NCBI GenBank assembly: GCA_023055425.1
Contig: JALGPY010000001.1
Location: 115,425,057 to 115,489,056 of the forward strand
Length of the DNA stretch: 64,000 nucleotides
Source: Linanthus parryae
Lineage: Eukaryota; Streptophyta; Magnoliopsida; Ericales; Polemoniaceae
Direction: 5' to 3'
Both the position numbers and the translations under genes were made by a program. The notes beneath the pieces are model-generated. The model was not told the origin of the DNA. It searched no databases and was given only the letters and a program-made list of their open reading frames with translations. How positions within the stretch are numbered: the stretch's first letter is position 1; each line of letters starts with the position of its first letter. Positions 1 to 64,000 of the stretch are shown piece by piece.

Positions 1-481
1 TCCTAGTCCATATATCATATGGTGTCTTTATGACTGAATTGGATGGAACATGGTTAATGGTAAAAGCTGCAGTCATTAGAGCATGTCCCCAAAATGATAT
101 CGGAAGATCTGTTTGAGACATCATAGATCGCACCATATCAAATAGCGTGCGATTCCTCCTCTCGGATACGCCATTCCATTGTGGCGTTTCGGGTGGAGTG
201 AGATGGGATACTATCCCACACTCTCTAAGATACTCATCAAAATCTTGGCTTAAGTATTCTCCTCCACAATCCGATCGTAGAGCCTTAATACTTTTACCAA
301 GTTGCTTCTCTACTTCATTCTTGAATTCTTTGAACAATTCAAAAGATTCGGATTTGGCCTTCATAAGGTATACAAATCCATATCTACTGAAATCATCAGT
401 AAATGTGATGAAGTAGGTGTAACCACCTCTGGCAGGCGTGGGGAACGGCCCGCATACATCGGTATGTATGAGTGCCAATAA
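1..481 (-). pseudogene. copia 1 integrase catalytic core (partial)
   Basis: The minus-strand frame is the retroviral-type integrase core. It shows the first catalytic Asp in an HTDV context near 460, the second Asp in SDCGGEY (other copies read SDRGGEY), and the Glu in NGVSERRN. A stop at 482-484 separates it from the upstream zinc-finger part in the same frame, so the polyprotein is broken. From 481 to base 1 I see no further stop. In an active element this part would join cDNA into the host chromosome. Confidence 0.85.
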
Positions 482-1929
482 CTAACTAGTCCACTCACCT
501 TTCTTGTTGAAATGGGACTTTGTCATTTTTCCTAATAAACAAGATTCACATGTCTCATATGATTCCAAATCAAATGAGTCTAGAAGTCCATCCTTATGGA
601 GTCTAGATATGCGTTTCTCATTTATATGGACTAAACGAAAATGCCATAGATATGTAGGATTTAAATCATTATTTTTAATCCTTTTAGTATTTATGTTATA
701 GATTGGACTGTTTAGATCAAGGATATACAATCCATTAGACAAATGCGCACTACAACAGTGCATACTATCAAAATAAATGGAGCAACATTTGTCCTTTATT
801 GAAATAGAAAAACCCTTCTCGTCCAAACAAGAAATGGAAACAATGTTTCTGCTCATAGCAGGCACATAAAATCAATTGTATAATTCTAAAATAAGTCCAG
901 AAGGCAAAGATAGCTCATGAACGCCTACAGCTAATGCAGCAACTTTTGCTCCATTCCCGACGAGCAGATCTATCTCCCCTTTAGCCAATCTTCTACTTCT
1001 TTTCAAATCCTGTACATTTCGACAAATGTGAGAACCATATCCAGTATCCAATACCCAAGATGAAGAATTAGAAAGATTGACATCTATAGTATAAATACAT
1101 GGTGGTGGTGGAATCACTATTCCAAGCTTCTTATCCTCCAGATATTTAGGACAATTCCTCCTCCAGTGACCCGGCTGGCTACAGTAGTGACATTCACCTT
1201 TAGCCACGCCTCCACTAGGCTTTAGGGCTTCCTTGGATTTCGCAACTTTCTTGCGCTTTCCTTTGGAAGTAGAGGCAACTCCTTTGCTCTTCTTCTTATG
1301 CACCATCATTATGGCCTTGCCCTTGTTAAAGCTCTGTTCCGCTGTCTTTAGCATGTTCAATAAGTCTGGAAGAGTCTTAGTGATCTCCTTCATATTATAG
1401 TTCATGATGAACTGATTATAACTGTCAGGCAACGATTGCAAGAAAATATCAGTAGCCAAATCTTGGCCAAGTGGGAATCCCAGCCTCTCAAGGTTCTCAA
1501 TGTACACGATCATTTGGAGCACATGAGGCCCTACTGGATTCCCTTCTACAAGACTACTCTCGAATAATGATTTAGACACCTCATAGCGCTCATGCCTTGC
1601 CTGTTCCTGAAATAATTGTTTCAAGTGTATGATCATATCATAGGCTTCCATATTCTCATGCTGCTTCTGAAGCTCAGGAGTCATGGTGCAAAGCATGAGG
1701 CAAGTTACGTCATTAGAATCATCAATATGTTTCTGACGTGCCCTCACATCCGCTAGAACAGACTCATCTTGTGGTGGGGAAGGAATTGGAGGTCCAAGGC
1801 GTATAGCTTCTTTTCTTGCTTAAGGACAATCCTTAAGTTTCTGTATCAGTCAAGGAAATTCGTTCCAGACAGTTTATCCTTCTCAAGGACAGATCGTAGG
1901 GATGAAGTCGATGCGTTGTTGTTTGCCAT
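482..1929 (-). pseudogene. copia 1 gag, protease and integrase zinc-binding region
   Basis: Gag begins at the ATG at 1929 but meets a TGA where copies 2 and 3 have Trp (LD-W-YRN), and a frameshift lies between 1929 and 1747. From 1747 to 872 the frame is open: gag capsid, a lysine-rich stretch, a CCHC zinc knuckle (CHYCSQPGHWRRNC) and a protease motif VLDTG. From 865 to 482 the same frame holds the HHCC integrase zinc-binding region (H-x4-H, then CESC). Gag packages the RNA and protease would cut the polyprotein. The stops and frameshift make this copy defective. Confidence 0.85.
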
Positions 1930-3547
1930 TTGGAATTCTACAAAACGAGAAATGTGCAATTTTAGTATTTTGAACAATTTAACTATATTTAATAATGGCT
2001 AGATCATCAAATATAGCTCCCACTATTTTTCTCGGATTAATAGCCCTCACCATTAATGCGAAAAATATCATAATATTTTCTAGTAGCTCCAAGAACCCTT
2101 TTCACTTCTTCTTGAGCTTGCTTTGGCAAGTCACCCAAGAATAGGTTATTTAGGTAGGAACCATTCCAATTGCATCCCATGCAACTCTTGGTCCAATTAG
2201 GTGAATAACTCTTTTATTCTTTGTCCATTGGATAACGCCTATTTGTCATGCCTCTAGGTTCATCAATCCAATTGAGTCTTACCCAGTTGCGTCCGACCCC
2301 TCGCTTCAACATACACACATTACTAGCTTGTGTCGTCCTCAACACATCATGGTAAATTAAAATTGCCTTGCTTTGGCAAGCCCGAATTTTAATAAACCTT
2401 GATTATGAAGGGTGTTTTGGCAAGAGAAGGCAAAACGCAATATTTAATTGAGGGATTTAATTTTCTTAATTTGTTTGGTTGATCCAATCAACATGAACTA
2501 CTTGTTTTGATTGGGAAATCCATAATACAAGACCATCCTTGTTTATTATTATCTTGTTAACGTTTTGCTAGTATCGCCATACACACAAAAATAAATAACA
2601 AGACATAAATAATAAACATCCACAAAATAAAAATTAAAAAAAAACGTGGCAGGGATATGGCCCCTAGACTAAGATATTATCAAGCCAATGATAATATCCA
2701 ATTTCCCTAAAAGCTCATCTCCATGTGCTCCACCATAGTCGCGCGCCTAGGGGGTGTCTTCTTTGTCTTTTGGCTTCTTTGGTCCTCCGGTCTTCTTCTC
2801 CATGCTCTTGGCTCTCATCTAAATTTTTTTAATTCTAGCCTAACATCTAGAATAAATAAATAATAAAAGCCTCACATGTCGAGGAGAAAAGACGACTCGC
2901 AGGCCGTAAAACCTAATTAATTATTACATTAATTTGATCAGCTCGCAGGCCGTAAACTAAACCACAAAGCAATAAACATCCACAATCCAAGGCCATATCC
3001 ATCCACCATACAACAAAGCACATAAAACAGTTAAAACCAATTTTTAACACGCTTATTTACTTTTAATTAGATTGGGTAATTAGGGTTACAACGGTCCAAG
3101 GGGTCCAACCTAAGCCTAGATCGAACCCCAAGGACCGCCACCCGGCCCAAGGCCGGCCGCCCCATGTGGCCCGCGGCCCTTGCTTGGGGCGCAAGGAAGG
3201 GGGCGGACGGCTAGGGTTTTGGCCTTAGCCCCCTTCCCTTCTTCCTTTTTTCCCAAGCATGGTTGTTTCCTTTTATGGATGTTTCCATAAAATTGTTTCC
3301 ATAATCGAAAACTCATTTTCAATCATGTGCCCCTGAACCCTAATTTTCAAGAACCCTATAATTCGCATCCCATGTGATTAAACTCACCAGTTCTAACATC
3401 CAATGTTAAATTAGATCTTGTTTATGTTGAATCAAATTCAATTTGCATATACTATGCCAATTATTTTCAGTTTTCGCGTAATAACAATAATACGGTGTAT
3501 AAACTGGCATCGTAACACATAAAATCATTTTATGCTCTACGACTTGT
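1930..3547 (-). other. copia 1 leader between PBS and gag
   Basis: About 1.6 kb of untranslated leader, collinear with 23871-25505 in copia 2 and, more loosely, 61123-62793 in copia 3. It contains a strongly GC-rich patch around 3130-3200 (runs of gcccggccc and ggccgg) within otherwise AT-rich DNA. A 68-codon minus frame crosses that patch (3116-3322) and has a counterpart in copia 2, but it resembles no known protein. I see no gene here. Confidence 0.7.
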
Positions 3548-3560
3548 GGCTCTAATACCA
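3548..3560 (-). promoter_or_regulatory. copia 1 primer-binding site
   Basis: The minus strand reads TGGTATTAGAGCC one base from the LTR end. This is the plant initiator tRNA-Met PBS (TGGTATCAGAGCC) with one C-to-T change. It is where the tRNA would prime minus-strand cDNA synthesis. Confidence 0.9.
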
Positions 3561-3561
3561 C

Positions 3562-4967
3562 TGTTGGGTTTTGACGTAGGTAACGCAGCGGAATAACAAA
3601 AATTTAATCCTACTCAAAGCCCACCACGGATCGTAAGGAGGAGATATCATAACATGATAAGCGACATAGTATTGTGTACCTTTTGGTTTGAGAGATCACA
3701 CGAAGACTGATGTCCTCGTCTCTACGCTTGATCCACGTCTAGAGGTGAGATCAAGATTCTTCCTTAAACAAGTGCTAGCTTGAACCGGAGGAAGAGGGAA
3801 GAAGGAATCAAGCAACGAGGTGACAAGTGGAGTGTTTCGGCCTCCTCTTTGGCGCCGACGGGAAGGGGGCAGACGGCCTAGGGGCGTGCGCCTCTAGGTC
3901 TTGTCTTGCTCTCTCTTTTGCTTTCTCCCACTCTCTTGTGTTATGTCTAATAACATTCAAATTAGTGGGAAGGAATCTAGAGCCTTCTTTATAAACTCCA
4001 ACAACTCCTTGTTGTTTCCATAAAAGTTCCCTTCCTTGCACAACTAGTCCTACTAAGTTTGCAAGGTGTTTCATAATGATCCTTCTTATTAATTAATCAT
4101 ATTAATTAATCTCAAATCTAGCTCTACTCTATTTGACGTGTGACCCCATAGGTTTCTACTTAGTTGGTAGTAACTTTTTACTAACATGGAGCGGTGTCTA
4201 GCAACACATCCATGCCACCCAACTAATAGAAATAGTCAGTGATCCCGATAAACCTCTTGTGCCCAATATATCATATTGCATTATCCCTTTGTCTCCATAT
4301 CCGGATTGGACACGAGACATAAATAGTCACACTCGTATGTCTAATCCATAGTTCCTCGATCCTGGGAATATGATTATGCGAGCAGATAACATCAATATCT
4401 CCATATTGATTTATCTGAGTCTGGCCAGATATTCAATAAGCCTCATCTCTCGAGTGGTCGGTATTTACTACCATTATGTGGGAGGGACAAATCCTATCTA
4501 CATCACTACGATCTCTAAGCTTGCTTCCTATCATGCCCGATAGCTATCTTTATAATTACCCAGTTACGGTGTAATGTTTGATAACATCAAAGCACAATAT
4601 TCCACAACTAGAGTATCTAGTGACTTCAAGTCTAAGGATTGCAATTATATTATCACTACGAGAAGCGATTGTGACTTGACATAATCTAATGTATCCTTCT
4701 CGTTGTGGGTCAATCCAGTATGCCATTACTCCTAATGCATATCCATGTGTTAGACTTGATATCTCCATATCAATCTACACACATACTAGTCTATATTTGA
4801 TCGTCCTATTAATCAATATAATGGACTAGGGATATTTAAGATAAACAACACATTGTATCTAAGGACTTCATTTTATTAAATATCACAATATATAATAAAT
4901 GAATATTATAGCCAAAAGCAATGCTCATACTAAATATAAGATTGCCTCTAGGGCATCTATTTCAACA
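3562..4967 (-). repeat. copia 1 5' LTR (1406 bp)
   Basis: Bounded by TG at the minus-strand start (TGTTGAAATAG) and CA at the end (AACCCAACA), directly before the PBS. It is collinear with the LTRs at 25520-26905 and, in part, 6970-8034. A TATA-like stretch is visible on the minus strand around 3985-4000 (complement of ttctttataaactcc). Short reading frames inside it are not conserved as proteins. Confidence 0.92.
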
Positions 4968-5981
4968 CACACCCCAAGATCTGACACTCGACATGCAGAT
5001 GCCCTGGCTACTTTAGCGTCGAAAATCAGCTCAGATAAATGTCCAGCAATGATCTCAATCGAGGTCAAAACAACCCCGTCCCTGATTGGGGATTTATGCG
5101 ACGATGAATTCATAGAAGTCGAGGACTGGAGAACACCTATCATACGCGCAATGGCCGAAGGAACAAGCAAGGTAAGCTGGGTTTCCACAAAGGGGTTCTG
5201 CATACATGACAGCTTGCTCTATTACAAAGGGTCTGGAGGAATCTTGATGCGATGTGTCGCGGAGGAGGAAGGAAAAGCCTTTCTAGAGAAAATTCACCAG
5301 AATTCTTGCGGAGAAAATGAAGTCTCTATCTATAGGAAAGCGCAGAGATATGAAATTCATTGGCCGCAGATGTCGTATTATGTCGTGTATGCAAAGTAAT
5401 TGTGAGAGGTGCGTATTGATAAAAGATTCCCTAGAAGTGGCTGCGATCGATGACGAAGTCGACCGGAGGACGCCCTTGATTGACTATCTTCCAGATGAGA
5501 TCCTACCGGGAGACAAAAACGAGGCTGAGAAGCTAAAAACGAAATCAGCTCGGTACGTGCTAAAGGAAAATTTGCTATGGCGAAAGGGACATGAGGGAAC
5601 CTTGACTAGATGCTTGAATGGACAAGAAACACAAGAAGTCATGGAAATGTCTCACCAAGTGGAACATCAAGGAGGCGCGAAGCTTTCCAGGCAGCTCTTG
5701 ACTGTGGGCTATTTTTGGCCAACTATGGAGGCTTACAGTCGCGCAAAGGTCAGAATATGCCAGCAATACCAGTTCCATGGAAACTTAGTCCATGCTACAG
5801 CAGTTGATTTGCATACATTGGGAACCCCTTAACCATTCCACACTTGGTCTCTAGACTTCATTGGTCCCATTCGTCCCCCATCGCGCGGAAAGTTGTTCAT
5901 CCTGACCGGGACAAAACAATATACCAAATGGGTCGAAGCAGTCCCACTCAAGACATCAAATTCATTGGCGGTGTTCAGGTT
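4968..5981 (+). pseudogene. Tat-type Ty3-gypsy pol: RNase H end and integrase N-terminal half
   Basis: The plus strand opens with an HADALATLAS motif typical of the RNase H end of Tat-lineage gypsy pol. Two consecutive integrase zinc-binding-like modules follow, each starting near WRTP (or RRTP) and containing an H..CG or H..GG segment. A C-x2-C (CERC) ends the first; in the second it is degraded (RICQQY). The catalytic core then begins with its first Asp in SLDFIGPI (about 5855). There is a frameshift near 5396 and an in-frame TAA at 5830-5832. The frame reaches KTSNSLAVF and is then cut at 5981 by the solo LTR; it resumes at 27228. The double module is, as I recall, normal for this lineage. 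Confidence 0.8.
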
Positions 5982-6969
5982 TGTAAGATCAGGTTGTGCA
6001 AGGCTTGGAATAGTCTAACTATTTCAAGGCCTTGAACCAGCTTTCAAAGCATGAATCAGTTACCATAGGCTTGAAAATAGTTTCAAGGCCTTGACACTGG
6101 ATTCAAAGCCTTGAAACTGACTAACCTATATGAACATTCTCAGGGGGAGTTTTCTGTAAATTCTTCCAAGTCGATTTCTTATGCCTCATTGATATGATTG
6201 TCTTACTGTTATTAGATGATGAAAGACAAATTATTCTAACACGTTTGAACCTAGAATATCATCTGTTTGACTTGGATATTGCAGGAAAATTTATTTCCAA
6301 GCTCTGCAAGATTGTTTCCTAAACTGAACTTATGCAGATTTGGAAACAGTTGGACAATTTGATCATGTGATCAATCAGACTTGGATGACAGCTTCTCAAG
6401 ATGTTTAAACGAAGGATCACAACAAAATCTCTGAATATTATGATCATCCAACCGTTGGAGAATATGTCAAAGAAGTCAAAATCTGTTGCCTACAAAATAG
6501 GAAGTTTGTTGCTGAAAATCTGGGAAGATTTGCAGAGTTGTTTGAAGTTTAAATAGAGCTCAATACTGAAGCAACGAAACAACACTCAATGGGCAAAAAA
6601 AGAGGGACAAATTTCTGGATTGACAAAGCATAAAATAAGTTCATTCATCTCACAATCCATTCACATAAGATCACTGCATACTTCATTTCAGTTCCTACAC
6701 TCTAAGTCTTCTTCTGTATTGTACTTCATTAGTAGATCATTTCTGTATTATTTCTATCTTCATTCTCAAAGATTGTTCAAGGTGAACAATAGAGAATTCT
6801 TAGTTAATCAATTAGCTAGAGCAGGTACTAGATAGGTTAGGGAGAACCACAAGCTGTAAAAGAGTAAGACAATTCTCTGTGCTTGAGATCTAGGGCTTGG
6901 CTTTTGATTAATAAGAATTGAGTTGAAAATCCTGCAAGGAGAAGATCCCTGAGGTAGAGACGTAGGTCC
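5982..6969 (+). repeat. Solo LTR, left part (split by copia 2)
   Basis: Sequence between the two halves of the Tat integrase that belongs to neither Tat nor copia 2. It starts TGTAAGATCAGG right after aggtt (5977-5981), and its other half ends in TTTCA at 27227 followed by atttt, a candidate 5-bp TSD with two mismatches. Repeated palindromic CAAGGCCTTG motifs occur in both halves. A TATA-like tttaaatag lies near 6549. No internal domain, PBS or second LTR is seen, so it reads as one LTR of about 1.3 kb. The right half carries the C-rich ttcaacccccc typical near the end of some plant copia LTRs. Confidence 0.65.
6965..6969. repeat. Target site duplication of copia 2 (left copy)
   Basis: ggtcc precedes the LTR end at 6970; ggtct follows the other LTR end at 26905. 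One mismatch in five is consistent with an aged TSD. Confidence 0.65.
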
Positions 6970-8034
6970 TGTTGAGTTTTGACGTAGGTAACGCAGCGGA
7001 ATAACAAAAATTTAATCCTACTCAAAGCCCACCACGGATCGTCAGGAGGAGATATCATAACATGATAAGGTACATATAATTGTGTACCTTTTGGTTTGAG
7101 AGATCACACGAAGAATGATGTCCTCGTCTCTACGCTTGATCCACGTCTAGAGGTGAGATCAAGATTCTTCCTTAAAAAGGTGCTAGCTTGAACCGTAGGA
7201 AGAGGGAAGAAGGAATCAAGCAACGAGGTGACAAGAGGAGGGTTTCGGCCTCCTCTTTGGCGCCGACGGGAAGGGGGGCGGACGGCCTAGGGGGTGCGCA
7301 TCTAGGTCTTGTCATTCTCTATCTTTTTCTCTCTCCCACTCTCTTGTGTTATGTCTAATAACATACAAATTAGTGGGAAGGAATCTAGATCCTTCTTTAT
7401 ATACTCCAACAACTCCTTGTTGTTTCCAAAAACGTTCCCTTCCTTGCACAACTAGTCCTACTAAGTTTGCAAGGTGTTGCATAATGATCCTTCTCATTAA
7501 TTAATCATATTAATTTATCCCATATCTAGCTCTACTCTATATGGCGTGTGACCCTTTAGGTTTCTACTTAGTTGGTAGTAACTTATTACTAACATGGAGC
7601 GGTGTCTAGCAACACATCCATGCCACCCAACTAATAGAAATAGTCAGTGATCCCGACAAACCTCTTGTGCCCAATATCTCATATTTAATTATCCCTTTGT
7701 CTCCATATCCGGATTGGACACGAGACATAAATAGCCACACTCGTATATCCAATCCATAGTTCCTCGATCCTGGGAATATGCTTATGCGAGCAGATAACAT
7801 CAATATCTCCATATTGATTTATTTGAGTCTGGCCAGACATTCAATAAGCCTCATCCCTCGAGTGGCCGTGGATATTTACTCTCATTATGTGGGAGGGACA
7901 AATCCTATCTACATCACTACGATCTCTAAGCTTGCTTCCTATCATGCCCGATAGCTATATTTATAATTACCTAGTTACGGTGTAACGTTTGATAACATCA
8001 AAGCACAATATTCCACAACTAGAGTATCTAGTGA
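6970..8034 (-). repeat. copia 2 3' LTR, truncated
   Basis: Collinear with copia 1 LTR bases 3562 to about 4625. Its outer end is normal (AACTCAACA on the minus strand). Its inner end stops at about 8034, where the sequence switches directly to RT coding sequence. Roughly the first 340 bp of the LTR, the PPT and RNase H were removed in one deletion. Confidence 0.88.
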
Positions 8035-9185
8035 CTCTCACCTTGATTGGACTGATATCTGCTCACCATACTCAACGCGTATGATACGTCTTGTCGAGTA
8101 CACAACATGGCATACATGATGGATCCTATGGCCGAGGCATAGGGTATCCTACTCATGCGTTCCTTCTCAATTTCATTGGAGGGACAGTCATTCTTGGAAA
8201 GAGTGACTCCATGCGACATTGGCAAGAATCTCTTCTTGGAGTCTTGCATGTTGAACCTCTTCAACACCTTTTCTACATAAGTACTTTGACTTAGGCCCTG
8301 CAACCTTCTAGATCTATCTCTATAGATCTTTATACCAAGTATGTAGGCTGCGTCTCCTAAGTCCTTCATTGCAAAACACTTTCCTAGCCAATCTTTAACA
8401 GATTGCAAAGTAGGAATATCATTGCCAATGATTAGTATGTCATCCACATACAAGACCAGAAACACTACAGAGCTCCCACTAACCTTATTGTAAACACAAG
8501 GCTCATCTTCGTTCTTGATGAAGCCAAACTCTTTAAATGCGTCATAAAAACGCCGATTCCAACTCCTAGAAGCTTGCTTTAATCCATAAATGGATCTTTG
8601 CCGCTTATAGACTTTATTGGCATTCTCTGGATCCTCAAAACCCTTCGGTTGTGTCATGTACTCATCCTCGAGGAGGTTCCCATAAAGGAACGCTGTTTTG
8701 ACATCCATCTGCCAAATCTCATAGTCGTAGTATGCTGCAATAGCAAGTAGGATTCGAATGGATTTAGCCATGGCGACTGGTGAAAAGGTCTCATCATATT
8801 CAATACCACGAATCTTTCTATACCCTTTGGCTACCAATCGCCCCTTATAGGCAACTACCTTGCCATCCATGTCGGTATTCTTCTTGAAGACCCACTTGCA
8901 CCCTATGGTCCAAGCCCCTTCGGGTGGTTCCACCAAAGTCCATACTTTGTTGGTGTACATGGAATCCATTTCGGATCTCATGGATTCTAGCCACTTCTTA
9001 TAGTCTGGGCCATTCATGGCCTCCCCGTAGGTTGCAGGCTCATCATCCATGAGTGGTACGTCATCGGGTTCAGTCACGATAAGTCCATACCTCTTTTGCT
9101 CATGACGCACTCTTCCTGATCTACGGAGTTCCTGTGTTACCTGAACAGGTTCCTCCACAACAGCTTGTGGTTCTTGTTCCATCAT
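8028..9185 (-). pseudogene. copia 2 reverse transcriptase
   Basis: Open minus frame of 385 codons covering the copia RT domain. Visible motifs are WVFKKN (near residue 98), the first catalytic Asp in DVKTAFL (D161), the YVDD box (Y246-D249) and GLKQASR. It reads into upstream linker sequence (RRSGRVR), so the listed first Met is not the true start; it is part of the polyprotein. It ends after YALSMVSRYQS, where RNase H should follow, because of the deletion into the LTR. The catalytic residues are intact, but without RNase H it cannot support a full cycle. Confidence 0.88.
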
Positions 9186-9640
9186 CGGTTCAGTGATTTT
9201 TGGTTCTTGAATTTCTTCAAGTTATACAGTCCTCTCACTTGCTTATTTAGAGACAAACTCTCTTTCGAGAAACACGCCGGTCCGAGAAACAAACACTTTG
9301 TTCTCGCTGGGATTATAGAAATAATATCATTTAGTTTCCTTAGGATATCCCACAAATTTACACTTATCTGCTTTGGGCCCGAGCTTGTCTGTTTGTAAAC
9401 GTTTTACATAGACATCGCAGCCCCAAATCTTCATAAACGACACTATGGGACGCTTACCAGTCCATATCTCATATGGTGTATTCATGACTGACATGGATGG
9501 AACACAGTTAATGGTAAAAGCTGCCGTCATTAGAGCATGTCCCCAAAATAATATCGGAAGATCTGTTTGAGACATCATAGATCGCACCATATCTAATAGC
9601 GTGCGATTCCTCCTCTCGGATACGCCATTCCATTGTGGCG
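9186..9640 (-). pseudogene. copia 2 integrase, C-terminal part and linker
   Basis: Minus frame resuming the integrase after the Tekay insertion: it contains the catalytic Glu in NGVSERRN and the conserved FWGHAL and GKRP segments. Three in-frame stops follow KETK within the linker towards RT. The other half of the domain is at 22126-22412. Confidence 0.85.
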
Positions 9641-9645
9641 TTCCG
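9641..9645. repeat. TSD of the Tekay element (left copy)
   Basis: ttccg directly before the LTR end TGTAACACCCCC; an identical ttccg follows the other LTR at 22121-22125. It lies within the copia 2 integrase. Confidence 0.95.
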
Positions 9646-10251
9646 TGTAACACCCCCAAATTTTCATTACTAAAATTACGGGCGTGCCCTTCTCATGGAG
9701 AATCAACCACCATGATCAGGAGAAAGGATCTTTGCTTCGGATTCACAGAACACACTTTATTACATAAAAGTTCACAAGCCTTGTTCAGAGTTATTACAAA
9801 CCATTATATTACAAACAGCGGAATAATGAAATTACTACTTTTTTCAAGTGAGGTGATACTTCCACTAGTATGCGACGTCCCCATCCCCAACGTAGGCCTC
9901 TCCTGTGGTGGTTTTACAAAACAAGGACACCACAGTAAAAGTCAGTAAAAACTGAGAACGCATCACAACGCGTAAATCAGAGTGAGGCACATGTAAGTAT
10001 TAAAACAAGTTATGACATGTTCATTTATTCTAAAAATCAGTTTAGTTCTTTAATCGGGGAGATCCAGTACCAATAATCATATCCAGTGTGAACGGAGAAA
10101 TAATCCGCTCGTCCGAACCAATCTCACCTCAGCATCTAGACCTTAAGTGTCGACACCCCCTACGAGGGAAACTGTTGTCCCAAGAGAGTAGTACTAGAGC
10201 CTTACCCTGTGCTAATGCGCCCCAGGGGAACCATAGAGCCATCTTCGACTC

Positions 10252-10347
10252 AAGTCCCAAGCTTTGCTTGGTCAAACCATATTAAGTCCCAATCTTTGCT
10301 TGGTCAATCCATATCAAGTCCCAAGCTTTGCTTGGTCAATCCATATC
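10252..10347. repeat. 32-bp tandem repeat, three units, in the Tekay LTR
   Basis: Three 32-bp units beginning aagtccca (10252, 10284, 10316). Units one and three contain CCAAGC-TTT-GCTTGG, a small perfect hairpin. The same three units are in the 5' LTR at 19773-19868, so they predate the insertion. Confidence 0.9.
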
Positions 10348-11833
10348 AAGTCCCCGAGAGTTCATGTTTTCACTTTACGTGATTAGTAGCTTAAACATTC
10401 AGAAAAGTCTGATTATTATCATTTCTAAAATATCATCAAGTAGTGGAAATCACTTCTTCTCGAGTGACAAGTTCTCAAAATATTGAATTACAACATATGA
10501 AAGCACGGAGTTTTATTAAAGAAATGACATGTTTAGTAAACAAAGGTAAAGAGTAATCATAAGAAATACGTTCAAAATATTTAAAACTTAAGTCAAGACA
10601 AGTAGAGACATTATAGTGAAACACGCGTTTTGAAGAGTAAGGGTTGAGCCTACGAACTCACCTACAAGTTCCGGCGGTATTTTAGATGTAACCGACGTAG
10701 CCTTCGTCTAAGAACTCGGTGTCTACAAATAAGGATAAATCCTAATTAATAATGAATCGCTTAATATGCAAATGTCCTATAATGTCAAGCGGGTTGATTC
10801 TAGTTAATTATTCGGTGGTGACCTAGTCGGATTTTAATGATGTCCCTTAATTAAGTACTAAGATATTATTTATTTGTCAAAACGACTAATCCAAATTTAT
10901 TTATAAAAACACTATATTAATTATCAAATCTAATATGAATATTAATTTACTACTCACACTAATATTTATTTACTAACTACTAATCGTTATTTAATACACT
11001 AACATAAAATTAATACTTAGATATTTATAATGTAGGGTAGCTAGAAATGTAGTTGTACACTTACCTCCCCTAGACTCGTCAAATTCTCAAAAACATGAGT
11101 TGTTGCTAGTTCTAGAAAATACATTTACAACCCCCATTTGAAGAATAATTTTTATATGCATTTCTAACATTCCGTTTTCAACTAGTTCAACATGAATGAC
11201 TTCCGGGAGGTGTGAGAGTATGAATATGCAAGAACATGTAAAATGCGACGCGGGAAAATGAAGTTATACCGAGGCTCCGATGAAATGAGCGGTGGCCTAG
11301 CACGGGCTGTTTGACTTCTTCGGCTTGCGAGAATGTTTTTAAGAGAGTCCTTGGAGTGTCACGGAGTGGACGGTAGCAGCCGTGTCCCAAGTGGTGGTCG
11401 TTGGCGGAGTTGGTGATGAAGGTAGCTACTTGACGTTGCTAGTGTAGTTTTAGTTGGGTAACGATTCGGGATCCGTTTTGGCCTTTTTTGAACGTGGTTA
11501 AAGAATGAAAGTTATAGATAACAAGTAGAGGAATATTTAGGAGAAAAAGGAGGTCGTTTTGGAGCTAAAATGGAATATAACAAGAAAGAACAACACCGCT
11601 GCCCACTGGTGCTGTTCGGCTAGAGCAGTTTTAGCGCGGGGTGAATTCGGGCTCTGTTTTGACTCCTTTGGGTCGGGGCCAAAGAACGAATGTTTTAGAG
11701 TACAAGTAAAGGAATTTGTGGTTAAAATTTGGACCAATTACGAGTTGTAACGAAGGAGATACAGCAAGAACAAGCCGCTGTCCAGCAGCCGCTGCTACTG
11801 TTGCGGGTTGCCGCTTGTTGCGGCTGTTGGGGC

Positions 11834-12741
11834 TGCTTCGAGTGGTTGTTTTGGCCGGTTCTTTGCTGCTAAAAGATTCTATGAATATCAGGGAGTGAGT
11901 GTGTGACTTGAGGGGTGGTGGGTATGGTTCTCTTTTTGGTTTGAGATGAGAGAGAGAGAGCTTGAGTTGGTGGTTATGGAGTTTTCCGGCGATGAGCTAT
12001 GGTGTTGTTGGGTGTGTGGGAGATGGCAAGGATGATGAGCTGATTATGAAACTGAGAGGGGTTGTAGCTATGTTGTTGTTGTGAAATGGAGCTACGGGAG
12101 GTGCCTATTTATAGAGGGCAAAGAAGAAGTATGAAGAAGATAAAGAAGTAGAAGAAATGATGAAGAAGATGGAAGAATAGTGTTATTTCTGTTTCATCAG
12201 ACGGCATGATCCAAATATTACGGAAATGATTGCCGTCTCTATATGTGATTGTGGCTGAAATTTTGTGACGAAGATAACATTCTGGATTGCTTCGAGTGGT
12301 TGTTTTGGCCGGTTCTTTGCTGCTAAAAGATTCTATGAATATCAGGGAGTGAGTGTGTGACTTGAGGGGTGGTGGGTATGGTTCTCTTGTTGGTTTGAGA
12401 TGAGAGAGAGAGAGCTTGAGTTGGTGGTTATGGAGTTTTCCGGCGATGAGCTATGGTGTTGTTGGGTGTGTGGGAGATGGCAAGGATGATGAGCTGATTA
12501 TGAAACTGAGAGGGGTTGTAGCTATGTTGTTGTGGTGAAATGGAGCTACGGGAGGTGCCTATTTATAGAGGGCAAAGAAGAAGTATGAAGAAGATAAAGA
12601 AGTAGAAGAAATGATGAAGAAGATAGAAGAATAGTGTTATTTTTGTTTCATCAGACGGCATGATCCAAATATTACGGAAATGATTGCCGTCTCTATATGT
12701 GATTGTGGCTGAAATTTTGTGACGAAGATAACATTCTGGAT
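11834..12741. repeat. 454-bp tandem duplication private to the 3' LTR
   Basis: 11834-12287 is repeated almost exactly at 12288-12741; the join is ...ctggat|tgcttcg. The 5' LTR has a single copy. Each unit includes a (GA)n tract, the TATA-like box and about 125 bp of A-rich gaagaag sequence. Confidence 0.93.
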
Positions 12742-13028
12742 TTCTTAGAAAATAATCGGGTGTGATATTATCGGTATGTCGTGATAAAAGTCACCACGTA
12801 GTATATGTGACATTATAGTGATATACACACTATTATATATAAGTGTGATATATAAGTATATACACGTGTCTATATGGTACATACTCTATTCTAATTTTAT
12901 TAGGACATAGTCACCTTGCAATAGTACCACAAAATATTAAATATAGATGTCAGTTTATACACAATATTGCTATAAACATACATATTTATTCCTAATATAT
13001 ATATATATTTAAATTTCGGGTTGTTTCA

Positions 13029-13044
13029 TCCTTCCCTCCTTAAG
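13029..13044 (-). promoter_or_regulatory. Tekay polypurine tract
   Basis: The minus strand reads CTTAAGGAGGGAAGGA immediately before the 3' LTR start TGAAAC. This is the expected plus-strand primer site. Confidence 0.85.
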
Positions 13045-13194
13045 ATCAAGCGTCGTCCTCGAAGCGCAAAAGTAAGATCTCATGGCTGTACTATGAATAC
13101 TAAATGAAAAACGTGTAATATCATGTATTAACTATGTAGTGAATAAAATATGATGACTAAAAGTGTAACTAAAAGTGTGAAGGTCTCCTCCCCC

Positions 13195-14052
13195 TTAAAG
13201 GAGTGACGTCCTCGTCACTCGAGTGTATACCTGTTCAAACAAGTGGGGATATCGTTGTTTCATGTCAGCTTCAGCTTCCCATGTGACGTTCTCCATCAGG
13301 TGACTGTTCCATAACACTTTGACCAACGTGGTTGACGTGGTACGAGTCTTTCTATTCTTGGTGTCTAGGATTTTGACAGGGTGTTCTTCGTCAGTATGAA
13401 TAGGGTCCAATTCTAAGGGTTCGGGATCTAAGATATGTGATGGGTCTGGAATGTACCTCTTAAGTTGAGACACGTGAAAAACGTTATGGACTCGACCCAG
13501 ATTAGAAGGAAGATCTAAACTGTAGGCTACTTCTCCTATCCTATCCTGGACTTCGTAGGGACCGATGAACTTGGGACTGAGTTTTCCCTTCTGATTGAAA
13601 CGAGAAACTCCCTTGGTTGGTGATACCTTCAGGAATACTTTGTCTCCAACCTTGAACTCCACGGGTCTTCGTTTCTGGTCTGCATAAGACTTTTGTCGAT
13701 CCTGGGCCGCTTTCATCCTCTGTTGAATGATTCTGACCTGACTCATCATCTCCTCAATCATTTTTGGTCCCAACACTAGCGTCTCGCAGATGTCGTTCCA
13801 GCACAGGGGTGTCCTACATTTCCGCCCATAGAGTGCCTCATAGGGTGCCATCCCTATAGTTGTGTGGTAACTATTGTTGTACGAGAACTCTATCAATGAT
13901 AACCGGTCTACCCAAGAACCTTGGAAGTCCATGACACATGCTCGCAACATATCCTCCAGTGTTTGTATGGTTCGTTCCGTCTGTCCGTCAGTAGCTGGGT
14001 GGAAATCGGTACTGAACTTCAGCTGAGTGCCTAAGGCTTTCTGTAATGCTTC
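13195..14052 (-). pseudogene. Tekay integrase C-terminal half with chromodomain
   Basis: Minus frame continuing the integrase after a premature TGA at 14053-14055 (where related copies have Trp). It contains the catalytic Glu in a DGQTER context, the YNNSYH segment, an integrase C-terminal FKVGDKVFLKV region and a chromodomain-like tail (VKIL...VLW...TWE, roughly the last 60 residues). Chromodomains of chromoviruses are thought to direct integration towards heterochromatin. The frame ends at 13195. Confidence 0.88.
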
Positions 14053-14682
14053 TCAGAAAATGTGAGAGAAAGTTTGGGTCTCGTCAGACACGATGTCCTT
14101 TGGTACACAATGGTATCTAACGATATTCTTGATGTACGCGTCTGCTCGTTGCTCCATATCCCAAGTGTCCTTCATTGGGATGAATCTTGCCGTCTTTGTC
14201 AATCGGTCAACTACAACCCAAATCTGATTTAAACCATTTTTTGTCACTGGCAAAGCAGTCACAAAGTCCATTGATATCGAATCCCATTTCCACATGGGTA
14301 CTTCCAAAGGTTGCACCAAACCTCCTTTCCTCTTGTGTTCAAATTTCACTTTTTGGCACGTGAGACATCGGGCTACGAATTCTGCAACCTCGTTCTTCAT
14401 TCTTCGCCACCAAAACTGCTTTTTCAAGTCCTTATAGAACTTATCTCCTCCTGGATGTACGCAGTATGGCGTGTTGTGTGCTTCTCTCATTAACCGTTCC
14501 TTGACCACCTTACACTTTTGGGGCACACACCACCTCTCCTTGTACCTTATGCTCCCATCGTCGTGTATTCGGAAGCCCTTGGTTGAACCATCCTCGATTT
14601 TCTTCCTGATTCTTTCAAGTTTCACATCTCCGGGTTGTCCCTTTCTGATCTCCTCAAAGATGTCTAGTGTGGCTACCAAATA
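14053..14682 (-). pseudogene. Tekay integrase N-terminal half
   Basis: Lies between two in-frame stops (TAG at 14683-14685 and TGA at 14053-14055), same frame on both sides. Counting from the TTG at 14679, it has the HHCC finger (H68, H75, C105, C108) and the first two catalytic Asp (D138 in SMDF, D199 in IVSDE). After D199 the usual RDPRF is changed to ETQTF, so the core is damaged as well as truncated. Confidence 0.88.
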
Positions 14683-17451
14683 CTATAGCACGCCTTCCCT
14701 TGCCTCCTGCTGACGGAATTCAATGCCCGATTTCTGAATATCAACTCGCAACTTCTTTGGTAAACTCCTCAACGCATTTATGGTATGGCTTGTCTTCCTG
14801 CTTAATGCGTCGGCAACTACATTTGCCTTCCCTTCATGGTATTGGATTTGTAGATCGTAGTCCTTAATCAAATTCAACCATCTTCTTTGCCTCATGTTCA
14901 AATCCTTTTGGGTGAACAAATACTTAAGGCTTTTGTGATCGGTGAAAATCTTACATGTTGCGCCATAAAGGTGGTGTCTCCAAATTTTCAAGGCGTGGAC
15001 AATTGCGGCTAGCTCTAGTTCATGAGTTGGGTAATTCTCCTCATAGGATTTTAGCTGCCGTGAAGCATATGCAATCACCTTCCCATCTTGCATTAGCACA
15101 CATCCTAACCCATGCTTCAAAGCATCACTATAGACCTCAAACTCCCTCGACTCAGATGGTAGGGTCAGAATAGGTGCTGTAGTTAGCTTTTCCTTCAGGG
15201 TTTGGAAGGCTTCCTCACATTTCTCATCCCAATGGTATTTTGTGGTTTTCTTCATTAGATTGGTCAATGGTCTGGCTATTTTGGAAAAATCCTTCACGAA
15301 TCTTTGGTAATAACCTGCTAGTCCCAAGAAACTACGGATATCTGTTGCACTCTTGGGTCTTGGCCAGTCCCTAACTGCGGTTATCTTTCCTGGGTCTACG
15401 GAGATTCCCTCCTTAGATATTATGTGTCCCAATAAAGGTACCCTATCCAGCCAAAATACACACTTGAAAAACTTAGCATACAACTGTTCTTGCCTCAGGG
15501 TTTGCAAAACAGCTCTAAGGTGTTCTTCGAGTTCTCCCTTTCCCTTAGAGTAAACCAAAATATCAACAATGAAAACTACCACAAAGCGGTCTAAGTAAGG
15601 TTTCATTACCCGGTTCATCACATCCATGAATACAGCAGGTGCATTGGTTAGACCAAAAGGCATAACAGGGAACTCATAATGCCAATACCTGGTCCTAAAG
15701 GCAGTCTTAGGGATGTCCTTCTCGGCTACCCTTAACTGGTGATAACCTGATCTTAAGTCGATCTTGGAAAAGGTATCGGCTCCTTGTAGCTGGTCAAAGA
15801 GGTCATCGAACCTCGGGAGTGGGTATCGATTTTTGACAGTCACATTATTAAGCTCCCTGTAATCAATGCACAGTCTCAAACTACCATCCTTCTTCTTAAC
15901 AAACAAGACAGATGCTCCCCATGGTGAAACACTCGGTTTGATATACCCCTTATCCAACAATTCCCTTAGTTGTTCCTTCAACTCTTCTAGCTCTACTGGT
16001 GCCATTCTGTAAGGTGCTTTGCAGATCGGTCCTGTCCCTGGCACAAGGTCAATGGTAAACTGCACGGCTCTTTTAGGTGGCATTCCTGGGATTTCGTCGG
16101 GAAATACATCGGGAAACTCATTAAAAATTGGGATGTCCTCAAGTTTCATCATCCCCATACTATCATCTCGGACAGAACAGAGATAGGCTTGGTGTCCCTT
16201 ACTCATGGCTTTGACTACAGAAAGTGCAGACACAATTTTGACATTGAGTTTCTCGGTGATTCCTATGTGAGAGATTCTCTTACCCTTTGGTCCTCTTAGG
16301 CTTACCTTTTGGTTACGACAATCAATATGAGCATGGTGCTTTACTAGCCAGTCCATTCCTAGAATAACATCTAGGTTTTCTAGGTCGAAGAGGATAAGGT
16401 CAGTGGGTATCTCACATTCTTGGATGGTTATAACTACTCCCCTAAAGATGGAATCACAGTTTACTACCCGTTTTGCAGGTGTAGCTATAGACACAGGGTT
16501 CATATGAGAGGATTGAAGTCCTAGTTTTCTAACAAAAGTTGACGATATGAAAGAATAGGATGCCCCACTATCAAAGAGTACGTAAGAAGGAGTGTTGTGG
16601 ACTAAGAATGTACCAGTAACCACGTTTGTCGCAGTGTTTGCTTCCGCCTGGTTCATGGCATATATTTGTCCGGCGCTCCTCTGGTTTCCATTTCCTTGGT
16701 TTTTAGTTCCATTTCCAGTAGGTTGCGCATTCCGGTTGTTGCTTCCTGCAGCTGCATTGTATTTGTTCCCTTGGGGTCTGCCTGCCTGATTGTTGTAGTT
16801 CCCACGATTGTTTCCGCCAAATTGGTTATTGTTATTCCCACGGTTGCTTCCTCCGTATTGGTTGTGGTTGGCTTGGAATTGATTCCCATTTTGGTAGTTT
16901 GGGCGAGGGTTTCCCTGGTTCTGTCTTAGGTATACGTTCCCTCCGAACCTGCCATTCTGGATATCAGCCTTTTTCGCGTTACACTCGAACGCTCGGTGGC
17001 CACGCTTCCTACAGTAGAAACATTCAACTGTCTTTCCTTCACAGTCAACTCCGGGATGGTCCCTACCACACTGTTTAAAATTGTAGTGACGAGCTCGCCC
17101 GTTGGCGTCAGTGTTGTGGTTCCCGAAGTTATTGCGGTTCATTCCACGGTACCCCTCGGTTGCGTTAGGCTTGAACCTCTTGTTAGCATAGTTGATTTCC
17201 TTAGAGTTGTTCCCTTCTTCATCCTTCCTCTTGTTTGCTCGATTCCCTTGCATCTCCTCGATTTCTCCGATGGTAGCTACTACCTCGTACGCTTCTCTTA
17301 CGGTCGCATTCCTAGCAGCAACTACGTCCCTCTGGATGCTATAGCGAAGCCCTTTTGTGAAACGTCTGATCCTCAAGTCCTCCGTGTATACAAATCGGCT
17401 GGCAAAGCGTGACAATTCTATGAACTTGTTGTAGTATTCCGACACTTTCAT
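14683..17451 (-). pseudogene. Tekay gag-protease-RT-RNase H polyprotein (defective)
   Basis: A 922-codon minus frame. Residues 1-65 are the end of the Retrotrans_gag region ([14 protein letters not shown]). An Asn/Gly-rich linker surrounds a CCHC knuckle (C144, C147, H152, C157). Protease has DSGA with D294. RT follows with the motif [10 protein letters not shown]. RNase H begins FEVYSDA (D776). The RT active site reads FIVD instead of FIDD: residue 629 is Val (codon 15565-15567, GAT to GTT), removing a metal-binding Asp. The frame ends at a TAG that interrupts the link to integrase. The start Met is internal to gag; upstream sequence is frameshifted. Confidence 0.92.
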
Positions 17452-17714
17452 GTTGCCTTGTTTCAGGACTGGAAATTCGGTATGTGCTTCCTAAAGTGTA
17501 GCCAAACTAGGTCGGTGGTCAGACATTCTTAGTCGAGAAGTTTCAGTGGTGTTGAATTAAGGAGACAAGCTTTCAACGCGCTCTTCTTAGTTCGCGGGTA
17601 TTGTCCCCTCAACAGTTCTACTCATCGCCTATATTAGACTTTTGTCCCGGGTAAAGGTATCACACTCTTCCTTGGACTCATTCTCTAAGTCACTACAAAC
17701 CATTAGTAGTTTCC
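17452..17714 (-). pseudogene. Degraded gag N-terminus of the Tekay element
   Basis: Minus-strand translation upstream of the intact gag part gives FPVLKQGNM in frame, then a TAG. A gag-like WLHFRKHIP segment lies in another frame, so a frameshift plus stops separate the gag N-terminus from the rest. Further upstream I find no gag homology. Confidence 0.6.
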
Positions 17715-18176
17715 ATGTCCGAGTCTCCTACAAGGACTCCTCCTCCTTCTCCGTCTTCATGGTCCTTGGCTCCCCCAAGCCCCTCGGTGTCTGTACCTGA
17801 GCCTGAACCTGGGCTTATAATTTCGGGGCCATAATTTACTCCCGATGTTCCATCTTTCCATCAAGATTCATCGGGTCCTTATCCTTGGCTTTGCGGTGTC
17901 CCAGTGCTGTCGTCAACCCCTCTTTCGGTTATGAGGGCATCTTCAACTCCAGCATCTCGACCAGTGGATCAATCACGCCCTCTTGCTCGCGCATGCTCGA
18001 TACTTATCTCGGAGGAGATTCACCGTCACCTAGGGAATTTGGGACGACTTCTCGGGTTTCGCAATGATACTCAAGTTATTGAGTGGCTTTTTCGGAAAGC
18101 TCGTCCTGCTATTCTAGAGTTAGGTCCTCGTAGAAGAGAGACTCCTAATGAAGGGTCAAAAAATGCTCGTTCCTAG
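17715..18176 (+). pseudogene. Opposite-strand ORF with TCP-like (class II) helix-loop-helix
   Basis: Plus-strand frame from ATG 17715 to the stop ending at 18176 (153 residues), broken only by TAA at 17832-17834; from ATG 17904 it is open for 90 residues. The first 40 codons are Pro/Ser-rich. Residues about 98-135 match the TCP domain of plant transcription factors without gaps: a helix I ending LLGF, a short loop, and helix II with VIEWLF then ARPAILEL. LGF...EWL...AI.EL is the class II (CYC/TB1) pattern. The basic DNA-binding part before helix I looks weak. It lies antisense to the element, between gag and the 5' LTR. Recognition is by eye; function is inferred only. Confidence 0.6.
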
Positions 18177-18574
18177 TCAATCAATGTAATGGCTGTACTC
18201 TGGGTTGTATCATTTTGTCTCATGTGTCTCCAAGTGTAATGGTCTTAACTATGTATTTTTTCCCATTCTTGAGGGAGTAATGAATCATTAGTCCTAAGTC
18301 AGGTTACCAGAAAAAAAAGAAACATTTACAAATGACCTAATTACCCCCTCTCAACGGCTATAACTGTGAAAAGTAAATACAATTTTTTTTTACCTCGATC
18401 TCCAACGGTCAGTCGTCCCTCCAACAGCTAGAAATGGCCAAAAGTCACTTTTACCCTTTGTCATATCCGTGTAACGGCTAGTAGGGAGGTTAGAAACGTA
18501 AATTGATGCTTTTTAAATTTCTATAAATAGAAGCTCCATAACATACTACTTTCATACCTCAAACATATTTAGAA
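18177..18574 (+). promoter_or_regulatory. Candidate plus-strand promoter: AACGG motifs and TATA box
   Basis: TCCAACGGTCA at 18401-18411 matches the mitosis-specific activator (MSA, three-repeat Myb) consensus YCYAACGGYYA exactly. Two further AACGGCTA sites (18353, 18473) match it with one mismatch each. TATAAATA lies at 18522-18529, 46 bases before the ATG at 18575, leaving space for a short leader. The arrangement looks like a plant promoter pointing away from gag, towards the 5' LTR. Activity is not shown by sequence. Confidence 0.5.
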
Positions 18575-18781
18575 ATGTCTTCGGAGAGTGTTATGGCTAT
18601 TATCACACTGATCATAGCCGTGTACGTGATAGTCCTCTTTGCGCGACTTAGCCTCTCCTTCATCAATCAGCCTTTGCTCCCTTTTCTTTTGGTTTGGTTG
18701 TTTGGGTTCATCCTTATGTTGGTAGTGTACCATAGGGAAATGTATGAAACAGCAATGTATGAAAGGATGAAGTACCAGTGA
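18575..18781 (+). CDS. Small two-transmembrane protein, opposite strand to the Tekay element
   Basis: 68 residues, unbroken, starting at the first ATG after the TATA box. Two hydrophobic stretches (about residues 7-29 and 36-52) are separated by a polar turn with Asn-Gln-Pro, and the tail is polar with repeated Met-Tyr-Glu. I recognise no family. It shares orientation with the TCP-like frame and sits between it and the 5' LTR. It could be a real accessory ORF or a chance frame; the promoter context and membrane profile favour the first, but only modestly. Confidence 0.4.
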   Translation: MSSESVMAIITLIIAVYVIVLFARLSLSFINQPLLPFLLVWLFGFILMLVVYHREMYETAMYERMKYQ

Positions 18782-19152
18782 TGTAACCATTTCCTACATT
18801 TTCTCCCTAATTATGAATAAAAGTCTTTTTTTTCATGTCTTTGCAATGATCCAACAAAATTTAGAGAAGAAAGTCTTGAATCACAAGTTTATCAAAACTG
18901 CACATTACGAGTTCAAACAGTATGAACACATGAAGAGATCATATATAGCACAATATATACTTGAAGATATGCCTCCAATCGTAAGAACAAGCGCATGCTT
19001 TTCACACTAACCCCTTTACCCCCCGACTTTACTTGTTTTTAAATCAGGTTTTATCTTGCCCTAGTCCATTTTTGAGAAAAAAATATTGAGTTTCATTTTC
19101 GGAAATCGATTTCCACTTTAATTAGGGTGAATTAAACTTTGAATCCGAAGGT
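18782..19152. other. Tekay leader next to the PBS
   Basis: About 370 bp of A/T-rich leader. A 65-codon plus frame (18813-19010) is present but has no recognisable features. No other structure seen. Confidence 0.6.
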
Positions 19153-19164
19153 GCTCTGGTACCA
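19153..19164 (-). promoter_or_regulatory. Tekay primer-binding site
   Basis: The minus strand reads TGGTACCAGAGC two bases (AT) after the 5' LTR end. It matches the tRNA-Met PBS with one change (TGGTATCAGAGC). Confidence 0.9.
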
Positions 19165-19166
19165 AT

Positions 19167-22120
19167 TGTAACACCCCCAAATTTTCATTACTGAAATTAC
19201 GGGCGTGCCCTTCTCATGGAGAATCAACCACCATGATCAGGAGAAAGGATATTTGCTTCGGATTCACATAACACACTTTATTACATAAAAGTTCACAAGC
19301 CTTGTTCAGAGTTATTACAAACCATTATATTACAAACAGCGGAATAATGAAATTACTACTTTTTTCAAGTGAGGTGATACTTCCACTAGTATGCGACGTC
19401 CCCATCCCCAACGCAGGCCTCTCCTGTGGTGGTTTTACAAAACAAGGACACCACAGTAAAAGTCAGTAAAAACTGAGAACGCATCACAACGCGTAAATCA
19501 GAGTGAGGCACATGTAAGTATTAAAACAAGTTATGACATGTTCATTTATTCTAAAAATCAGTTTAGTTCTTTAATCGGGGAGATCCAGTACCAATAATCA
19601 TATCCAGTGTGAACGGCGAAATAATCCGCTCGTCCGAACCAATCTCACCTCAGCATCTAGACCTTAAGTGTCGACACCCCCTACGAGGGAAACTGTTGTC
19701 CCAAGAGAGTAGTACTAGAGCCTTACCCTGTGCTAATGCGCCCAAGGGGAACCATAGAGCCACCTTCGACTCAAGTCCCAAGCTTTGCTTGGTCAAACCA
19801 TATCAAGTCCCAATCTTTGCTTGGTCAATCCATATCAAGTCCCAAGCTTTGCTTGGTCAATCCATATCAAGTCCCCGAGAGTTCATGTTTTCACTTTACG
19901 TGATTAGTAGCTTAAACATTCAGAAAAGTCTGATTATTATCATTTCTAAAATATCATCAAGTAGTGGAAATCACTTCTTCTCGAGTGACAAGTTCTCAAA
20001 ATATTGAATTACAACATATGAAAGCACGGAGTTTTATTAAAGAAATGACATGTTTAGTAAACACAGGTAATGAGTAATCATAAGAAATACGTTCAAAATA
20101 TTTAAAACTCAAGTCAAGACAAGTAGAGACATTATAGTGAAACACGCGTTTTGAAGAGTAAGGGTTGAGCCTACGAACTCACCTACAAGTTCCGGCGGTA
20201 GTTTACATGTAACCGACGTAGCCTTCGTCTAAGAACTCGGTGTCTACAAATAAGGATAAATCCTAATTAATAATGAATCGCTTAATATGCAAATGTCCTA
20301 TAATGTCAAGCGGGTTGATTCTAGTTAATTATTCGGTGGTGACCTAGTCGGATTTTAATGACGTCCCTTAATTAAGTACTAAGATATTATTTATTTGTCA
20401 AAACGACTAATCCAAATTTATTTATAAAAACACTATATTAATTATCAAATCTAATATAAATATTAATTTACTAATCTTCATCCTAATCACACTAATATTT
20501 ATTTACTAACTACTAATCATTATTTATTACACTAACATAAAATTAATACTTAGGTATTTATAATGTAGGGTAGCTAGAAATGTAGTTGTACACTTACCTC
20601 CCCTAGACTTGTCAAATTCTCAAAAACATGAGTTGTTGCTAGTTCTAGAAAATACATTTACAACCCCCATTTGAAGAATAATTGTTATATGCATTTCTAA
20701 CATTCTGTTTTCAACTAGTTCAACATGAATGACTTCCGGGAGGTGTGAGAGTACGAATATGCAAGAACATGTAAACTGCGACGCGGGAAAATGAAGTTAT
20801 ACCGAGGCTCCGATGAAATGAGCGGTGGCCTAGCACGGGCTGTTTGAACCTCTTCGGCTTGCGAGAATGTTGTTAAGAGAGTCCGTGGAGTGTCCGGAGT
20901 GGAAGGTAGCAGCCGTGTCCCAAGTGGTGGTCGTTGGCGGAGTTGGTGATGAAGGTAGCTACTTGACGTTGCTAGTGTAGTTTTAGTTGGGCAACGATTC
21001 GGGATCCGTTTTGGCCTTTTTTGAACGTGTTTAAAGAATGAAAGTTATAGATAACAAGTGGAGGAATATTTAGGAGAAAACGGAGGTCGTTTTGGAGCTA
21101 AAATGGAAGAGAACAAGAAAGAACAACACCGCTGCCCACTGGTGCTGTTCGGCTAGAGCAGTTTCGGCCGGGGTGAATTCGGTCTCTGTTTTGACTCCGT
21201 TGGGTCGGGGACAAAGAACGAAAGTTGTAGAGTACAAGTAGAGGAATTTGTGGTTAAAATTTGGACCAATTACGAGTTGTAACGAAGGAGATACAGCAAG
21301 AACAAGCCGCTGTCCAGCAGCCGCTGCTACTGTTGCGGGTTGCTGCTTGTTGCGGCTGTTGGGGCTGCTTCGAGTGGTTGTTTTGGCCGGTTATTTGCTG
21401 ATAAAAGATGCTATGAATATCAGGGAGTGAGTGTGTGACTTTAGGGGTGGTAGGTATGGTTCTCTTGTTGGTTTGAGATGAGAGAGAGAGAGCTTGAGTT
21501 GGTGGTTATGGAGTTTTCCGGCGATGAGCTATGGTGTTGTTGGGTGTGTGGGAGATGGCAAGGATGATGAGCTGATTATGAAACTGAGAGGGGTTGTATC
21601 TATGTTGTTGTGGTGAAATGGATCTACGGGAGGTGCCTATTTATAGAGGGCAAAGAAGAAGTATGAAGAAGATAAAGAAGTAGAAGAAATGATGAAGAAG
21701 ATAGAAGAATAGTGTTATTTTTGTTTCATCAGACGGCATGATCCAAATATTATGGAAATGATTGCCGTCTCTATATGTGATTGTGGTTAAAATTTTGTGA
21801 CGAAGATAACATTCCGGATTTCTTAGAAAATAATCGGGTGTGATATTATCGGTATGTCGTGATAAAAGTCACCACGTAGTATATGTGACATTATAGTGGT
21901 ATACACACTATTATATATAAGTATGATATATAAGTATGTACACGTGTCTATATGGTACATACTCTATTCTAATTTTATTAGGACATAGTCACCTAGCAAT
22001 AGTACCACAAAATATTAAATATAGACGTCAGTTTATACACAATATTGCTATAAACATACATATTTATTCCTAATATAAATATATATATATATATATATAT
22101 TTAAATTTTGGGTTGTTTCA
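19167..22120 (-). repeat. Tekay 5' LTR (2954 bp)
   Basis: Same ends as the 3' LTR. Single copy of the segment duplicated at 11834-12741; minus-strand TATA-like box at 21638-21646, about 475 bp from the LTR start. It has a long (AT)n run near 22077-22100 and a small insertion near 20473 relative to the 3' LTR. Confidence 0.95.
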
Positions 22121-22125
22121 TTCCG
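22121..22125. repeat. TSD of the Tekay element (right copy)
   Basis: ttccg, identical to 9641-9645. Confidence 0.95.
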
Positions 22126-22412
22126 GGTGGAGTGAGATGGGATACTATCCCACACTCTCTAAGATACTCATCAAACTCTTGGCTTATGTATTCTCCTCCA
22201 CGATCCGATCGTAGAGCCTTAATACTTTTACCAAGTTGCTTCTCTACTTCATTCTTGAATTCTTTGAACAATTCAAAGGATTCGGATTTGTCCTTCATAA
22301 GGTATACAAATCCATATCTACTGAAATCATCAGTAAATGTGATGAAGTAGGTGTAACCACCTCTGGCAGGCATGGGGAACGGCTCGCATACATCGGTATG
22401 TATGAGTGCCAA
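22126..22412 (-). pseudogene. copia 2 integrase core, N-terminal part
   Basis: Minus frame with the first catalytic Asp (HTDV) and the second (SDRGGEY), ending at HLTPPG where the Tekay element was inserted. The Glu-containing remainder is at 9327-9640. Confidence 0.88.
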
Positions 22413-23870
22413 TAACTAACTAGTCCACTCACCTTTCTTGTTGAAAGGGGACTTTGTCATTTTTCCTAATAAACAAGATTCACATGTCTCATATTATTCC
22501 AAATCAAATGTGTCTAGAAGTCCATCCTTATGGAGTCTAGATATGCGTTTGTCATTAATATGGCCTAAACGACAATGCCATAGATATGTAGGATTTAAAT
22601 CATTCTTTTTAATCCTTTTAGTATTTATGTTATAGATTGGACTGTTTAGATCAAGGATATACAATCCATTAGACAAATGCGCACTACAACAGTGCATACT
22701 ATCAAAATAAATAGAGCAACATTTGTCCTTTATTGAAATAGAAAAACACTTCTCGTCCAAACAAGAAACGGAAACAATGTTTCTGCTCATAGCAGGCACA
22801 TAAAAGCAATTGTCTAATTCTAAAATAAGTCCAGAAGGCAAAGATAGCTCATGAACGCCTACAGCTAATGCAGCAACTTTTGCTCCATTCCCGACGCGCA
22901 GATCTATCTCCCCTTTAGCGAATCTTCTACTTCTTTTCAAATCCTACACATTTCGACAAATGTGAGAACCACATCCAGTATCCAATACCCAAGATAAAGA
23001 AATAGAAATATTGACGTCCAAAACATAAATACATGGTCGTGGTGGAATCACTATTCCAAGCTTCTTATCCTCCAGATATTTAGGGCAATTCCTCCTCCAG
23101 TGACCCGACTGGCTGCAGTAGTGACATTCACCTTTAGCCATGCCTCCACTAGGCTTTAGGGCTTCCTTGGATTTCGCAACTTTCTTGGGCTTTCCTTTGG
23201 AAGTAGAGGCAACTCCTTTGCCCTTCTTCTTATGCACCATCATTACGGCCTTGCCCTTTCCCTTGTTAACGCTCTATTCCGCTGTCTTTAGCATGTTCAA
23301 TAAGTCTGGCAGAGTCTTATTGATCTCGTTCATATTATAGTTCATGATGAACTGATTATTAATGTCAGGAAACGATTGCAAGACAAGATCAGTAGCCAAA
23401 TCTTGGCCAAGTGGGAATCCCAGCCTCTCAAGGTTCTCAATGTACCCGATCATTCAGAGCACATGAGGCCCTACTGAATTCCCTTCATCAAGACTACTCT
23501 TGAATAATGCTTTAGACACCTCATAGCGCTCATGCCTTGCCTGTTCCGGAAATAATTGTTTCAAGTGTATGATCATATCATAGGCTTCCATATTCTCATG
23601 CTGCTTCTGAAGCTCAGGAGTCATGGTGCAAAGCATGAGGCAAGTCACGTCATTAGAATCATCAATATGTTTCTGACGTGCCCTCACATCCGCTAGAAAA
23701 GACTCATCTTGTGGTGGGGCTAGAATTGGAGTGTCCAAGACGTATAGCTTCTTTTCTTGCTTAAGGACAATCCTTAAATTTCTGTACCAGTCAAGGAAAT
23801 TCGTTCAAGACAGTCTATCCTTCTCAAGGACAGATCGTAGGGATGAAGTCGATGCGTTGTTGTTTGCCAT
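22413..23870 (-). pseudogene. copia 2 gag, protease and integrase zinc finger
   Basis: Starts at ATG 23870. One frame runs through gag, a CCHC knuckle (CHYCSQSGHWRRNC), protease VLDTG and the HHCC finger (HCRLGH, CESC). Stops interrupt it after DRLS, after GPHVL, after KTAE, after CRNV, after FDLE and before the integrase core. No frameshift is needed, so decay is by point mutation. It retains Trp at the position where copia 1 gag has a stop. Confidence 0.88.
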
Positions 23871-25505
23871 TTGAATTATACAAAACGAGATATGTGCAAT
23901 TTTAGTATTTTGAACAAATTAACTATATTTAATAATGGCTAGATCATCAAATACAGCTCCCACTATTTTTCTCGGATTAATAGCCTTCACCATTAATGCG
24001 GAAAATATCATAATATTTTCTAGTAGCTCCAAGATCCATTTTTCACTTCTACTTGAGCTTGCTTTGGTAAGTCACCCAAGAATAGGTTATTTAGGTAGGA
24101 ACCATTCCAATTGCATCCCATGCAACTCTTGGTCCAATTAGGTGAATAACTCTTTTATTCTTTATCCATTGGATAACGCTTAATTGTCATGCCTCTAGGT
24201 TCATCAATCCAATTGAGTCTTACCCAGTTGCGTCCAACCCCTCACTTAAACATACACACATTACTAGCTTGTGTCGTCCTCAACACATCATGGTAAATTA
24301 AAATCTCCTTGCTTTGGCAAGCTCGAATTTTAATAAACCTTGATTATGAAGGGTGTTTTAGCAAGAGAAGGCAAAACACAATATTTAATTGAGGGATTTA
24401 ATTTTCTTAATTTGTTTGGTTGATCCAATCAACATGATCTACTTATTTGGATTGGGCAATCCACAATAAAATACCATCCTTGTTTATTATTATCTTGTTA
24501 ATGTTTTTGTTAACCTTTTGCTAGTATCGCCATACACACAAAAATAAATAACAAGACATAAATAATAAACATCCACAAAATAAAAATAAAAATAAACGTG
24601 GCATGGATATGACCCCTAGACTAAGATATTATCAAGCCAATGATAATATCCAATTGCCCTAAAGTGACAAGCTCATCTCCATGTGCTGCACCATAGCAGC
24701 GCGCCTAGGGGGTGTCTTCTTTGTCTTTTGGCTTCTTTGGTCCTCCGGTCTTCTTCTCCATGCTCTTGGCTATCATCTAAATTTTTCTAATTCTAGCCTA
24801 ACATCTAGAATAAATAAATAATAAAAAGCCTCACATGTCGAGGAGAAAAGACGACTCGCAGGCCGTAAAACCTAATTAATTATTACATTAATTTGATCAG
24901 CTCGCAGGCCGTAAACCAAACCACAAAGCAATAAACATCCACAATCCTAGGCCATATCCATCCACCATACAAAAAAGCACATAAAACAGTTAAAACCAAT
25001 CTTTAACGCGCTTGTTTAATTTTAATTAGATTGGGTAATTAGGGTTACAACGGTCCAAGGGGTCCAACCTAAGCCTAGGCCGAACCCCAAGGACCGAGGC
25101 CCGGCCCAAGGCCGGCCGCCCCATGTGGCCTGCGGCCCTTGCTTGGGGCGCAAGGAAGGGGGCGGACGACTAGGGTTTTGGCCCTAGCCTTCATCCCTTC
25201 TTCCTTGTTTTCCAAGCATGGTTGTTTCCTTTCATGGATGTTTCCATTAAATTGTTTCCATAATTGAAAACTCCTTTTCAATCATGTGCCCATGAATCCT
25301 AATTTTCAAGAACCCAATAATTCACATCCTAAGTGATTAAACTCACCAATTATAACATCCAATGTCAAATTGGATCTTGTTATGTTGAATCAAATTCAAT
25401 GTGCATCTAGTATGCCAATTATTTTCAGTTTTCGCGTAATAACAATAATACGGTGTATAAACTGAAATCGTAACACATAAAATCATGTTATGCTCTACGA
25501 CCTGT
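23871..25505 (-). other. copia 2 leader
   Basis: Collinear with the copia 1 leader, including the GC-rich patch (about 25080-25170). No gene seen; a 68-codon minus frame at 25075-25281 matches the copia 1 frame at 3116-3322 in position and partly in sequence, but resembles no protein. Confidence 0.7.
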
Positions 25506-25518
25506 GGCTCTGATACCA
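25506..25518 (-). promoter_or_regulatory. copia 2 primer-binding site
   Basis: The minus strand reads TGGTATCAGAGCC, an exact plant tRNA-Met PBS, one base from the LTR. Confidence 0.93.
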
Positions 25519-25519
25519 C

Positions 25520-26905
25520 TGTTGGGTTTTGACGTAGGTAACGCAGCGGAATAAAAAAAATTTAATCCTACTCAAAGCCCACCAGGGATCATCAGGAGGA
25601 GATATCATAACATGATAAGGGACATAGTATTGTGTACCTTTTGGTTTGAGAGATCACACGAAGAATGATGTCCTCGTCTCTACGGTTGATCCACATCTAG
25701 AGGTGAGATCTAGATTCTTCCTTCAACAAGTGCTATCTTGAACCGGAGGAAGAGGGAAGAAGGAATCAAGCAACGAGGTGACAAGAGGAGGGTTTCGGCC
25801 TCCTCTTTGGCGCCGACGGGAAGGGGGGCGGATGGCCTAGGGGCGTGCGCCTCTAGGTCTTGTCTTTCCCCCTCTTTTTCCCTCTCCCACTCTCTTGTTT
25901 TATGTCTTATAACATTCAAATTAGTGGGAAGGAAGCTAGAGCCTTCTTTATATACTCCTACAACTCCTTGTTGTTTCCATAAAAGTTCCCTTCCTTGCAC
26001 AACTAGTCCTACTAAGTTTGCAAGGTGTTGCATAATGATCCTTGTCATTAATTAATCATATAAATTAATCCCAAATCTAGCTCTACTATATTTGACGTGT
26101 GACCCCATAGGTTTCTACTTAGTTGGTAGTAACTTATTACTAACATGGAGCGGTGTCTAGCAACACATCCATGCCACCCAACTAATAGAAATAGTTAGTG
26201 ATCCCGACAAACCTCTTGTGCCCAATATCTCATATTGCATTATCCCTTTGTCTCCATATCCGGATTGGACATGAGACATAAATAGTCACACTCGTATATC
26301 CAATCCATAGTTCCTCGATCAAGGGAATATGCTTATGCGAGCAGATAACACCAATATCTCCATATTGATTTATCTGAGTCTGTCCAGACATTCAATAAGC
26401 CTCATCCCTCGAGTCGCCGTGGATATTTACTCCCATTATGTGGGAGGGACAAATCATATCTACATCACTACGATCTCTAAGCTTGCTTCCTATCATGCCC
26501 GATAGATATCTTTATAATTACTCAGTTACGGTGTAACGTTTGATAACATCAAAGCACAACATTCCACAACTAGAGTATCTAGTGACTGCAAGTCAAAGGA
26601 TTGCAATTATATTAGCACTACGAGAAGCGATTGTGACTTAAACATAATCTAATGTATCCTTCTCGTTGTGGGTCAATCCAGTACGCCATTACTCCTAATG
26701 CATCCATATCAATCTAAATACATATTAGTCTATATTTGATCGTCCTATTAATCAATATAATGGACTAGGGATATTTAAGATAAACAACACATCGTATCTA
26801 AGGACTTCATTTTATTAAATATCACAATATATAATAAATGAATATTCTAGCAAAAAAAATGTTCATACTAAATATAAGATTGCCTCTAGGGCATCTATTC
26901 CAACA
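25520..26905 (-). repeat. copia 2 5' LTR (1386 bp)
   Basis: Minus strand TGTTGGAATAGATGCCC...AACCCAACA; TATA-like sequence on the minus strand around 25945-25960 (complement of ctttatatactcc). Followed by TSD ggtct at 26906-26910. Confidence 0.93.
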
Positions 26906-26910
26906 GGTCT
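26906..26910. repeat. TSD of copia 2 (right copy)
   Basis: ggtct, against ggtcc at 6965-6969. Confidence 0.65.
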
Positions 26911-27227
26911 AAGTGGACTGAACTATATAAATCATTTGTCTCTTGCATTTACAGTTCATTCACTTTCATAGATTTTGCAGCATACAAAACTAACTGTTTT
27001 TCAAAGGTTTGAAGATGTTTTCAAGGCCTTGAAAAAGGCTTATTTTCTTTAGCACAAACTTCATCTCTACCAAGGACTTGAACTTGTTTTCAAGGCCTTG
27101 AATTTCAATAGCTTTCACAAGATCTCATCTTCCTAGCAAGTTTTGCAAAAAGTCGGCATACTCTATTCAACCCCCCCCCCTTCTAGAGTATCTTAGTTGC
27201 ATTACCACCTGCACACTCACACTTTCA
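26911..27227 (+). repeat. Solo LTR, right part
   Basis: Continues the LTR begun at 5982. It carries two further CAAGGCCTTG palindromes (about 27029 and 27098), a C tract in ttcaacccccc near 27165-27182, and ends CACTTTCA. The Tat integrase frame resumes immediately after. Confidence 0.65.
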
Positions 27228-27931
27228 ATTTTCATCCAGGAGAATATCATATCTTGTTTAGGGATTCCCAATTCCATCTTGTCTGATAATGGCACTCCCT
27301 TCGTCAATCGCCAAGTAGCCTCAAAGCTGATGGAAAATAATGTAAGGCAAGTGTGCTCAATGCCCTACTATCCCAAGGGAAATGGGCAATATGAAGCCAC
27401 GAACAAAACTCTTATAAGGATCTTAAGCAAGATGGTCGCAGATGTTCACAAGAAGTGGTTAGATTCCTTGAACTTGGCGTTATGGGCCTATCGCACGTCA
27501 CCAAGGACTCCTACTGGGGATTCTCCTTTTCTACTTTATTATAGAGCTGAAGCATTGGTTCCAACTGAGGTTAAGGTCAATGCTGCAAGGCTAGCCTTCA
27601 GCGCTTTGCATGAGAATGAGAGCGATCACAACCTCATCTTACTAGAAGAGAAGCGCGAACAAGCCAAGAGGGAAAATACAAAGCACAAGGAGAGAATTTC
27701 TCAAGCCTAAAACAAGACTGTCCAGCACCGAGACTTCGCGGTCGGAGATCTGGTCTTACGAGCGTCCGACCACTGCATGCGTGAAGCAGCTTATTCCAAG
27801 TTTGCTGCCAACTGAGAAGGACCCTTTGAAGTCAAAGAATTCTTTGACAGTGGCTATTTCACTGTTGCCATGGGACTACCACGACTCCCACTCCCATTAA
27901 TATGCGATGGATTAAGATGTACTATCCGTAG
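27228..27931 (+). pseudogene. Tat-type gypsy integrase, C-terminal half
   Basis: The plus frame picks up at FIQENIISCLGIP, then shows the second catalytic Asp in ILSDNGTPF and the Glu in GNGQYEATNK, then ALWAYRTS and YRAEALVP. Stops occur at 27708-27710 and again where NWEGPF should read Trp. A frameshift precedes the probable true C-terminus, MRWIKMYYP with TAG at 27929-27931. Together with 4968-5981 this gives a D,D,E integrase split by the solo LTR between the first and second Asp. Confidence 0.85.
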
Positions 27932-28103
27932 CCTTCTTTTTCTGCTTTCCATTTGCATTATATTTCATTCATATCCTCCCATATGAGGGTTGAATTAATG
28001 ATAATGACTCTCCCATATGAGTGATCTTTTATCAACTTCTGGTTTTACTTTATTGTTGCATTACTTATTGAGACCGATAGTCAATTGCTCCGCGAATTAA
28101 AGC
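27932..28103 (+). other. Tat 3' region after pol
   Basis: Short non-coding stretch with two copies of tcccatatgag about 40 bp apart. Nothing else seen. Confidence 0.6.
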
Positions 28104-28422
28104 CTATCTGTTTAGATAGCAGCCAAAATTAAAGCCTACATGTCTAGGTAGCAGCCATAATCTGTCTAGATAGCAACTTTCTTACAAAGCATATATGTTT
28201 AGATAGCAGCAATATGCGAAGTAAAGCCTACCTGTCTAGGTAGTAGCCATACGCGAAACTAAGCATATCTGTCTAGATAGAAACAACATGCAAACCAAAT
28301 TCTATCTGTTTCGATAGCAACAAAGTCCGGTACAAGCCTATTCCACTAACAGCAGCAAAATCTAGAGCCTAAGCTTTCTTGGGCAGGTAGTGGCAATATT
28401 CAAAATCTATCTGCTTAGATAG
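28104..28422. repeat. Array of hairpin repeats in the Tat 3' region
   Basis: At least eight units, mostly 32-37 bp apart, each centred on a palindrome of type CTATCT-GTTT-AGATAG followed by cagc. Clear units start at 28104, 28136, 28158, 28191, 28228, 28265, 28302 and 28407, with decayed units between 28335 and 28395. The unit at 28228 is CTACCT-GTCT-AGGTAG: both arms changed together. Tandem repeats are known in 3' regions of Tat/Ogre elements; hairpins of this form I do not recognise. Confidence 0.8.
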
Positions 28423-28539
28423 CATCTAAATGTGATGGCAAGCAAACTCATTTCAAGTTAATGATTTGCAAATAGTCAATAAAAACTTCATATTTATTGA
28501 AATGGAGCTTCAAAACAAGCATAGGCTCGCGCAAACGTT
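28423..28539. other. Tat 3' region up to the LARD junction
   Basis: About 115 bp. A minus-strand AATAAA (28493-28498) lies where the antisense gene at 44837-49375 would be expected to end. catag occurs at 28520-28524, matching the bases just beyond the LARD array on its other side. Bases 28525-28539 are of unclear origin. Confidence 0.45.
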
Positions 28540-29118
28540 CTCAAATTGTCATTCTCGGTCACAAGTCATACCCTATGCCTAAAGTTCTCACACTCCTCGA
28601 TTTTCCAAATTCAAGCTTCTTTTGATTGCCCTTTCTCAAATTTTCATTTTTTTTTAATTTTCTATATAATTTTTTTTTTAACAAGTTCTACTCTATATGC
28701 AACGGCCGACGCGAAAGAAAAAAAAAATTACTCTACACAATTTAAACTTTTAATGGGTGTACTCAATTATGTTAAAGTGCAAACAGTATGTAAACTAATC
28801 TACACAATACGACAATATAAGTAAAAGCTCAACACAAACCACTGTGTCTACACACAATACAACCTAGACACATCTTACATGTAACTGGCTATGCAAGACA
28901 CATGGCTAGTAAACAAATAAATCACCCCCACACTGAATGCTTTGTTGTCCTCAACAAATTTAGAAATTAAACATAGGACTCAACAATCAATGTGTAGGGC
29001 CAATAGATGAGATGGAGCTGACATATACAAAATAAACACATAATTTTAGCTAAAGGAAGAAATACTCACAACCACCTCGAGGGCGGGGACGAAATCCACT
29101 CCAAGCAATCCCCAAGCA

Positions 29119-29376
29119 CTAATGGTGCCACCGTGCTCCTATATAGTCAGTGTGTTCTCTCACACCGGGGTCGACTGCCTCCTCTGCTAAAATCCATGTC
29201 TGAAGAATCCCCAACTCACATGCACGAGTCCCTATGACGGTCATGTGTGCCATGGCACACCGGGGTAGATTCTCCCATAATCTGCTCAAATATGTCACTT
29301 GGAAACAAATGTTAGTCCCTCTCTCTCTCATCTCTCCAAAATAAATAAACAAAACACACACAACTGTAAAATGCAC
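29119..29376 (-). other. Short frame conserved in the three LARD units
   Basis: Minus frame of 85 codons, with counterparts at 34295-34537 (80) and 42042-42302 (86). It lies downstream of the main LARD frame and after the gggaggcaaccca motif that often follows coding sequence in Athila/Tat-type elements. No recognisable domain. Conservation between copies here mostly reflects recent amplification, so coding is doubtful. Confidence 0.2.
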
Positions 29377-29432
29377 TCCCTAAACTAATGCAATTAATAG
29401 GTTGGGTTGCCTCCCAACAAGCGCCTTGTAAT

Positions 29433-30329
29433 TTAAGGTCGACGACCCGACCCAGTTACCTCAAATATGATTAAGGTGGTTTTTTCTTTCCACTTTTTCT
29501 TCTTCCACCATTGCTTCTCCCTTTTTCTCTTCTCAAGTAAGCATGCATGGGATGCGTATGGCGCAACCAAATTGTAGAAGACGGCATGAAAAAATTTCTT
29601 CTTTATGTGCTTCCAATTCATGAGAATCGTCATCATAACGATTTCAACAATAAGCTCAAGTCTCCCATGTAGTGGAAATCGATTTACGCCTTCTTTGCCC
29701 GTTTTCTCAATTTGCAATATCTTCATTGAAATTTCAAGCGACAACTCATAAAGTATGAAAGTTTGAGTATCTTCATCCCCTTCGTTTGAAACACCCAAAT
29801 CATCAACAATTTCAATCTCGACATCTTTTGTATCTTCAATGAGCTCAAACGTGAGCGGCTCCAACAAATTTGCAACCGGAAAGTCAAGATCATCAATATT
29901 AATTCTATGAAGAATGCCATCAATCTCACCAAAAATTTCATCATGCTTGACCCTCATACTTGACTCGATCCATGATTCTATGTTTGGACAACTGGAGATG
30001 CACAATGGCTCATCATCCTCTTCTTTAAGCGTTGGAAAGGTTGGAGCATCCTCTTGAATTGAATGGAGAACAAATTGTGCGTCCATGTGTGTTGTCTCAA
30101 TTCCCATTCTTGTTGCTCGTTGTCGCCATTCTTCCACATTAGGAATCATCTCCTCAAGCATGCAACCAAGGAAGAAGAGTAACTCAGTGGGAGGGGTTGA
30201 GTCATTAGGACGAAGGGTATAACGTTGTAACTCCATGGCTACCCTCTCTCTAATGTTCACGAATTCCTCATATGCAAGGTTGCATGCTTCAAATATGCTC
30301 GCAAAACGGCGATATTTCTCATCCTCCAT
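29433..30329 (-). CDS. LARD unit A reading frame, acidic protein of unknown function
   Basis: 298 residues from the Met at 30329 (the frame is open further up through the PBS into the LTR, which I take as non-coding). Order: a helical N-terminus (FASIFEACNLAYEEF), a segment PPTELLFFLGCMLEEM, a very acidic middle rich in Glu/Asp, and a basic Lys/Arg/Trp-rich C-terminus. No zinc knuckle, protease or polymerase motif. This copy is intact but has lost six codons (after EEFV) present in units B and C. It could be a remnant gag or a LARD-specific protein; I cannot assign it. Confidence 0.5.
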   Translation of the reverse strand: MEDEKYRRFASIFEACNLAYEEFVNIRERVAMELQRYTLRPNDSTPPTELLFFLGCMLEEMIPNVEEWRQRATRMGIETTHMDAQFVLHSIQEDAPTFPTLKEEDDEPLCISSCPNIESWIESSMRVKHDEIFGEIDGILHRINIDDLDFPVANLLEPLTFELIEDTKDVEIEIVDDLGVSNEGDEDTQTFILYELSLEISMKILQIEKTGKEGVNRFPLHGRLELIVEIVMMTILMNWKHIKKKFFHAVFYNLVAPYASHACLLEKRKREKQWWKKKKWKEKTTLIIFEVTGSGRRP

Positions 30330-30450
30330 GCTTAGAGTTGAATGCCTGCACACATAAAATCTCAAGTAATGCTGTGAGGCAATAAGAATAGAAAATAACA
30401 AAAACAAAACCCTAAAGCTAATAATTCTAACTAATTCAACCGAAGTCCCT

Positions 30451-30463
30451 GGCAACGGCGCCA
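30451..30463 (-). promoter_or_regulatory. LARD unit A primer-binding site
   Basis: Minus strand TGGCGCCGTTGCC, complementary to the 3' end of plant tRNA-Asp, six bases from LTR A. Confidence 0.88.
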
Positions 30464-30469
30464 AAAACT

Positions 30470-31913
30470 TGACACGATTCAACCACAAGTGTATGGTGGT
30501 CGTGTGTAGTAATATCCGGTAAACCGGGTTGTCGAACCCAAGAGAATTCTTGTAAATTAATTAGAATTTCTCAACCTCATGTGGGCACAACGCTTAGTTT
30601 GTTGTACTAGTTCTAGTAAAATGAAAAGGACAATGTTCTCAATTAACCGAGTGAATTGATTCACGATTAACAAAGAATACTTTATAAGGTTACTAATACA
30701 AGGGCAAAATACTGGGAATTCTCGTTGGGATCACTAGGGATGATGTGAGTCGTGTTTTGATTCATGAAAAACCAATATTTCTTCTATTATTAATCTAGCA
30801 CTACACAACTCACCGAGTTACCAAGCAAATTGTCTATGCCTAAAATTAACTTGAACCGAGTTACCAAGTCTAAACCAATTTTAAGCACGCATTACGTGTA
30901 TTATTCTACTTACGATCCTAACCAACACTACCGAGTTACCAAGTAATGCTATAAGCTAGGTAAATAGTTTGATTTACCGATCAGGAATCACGGAGTTACC
31001 ACGCAAATCCCAATTATGATCATTCCTACGTTAGCTACTCGCAAGAAAGATAGAAATTTAACACAAACTATTAATAATAATAGAAAAACACAATTGATAA
31101 AGTTCCAAACGTGAATCATAATCTCAAACATCACGTTCACACCAAACCCTAGCTACCACATGAGAATCCCCAGCAATAAGAAGTTTAGCTACTAGTTGAC
31201 ATGATCAAAATACAAAGTTTAACGATCATCAAACAAAAACTAAAGAAGAGAAGAAGTGAGAAATCAAACGAGGACTCCAAAGCTCCCAAGCACACTTCCA
31301 AAGCTCCAACGTAGGTAGAATGACTCATAGACACGGACTACTAGGTCTAAAACAAGTCTCCAAGCTTACATCTTTCAAAATATTACAAAATAACCCCGAA
31401 AATCTGAGTTTTCCGTTCTGTTCGCACGAACAGAAAAGTGTTCGCACGAACACCCTATTTCCAGGAACCCTTTGTTGTTCCTATTTTTTTCAGCTTGTTT
31501 TAGCTCCAAAATTTTGGCTAAAGTCTTTTTGTTCACACGAACAAGAAGTTGTTCACACGAACACTCTTACCAACATCATTTTTTTGTTCTTTCTTCTTAC
31601 TTCTTCCTTCATACTCTTCATTCCCAAGCATCCTTTGAGCTATTCCAAAGTTCCAAAGTTCGCCTCCAATCCAACATCCTCGCTCCAAACTCCCGGTTCC
31701 TGAAATCCACAACACTAAAACATACCGGAAGATCAAATTATACAAATATAGCATAAAATATGTGAAGAAGCGCCCGGATTCAACATTGAAGATCAAATGC
31801 TCAATTATGTTCCAATTATCAAAACTTGGCCTAAAACACATGTAAATGCATCGGAAACTATGCAAAACGACAAGTAATCACGTAAGAATATAACTCCAAT
31901 TATGGAGTTATCA
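30470..31913 (-). repeat. LARD LTR A (1444 bp)
   Basis: Minus strand TGATAACTCCA...CGTGTCA. Its first 26 bases form a hairpin (ATAACTCCA / TGGAGTTAT). It contains four TGTTC(G/A)CACGAACA palindromes (31419, 31439, 31530, 31550) and four ACCGAGTTACCAAG-type repeats (30812, 30855, 30930, 30990). It is flanked by a PPT on one side and a PBS on the other, so it joins two units. Confidence 0.9.
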
Positions 31914-31926
31914 ACTATCCCCACAC
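31914..31926 (-). promoter_or_regulatory. Polypurine tract before LTR A
   Basis: The minus strand reads GTGTGGGGATAGT directly before TGATAAC. Confidence 0.75.
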
Positions 31927-33715
31927 TTACCATTTGCGAGTCCCGAGCAATCTATCCAAAACCGGCCATAATCTCAACACTTTCTTCCCAACAAACCGTG
32001 GTACTATCCAAGCGACTTTGCATACTATTCGAAACACCATTTGCATACAAACCATAACTAGCCGACTCGACACAAACGACGACTCAATAAACAATTTGAC
32101 GATGCAAAAATATGATGCAATGCAATCTAGACTCGATCCTACACAAACACATATATTCGTAAGCACAAATTTTTTTTTTTTTGGGTGAGATTGGGAAATC
32201 TCAATTAACTCAAATCGGTTCTCATGGAGTGATGAAAAATCAAAGGACAAGGTATGATTTGCAACTAAACTCGACAACAAGAATTTCCCTTAGTTGGTAT
32301 AGAAAGCCTAGCTTTACTAAGTGTAAGAATAACCTACCTTTTCGCGTGTGCCGATAAATAAGAGGCTACGCTAGGCTAAGCCACATTCAAGGTCCGAGCT
32401 TCTATTCCGCTAACGGGTTAGAATGTAGAGGCTTAGGGACAAAAGGATAATCATGTAGTAACAAATCCTAAGTGTCACATTCTCACGTTAAAACCCACAT
32501 CTCACACACCCTCACCACGATGATAGGAACCGCAACCCGAAACTCACCATCTCCGGCCCTCGATCCCCTCAAACCCCGGTACAATAACGATTTCCGTGGC
32601 CACCGTCGTGAAACATGCATAAAATGAACATCGCCGTTAATGAAATAGTTGCTTCCACCACTCGGTCTTCATTAAGCTCAAACTTTATCCTTTATTTCAT
32701 CTCTCCTTTTTTTCTCTCTCTTTTTTTTTGGTTTTGTTTTTTTCAAATCTCTCAAATTTCTGCACAACTTCTACAATGTATATCTCAAGTTGTCTTCCAA
32801 GTGTCAAGCCAAACAAAAACGTTAAGGGGAGACAGTAAACAATCCAATGAATATATATCACAAGTGAAATCCATCTCCCCCTACTCAATGAAATACACGG
32901 TGCCACCAAACAAAGCCGCAAACAAATTCAAGTACATGTATGGGGATGGAGTCGTCAAAAGCTCAATCTCAATGTCCTTAGTCAAAAGTCGACATCCCCA
33001 CACTAGAATATACCCATGTCCCCTCTCAAGTAATCAAAACAATGTAAGTCTCGTGCCTAATCCAACCAAACCTCCTACACCACGATGAATGAGATTTGGT
33101 ACCTAGCACGATCCACCAATTAAATCACCCAACCCAATTTGTGTGTATTAGATGTCACGCACTCACGGCTCTCCACAACTGTGTCCATGATGTAACAACA
33201 TGGAACACCGCCACACCTAAGTGTGCAAGCCGACTCACTCACCCTCGCATCCCCTCGCAAATATCAAATGAAGTAAAAGCGATCATGTAGGACTCACATA
33301 AGTATATCATGAAGTACTCCCTCATCGAACCCCCTCAACTACGACCCCCTCGTGACGCACCAAAATGGTGATCCTAAACAATATGTGATTAGAGCCAAGA
33401 ATCGTCACCCTAGGTCAAAAGGTTATCAAAGAATCCAAGTTTCAAAGCCGGGTTTTCTAATGGTCCTACAAGGTGAGATCTAAAAGCAGTGAGTGCTCTT
33501 ATACACATCCTCGCACAGCTGTTTCGTGTGCCACTACGAGGCGGGTTGGCGACTACCTAAGACGTACACATGAATGTTTGGCTTGTTTAGCTGACACCTA
33601 GCTCAACTCTTGTAAGAAAACAAGGCACACACTTTAGATTTGAAAATCATTTAAGTGTCTTAAAATAGGCAGGTATTCACGCAAAAAAAGTCTCTCTATA
33701 CATACTAAGGGGAAC
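31927..33715 (-). other. LARD internal non-coding region, unit B
   Basis: 1.8 kb between PPT and the region conserved at the other end of the unit. Long T runs (32165, 32705) and scattered short frames with no protein likeness. Collinear with 37127-38877. No gene seen. Confidence 0.7.
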
Positions 33716-34613
33716 TCAAATTGTCATTCTCGGTCACAAGTCATACCCTATGCCTAAAGTTCTCACACTCCTCGATTTTCCAAATTCAAGCTTCTTTTGA
33801 TTGCCCTTTCTCAAATTTTCATTTTTTTTTTTAATTTTCTATATAATTTTTTTTTTAACAAGTTCTACTCTATATGCAACGGCCGACGCGAAAGAAAAAA
33901 AAATTACTCTACACAATTTAAACTTTTAATGGGTGTACTCAATTATGTAAAAGTGCAAACAGTATGTAAACTAATCTACACAATACGACAATATAAGTAA
34001 AAGCTCAACACAAACCACTGTGTCTACACACAATACAACCTAGACACATCTTACATGTAACTGGCTATGCAAGACACATGGCTAGTAAACAAATAAATCA
34101 CCCCCACACTGAATGCTTTGTTGTCCTCAATGAATTTAGAAATTAAACATAGGACTCAACAATCAATGTGTAGGGCCAATAGATGAGATGGAGCTGACAT
34201 ATACAAAATAAACACATAATTTTAGCTAAAGGAAGAAATACTCACAACCACCTCGAGGGCGGGGACGAAATCCACTCCAAGCAATCCCCAAGCACTAATG
34301 GTGCCACCGTGCTCCTATATAGTCAGTGTGTTCTCTCACACCGGGGTCGACTGCCTCCTCTGCTAAAATCCATGTCTGAAGAATCCCCAACTCCCATGCA
34401 CGAGTCCCTATGACGGTCATGTGTGCCATGGCACACCGGGGTGGATTCTCCCATAATCTGCTCAAATATGTCACTTGGAAACAAATGTCAGTCCCTCTCT
34501 CTCTCTCATCTCTCCAAAAGAAATAAACAAAACACACACAACTGTATTAAAATGCACTCCCTAAACTAATGCAATTAATAGGTTGGGTTGCCTCCCAACA
34601 AGCGCCTTGTATT
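33716..34613 (-). other. LARD internal region downstream of the unit B frame
   Basis: Collinear with 28540-29432 and 41456-42358. Contains the short frame 34295-34537 and the gggaggcaaccca motif (34583-34598 on the complement). No recognisable gene. Confidence 0.65.
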
Positions 34614-35528
34614 TTAAGGTCGACGACCTGACTCAGTTACCTCAAATATGATTAAGGTGGTTTTTTCTCTCCACTTTTTCTTCTTCCACCATCGCTTCTC
34701 CCTTTTTCTCTTCTCAAGTAAGCATGCATGGGATGCGTATGGCGCAACAAAATTGTAGAAGACGGCCTGAAAAAATTTCTTCTTTCTGTGCTTCCAATTC
34801 ATGAGAATCGTCATCATAACGATTTCAACAATAAGCTCAAGTCTCCCATGTAGTGGAAATCGATTTACGCATTCTTTGCCCGTTTTCTCAATTTGCAATA
34901 TCTTCATTGAAATTTCAAGCGACAACTCATAAAGTATGAAAGTTTGAGTATATTCATCACCTTCGTTTGAAACACCCAATTCATCAACAATTTCAATCTC
35001 GACATCTTTTGTATCTTCAATGAGCTCAAACGTAAGAGGCTCAAACAAATTTGCAACCGGAAAGTTAAGATCATCAATATTAATTCTATGAAGAAGGCCA
35101 TCAATCTCACCAAAAATTTCATCATGCTTGACCCTCATACTTGACTCGATCCATGATTCTATGTTTGGATCAACGGAGATGCACAATGGCTCATCATCCT
35201 CTTCTTTAAGCGTTGGAAAGGTTGGAGCATCCTCTTGATTTGAGTGGAGAACAAATTGTGCGTCCATGTGTGTTGTCTCCATTCCCTTTCTTGTTGCTCG
35301 TTGTCGCTATTCTTCCACATTAGGAATCATCTCCTCAAGCATGCAACCAAGGAAGAAGAGTAACTTAGTGGGAGGGGTTGAGTCATTAGGACGAAGGGTA
35401 TAACGTTGTAACTCCATGGCTACCCTCTCTCTAATGCCATTCACATGGCACTCCTTCACGAATTCCTCATATGCAAGGTTGCATGCTTCAAATATGCTCG
35501 CAAAACGGCGATATTTCTCATCCTCCAT
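34614..35528 (-). pseudogene. LARD unit B reading frame, one stop
   Basis: Same protein as 29433-30329, including the KECHVNG segment missing from unit A, but Trp of VEEW is TAG near 35304-35309, splitting the frame into 35307-35528 and 34614-35282. Confidence 0.6.
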
Positions 35529-35649
35529 GCTTAGAGTTGAATGCCTGCACACATAAAATCTCAAGTAATGCTGTGAGGCAATAAGAATAGAAATTAACAA
35601 AAACAAAACCCTAAAGCTAATAATTCTAACTAATTCAACCGAAGTCCCC

Positions 35650-35662
35650 GGCAACGGCGCCA
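35650..35662 (-). promoter_or_regulatory. LARD unit B primer-binding site
   Basis: Minus strand TGGCGCCGTTGCCGGGG, here an even longer match to tRNA-Asp than in units A and C. Confidence 0.88.
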
Positions 35663-35668
35663 AAAACT

Positions 35669-37113
35669 TGACACGATTAAACCACAAGTGTATGGTGGTC
35701 GTGTGTAGTAATATCCGGTAAACCTGGTTGTCGAACCCAAGAGACTTCTTGTAAATTAATTAGAATTTCTCAACCTCATGTGGGCACAACGCTTTGTTTG
35801 TTGTACTAGTTCTAGTAAAACGAAAAGGACAATGTTCTCAATTAACCGAGTGAATTGATTCACGATTAACAAAGAATACTTTATAAGGTTACTAATACGA
35901 GGGCAAAATACTGGGAATTCTCGTTGGGATCACTAGGGGTGATGTGAGTCGTGTTTTGATTCATGAAAAACCAATATGTCTTCTATTATTAATCTAGCAC
36001 TACACAACTCACCGAGTTACCAAGCAAGTTGTCTATGCCTAAAATTAACTTGAACCGAGTTACCAAGTCTAAACCAATTTTAAGCACGCATTACGTGTAT
36101 TATTCTACTTACGATCCTAACCAACACTACCGAGTTACCAAGTAATGCTATAAGCTAGGTAAATAGTTTGATTTACCGATCAGGAATCACGGAGTTACCA
36201 CGCAAATCCCAATTATGATCAATCCTACGTTAGCTACTCGCAAGAAACATAGAAATTTAACACAAACTATTCATAATAATAGAAAAACACAATTGATAAA
36301 GTTCCAAACGTGAATCATAATCTCAAAACATCACGTTCACACCAAACCCTAGCTACCACATGAGAATCCCCAGCAATAAGAAGTTTAGCTACTAGTTGAC
36401 ATGATCAAAATACAAAGTTTAATGATCATCAAACAAAAACTAAAGAAGAGAAGAAGTGAGAAATCAAACGAGGACTCCAAAGCTCCCAAGCACGCTTCCA
36501 AAGCTCCAACGTAGGTAGAATGACTCGTAGACACGGACTACTAGGTCTAAAACAAGTCTCCAAGCTTACATCTTTCAAGATATTACAAAATAACCCCGAA
36601 AATGTGAGTTTTCCGTTCTTTTCGCACGAACAGAAAAGTGTTCGCACGAACACCCTGTTCCCAGGAACACTTTGTTGTTCCTATTTTTTTTCAGCTTGTT
36701 TTAGCTCCAAAATTTTGGCTAAGTCTTTTTGTTCACACGAACAAGAATTTGTTCACACGAACACTCTTGCCAACGTCATTTTTTTGTTCTTTCTTCTTAC
36801 TTCTTCCTTCATACTCTTCATTCCCAAGCATCCTTTGAGCTACTCCAAAGTTCCGAAGTTCGCCTCCAATCCAACATCCTCGCTCCGAACTCCCGGTTCC
36901 TGAAATCCACAACACTAAAACATACCGGAAGATCAAATGATACAAATATAGCATAAAATATGTGAAGAAGCGCCCGGATTCAACATTGAAGATCAAATGC
37001 TCAATTATGTTCCAATTATCAAAACTTGGCCTAAAACACATGTAAATGCATCGGAAACTATGCAAAACGACAAGTAATCACGTAAGAATATAACTCCAAT
37101 TATGGAGTTATCA
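35669..37113 (-). repeat. LARD LTR B (1445 bp)
   Basis: Same ends and internal motifs as LTR A; preceded on the minus strand by the PPT at 37114-37126. Confidence 0.9.
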
Positions 37114-37126
37114 ACTATCCCCACAC
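37114..37126 (-). promoter_or_regulatory. Polypurine tract before LTR B
   Basis: Minus strand GTGTGGGGATAGT, identical to the one before LTR A. Confidence 0.75.
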
Positions 37127-38877
37127 TTACCATTTGCGCGTCCCGAGCAATCTATCCAAAACCGGCCATAATCTCAACACTTTCTTCCCAACAAACCGTG
37201 GTACTATCCAAGCGACTTTGCATACTATTTGAAACACCATTTGCATACAAACCATAACTAGCCGACTCGACACAAACGACGACTCAATAAACAATTTAAC
37301 GATGCAAAAATATGATGCAATGCAATCTAGACTCGATCCTACACAAACACATATATTCGTAAGCACAAATTGTTTTTTTGGGTGAGATCGGGAAATCTCA
37401 ATTAACTCAAACCGGTTCTCATGGAGTGGTGAAAAATCTAGGGACAAGGTATAAATTGCAACTAAACTCGACAACAAGAATTTACCTTAGTTGGTATAGA
37501 AAGCCTAGCTTTACTAAGTGTAAGAATAACCTACCTTTTCGCGTGTGCCGATAAATAAGAGGCTACGCTAGGCTAAGCCACATTCAAGCTCCGAGCTCCT
37601 ATTCCGCTAACGGGTTAGAATGTAGAGGCTTAGGGACAAAAGGATAATCATGTAGTAACAAATCCTAAGTGTCACATTCTCACGTTAAAACCCACATCTC
37701 ACACACCCTCACCACGATGATAGGAACCGCAACCCGAAACTCACCATCTCTGGCCCTCGATCCCCTCAAACCCCGGTACAATAACGATTTCCGTGGCCAC
37801 CGTCGTGAAACATGCATAAAATGTACATCGCCGTTAATGAAATAGTTGCTTCCACCACTCGGTCTTCATTAAACTCAAACTTTATTCCTTTATTTCATCT
37901 CACCTTTTTTCTCTCTTTTTTTTTTGTTTGGTTTTGTTTTTTTTTCAAATCTCTCAAATTTCTACACAACTTCTACAATGTATATCTCGAGTGGTCTTCC
38001 AAGTGTCAAGCCAAACAAAAACGTTAAGGGGAGGCAGTAAACAATCCACTGAATATATATCACAAGTGAAATCCATCTCCCCCTACTCAATGAAATACAC
38101 GGTGCCACCAAACAAAGCTGCAAACAAATCCAAGTACATGTATGGGGATGGAGTCGTCAAAAGCTCAATCTCAATGTCCTTAGTCAAAAGTCGACATCCC
38201 CACACTAGAATATACCCATGTCCCCTCTCAAGTAATCAAAACAATGTAAGTCTCGTGCCTAATCCAACCAAACCTCCTACACCACGATGAATAAGATCCG
38301 GTACCTAGCACGATCCACCAATTAAATCACCCAACCCAATTTGTGCGTATTAGATGTCACGCACTCACGACTCTCCACAACTGTGTCCATGATGTAACGA
38401 CATGGAACACCGCCACACCTAAGTGTGCAAGCCGACTCACTCACCCTCGCATCCCCTCGCAAATATCAAATGAAGTACAAGCGATCATGTAGGACTCACA
38501 TAAGTATATCATGAAGTACTCCCTCATCGAACCCCCTTAACTACGACCCCCTCGTGACGCACTAAAATGGTGATCGTAAACAATCTGTGATGAGAGCCAA
38601 GAATCGTCACCCTAGGTCAAAAGGTTATCAAAGAATCCAAGTTTCAAAGCCGGGTTTTCTAATGGTCCTACAAGGTGAGATCTAAAAGCAGTGAGTGCTC
38701 TAATACACATCCTCGCAAAGCTGTTTCGTGTGCCACTACGAGGCGGGTTGGCGACTACCTAAGACGTACACATGAATGTTTGGCTTGTTTAGATGACACC
38801 TAGCTCAACTCTTGTAAGAAAACAAGGCACACACTTTAGATTTGAAAATCATGTAAGTGTCTTAAAATAGGCAGGTA
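37127..38877 (-). other. LARD internal non-coding region, unit C, up to the Helitron
   Basis: Collinear with 31927-33677. The unit continues after the Helitron at 41416. No gene seen. Confidence 0.7.
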
Positions 38878-41415
38878 CTAGCTTTTAACCCGTGCGATGC
38901 ACGGCGAAATTTCAATTCCAAAACAAAATTAATGTTACGTAAACAGTTGATGTCTTTTATGGATTTCAAATACTACATCCAAAAAGAATAACCAAAAGCA
39001 CTTACTATCATTCTTACTCCTTTTTAATTTATCAGTTTCATATTTTTTTAAGATTAATACTTTTTATTTCATAAATAAATAGATTATACTATTTCTTGAC
39101 TATCATTTTTACTTTTGGACTTGAACCTAACATTAAGTTGAAGTAAAATTTTGATTACTGTTTGAATTTTATCACTATAAATTTGAAGTTACAATTCCAA
39201 TTTAGAAATGTCCTTCATATTTTGCATTTTATTTTATTCTATCTATCTCTTTTTTAGGAAAGTTTCTAATCTTGGATTTGAAGTCAATATTATTATTCTA
39301 AAAATAAATGTTTACCTTAAGATCATTACCAATACGAATTTATCAATCAAAATCAAGTTGAGGCCTCTGATTTCAATTTATAATAACACGTTCCTACTTT
39401 TATTTAAGGAAACTATGTCTCTACTTTGAAGCTACTGACCACTGATTTCAACTTATAATATTACGTTTCTACATTTTTTAGGAAAATATGTTGAAGTAAA
39501 ATTTTGATTACTTTCGAATTTTATCACTATGAATTTGAAGTTACAGATTCCAATTTAGAAATGCATTTCCTATTTTGAAATTTATTTTATTTCTATCTGT
39601 ATATTTTTTTAAGAAAGTTTCTAATCTTGGATTTGAAGTCAACATTATTATTCTAAAAATAATTGTTTACCATCAGATCATAACCAATATGAATTTTTCA
39701 GTCAAAATCAAGTTGAGGAGACTGATTTCAGTTTATAATAATACGTTCCTACTTCTTTATTTTATTTTTGAGGAAAATATGCCTCTAATTTGAAGCCACT
39801 GACCATTGGCCACTGATTTCAAATTATAATATTACGTTTCTTCTTCTTTTTTAAGAAAATATGTTGAAGTAAAATTTTGATTACTTTCGAAATTCATCAC
39901 TTTAAGTTTGAAGTTACAGGTTCCAGTTTAAAAATGTCCTTCCTGTTTTATTTTACTTTTGACGGATAATATGCCTCTACTTTGAAGCCACTGACCACTG
40001 ACCACCGATTTCAACTTACAATATTACGTTTCTACTTTTTTTAGGAAAATATGTTTATAATTTGAAGACACGGATTTCATACTTCAAAATTGAATTATAG
40101 CATAATAATTTTTTTTCATACCTTTCGATTAGCATTTACAGTTTCAGAAAATTTCTTTCTCTTCCACTGATTTCAATTTTCACTCGCCGCTGCATTTCAT
40201 TAAATCTAAACTTTCATCCTGAAATGGGTATGAAAAAAAAAATCACTACAAATAAATAATACAAAATGTAACAACTAAGTGGCCTACAACTTTTTTTAGA
40301 TATTATCTAAGAAAAAGATACATACCGTTGTGTTGAACTGTGTCCCTCCAAACAGAAGATTCCGAGTGATGAAAATCTTCACCTACACCACCAAAAGAAA
40401 CGATGTAAGCAACAACTAAACAACCCAGGAGGAAGGAAAATTACATAACAAACACCAATCGATTTTCCTAGTATTACTTATCCGGGGATGGCGAGTGACT
40501 CTTTCACGCAAGTGTATGGTTTGGCTGCGGCCATGAGAACTTCATATAGTCAAAGCATCAATTTTGTCAGGAATAATGCACATAGACAAAGCATACGAAT
40601 GTAAATTCTGAAGGAAAAACTCACCGGATTTGCGGGCTTGTCTTACTCATCTAATTTTCTCTTGCGCGCCAACCGAGCAAACTTACATTATTCTCTCCGC
40701 TCCTCATTTTCTTCCATGACTGGGAGATAAGAGAATGTAGTTGGGAAGAGAATTACAAGAGAAAATGTAAACATCAAACACGATTTGAAAGGATGAATCA
40801 TACTTCCCAAACAAACACGACTTTTTTTTTATTCCAAACACCAAAGACGATTTCATGCACGCTATATGAATGGAAGAGTGATACTTCCATTATATGGGTG
40901 AGATTCCTAGTCCTTTTGGACCATTTTACAGACGAAAATGTGTGGTATTCACCATCAAACAAAAGATCCTGTTTGGTACCATTTGGTAATATGCGTCACT
41001 ATCTATGCCATGTAATGGAGGTCATTTTATATGGCATGATTCTGCCCTTCAAATTCACGTGTACTTTGACATTTCACCGTATATTTTGGGGACGGAAATT
41101 TATGGAATTGACTAATAATTTATCAATTAAATTATAATTTCCTTCGGCATAATTTTTTTGGTGGAAGTTTCCTTACTGGCTAATAATTTTTGCCAACTAA
41201 CATCAATAACTTTCCTTTCCAAATTCAAACTTTTCAAACTTTTCAGATGTGATGTAAATTTGAAGGCGCCAAAACTTTCATTTTCTGTTCAAACTCTGAA
41301 GATGTGATTTAAATTTAAATTTCAAACAATCTTTTTTACATCAATTAAATAAAATATCCACGTGGCATTTTCTCATGCAAAGTTTGAGAGGACATTCTCA
41401 AATAGTATATATAGA
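38878..41415 (-). mobile_element. Non-autonomous Helitron (2538 bp)
   Basis: Minus strand starts TCTATATATACTATTTGAG and ends CTAG, with a hairpin CCGTGC-ATC-GCACGG eight bases upstream of CTAG. The host site is A|T with no TSD, and the undisturbed site is seen in unit B at about 33677 (aggta|ttcacgc). These are the diagnostic Helitron features. No Rep/helicase frame is present. The left half consists of three imperfect repeats of about 350-370 bp. I recognise no captured gene fragment. Confidence 0.9.
39138..40080. repeat. Internal repeats of the Helitron
   Basis: The segment starting ttgaagtaaaattttgatta recurs at 39138, 39491 and 39864, each followed by similar A/T-rich sequence (gtttctaatcttggatttg in the first two). 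Spacing is 353 and 373 bp. Confidence 0.8.
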
Positions 41416-42358
41416 TTCCCGTAAAGAAAGTCTCTCTATACATACTAAGGGGAACTCAAATTGTTATTCTCGGTCACAAGTCATACCCTATGCCTAAAGT
41501 TCTCACACTCCTCGATTTTCCAAATTCAAGCTTCTTTTGATTAACCTTTCTCAAATTTTCATTTTTTTTTTAATTTTCTGTATAATTTTTTATTTTTTTT
41601 AACAAGCTCTACTCTATATGCAACGGCCGACGCGAAAGAGAAAAAAAATTTACACTACACAATTTAAACTTTTAATGGGTGTACTCAATTATGTAAAAAA
41701 TGCAAACAGTATGTAAACTAATCTACACAATACGACAATATAAGTAAAAGCTCAACACAAACCACTGTGTCTACACACAATACAACCTAGACACATCTTA
41801 CATGTAACTGGCTATGCAAGACACATGGCTAGCAAACAAATAAATCACCCCCACCCTGAATGCTTCGTTGTCCTCAACAAATTTAGAAATTAAACATAGG
41901 ACTCAACAATCAATGTGTAGGGCCAATAGATGAGATGGAGCTGACATATACAAAATAAACACATAATTTTAGCTAAAGGAAGAAATACTCACAACCACCT
42001 CGAGGGCGGGGACGAAATCCACTCCAAGCAATCCCCAAGCACTAATGGTGCCACCGTGCTCCTATATAGTCAGTGTGTTCTCTCACACCGGGGTCGACTG
42101 CCTCCTCTGCTAAAACCCATGTCTGAAGAATCCCCAACTCGCATGCACGAGTCCCTATGACGGTCATGTGTGCCATGGCACACCGGGGTGGATTCTCCCA
42201 TAATCTGCTCAAATATGTCACTTGGAAATAAATGTTCGTCCCTCTCTCTCTCATCTCTCCAAAATAAATAAACAAAACACACACAACTGTATTAAAATGC
42301 ACTCCCTAAACTAATGCAATTAATAGGTTGGGTTGCCTCCCAACAAGCGCCTTGTAAT
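41416..42358 (-). other. LARD internal region after the Helitron, unit C downstream part
   Basis: Resumes unit C at ttcccgtaaagaaag and runs to the end of the unit C reading frame. Contains the short frame 42042-42302. No recognisable gene. Confidence 0.65.
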
Positions 42359-43273
42359 TTAAGGTCGACGACCTGACCCAGTTACCTCAAATATGATTAA
42401 GGTGGTTTTTTCTCTCCACTTTTTCTTCTTCCACCATCGCTTCTCCCTTTTTCTCTTCTCAAGTAAGCATGCATGGGATGCGTATGGCGCAACAAAATTG
42501 TAGAAGACGGCCTGTAAAAATTTCTTCTTTCTGTGCTTCCAATTCATGAGAATCGTCATCATAACGATTTCAACAATAAGCTCAAGTCTCCCATGTAGTG
42601 GAAATCGATTTACGCCTTCTTTGCCCGTTTTCTCAATTTGCAATATCTTCATTGAAATTTCAAGCGACAACTCATAAAGTATGAAAGTTTGAGTATCTTA
42701 ATCACCTTTGTTTGAAACACCCAAATCATCAACAATTTCAATCTCGACATCTTTTGTATCTTCAATGAGCTCAAAGGTGAGAGGCTCCAACAAATTTGCA
42801 ACCGGAAAGTCAAGATCATCAATATTAATTCTATGAAGAATGCCATCAATCTCACCAAAAATTTCATCATGCTTGACCCTCATACTTGACTCGATCCATG
42901 ATTCTATGTTTGGACAACTGGAGATGCACAATGGCTCATCATCCTCTTCTTTAAGCGTTGGAAATGTTGGAGCATCCTCTTGATTTGAATGGATAACAAA
43001 TTGTGCGTCCATGTGTGTTGTCTCCATTCCCATTCTTGTTGCTCGTTGTCGCCATTCTTCCACATTAGGAATCATCTCCTCAAGCATGCAACCAAGGAAG
43101 AAGAGTAACTTAGTGGGAGGGGTTGAGTCATTAGGACGAAGGGTATAACGTTGTAACTCCATGGCTACCCTCTCTCTAATGCCATTCACATGGCACTCCT
43201 TCACGAATTCCTCATATGCAAGGTTGCATGCTTCAAATATGCTCGCAAAACGGCGATATTTCTCATCCTCCAT
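42359..43273 (-). pseudogene. LARD unit C reading frame, one stop
   Basis: Same protein as units A and B, broken by TAA shortly after NKGD near 42695-42700 (other units continue EDTQTF or EYTQTF), giving pieces 42698-43273 and 42359-42670. Confidence 0.6.
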
Positions 43274-43394
43274 GCTTAGAGTTGAATGGCTGCACACATA
43301 AAATGTTAAGTAATGTTGTGAGGCAATAAGAATAGAAAATGACAAAAACAAAACCCTAAAGCTAATAATTCTAACTAATTCAAACGAAGTCCCT

Positions 43395-43407
43395 GGCAAC
43401 GGCGCCA
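43395..43407 (-). promoter_or_regulatory. LARD unit C primer-binding site
   Basis: Minus strand TGGCGCCGTTGCC, tRNA-Asp type. Confidence 0.88.
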
Positions 43408-43413
43408 AAAACT

Positions 43414-44836
43414 TGACACGATTCAACCACAAGTGTATGGTGGTCGTGTGTAGTAATATCCGGTAAACCGGGTTGTCGAACCCAAGAGACTTCTTGTAAA
43501 TTAATTAGAATTTATCAACCTCATGTGGGCACAACGCTTTGTTTTTTGTACTAGTTCTAGTAAAACGAAAAGGACAATGTTCTCAATTAACCGAGTGAAT
43601 TGATTCACGATTAACAAAGAATACTTTGTAAGGTTACTAATACGAGGGCAAAATACAGGGAATTCTCGTTGGGATCACTAGGGATGATGTGAGTCGTGTT
43701 TTGATTCATGAAAAACCAATATGTCTTCTATTATTAATCTAGCACTACACAACTCACCGAGTTACCAAGCAAATCTTCTATGCCTAAAATTAACTTGAAC
43801 CGAGTTACCAAGTCTAAACCAATTTTAAGCACGCATTACGTGTATTATTCTACTTACGATCCTAACCAACACTACCGAGTTACCAAGTAATGCTATAAGC
43901 TAGGTAAATAGTTTGATTTACCGATCAGGAATCACGGAGTTACCACGCAAATCCCAATTATGATCAATCCTACGTTAGCTACTCGCAAGAAAGATAGAAA
44001 TTTAACACAAACTATTCATAATAATAGAAAAACACAATTGATAAAGTTCCAAACGTAAATCATAATCTCAAAACATCACGTTCACACCAAACCCTAGCTA
44101 CCACATGAGAATCCCCAGCAATAAGAAGTTTAGCTACTAGTTGACATGATCAAAATACAAAGTTTAATGATCATCAAACAAAAACTAAAGAAGAGAAGAA
44201 GTGAGAAATCAAACGAGGACTCCAAAGCTCCCACGTAGGTAGAATGACTCATAGACACGGACTACTAGGTCTAAAACAAGTCTCCAAGCTTACATCTTTC
44301 AAAATATTACAAAATAACCCCGAAAATCTGAGTTTTCCGTTCTGTTCGCACGAACAGAAAAGTGTTCGCACGAACACCCTGTTCCCAGAAACACTTTGTT
44401 GTTCCTATTTTTTTCAGCTTCTTTTAGCTCCAAAATTTTGGCTAAGTCTTTTTGTTCACACGAACAAGAATTTGTTCACACGAACACTCTTGCCAACGTC
44501 ATTTTTTTGTTCTTTCTTCTTACTTCTTCCTTCATACTCTTCATTCCCAAACATCCTTTGAGCTATTCCAAGGTTCCGAAGTTCGCCTCCAATCCAACAT
44601 CCTCGCTCCGAACTCCCGGTTCCTGAAATCCACAACACTAAAACATACCGAAAGATCAAATTATACAAATATATCATAAAATATGTGAAGAAGCGCCCGG
44701 ATTCAACATTAAAGATCAAATGCTCAATTATGTTCCAATTATCAAAACATGGCCTAAAACACATGTAAATGCATCGGAAACTATGCAAAACGACAAGTAA
44801 TCACGTAAGAATATAACTCCAATTATGGAGTTATCA
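43414..44836 (-). repeat. LARD LTR C (1423 bp), outer 5' LTR
   Basis: Same ends as LTRs A and B, but the sequence beyond 44836 is not a LARD internal region: it is the antisense gene of the Tat element. It is therefore the true outer end of the array. Confidence 0.9.
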
Positions 44837-47800
44837 CATAGCCAAACTTGAGGTTCACGGAATTGTTGATCTTCATCAAACTTTCAACAAGAAACTCGAG
44901 ATTGAGCCTGCCCTGCGAAGGGATTTGAAGACCGTGCACGTTTGTCAGAAAATATTGCGCGTTCGAGACAGAGATGGTTTTCGGAGTAGTCTCACATATC
45001 CTCTCCATGAGGCGCGCTACCTCTTGAAAGAGATATTTCCTGTCCTTAGCAGGAATCTCCAGGGCCTTAGCAAAAGTCTTCGGATACGAAAAATGAATCT
45101 TCATGAGGCACTTTAAGCAAGACTCGCTCACGCCTGCATGTTCAAGAAGGTTACGAGATTTATTATGGCTTTTAAAAAATCAATAGTTGTCCATGATTTC
45201 ATGTTTAAAGATGCTTACCAAGTCCTGCAACTATTTTGCGAAGCAAGGGAATTGGGGTCGACACCGATGGAGCACTGCTCGAAGCTCCTGCCTCAGCCAA
45301 TCGCTGGACTACAAGGGCTTCTCGCGCAAAGTATTCCTCAGGAATAGAATAATTTACTTCAACCTTAATGGGTTCAAAGGCATGTTTGGCCCAAGCTCCC
45401 AAGGATTCTGAGCGAGATTGCATCCAAGTTTAGAGCAGGCCCTTGATTTTCACCGTGGGATTCTTCTAGCATATTAGAGAGTTGAATGTATTCACTTTGA
45501 GCGCTTGTTCGACCGACTCCCCCTCCCCCCGAACACTGGGGTGTTTGATCTCGATGATGCATTTTGGGTTGGCTCACTTTCAATCACATTCACAACACCT
45601 TCATCGGGGCGGACGGCACTGTCTTCTTGCACTTCTGACTCTTGCAGTCTAGCCGCACCTATGACCCCATCCATTTGCATCACATTTGCGGGAACGACCC
45701 CTACTTGGTCTCTTTGAGCCAATGTATTCACCTCTGGTTGCGTCTCAGCCTCCTCAGTATTACCAGCAACCTCTGCCGGTGGGACATTGTCAGCAGCAAC
45801 ATTTGAAAGACCTTCAGGAGGTAAAACGACCCCCTTCTGAGTTAACTCAGCTGGCTCAGTGTCCTCTAACTGAGGAAGGTTTGTCGAAGTGGCATCTGTC
45901 GGCGGAGAACTCTCACGAGCGATGCTTGAGGGAGCTTCAGCATGAGCTTCAACAGGCACAGTGTTTGTCTCTTGAAGAGAGCAAGTCTGCTCAACATTTT
46001 TGCTAAGAGTAGCGCCAGGATCGCGTTCCAGCTTGAGATCTTCTCTCTCTTGCTCAAAAATGAAATCGAGACGTTTTTCTATAGAGTTGATCTCTTCAGT
46101 ACTAGGCCCTTGATGCGCGACTGCAGCTCCTCATGTTGCCCTGTTCTCCTGATTAGCTTCAATGACAGATTGAGGGACGCGAACAGAACCGCAAGCTCCG
46201 TCCTCTACCAATCAAACCTTCCCAGATGGTTGCGTAGTTGGCTCTTCTGCCATGACATTATCATAAGTTGCATCAGCAGTCTCAGAAACGCGAACCACAA
46301 CGCTACAAAGCCGGCGGGACCCCCTTATCAATGGCTCTGTGTCTATTTGAAAGGTAAAAAAGTTCACAGTTAATTAAAGGTGAAAGAATTAACTGCACCA
46401 AAGTTTAAAGAGCTGCGATGAAAAGACCTCCACTTTCATATGGGATATCTGCGCAAAGGTTATCAGCAATTCCTTTTAATTTCGCATGACCTAATTGGGT
46501 GTGAAATATTATTATCATGTGTGAAACACTATCATTGTTATCTGAAGTGGATATAATGAAGCATGGCAGCACTAAATAAGTAGATCTACCTGAGGATTCT
46601 CCACATTGATCTACTAACCATTTGCGAATATCACTCCTAAACACCCCATGGTATAATGCGCGTAAGATAAGTTCATGGTGTGATAAAGCGAATTTGAAAA
46701 TAGTACCTTCTTCATCCTCATCACCAAGGATATCATGAAAGTTCTTTTGTGCTCGCTGCATCTGATCAGCAGTTGAGCGCAAATGTTGCTCTTGATCCTC
46801 GAGACTCTTCTGCAGAGCTTCTTGAATTTGGAAATCTTCTTCCAGTTTTTACTTTCTAGCTCTTTCTTCAGCCATGGCCTTCGACTCTGCAATTGCCTCC
46901 TCTTCAGTCAGACCTTCCAGCTCTTGAACTGGGCTATCGCTATATATAAAAAAGTCGAGAATTGAGTGTCCTAGGGAAGAGATGGTTGATCATAATTCTA
47001 ACAGGGATATGTTTGAATACCCCCTCTTACGAAAAACGTGGCGTCTGCGGTGTCTGAATCGACTTCCACCAAGTCCTCAATAGTACTTTGTCGCACATTT
47101 GTCGTCTTCTTCGCTGCCGCTTTCTTTGCAGTTGGAAGGGGATCTTGGCTTTTCTTTGCAAGCGCCACATTCTCCGTAGAAGCAGGGATGTTCTTGGGAC
47201 GCTTTATTGGCCGGGTTGTCAAGGTACCAGTTGCGTCTGATGCAGGCTCGTCAGAAGCTCTCTTCTTCTTCTTCGAAGTTGCGATAAGCGGTGCAAGAAA
47301 GGCTTCAAGTCTCGGACTTCTCAATTCATTGGCATCTCCGGAGTAATAGGGACATCAGGTTTGATCTTTTCACGCGAAAAAATTCAATGAAGCCAGTACT
47401 GCGATCCCCGGACGCGAACCGCCTCAAACAACACTACCACGAGAAGACAAGTTAGGCGTCGCATTGTTTATTAAGAAAAAAATAATAAAAAAAATAAAGA
47501 AAACGTGCTTAAGTATACATGCTTGAATTCGTCTGCGTAATTCCTCCTCGCGTTGAAGGACTTCTTCTTGACTATGGCAGCCTTCTCATCAAGGATCAAT
47601 TGAGCACACAAATGATGGCCTTTATCCATTAGAGAATAAAAACCATACTGAGACGCGTCCCGAGAGCAGGTTGATTTGAATGGATAGTCTTTTATCATAT
47701 GCGCGGGGGCTTTGATTGGTTGAAGCTGGGCTTGAGATCTCACAAGAAGACGGATCTGCGCATTCCAAAAATAAATCCAATTTGGAGTATGCTTCCCTCG

Positions 47801-49375
47801 CCGTTCTCTGGAAGGTTGAGTCAATGGAAGCTCAGCAACCAACATACTATTTCTCCTTCCGTAAAGCAACCCCTAGTGATTGAATTGGACCACAGAGGTG
47901 GCGCGACGGCGTCGAAACCAAGTTGGGGGCTCACCCGAATTGGATCATAATGAACCGTTATGTGATCATAACTTGAAATTTCTAGGCTAACTACATGCTC
48001 GTGAAGAGCAGGCAAATACCCTCTCCTGCACTAGTTGACAAATTTCCCGTGACGCCTGGATCCTTTGGTGATATGTTGATGTCTAAACTTGGTGTCAACC
48101 TCTGGATACATTCTATCGTGAAAGACAATGTTCTCCAGGTTGGCGACATAAGGTCTAGCCTCAAAGTATCTGATATCGTCGCACACCAAAGAGAAGGGGC
48201 GTTGAATGGGCTTAGTCTTGTACCAACGCCATGTTCGAGGACTGGGGAGCTCTTTGTCAGCATTAAGCGTTCCCCAGCTCCACGTGTGATGGGATGGGAG
48301 CGTACTTAGGCCACCTTTCCCAAACCCACATTGTCAGAAATGTGATATTGACGAAGGAGACAATATCAAATCTGCCTTGTGACTGCTCAACATGTGTCGC
48401 AGCCAAATCCAGGTGGTGATACAGAGAACCCAAGAACAAAGGCCCCAAATTTACCTTCTGGCCATGTGAAAGCTTGACCGCGAGCGCGAGGAAGTGAGTG
48501 AACACTCCATCACGAGGTTGTCCGTCTATAAGGTAGCGTGATAGCCAAACGCAGAGAAAACCACTAAAAGTCCAGGCAACACCTTATCCCTCACGGGCGA
48601 TTATCGCATTTAGGTCCTCCTCCGCCAACTCATGGGCAACTTTTGGCTTCGCGTAATCTCTGAAGAAATACATGACCCATTTGCACCAGATGTTCTTCGC
48701 GCCAGAAGAGACGGACATGTACGTGTCAGCATAGGTTTTTGTGTTCGGGTTCCATCTCGAGGCCGCCTTCTTCATATCAACGATGCACTCTTTCGTTTGG
48801 TCAAAAAGTTTGAGCTCATTATCTGAATCCAGAGGAGCCAAGGGGTCTACAGCTACCATACTAAGAATTTCCAGTAAGATCTTTTTATCCTCGAGAGTTG
48901 GCCCAGCCTCGAAGGTGGATAAGTGGAATGTGTGAGTCTTCTTGGAGTACCTCGAAAACAGGACCCTCAGCATGTCATGGTCGAGCCTGAGGCTAAGTCC
49001 CTTCGTCGCGCGCACGGCGTTGTATATCTCAGGATTCGTCAATTCTTCTTCATAGTTTTCAAGGATGAACTATGTCCATTCCTCCATCCAGTCGAGTTTC
49101 TTCATGAACGACTAAATAAGAACATCAGTGAAAGGGTACAATCCAGCTTTGAGGCCGAGTCGCTGTACATCCTGAGCACTAACCAGATCCCAGTCATCCC
49201 TCTCCGTCTCAGACACTAACTGCAAGGAATTTTTCACATGAGATTCCTAGAGAGTGGTACCTTTCATGGTCGCCAGATAGAAATCATCTCCGCCCAAGTA
49301 AGGGGCTTTTCACCACAGATCTTTGGATAGTTTGGGAAAATCGACTGCTTCCTTCAGAGATTTCTTGGGAGCCAT
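44837..49375 (-). pseudogene. Antisense plant-mobile-domain (PMD, aminotransferase-like) gene of the Tat element
   Basis: Starts ATG 49375 (MAPKKSLKEAV). The N-terminal half shows a PMD pattern: TFHLSTFEAGPTLEDKKILL (within 48584-49042), then VKLSHGQKVNLGPLFLGSLY and FDIVSF...MWVWERWP (48263-48505), then YDPIRVSPQLGFD in another frame (47821-48015). A Lys-rich, nuclear-signal-like part (46998-47324), a Glu/Gln-rich probable coiled coil (46400-46940), an acidic Pro/Ala region (45492-45959) and a last piece (44840-45131) follow. Several stops in the first 110 codons and frameshifts make it a pseudogene; introns may explain some breaks. It lies antisense between pol and the 3' LTR, where Tat elements are known to carry additional ORFs. 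The LARD array cuts its 3' end. Confidence 0.7.
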
Positions 49376-49988
49376 TTATATAAAAAAGTAAAATGTGAAA
49401 AACAAGGATTGAGGATCAATACTAGAGGAAGATGAAGAACAGTGAAGAACACTAAACCCAGATTGGGTTGCATGCCAGGAACAAATATGAACGCTAAACC
49501 CAGATGGGGTTTTTAATATAATTTCAAAAACATGAAGGGAAGGATGAGAATTGCTAAAGTTGATGTTTCTTGAGTGATTGAACTGCTTGAGTGATGCTGT
49601 CAAAAATTTGATCGAAGATCTGAACTTGATGTTGAGGGTTCTCTCTCTGAGTCATAAAAATTTAGTAGCTACCATGGTGGAAAATTTATAATTGTTGGGG
49701 GAAAGAGGTTTATATAGCCCTCTCAAAGGTCCCGACCTTTTGATATCTTTTCGAAATCAATCGTTACTTCGGTAACCGGCGGGAATTTGTGGATGTCGTC
49801 GCGATTCACGCAATCCACGTCATGACACGCCCTATTAAAGGCTATACGAAGCTTGGAGAGACCTAGGAAATCATGGCTGCTCCTGGGAGTTAGGGTTTTT
49901 GAATTTTGAATTAATACGAGGATCTGCGCGTGGAGCCACGCACGGCTTATTTTGCACGATTACACAGCAAGCGCGGGTGATATCCGCG
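49376..49988 (-). promoter_or_regulatory. Upstream region of the PMD gene with TATA box
   Basis: TATATAA on the minus strand at 49710-49716, about 335 bp before the ATG. The sequence between has no conserved frame. This looks like a dedicated antisense promoter inside the Tat element, next to its 3' LTR. Confidence 0.5.
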
Positions 49989-50000
49989 CAAAAGGGGGCT
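49989..50000 (+). promoter_or_regulatory. Tat polypurine tract
   Basis: caaaagggggct directly before the LTR start, the form usual for Tat elements. Confidence 0.75.
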
Positions 50001-50002
50001 AA

Positions 50003-50630
50003 TGTAGATAGTGCATTCCAGACGAATGGATCATCGTCCACGTGGCAGCCATGCAGCATATATGGTGGTACTTCGTATACACCCTACCATCCTTTATATT
50101 CACACTTATCCATATGGGGGCTGCGAGAAAGGGTCACCCGCGATACTAACCGCGCGGGAGCTTGTAGGGACTTAGTGGCTTGGAGGTTAGAGTAAGGCAC
50201 ATCCCATGAGAGAAACAACCACGCTCGCGCGTGACCCTTGTTAATTGCTTTAGAGATTTGATGACCACATTTCCTATATATGGGGGTAACCGTTCGAACG
50301 ATTTCCTATCTGTAGGGATGAACGTGTAACATGCCCTATATGTACGGGTGAACGTGCCGTTACGAGGCGGATATCTCGCTATCCTTTATGGCGCGCATTA
50401 ACTCCTTGTAACGGTCACCTCTAAGCCCTATATATAGAGACGTCTGCCTTCCATAGAAACTCTAGAACCTTTGGCTAATCATCACTGTCTCTCTCTCTCT
50501 CGGGCAATAGAAAAAGCTTACTCTTCCCCTACTCACTACCCTCGATCTCTCTCTGCTGTATTCATGTTCTTGTTCTTGTTTCGTGTTAGAGGTGTACACT
50601 TGGATCTTCCTCTAGGATTTCCTTGTACAC
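50003..50630 (+). repeat. Tat 3' LTR (right end uncertain)
   Basis: Starts TGTAGATAGTGC after the PPT. It contains three 30-bp repeats (50271-50361) and a TATA box TATATATA at 50429-50436, followed by CT-rich sequence as in an R/U5 region. I cannot fix the end without the left LTR; a CA near 50628 is one candidate. Confidence 0.65.
50271..50361. repeat. 30-bp repeats in the Tat LTR
   Basis: Three units of pattern tCCTATnTnTnnGGGnnaaCG at 50271, 50302 and 50332, upstream of the TATA box. Confidence 0.65.
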
Positions 50631-51345
50631 ACTCTCCGTGGATGGTTATAAATTGCTATAGAATATATTTTGTTGTTTTCAAAATGTAAATTTGTCGAGA
50701 ATAAAAATCAACACTGAGTGAAGTTTTATTTAACAAACTTAATTTTGGTAGAGTACTTGTCAAATATCAACATCAATCTGTGGTTTGTTTACTAAAATGA
50801 TAATGAACATTTTAAAGTTAAACTAAATAATATCATTGAAAGTTAGTAGTTTTTTTTTTTCAAAGATTATAGTAGTTAATACAACCCAAGTTTATTGAAA
50901 TTCAAGCGTTGAATTAAAAAAAATATCAAACATTCAACTTGCTGTAATATGCTAAATAAGTGCTTGTGAACAGAAGAAAAACACACAAGATGCAAAGAGA
51001 TACATAGCAAACATACACAATTATATTACAATCTAGCAACATCTTAAATAAATTACAAAAAAGAATCAATTAAAACGATTTTTTTTTTTTGCATCTTTCC
51101 CTTTCTCTCTCAGTCAACTGAATGATGTGCCGTCATAACCCACCTAAACATTCTTTGCGCATCTTTTGGATGACTCAGTTTTTTAGACTTGCAGAGATGA
51201 AGTTTATACATATGCGATATTTTTTCGTCCGAGTTGAGTGCTTTCTATAAGTTGCGGTAGATTGATTAACCCTCTATATTTTTTATCCATCGGCGTCGAA
51301 GAGTCACAGAGGGGACTTTTCGGTGGAAATAACAGAGGAATCTTT
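50631..51345. other. Non-coding A/T-rich stretch
   Basis: About 700 bp without a gene or recognised repeat. The first 30 bp (ctctccgtggatggttataa) recur with small changes at 52328. Confidence 0.6.
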
Positions 51346-51472
51346 TAGTGCTCCATTAGAGCAGCAAGTGGTGCTCTACAACCAATGAAAATGCAACACT
51401 TAAACAAATTGACAATGATTGGTAGACACTCATTGGTTGTAGAGCACCATGTGGTGCTCTTTTGGAGCACTA
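51346..51472. mobile_element. 127-bp foldback MITE
   Basis: Terminal inverted repeats of 43 bp (51346-51388 and 51430-51472) with five mismatches, beginning TAGTGCTCCA and ending TGGAGCACTA, with a 41-bp centre. A TA at each tip could be a 2-bp TSD. It does not match the Stowaway terminus I know. No coding capacity. Confidence 0.75.
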
Positions 51473-52355
51473 ATAAATTGCTCGCAATAACATTATTGAA
51501 TCTTAATGAACCAACAAATCATGGGTACATTGGTCTTTTTAGACTTTATGTAACTTGCAGATTAAACATTGTATAAAGATAAAATGTGAAATAGTACCTA
51601 CCCATTTTCCATTCGAATCTGTCTAAATCAAGGGTATCCCCTGCCAATTGGCAAATAGTATGGCTGTACAATGCCTATTTACCATAACCCGAGGGTGCTT
51701 TCTGTAAATTACCCTATAAATATTGAGTAAAGGTATATGGGCAAATTAGTAATTTTGCATTTTCCTTCCATGAACGTTACAAACCATCCAAAATAGGGGT
51801 GTCCTCTGCCAATTGATGAGCAGTAGGGGTAGGGATTGCCTATTTACATAAACCTAGGGGCCCAAACTGTAAATTACCCCCGGGTTTATGTACATAGGCA
51901 ATCCCTACTCCTACTGTTCATCAATTGACCATGAACACCATGTGAAATAATACTTACAAATTATACCACTCTATCCATTTATGTTAGGGAGCTGTGAAGT
52001 GATAGTGGGGCTCACTTTTGGGTGTAGTTTCATTCCCATTTTGCCCTTGAATTTGGATAATTTACACGTATTACCCCCCGAGTTTAGGTAAATATGCAAT
52101 GCACACCCTTACTGTTTTCCAATTGACATGGAACACCCCTATTTTGTGTCAAAATATTTACACATTTACACCCTTCCGTTAATTGCTGCTAAGTAGCAGT
52201 GAGTTGGCTGTGGGGTACACCTTTGGGTGTTTGGTTCATGCCATCTAGTGATATATAACGTCCTTTTTAACCTTTATAAGCTTAGATATTACTATTTATA
52301 CCATTAAAATGTATGACTCTTTTACCTCTCCATGGATGGTTATAAATTACAATAG
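51473..52355. repeat. Non-coding stretch with a nested inverted repeat
   Basis: Arms of about 45 bp (51810-51854 and 51882-51927) pair around a 27-bp centre. A further pair (aaaataggggtgtcc near 51789 and ggaacacccctatttt near 52129) encloses them. Stretches of ttgggtgt... and taaattaccc recur around them. Looks like one or more decayed foldback elements; no gene. Confidence 0.55.
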
Positions 52356-52559
52356 TGTTATGATATATGGGCTAGTTTGTTGGTGAATATCTACCACATG
52401 TTGTAAGCCCATTTGTATATTGTTCCTATCCCATTAGCCCACCCTAATGCCTATATAAGGAGGCTTAGGTTTGGAGAATAATACACAACTCAACACTACT
52501 CTCCCTACATCTTGTCTCTCTCTTTATTTCTTGCCTCTCTCAATTCTCGTTTCACAACA
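52356..52559 (+). repeat. Short copia-type LTR (204 bp)
   Basis: TGTTATGATATATGGG...TTTCACAACA with a TATA box (ctatataagg near 52451). It is followed by cgttaccagcacgag, close to the CGTTATCAGCACGA sequence that follows many short plant copia LTRs. The element is lost after about 52590. Confidence 0.55.
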
Positions 52560-52590
52560 CGTTACCAGCACGAGTCTCTACGGCAATCGG

Positions 52591-53032
52591 TGAAATACCC
52601 CGTTTTGTAGATACATGTATTTTACAATATTATTATAAGTGTTGGGTGTTAGTTTTTATTATTTACGAGTTAATTTTTATAGCTATTAAAGACTAGGGGG
52701 TTTTGTGCCTTTTCCCTAACTTAATTAGTGAATTTTAAGTAAACCAGGGGTGGTAGTTGTCTTTTAACTAAACCTGTGGGGGAAAAGTCTCTTTTCCTTA
52801 AATTTATATAATCTTCTTCCCAAACTTCTTCTCCCAATGGGAGAAGACTCCATGGCCGACCACAACACCAACACCAACTCTATAAATTCGTCTCCTTTTT
52901 CACCCAGTACAATCCTAATCAACTACAAACTTGTCAAAGACCAAATCTTTGGCTCCAAGAAAACCAATTTTGTCTAATTTGTGTCCCAATTCGGAATCGA
53001 ATTTGTCGCTGGTGGGTTTTCTAATCCTCGCC
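52591..53032 (+). repeat. Tekay-like LTR fragment, plus orientation
   Basis: Starts TGAAATACCCCG, like the minus-strand start of the LTRs at 9646-22120. It is collinear with 58331-58790 and with the complement of about 56370-56805. It ends where an opposite-orientation LTR end begins. Confidence 0.7.
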
Positions 53033-56000
53033 TGTAATACCCCCAAATTGACTAAACCGGAAACTCGGGGTGTAACTGACGCGGTTTCTTAACACGTATG
53101 CGCAAGTGCACGGTTAAGTAATATCGGGGTGATATTGTAACCCCGAGTTATCGATCTCACGAGGACATATAACTGTTTCATTGTTAATTAGAGATTAAAT
53201 CTAAAGAGTGTAATTGAAATAACAGAAGGAAAGTTTTTGATTTGAGAAGTTGTCACCCCTAATCAAGTGACTATATTAAACTAAATAAAAGACAATATTT
53301 TGATTTTTTTCTGAATTAAACAAATATGGAGAATACTAGATAATCCATGGGTCCCCTAGGGTACTTAGACGTCTCCGGATTGGGTTTGAAACACACTACT
53401 CATGTCCAGTCAAACCGGGTAATAGCACTTACAGTCTTCTTTCGATCTCATGTAATTTCACGCACCGGTCTACTACAGGTCTTGTCGGTCCACCGCCGTC
53501 TACCGTTACGTTCTATTCAGCTAGCCAACTTCGTTCACCGGGTTCTGTCGGTCCACCGGTTTCCCTCAAACCTAACTAGTCCAATCGAAACAACCCACAA
53601 ACAGTCATTCAAGTCTCTATCTCCTGTCGGTCTCAAGCAATTACAAGAATGTCAACAAAGTTCTTCACAAATCAAGTTTTAGTTCACTGTCGTGCAACAA
53701 CCTAGACAACTAGCATGATTAGGGTGATCAATCCACACACACTAAGAATTGAGAACAAGAACGGAGTTGATAAACTTGAACATGAAATAGAATTAAGTTC
53801 AAAACGTGAATCAACACATTAATCCGGAAAACATCAAAGCTTAAAATCCTAGGTTCTCCATAAAATTTTCTAGCTATAAAAACTACTCAAATATTCTGAA
53901 AATAGAAGCTAATAAGTTCATAGTATTGAGAAACGAGAGAAAAGATAGGAGGGATAGTCATACTCGTGACGAAATTCGCGTTCGGGCGACTCCGACGTCG
54001 TTCTCCATGTCCCTCGTGCTCTCTAGCCTTCCTCATTCTTCTCCAGCAGCGTCTCCCTCTGTTCTAGGTATTAGAATGCGTTCCTCAAGGCGTGGGCACG
54101 TTTTTTAATGAAACTTGGCCAAAATTGCACTTCAGCCCCTCCAGTTTGTAATTCTCGGACAGAATTGTAAGCTAATCTTGCGCGGACCAGTACTCTCTCA
54201 TACGGACTCGTCTTCAGGCCTACCATATATCGTTGGAAATCCCTGGATGTATACTTTAAAATGGAGCATGCTTTGATCCTAAATTATTTGTAGATTTTCC
54301 TGAGAATTGAAAAGAGTGCAGGCTGGTCCTTGAGCGACTTTTCCAACTTTTCTTCGTCTCTGCGTCTTCTTTTCTCCTCTTCGTCTAGCTCCATACCAAG
54401 CATCTACAAGCCTCTCATAAGCTCAATTTCACCTATTTTACCTGAGAAACACAACAAAATACTACCCGTGAAATTATCATCGCAAATATGAGAGAAATCA
54501 TGCTAAAATAAGCTAGAAACGCAACTTTTGACTCTTAGGCTTATAAGTCATTAATTTCACATATTAGCTCACATATAACATATAAATCATGTGAAATAAG
54601 CCTAATAAAAGTAATAAGAAAGTATAATAATAACTTCTAACAGAGAGTTATCAGTCACCCCTACCCGAGATTAAGCCCGGATACAAGGAGGTTTAAACAG
54701 AGGATCGAACATCATCCATAAAAGCTTAAAGTAATACTTATTGAAACGTAAAACATTTCGCCTCAAACACGGGTATTATCCAAACTAAAATCCAAAACTA
54801 GTAGAAGAGGTTCTAAGAAAATTTAACCTGACAATTCTAGAGTGTGATCCGCGCTCCCATTAAGCTAAGCTCCCATGTAAACATGTGGTTCAGAAAACAA
54901 AAGGGAACACCACAGTTCCAAAGGTCAGTGGAAATACTGAGTAAATAAATACCCAAGCATGTAAACAGATTATAAGGCATTTTACAAACGGGGGAGCATT
55001 TTGTAGTAGTTTATAGCTGAAAAAAATTGGAAATAGAAGCCTGACACTTATAAGAAAACAATAGAGATTTCAATTTCATTATTTGAATTAGAAAGTTCCA
55101 AAATCACATATTCATCACTTTTCCATTAATTTCCAAAATCACATTCTTAATTTTGTTGATACAGGAAAAAAGAACCAACCATCTCGCAAGTATCCAGGAC
55201 CTTAAGTGTCGACACCCCCTTACAAACTTCTTGTGGCCAGAAGAGTGAGTACAAGGAGCAATCCGGGGCATTTTCAACCGGAATAAATAAAATTAATTGG
55301 ACGAGAGACCGAAGTCAGTACAACCAATGCACAATAGCAACCATGAAACAACCCCACACAACTCTTCTAATTTATGTTATCATCGATTATTAGATTGTGG
55401 TGATGTTTTTCCGAGAAACGATTCACTAAGTGGAAATCAAGTGTTCAAATAGCACAAATCACACAAACTCATTTTGAGACAAGTAGGAAAGAAAATCATT
55501 CGACACGAAAGGGCGTTAGACACACTAGGCATGACATGTTTACTTACCTCAAATAAACGCAACTACATCATATAAGTCATAATATTCGACGATTCTTCGT
55601 CTAAGAGCTCGTTGCCTACAAGTTTACGATAATATAATTAACATAACGCTAACATACATACACAAATAAAGTCATATATGCAATGCATACAACCCTTATT
55701 AATTTCCCCATTATTTACTAAGGTGAACAACCACATTTATTTATAAAAACCGATTTGATAAAATTAACGTTTACTATTACAACTACATAGCTATAGTTAT
55801 GTTAATTTGTAACTTGAAATGTTACAAATTTCTTATCTTCTTTTACAAAGAAATCAATTAAACCTAAGCCCATAATATTATCTATACAAGAAATTAACTT
55901 ATATAATTAAATATAGTACTCCATAAAATTTATTTTGAAAAGTGACAATAAAATTCCCCAAAAGTTGGTAACTAATACTAGATACTCATGTGGTTTTAGA

Positions 56001-56805
56001 TTGTGCGGATAATCCCCCCAAAGTTTGGTACCAAAACCAATTTATTTTCTTCTTCCAAAATTTAACCAAAACTATATTATTTTCTTCTCAACCGAAAAAT
56101 GGGTTTTCAATATACCCAACAACCCAAGATAAAGAACTAAAGAAGATGGGTTGAGATTTATCGGAAAAAGAACGGAAAGAGACGACGGCGGCGGGCAGCG
56201 GCGGCAGTGGGCATTGGCGGCGGTAGTGGGCAGCGGCGACGGCGGCGGGTTGGCAGACCTTCGGATGGGAGAGAGAGTGATTTGAGAGCTTCTTTGATGT
56301 TGGAGTGAATTAAAATCTGAGATTGAGGTGGGTTTATATAGGCTTGAAGGTAAGAATTCATGGAGGATTATGATTGTTTCCGGGTTGAACTTGGATTCCG
56401 AATTGGGACATAACTTTGGACGTAATTGGATTTCTTGTTGCTAAAGTTTAGGTATTTATCGAATTTGTAGCGGATTAGGATTGAATTTGGGTGAAAAGAA
56501 GATAAAATTGTAGAGTTGGAGTTGGAGTAGGAGAAGGGGGCGGCGGCAATGGAGTTCTCCTGTTGGGAGAAGAGTTTGGCAAGAAGATGGGTCAATTTTT
56601 AGGCTAAAGACCCTTTTCCTCCCATAGATTTAGGTAAAAGACAACTACTACCCCCTAGTTTAAGACACTATTTAATTTAAGTAAAAGGCATAAAAACCCC
56701 AAGTTGTTAATAATAATAAAATTAACTTTCAAACAATAAAGACTAGTACCCATAACTTATAATAATATCATATTAACACCCAATAATATCATAAAATACC
56801 CGTAT
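53033..56805 (-). repeat. Tekay-like LTR, minus orientation, with inserted solo LTR
   Basis: Its outer end GGGGGTATTACA (minus strand) is like the other Tekay LTRs. The ccttaagtgtcgacacccc segment (55199) and the cttcgtctaag segment (55596) match the first Tekay LTR at 10141 and 10703. Removing the solo LTR leaves about 2.2 kb. Its U3 side forms the left arm of a large inverted repeat with 58339-59433. It includes a CGG-rich patch at 56181-56255. Confidence 0.7.
53077..54653 (-). repeat. Solo LTR (1577 bp) inside the Tekay-like LTR
   Basis: Minus strand TGATAACTCTC...CCGCGTCA. Flanked by gtaac (53072-53076) and gtcac (54654-54658), a TSD with one mismatch. The start and the segment gagttatcgatctcacgagg resemble the LARD LTRs, suggesting a related family. 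Small frames inside have no protein likeness. Confidence 0.75.
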
Positions 56806-58330
56806 ATAACGATCAACTGTGGACCAATCATTATGGTCTCGCTTATGTCGCTCCAACACAATGGTGTTTGGAACTTCCTCTAATAACGCCTCGTGTGGTA
56901 CCATGAGGATGCTGGCGTGATAACTGTTGTTGTAGGAAAACTCTATCAAAGGTAATCTATCAAACCATGAACCTTGAAATTCCATAACACAAGGCCTTAG
57001 CATATCCTTCAACGTCTGAATTTTCCTCTCGGTTTGCCCATTCGTAGCAGGGTGGAATGTTGTACTGAATTTCAACTGAGTTCCCAATGCCTCCTAGAGT
57101 GCTTTCCAGAAGTGAGAGAGAAATTTAGGATCCCTGTCGAAAACTATATAGTTCGGGACTCCATGGTATCTCACAATGTTCTTCATATACGCACCAGCCC
57201 TTTGCTCCATATTCCATGTATCTTTCATCATAATGAACCTTGCTGCCTTGGTCAATCTGTCGACCAAGACCCATATCTGACTCAATCCATTATCGAAATT
57301 GAACCCCACTTCCACAATGGAACATCCAATGTTTGGACTAAGCCTCCCATTCTTTTATGCTCGAATTTCACCTTTTGACAGGTTAAACACATTTCCACAA
57401 ACTCTGCTACTTCCTTCTTCATATTGGGTCACCAAAACGTCTTCTTTATTTCTTTATAGAGTTTGTCACCTCCTGGGTGTACCGAATAGGGTGTGTTGTG
57501 CGCTTCACGCATCAACTTCTCCTTGTTTTCCGCACACTTATGTGGTGCACACCATCTCCCCTTGTAGCGGATACTTGCATCTTCATTAATTTTAAAATCC
57601 TTTGTTTGTCCTTCTTCAATCTTCTTATTTATCCTTTCTAGCTTCACATCTCCCGGCTGGTTACTCCTTATCTCTTCAAAGACATCTGGCACAACTGTCA
57701 TATTACCAAGGATATTCTTTACTCCACCTTGTTCCACCACTTCAATTTCGAGCTTTCGAAACTCATGGCATAGCCATAGCCAGTCTGGAAAAACTAGCAT
57801 AGCATCTAGAGTATGGCTCGATTTCCGGCTTAACGCATCGGCTATCATGTTTTCCTTCCCCTCATGATACTGGATACGCAATTCATTATCCTTTATAATC
57901 TCTAGCCAACGTCTTTGCATGTTGTTTAGCTCTTTCTACGTGAAGATGTACTTGAGACTGCTATGGTCCGTGTACAATCTACACACTACGCCATATAGAT
58001 GATGTCTTCATATCTTCAGTGCGAAAACTATTGTTGCAAGCTCATTATGCGTAGCATAGTTCTTTCATGATTTTTCAGCTGTCTTAAGGCATATGCAATA
58101 ACCCTTCTTTCCTGCATAAGCACACATCCTAGACCCTTCTTCGATGCGTCGCTGTAAACATCAAACTCGCCAGAATCATTGGGTAAAGCTAACACAGGTG
58201 CTGTAGTCAACTTTTCCTTCAATGTACAAAATTCTTCTTCACAATCTTCGCTCCACTGATACTTTACTGCCTTCTTGGTTAGCGTAGTCAGCGGTCTAGC
58301 GATCTTTGAGAAATCTTTCACAAACACCGG
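56806..58330 (-). pseudogene. Tekay-like pol fragment: RT end, RNase H, integrase
   Basis: Minus strand pieces: RT end and RNase H start (58028-58327: [13 protein letters not shown], then FDVYSDAS), RNase H end and integrase zinc finger (57429-57920: HNTPYSVHPGGDK), integrase core (57094-57315 and 56773-57087: [15 protein letters not shown]). Pieces lie in different frames with stops. It starts inside RT and ends before the integrase C-terminus, each time at an inverted LTR arm. Confidence 0.82.
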
Positions 58331-59433
58331 TAATTTAGATACGGGTATTTTATGATATTATTGGGTGTTAATATGACATTACTATAAGTTATGGGTACTA
58401 GCGTTTATCGTTTGAAAGTTAATTTTATTATTATTAACAACTTGGGATTTTTATGTCTTTTACTTAGATTAAATAGTGTCCTTTGATTAAACTAAGGGGT
58501 AGTAGTTGTCTTTTACCTAAACTTATGGGGGGAAGTGTCTTTAGGCCAAAACTTGACCCATCTTCTTCCCAAACTCTTCTCCCAACAGGAGAACTCCATT
58601 GCTGCCGCCCCCTTCTCGTACTCCAACTCCAACTCTACAATTTTATCTTCTTTTCACCCAAATTCAATCCTAATCCGCTAGAAATTCGATAAAGACCTAA
58701 ACTATAGCAACAAGAAATCCAATTTCGTCCAAAATCATGTCCCAATTCGGAATTCAAGTTCAACCAGGAAACAATCCTAATCCTCCATGAATTCTTACCT
58801 TCAATCCTATGTAAACTCACCAATCTCAGATTTTAATTCACACCAACATCAAAGAAGCTCTCAAATCACTCTCTCTCTCTCCAACCCGACGGGCTGCCGA
58901 CCCGCCGCCGCTGCCCGCCGCCGTCTCTTTCCATTCTTTTTCCAGTAAATCTCAACCCATCTTCTTTTAGTTCTTTCTCTTGGGTTGTTGGGTATTTTGA
59001 AAACCCATTGTTGGGTTGAGAGGAAAATAATATATTTTTTGTGAAATTTTGGAAGAAGAAAGTAAATTGGTTTTGGTACCAACTTTTGGGGGGATTATCT
59101 GCACAATCTAAAACCATATGAGTATCTAGTAATAGTTACCAACTCTTGGGGGATTTTATTGTCCCTTTTCAAAATAAGTTTTATGGAGTACTATATTTAA
59201 TTGTATAAGTTAATTTCTTGTATAGATAATATTATGGGCTTAGGTTTAATTAATTTCTTTGTAAAAAGAAAATAAGAAATTTGAAACCTTTCAAGTTATA
59301 CAAATCAACATAACTATAGCTATGTAGTTGTAATAGTAAATGTTAGTTTTATAAATCGGGTTTTATAAATAAAAAGTGGTTGTTCACCTTAGTAAATAAT
59401 GGGGAAATTAATAAGGGTTTTATGCATTGAATG
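58331..59433 (+). repeat. Tekay-like LTR fragment, right arm of the inverted repeat
   Basis: Collinear with the complement of about 55680-56805 (shared atacgggtattttatgat at the inner end, aataagggtt.tatgcattg at the outer end). Plus orientation, truncated at about 59433. Confidence 0.8.
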
Positions 59434-59641
59434 CATGAGAAAACTGAGAGTTTCATCTGTTTGGAAGATGCTAACGTTAGTTCTGAGGCTTATCCTAGGC
59501 TAACTAGGTTGTTTTGTCTGAATTTGGTTCAAAACGTTGATGATGAAAACTATGTTTTAACCTCTAAAGTTGCTAGTGTAGATATGAGGTTAGAACATAG
59601 GGATTTTGCCAAAGTATTGGGAGTACCTAGGAAGTATAAGG
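59434..59641 (+). pseudogene. Fragment of a retroelement-associated plant protein
   Basis: Plus frame with RLTRLFCLNLVQNV, then a hydrophilic turn, then DFAKVLGVPRKY. This order resembles the putative plant transposon protein domain found in many Athila/Tat-associated frames (L..FY.N...V.G..I.. ..LG.I.GVP). It has no true start and is cut by the copia 3 LTR at 59642. Confidence 0.4.
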
Positions 59642-61108
59642 TGTTGGAATAGATGCCCTAGAGGCAATCTAGTTTAGTATGAATTTGTATTTGGCTAGAA
59701 ATTCATTTATTATTTATTGGATATTTAATATAATGAAGTCCTTAGATTTACAATCGTGTTGTTTATCTTAAATATCCCTAGTCAAGTATAATGATTAAAT
59801 GGGACAATCTCTACTCAAAAAAAAAAATTAAATGGGACAATCATATATAGACTAGTATGGGGTTGGATTGATATGGAGATATCACGATCCAACACATAGG
59901 TGTGCATTACGGAATGTTGCACTGGATTGACCCATCACCGAGAAGGCTACATACACGTTATGTTGAGTCACAAGTGCTTCTCGGGTACAATGGTATTGTC
60001 ATCCTTAGACTTGAAGCCACTAGATATTCTAGTTGTGGATCATTGTGATCTTGGTAGCGTTAAACGCTACACCGTAACTGGGTAGTTATAAAGGCGTGTA
60101 CTGGATACAATGAGAAGCAAGCTTAGAGATCGTAGTGGACGTAGAGAGGATTTGCCCCTCCCACATAACGGGAGCAAATATCCTAGGCCACTCGAGGATA
60201 GTGCTTATAGAATGTCTGGCCAGACTCAAATAAATCAATATATGGGATATTGATGTTATTTGCACGAATAAGGCTATTCCATGGATCGAGAAACTAGGGA
60301 TTGGATATACGAGTGTGACTTGTATGTCTCGTGTCCAATCCGGATATGGAGGCAAAGGGATGAGACAATTACTTGTACAAGATTGTCTAGATGACTATTC
60401 TATTAGTTGGCTAGAATGGATGTTTTGCTAGAAACCGCTCCATATTAGCAAAGAGTTGCTACCAACTAGATAGAACCTATGGGGTCACACGCTATATAGA
60501 GTTGTACTAGATTTGGGAATTAATTAATTGGATTAATTAATTAATGAGAAGGATCACTTTGCAAACCCTTGCGAACTTAGTAGGGACTAATTTGCAAGGA
60601 AGGGACTAAATTGAATTCTAGTAGGACTAGAATAAGTCCTTTAGGTAGTCAACAAGGAGTTGTTGGACTATATAAAGGACCCTCCTTCCTTCCTTCCTCA
60701 TAACTTATGCTCTAAAGAGAACATAACAAGAGTGGGAGAGAACAAAGGAGAGAGAGAGCAAGCAACAAGGAGGACGCCGCCCCCTTGCCGCCGCCCCCTC
60801 GTCCCCGACGCCACAAGAGGGCCGAACCCCCTCTTTGTGCCTCGTTTTGCGTGATTCCTTCACCCTCCTTTCATTCCGGGCTAGCACCAAGGAGATTGGA
60901 GATCTAGGATCAACTCTAGGCGTGGATCAACTATAGAGAACGTGACACTATTCGCGTTTGAAGTCATCAAGGAGAACCCAAAGGTGTGTTTATGATTTCT
61001 TACCTTCACTATCGTTATGCATCTAGACTTGTGATCCTTGAAGGGTTTTGCATGGTTTTTTGTTTGATTATGCTTCCGTTTGCGCGATCCATGAATCAAA
61101 ACCCTACA
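59642..61108 (+). repeat. copia 3 5' LTR (1467 bp)
   Basis: TGTTGGAATAGATGCCC...AACCCTACA. TATA box TATATAAA at 60669-60676. A small duplication of ttaaatgggacaatc near 59794 and 59828. Confidence 0.92.
60669..60676 (+). promoter_or_regulatory. copia 3 LTR TATA box
   Basis: ctaTATAAAgg in the LTR, at the same place as TATA-like stretches in the copia 1 and 2 LTRs. Confidence 0.7.
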
Positions 61109-61109
61109 G

Positions 61110-61122
61110 TGGTATCAGAGCC
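61110..61122 (+). promoter_or_regulatory. copia 3 primer-binding site
   Basis: TGGTATCAGAGCC, exact plant tRNA-Met PBS, one base after the LTR. Confidence 0.95.
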
Positions 61123-62793
61123 ACAGGTCATAGAGCATAAACGTAGTTTATGTGTTACATTCTTGTTGTTTTACACCTTAATTTGTTGTTTATCGCGTAA
61201 AACAAGACAAATCAAGCATTGGATGCAATTTGTCAAAGAATTAATCATAACAAGACCCAATTATTGCATTGGATGCATGAATTGGTGAGTTTGAGAAATT
61301 TTAGGATCTTAGATCTAGGGTTTGGGCATCCTTGGGGAAGAAGGAGTTCTCCCAAAACAAGGAAACAACCAAACTTGGGCTCCAAGCAAGGAGGTTGTTT
61401 TGGAAACAACCTCCACAAGGAGGTTCGGCCCCCTAGGGGACCGCCCCCCTTGCTTGCCGCCCAAGATTGGCGCCCTAAGGGGCCGGGCAGCCCTAACCCG
61501 CGGGCCTAGCTTGCGGGTTTTGGGCCGGGCCGGCCCTAGGGCTTTATGGTTCACTTTGTTTGGGCCCGGGCAATTGGATTGTTGGGCCCATGGACCGTTT
61601 TAACCCTAGAAATCCTAAAATCAATTAAAATTGACCAAGCGCGTTAAAATTGGATTTTAACTGTTTATGTGCAAATCGCATGGTGATTGGATATGGCCTT
61701 AGGATGTGGTTTGATGTGGATGTTTAATTTTGTGGTTTGGTTTTACGGCCTGCGAGCTGATCAATTAATTGTAATAATTAATTAGGGTTTTATGGCCTGC
61801 GTGCCATTTTTTTCTCAACTTGTGAGATTTATTTTATTTAGTATAGATATTAGCTAGTGCTAGATAAAGTAGATTGTTAGCCAAGATTGAAGAAAAGAAG
61901 CCCAAAGCCAAAAGAAGCCACAAAAGATGGAGCATGGAGCATGGAGCACACCACATGACTATGAAGGATGGACCAAAAGATCAAGACGCATGGAGATGTG
62001 TTTGTTTAGGGTTCATAGATAATTCCATTGGCTTGGAATTATCTTAGTCTAGAAAAGGCCATATCCACATCACGTTTAATTTCTGTTTTGTGGTTGTTTA
62101 TTTATTGTCTTATTATTTGTGTGGTTGGTGTATGGATGATGCATGCAATTAGGATAATAAGATAATTAGACAACCCGGATCTATTATTTGGAGTTGTGCC
62201 CAAACTCAAATAGATAGATTAGTTGATATTGATCAACAAAATAATTAAAATTGATTTCAAAATCCCTCAAAAATTCAATATTGTGTTCTTGCCTTCTCGT
62301 TATTTAAACACTCATTATCATCATTATTTATCAAGTTCGTGCGTGCCAAAGCATGGCGACTTGGTTCATAATGATGGAATGCGATGGCACGTAACAATGT
62401 GCAATTGTTTAGATAAGAGGTTGAACACAACTAGGCTATTAATTTGATTAAGAAACCTAGAGGCAATCAATTGGGATTATCCATATGGATGGATAAATAA
62501 GGAGTTATTTGCCCGATTGAACCAAGAGTTGCATATGGGATGCAATTGGAATTGTTCCTACCTAAGAAGTAGTCAAATTATGGGTGACTTGCCAAAGCAA
62601 GCTCATAAGGAGATGAAAAAGATGGATCTTGGCCCACTAGAAAATATAAGGATATTTTCCGCATTAATATCTTGAGGGTTATTAATCCGTAGAAAAATAG
62701 TGGGAGCTATATTTAATAAACTAGCCATTATTAAATATAGTCAAAAATTCACAAATACTAAAACTTGCGTATTTTCCTTTTGTAAAATTCCAA
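61123..62793 (+). other. copia 3 leader
   Basis: 1.67 kb without a convincing gene. GC-rich patch at about 61420-61570, as in copia 1 and 2. The last part (62560-62790) is closely collinear with the leader ends of the other two copies. Confidence 0.7.
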
Positions 62794-64000
62794 ATGGCAA
62801 ACAACTCATCGAGTTCACAACATTCCCTACGATCTGTCCTTGAGAAGGACAAGCTCTCTGGAACCAACTTTCTTGATTGGTACAGAAACTTGAGAATTGT
62901 TCTCAAGCAAGAGAAGAAACTGTACGCAATAGAGGAGCATGTTCCAGAAGGTCCAGAGAATCAGACACCTGCTGCCTTAAAGGCGTATCAAAAGCGTGTT
63001 GATGACGCTAACGATGCGGCCTGCCTAATGCTTTGCACCATGACCTCTGAGCTTCAGAAGCAACATGAGAACATGAATGCTGTCGATATGATCGAACATC
63101 TAAAGCAGCTCTTCCAAGAGCAGGCAAGGGTAGAGAGGTATGAGGTCTCAAAGGCGCTGTTCAAATGTCATCTGGCAGAAGGGAACCCGGTGGGACCCCA
63201 CGTACTCCGAATGATCGGGTACTTGGAGAATCTCGCCCGGCTTGGGTTCCCGGTCGGCCAAGAGTTGGCAACCGATCTCGTGTTGCAATCGTTGCCCGAG
63301 AGTTATGGACAGTTCATTATGAACTATAACATGAACGAGATCGTTAAACCACTGCTAGATTTGCTCAACATGTTGAGGACGGCTGAACAGAGCATCAACA
63401 AGGGTAAGGGCAAGGCCATTATGATGGTGCATAAAGGAAAGGGCAAAAAGTTTGCCTCTTCCTCCAAGGCCAAAGGCAAGTCAGTTGCCAAGTCCAAGGA
63501 ACAAGCTCTTAAGCCTGTTGGTGCCATTGCCAAGGTCGTGACTAAGGGTGAATGTCACTACTGTAGTCAACCTGGACACTGGAGGAGGAACTGCCCAAAA
63601 TATCTGGAGGACAAGAGGCTTGGAATAGTGATTCCACCACCACCAGGTATTTTTGTTGTAGATGTCAATTTAACTGTCTCTACATCATGGGTATTAGATA
63701 CTGGATATGGATCTCATATTTGTCGAAATATGCAGGATCTAAAGAGAAGTAAAAGATTGGCTAAAGGGGAGGTAGATCTGCGCGTTGGGAATGGAGCAAA
63801 GGTTGCTGCGTTGGCCATAGGCGTATGCGAGCTATCTCTGCCTTCAGGATTAGTTTTAGAATTAAATAATTGCTATTTTGTGCCTGCTATGAGCAGAAAC
63901 ATTATTTCTATTTCTTGTTTGGACAAGGAAGGTTTTATTATTTCAATAAAGAACAATTGTTGTTCCTTTTATTTGAATAATATTCACTATTTTAGTGCGC
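62794..64000 (+). CDS. copia 3 gag-protease-integrase polyprotein, open, runs off window
   Basis: From ATG 62794 the frame is open for 402 codons to the window end, with no stop. Order: gag capsid (SGTNFLDWYRNLRIVLKQEKK near residue 25, LQKQHENM, QEQARVERYEV), Lys/Ser-rich linker, CCHC knuckle starting C254 (CHYCSQPGHWRRNC), protease VLDTG with D302, then PAMSRNIISISC leading to the integrase finger. It is the only copia copy here without damage in this part, so it is the youngest or best preserved. The start is supported by MANN at the same position in copia 1 and 2. Confidence 0.93.
   Translation, partial: MANNSSSSQHSLRSVLEKDKLSGTNFLDWYRNLRIVLKQEKKLYAIEEHVPEGPENQTPAALKAYQKRVDDANDAACLMLCTMTSELQKQHENMNAVDMIEHLKQLFQEQARVERYEVSKALFKCHLAEGNPVGPHVLRMIGYLENLARLGFPVGQELATDLVLQSLPESYGQFIMNYNMNEIVKPLLDLLNMLRTAEQSINKGKGKAIMMVHKGKGKKFASSSKAKGKSVAKSKEQALKPVGAIAKVVTKGECHYCSQPGHWRRNCPKYLEDKRLGIVIPPPPGIFVVDVNLTVSTSWVLDTGYGSHICRNMQDLKRSKRLAKGEVDLRVGNGAKVAALAIGVCELSLPSGLVLELNNCYFVPAMSRNIISISCLDKEGFIISIKNNCCSFYLNNIHYFSA

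Follow-up and report, generated by a model that had tools for sequence, protein, structure and literature searches.

A Tekay-like LTR retrotransposon of Linanthus parryae appears to hold the decayed copy of an accessory gene that is conserved in at least two element subfamilies and encodes a TCP-type protein without the ribbon arginine. The protein would likely pair with host TCPs and keep them off DNA, a reading to which a probability of about 0.5 is assigned. The source of the element is a window of 64,000 nt, which is the whole stretch of DNA that was analysed (assembly GCA_023055425.1, contig JALGPY010000001.1, positions 115,425,057–115,489,056 of the forward strand). The TCP-like frame is antisense to the element and has the 5' end of gag on one side and the primer binding site and 5' LTR on the other. 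The features of the element are collected in Table 1.

Table 1. Features of the retrotransposon and its accessory genes, in window coordinates.
Feature	Position	Strand	Description
Tekay-like chromovirus LTR retrotransposon	9646..22120	-	5-bp target-site copies TTCCG at 9641-9645 and 22121-22125
3' LTR of the element	9646..13028	-	holds an internal duplication of ~454 bp
gag-pol frame	14683..17490	-	gag front deleted
TATA-like CTATATTAGA	17629..17638	+	candidate promoter element, 86 nt upstream of the ATG of the TCP-like gene
TCP-like accessory gene	17715..18176	+	ATG at 17715; decayed here by TAA at 17832-17834; open 17835-18173; TAG at 18174-18176
TCP domain	~18006..18143	+	ribbon remnant, helix I, loop, helix II; Pfam PF03634 profile positions 23-70; AlphaFold2/Foldseek
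Four MSA-like sites	18350, 18401, 18420, 18470 (18350..18480)	+	mitosis-type (AACGG)
TATA box TATAAATA	18522..18529	+	before the 68-aa gene
Second accessory gene	18575..18781	+	68 aa; two hydrophobic stretches; candidate membrane hairpin
AATAAA	18816..18821	+	candidate poly(A) signal of the 68-aa gene
Primer binding site TGGTACCAGAGC	19153..19164	-	read from the sequence
5' LTR of the element	19167..22120	-	

The 113-aa open piece of the window copy matched a single Pfam family, PF03634 (TCP), with 27.7 bits against a cut-off of 23 (E = 4.5e-6, residues 58–103), and none of nine control sequences, comprising eight shuffles and the reversed sequence of the frame, matched any Pfam family. Among solved structures, the only entries found up to E = 10 were two of TCP15 (E = 0.025 and 0.027). 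AlphaFold2, run on one sequence as a monomer, predicted two helices with a block pLDDT of 87–95 over residues 51–90. When a first AlphaFold2 model was submitted to Foldseek, TCP chains made up the top 23 of 33 rows with weak E-values; with a second model they made up the top 25 of 49 rows, with NikR, MazE and CdbA below them. From the models, the TCP-type domain is predicted to fold as a ribbon-helix-helix. The initial annotation of this DNA had described the frame and its internal stop as they are read here, and its proposal of a TCP-like domain was supported by the profile search, by the structure prediction and by the sibling copies considered below. The helix-loop-helix that it had named needs refining: a review gives TCP domains a ribbon-helix-helix architecture and not that of a classical bHLH (PMC10049435).

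The 113-aa piece was then used to search the window's own genome (1.51 Gb), which gave 247 candidates. All of the best 150 match the frame, the window copy included, so that at least 150 genome matches exist; by our count, 28 of these 150 have a stop inside the match and 122 do not. The matches listed fall mainly into two groups, subfamily A with approximately 80–98% identity and subfamily B with approximately 56–65%. Sixty-eight copies were read, of which eight were handed over by the search and 60 were hand-picked down the list. An intact TCP-like gene of 151–156 aa (~153), starting with MS and ending with ARS or a near variant, is present in 39 of them (24 A and 15 B). In a sample alignment of 20 intact siblings, Pfam identified TCP at E ≤ 10 in every sequence and at E ≤ 0.001 in 13, with a displayed score of 25.1 bits for the first, and no other family was matched. 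Outside the TCP part, an N-terminal MSESPTRTPPPSPSSW segment and a C-terminal NEGSQNARS segment are conserved.

The 64-kb window contains no second copy by blastn or tblastn, the membrane gene described below giving one chance-level match (E 0.26). No relatives were identified in viral contigs and prokaryote genomes, and a set of 5.8 billion proteins gave seven candidates with none at E ≤ 10 in one search and no candidate in another; these collections may lack plant repeats that were never annotated, so the negative results carry little weight. A gag-pol piece matched 0 viral contigs and 2,173 proteins, and many of those listed come from named plants.

Whether the frame behaves as a protein gene was addressed by comparing the intact copies of A with those of B (24 × 15), which gave a mean dN of 0.240, a mean dS of 0.586 and a dN/dS of 0.41, a ratio not near 1 (Fisher p = 3e-5 on mean A–B counts). 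The A–B ratios in the five other frames were 0.74, 0.95, 1.03, 0.43 and 1.11; the frame with 0.43 is antisense, and none of the five is free of stops in any of the 39 intact copies. Eight A–B pairs have either zero indels or one of 6 or 9 bases in the frame and many of other lengths in the flanks, though the pairs were drawn from intact copies and frameshifts were thus excluded by choice. Several results count against coding: at the nucleotide level the frame is no better conserved than its flanks, dN/dS is 0.60 within B and 0.92 for the C-terminal tail between A and B, and a neutral simulation leaves the frame open in 2.5% of runs. With 39 of 68 copies intact and a dN/dS of 0.41 among the intact copies, the sequences point to a functional accessory gene and not a passenger. 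A chance match is disfavored by the nine controls, the sibling copies and the selection between A and B. A shadow of gag is ruled out, as full-length sibling gags start 336–354 bp from the TCP-like ATG (examples are copies L052 and L002), and it is also contradicted by the closure of the antisense frames over the gene in all 39 intact copies.

The Pfam TCP model was also run over the genome, where it gave 360 candidates; the best 150 were scored and 148 had E ≤ 0.01. Among the matches listed were host TCP genes with the full domain, together with many partial-domain matches whose alignment begins at profile position 19–24; some of the latter belong to a third element family, C. The family C protein starts with MSESPTRTPPPSPSSW or nearly so, as in A and B. 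Its main gene scored 37.4 and 37.6 bits against PF03634 in two copies, and one upstream paralogue scored 18.5, under the cut-off. In five C frames, a stretch of 48 residues can be aligned to TCP15 and host class I TCPs with no gaps and 44–50% identity, and a sixth matches over 35 residues at 66%. When one C protein was used as a genome query (best 150 of 534 candidates), the matches listed included B and A frames at near full length (33–39% identity, E 1.5e-9 to 2.4e-4) as well as three host class I TCP genes (E 1e-9 to 1e-7). This search links A and B to TCP proteins without recourse to the first HMM match.

By our count of the matches to the C query, at least 15 places have three separate TCP-like matches in line on one strand. 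In two C loci that were read further, the TCP-like genes are on the same strand as, and follow, a different gag (PF03732, E = 3.8e-13 in L085). Family C loci are found at G000:C68:121188700-121194300 (L080, L085, L086). Dense clusters of TCP matches, many of them full-domain and some with stops, were observed at G000:C90:8900542-9081164 and at G000:C1:114355284-114787610, the latter approximately 0.6–1.1 Mb from the window; the two clusters are perhaps tandem TCP-like host genes or pseudogenes.

Class II TCPs have a basic region that is four residues longer, and an R domain. The initial annotation had placed the frame with class II, but the nearest solved relative is TCP15, a class I protein. 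A tree of 47 residues groups family C with class I (support 82) and sets A and B apart, which on this length may be of either class. Some A and B frames score best against class II host domains over approximately 40–50 residues. LTR retrotransposons commonly capture genes (PMC13317346), and other repeats in this genome (L077, L078 and L084) hold a plain class II TCP fragment, RVHLSVGTTIQLYGLQDRLGYDQPSKAVEWL or nearly so, which is probably a captured host piece. A recent chance capture of a functionless host TCP fragment is nevertheless highly improbable as the origin of the frame. The A and B frames reach at best 50% identity over 26 residues when compared to TCP15 and eight host sequences, they are intact in two subfamilies with selection against amino acid change, and they have a near-full-length architecture in common with family C.

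TCP domains form ribbon-helix-helix dimers in which DNA is bound by a central pair of strands and by basic N-terminal loops (PMC10049435). In the window copy the basic region is outside the profile match, and across the family the matches begin at PF03634 position 20–24 where displayed. The ribbon arginine is absent in 39 of 39 intact A and B copies and in all six C frames that are long enough to align (two of the eight C frames end early), and it is present in eight of eight host TCPs. At this position A, B and C have L, M, P or I, and the host genes read IRM, MRL or VRL (8/8). The aligned ribbon residues are mostly hydrophobic, with ILIS, VMLS or IILP in most copies. Thus the two marks of a DNA-binding TCP, the basic region and the ribbon arginine, were not found. 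The suggestion in the initial annotation that the protein might dimerize without binding DNA is strengthened at the level of sequence because the arginine is missing in every intact copy. An arginine-less ribbon might instead read another sequence, for example the element's own LTR or leader, and the NikR, MazE and CdbA rows returned by Foldseek would fit such altered binding; with a basic region outside the profile matches and a mostly hydrophobic ribbon, this is unlikely.

A second accessory gene, absent from the initial annotation, follows the TCP-like gene. The 68-aa protein is predicted to form a membrane hairpin, and a Pfam search with it gave no match over the cut-off. The gene is full-length in 40 of the 68 copies read and has an A–B dN/dS of 0.24, calculated from 33 A and 16 B frames no shorter than 55 aa; some of these have altered ends, and L061, with a longer frame, was dropped. 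The sequence TATAAATA is at -53/-54 from the ATG in 37 of the 40 copies and AATAAA is at most 60 nt past the stop in 38. Upstream, four MSA-like sites are present in 35 of the 40, three in four and two in one, as scored with the MSA consensus. When one mismatch at most is allowed and both strands are counted, the 64-kb window has only 11 such sites, and four of these fall within 131 bp here. MYB3R factors bind an AACGG core (PMC9730800). The features of the 68-aa gene suggest a compact transcription unit under a mitosis-type promoter. For the TCP-like gene the candidate promoter is another one: 34 of 39 intact copies carry CTATATTAGA at -86 to -88, in the gap that separates its start codon from the divergent one of gag. 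Insertion of a DNA transposon into the leader was rejected; a repeat search of 17400-19200 produced only three weak inverted pairs of 13–19 nt, none of which flank both genes.

Antisense RNA alone could matter, with double-stranded RNA regulating the element and the frames being passengers. This has been suggested for antisense units in retrotransposons (PMC7264820), and it would agree with flanks that match the frame in nucleotide conservation. It does not account for the dN/dS values of 0.41 and 0.24, for an openness that is specific to the frame or for the protein-level similarity to family C, where the genes lie sense, and it is considered very unlikely.

In the two C loci that were read further, the same membrane gene then follows the TCP-like genes; one locus has it open, whereas a stop interrupts it at the second. 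The identity of the membrane-gene promoter is 89–92% between four A and two C copies compared to 77–83% between four A and four B copies. Since A is closer to C in this respect than to B, the gene set seems, as far as these alignments reveal, to have moved between element families, or to have recombined, after the A/B split.

The element that holds the window copy has an LTR pair with 97.3% identity over 2,660 aligned bases. The duplication of approximately 454 bp inside the 3' LTR (window 11834-12746) is absent from the 5' LTR; otherwise the LTRs are approximately 97% identical. The primer binding site is presumably of the tRNA-iMet type and its pattern recurs in many sibling copies. Domains for gag, protease, RT, RNase H and integrase were found; the Chromo match is weak (18.6 bits, under the cut-off of 25.1), and the lineage name was given without an RT tree against named lineages. 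Full-length sibling gags start with MSAARRSAQMEELL or similar. A gag match is present in 65 copies; the distance from the capsid region to the TCP-like ATG is approximately 708–771 bp in 59 of them and only 225–226 bp in the other six (the window copy, L018, L019, L028, L037 and L038). Because six copies present this short distance, the loss of the gag front in the window copy is an inherited deletion of approximately 0.5 kb (window 17490-17715) in a short-gag lineage that still spread. Three of the six, L018, L028 and L037, retain an intact TCP-like gene. With a stop in its TCP-like gene and the gag front gone, the window copy is a decayed family marker and not a working copy.

The surrounding window contains other repeats. 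The described element is nested within an older element, which it splits (window 5-26905) and of which an unsplit second copy is present at approximately 5-4967; the older element is of the copia type as judged by eye from its frames. A fragment of a second, related pol with 50–74% protein identity in two pieces is located at 56917-58324. A unit of approximately 5.2 kb is repeated at 28540-44836 as two full copies and one partial copy with 96–97% identity, and carries related minus-strand ORFs of no known family (29433-30560, 34614-35306 and 42698-43504).

From these observations, a mechanism may be proposed. A host class I TCP gene would have been captured long ago, and antisense transcription would start from the region between gag and the TCP-like gene, while the membrane gene may be expressed in the mitosis phase through MYB3R factors. 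Provided that DNA contact here depends on the lost arginine, the TCP-like protein could heterodimerize with host TCPs, most likely those of class I, and the resulting DNA-incompetent dimers would act in a dominant-negative manner. Such titration would cut the binding of host TCPs to GGNCCCAC DNA. Class I TCPs regulate cyclins and endoreplication (PMC10049435), and therefore the host cells may shift to a state that favors replication of the element or its passage to daughter cells.

The main rival to a protein that pairs with host TCPs is one that serves the element itself, forming its own dimers and acting as a chaperone, a nuclear adaptor or a regulator of gag-pol expression. The gene adjoins gag in a divergent arrangement with 336–354 bp between the starts (L052, L002), it has the conserved MSESPTRTPPPSPSSW and NEGSQNARS segments outside the TCP part, and regulatory or nuclear roles have been proposed for antisense accessory ORFs (PMC7264820, PMC11963269). 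Since it leaves unexplained why the dimer part of a host regulator would be retained and its ribbon arginine lost, a role of this kind is regarded as somewhat unlikely. Pairing with host TCPs may be extended, tentatively, to the gene set as a whole. A mobile set, made of a host-derived TCP protein without the DNA-contacting arginine and a two-helix membrane mini-protein with a MYB3R-type mitosis promoter, could circulate between two LTR-retrotransposon families of a single plant, in one of which it is antisense while in the second it is sense and tripled, and hijack the host TCP/cell-cycle switch as a plant counterpart of HBZ-like regulators.

HBZ of HTLV-1 is a bZIP protein with a sequence unrelated to the TCP-like protein. 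The likeness is that of an antisense retroelement gene with a nuclear regulatory product (PMC11963269). Class I TCPs (PCF type, e.g., TCP15) have the same two-helix dimer part, as the gapless C alignments illustrate; unlike them, the element protein is borne by a retrotransposon, has no ribbon arginine and no matched basic region, and has a Pro/Ser-rich N-terminus common to the element families. MicroProteins, like HLH proteins that lack a basic region, are host gene products that keep the dimer part and have lost the part that contacts DNA. The TCP-like protein resembles these by analogy in the parts kept and lost; here the gene is borne by an element, and the pairing is presumed.

Accessory ORFs have been described in related elements. 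Steinbauerova et al. (2011) reportedly surveyed extra ORFs in Ty3/gypsy elements. In sunflower, Tekay group 2 has a conserved 5' accessory ORF of approximately 400 aa in 500 of 523 elements with no known domain (PMC11728184). The 5' ORF of sunflower and grass Tekay elements is alike in being an extra conserved gene of the 5' region in hundreds of copies, whereas the sunflower ORF of approximately 400 aa is labelled ORF(+) (sense) and the gene here is antisense, encodes approximately 153 aa with a TCP domain and is accompanied by a membrane gene; the main text of that paper does not contain the term "TCP" (PMC11728184). The antisense ORFs of Grande, Retand, RIRE2 and PvRetro13 lie between pol and the 3' LTR (PMC7264820, PMC11963269). 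These are alike in being antisense genes with a possible nuclear role, and a promoter of its own is reported for Grande; where they have domains, as in Retand (TRP28) and PvRetro13 (SMC), these differ from the TCP domain found here, and the others have none. The origin of most antisense accessory ORFs is described as unknown and their functions as undetermined (PMC7264820). Among open-licence papers, taken without their supplements, none was found that describes a TCP domain in an LTR retrotransposon. A survey of 25,565 consensus elements from 121 angiosperms names extra domains, and its main text does not mention "TCP", the full chart being in the supplement (PMC9289625). What sets the present case apart from these accessory ORFs is its place or orientation, the recognizable domain of a host regulator and a membrane gene linked to it.

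Accessory ORFs are common in plant LTR retrotransposons, and here is one that can be traced to a named family of host regulators. With the arginine lost and the dimer part kept, the protein is predicted to bind class I TCPs, which are controllers of cell proliferation. The linked membrane gene with its mitosis-type promoter, and the fact that two element families have the set, suggest that plant retrotransposons can carry modules directed against host growth control. TCPs are known targets of pathogen effectors. If the proposed pairing is true, a TCP antagonist from a mobile element would join the pathogen effectors that target these proteins.
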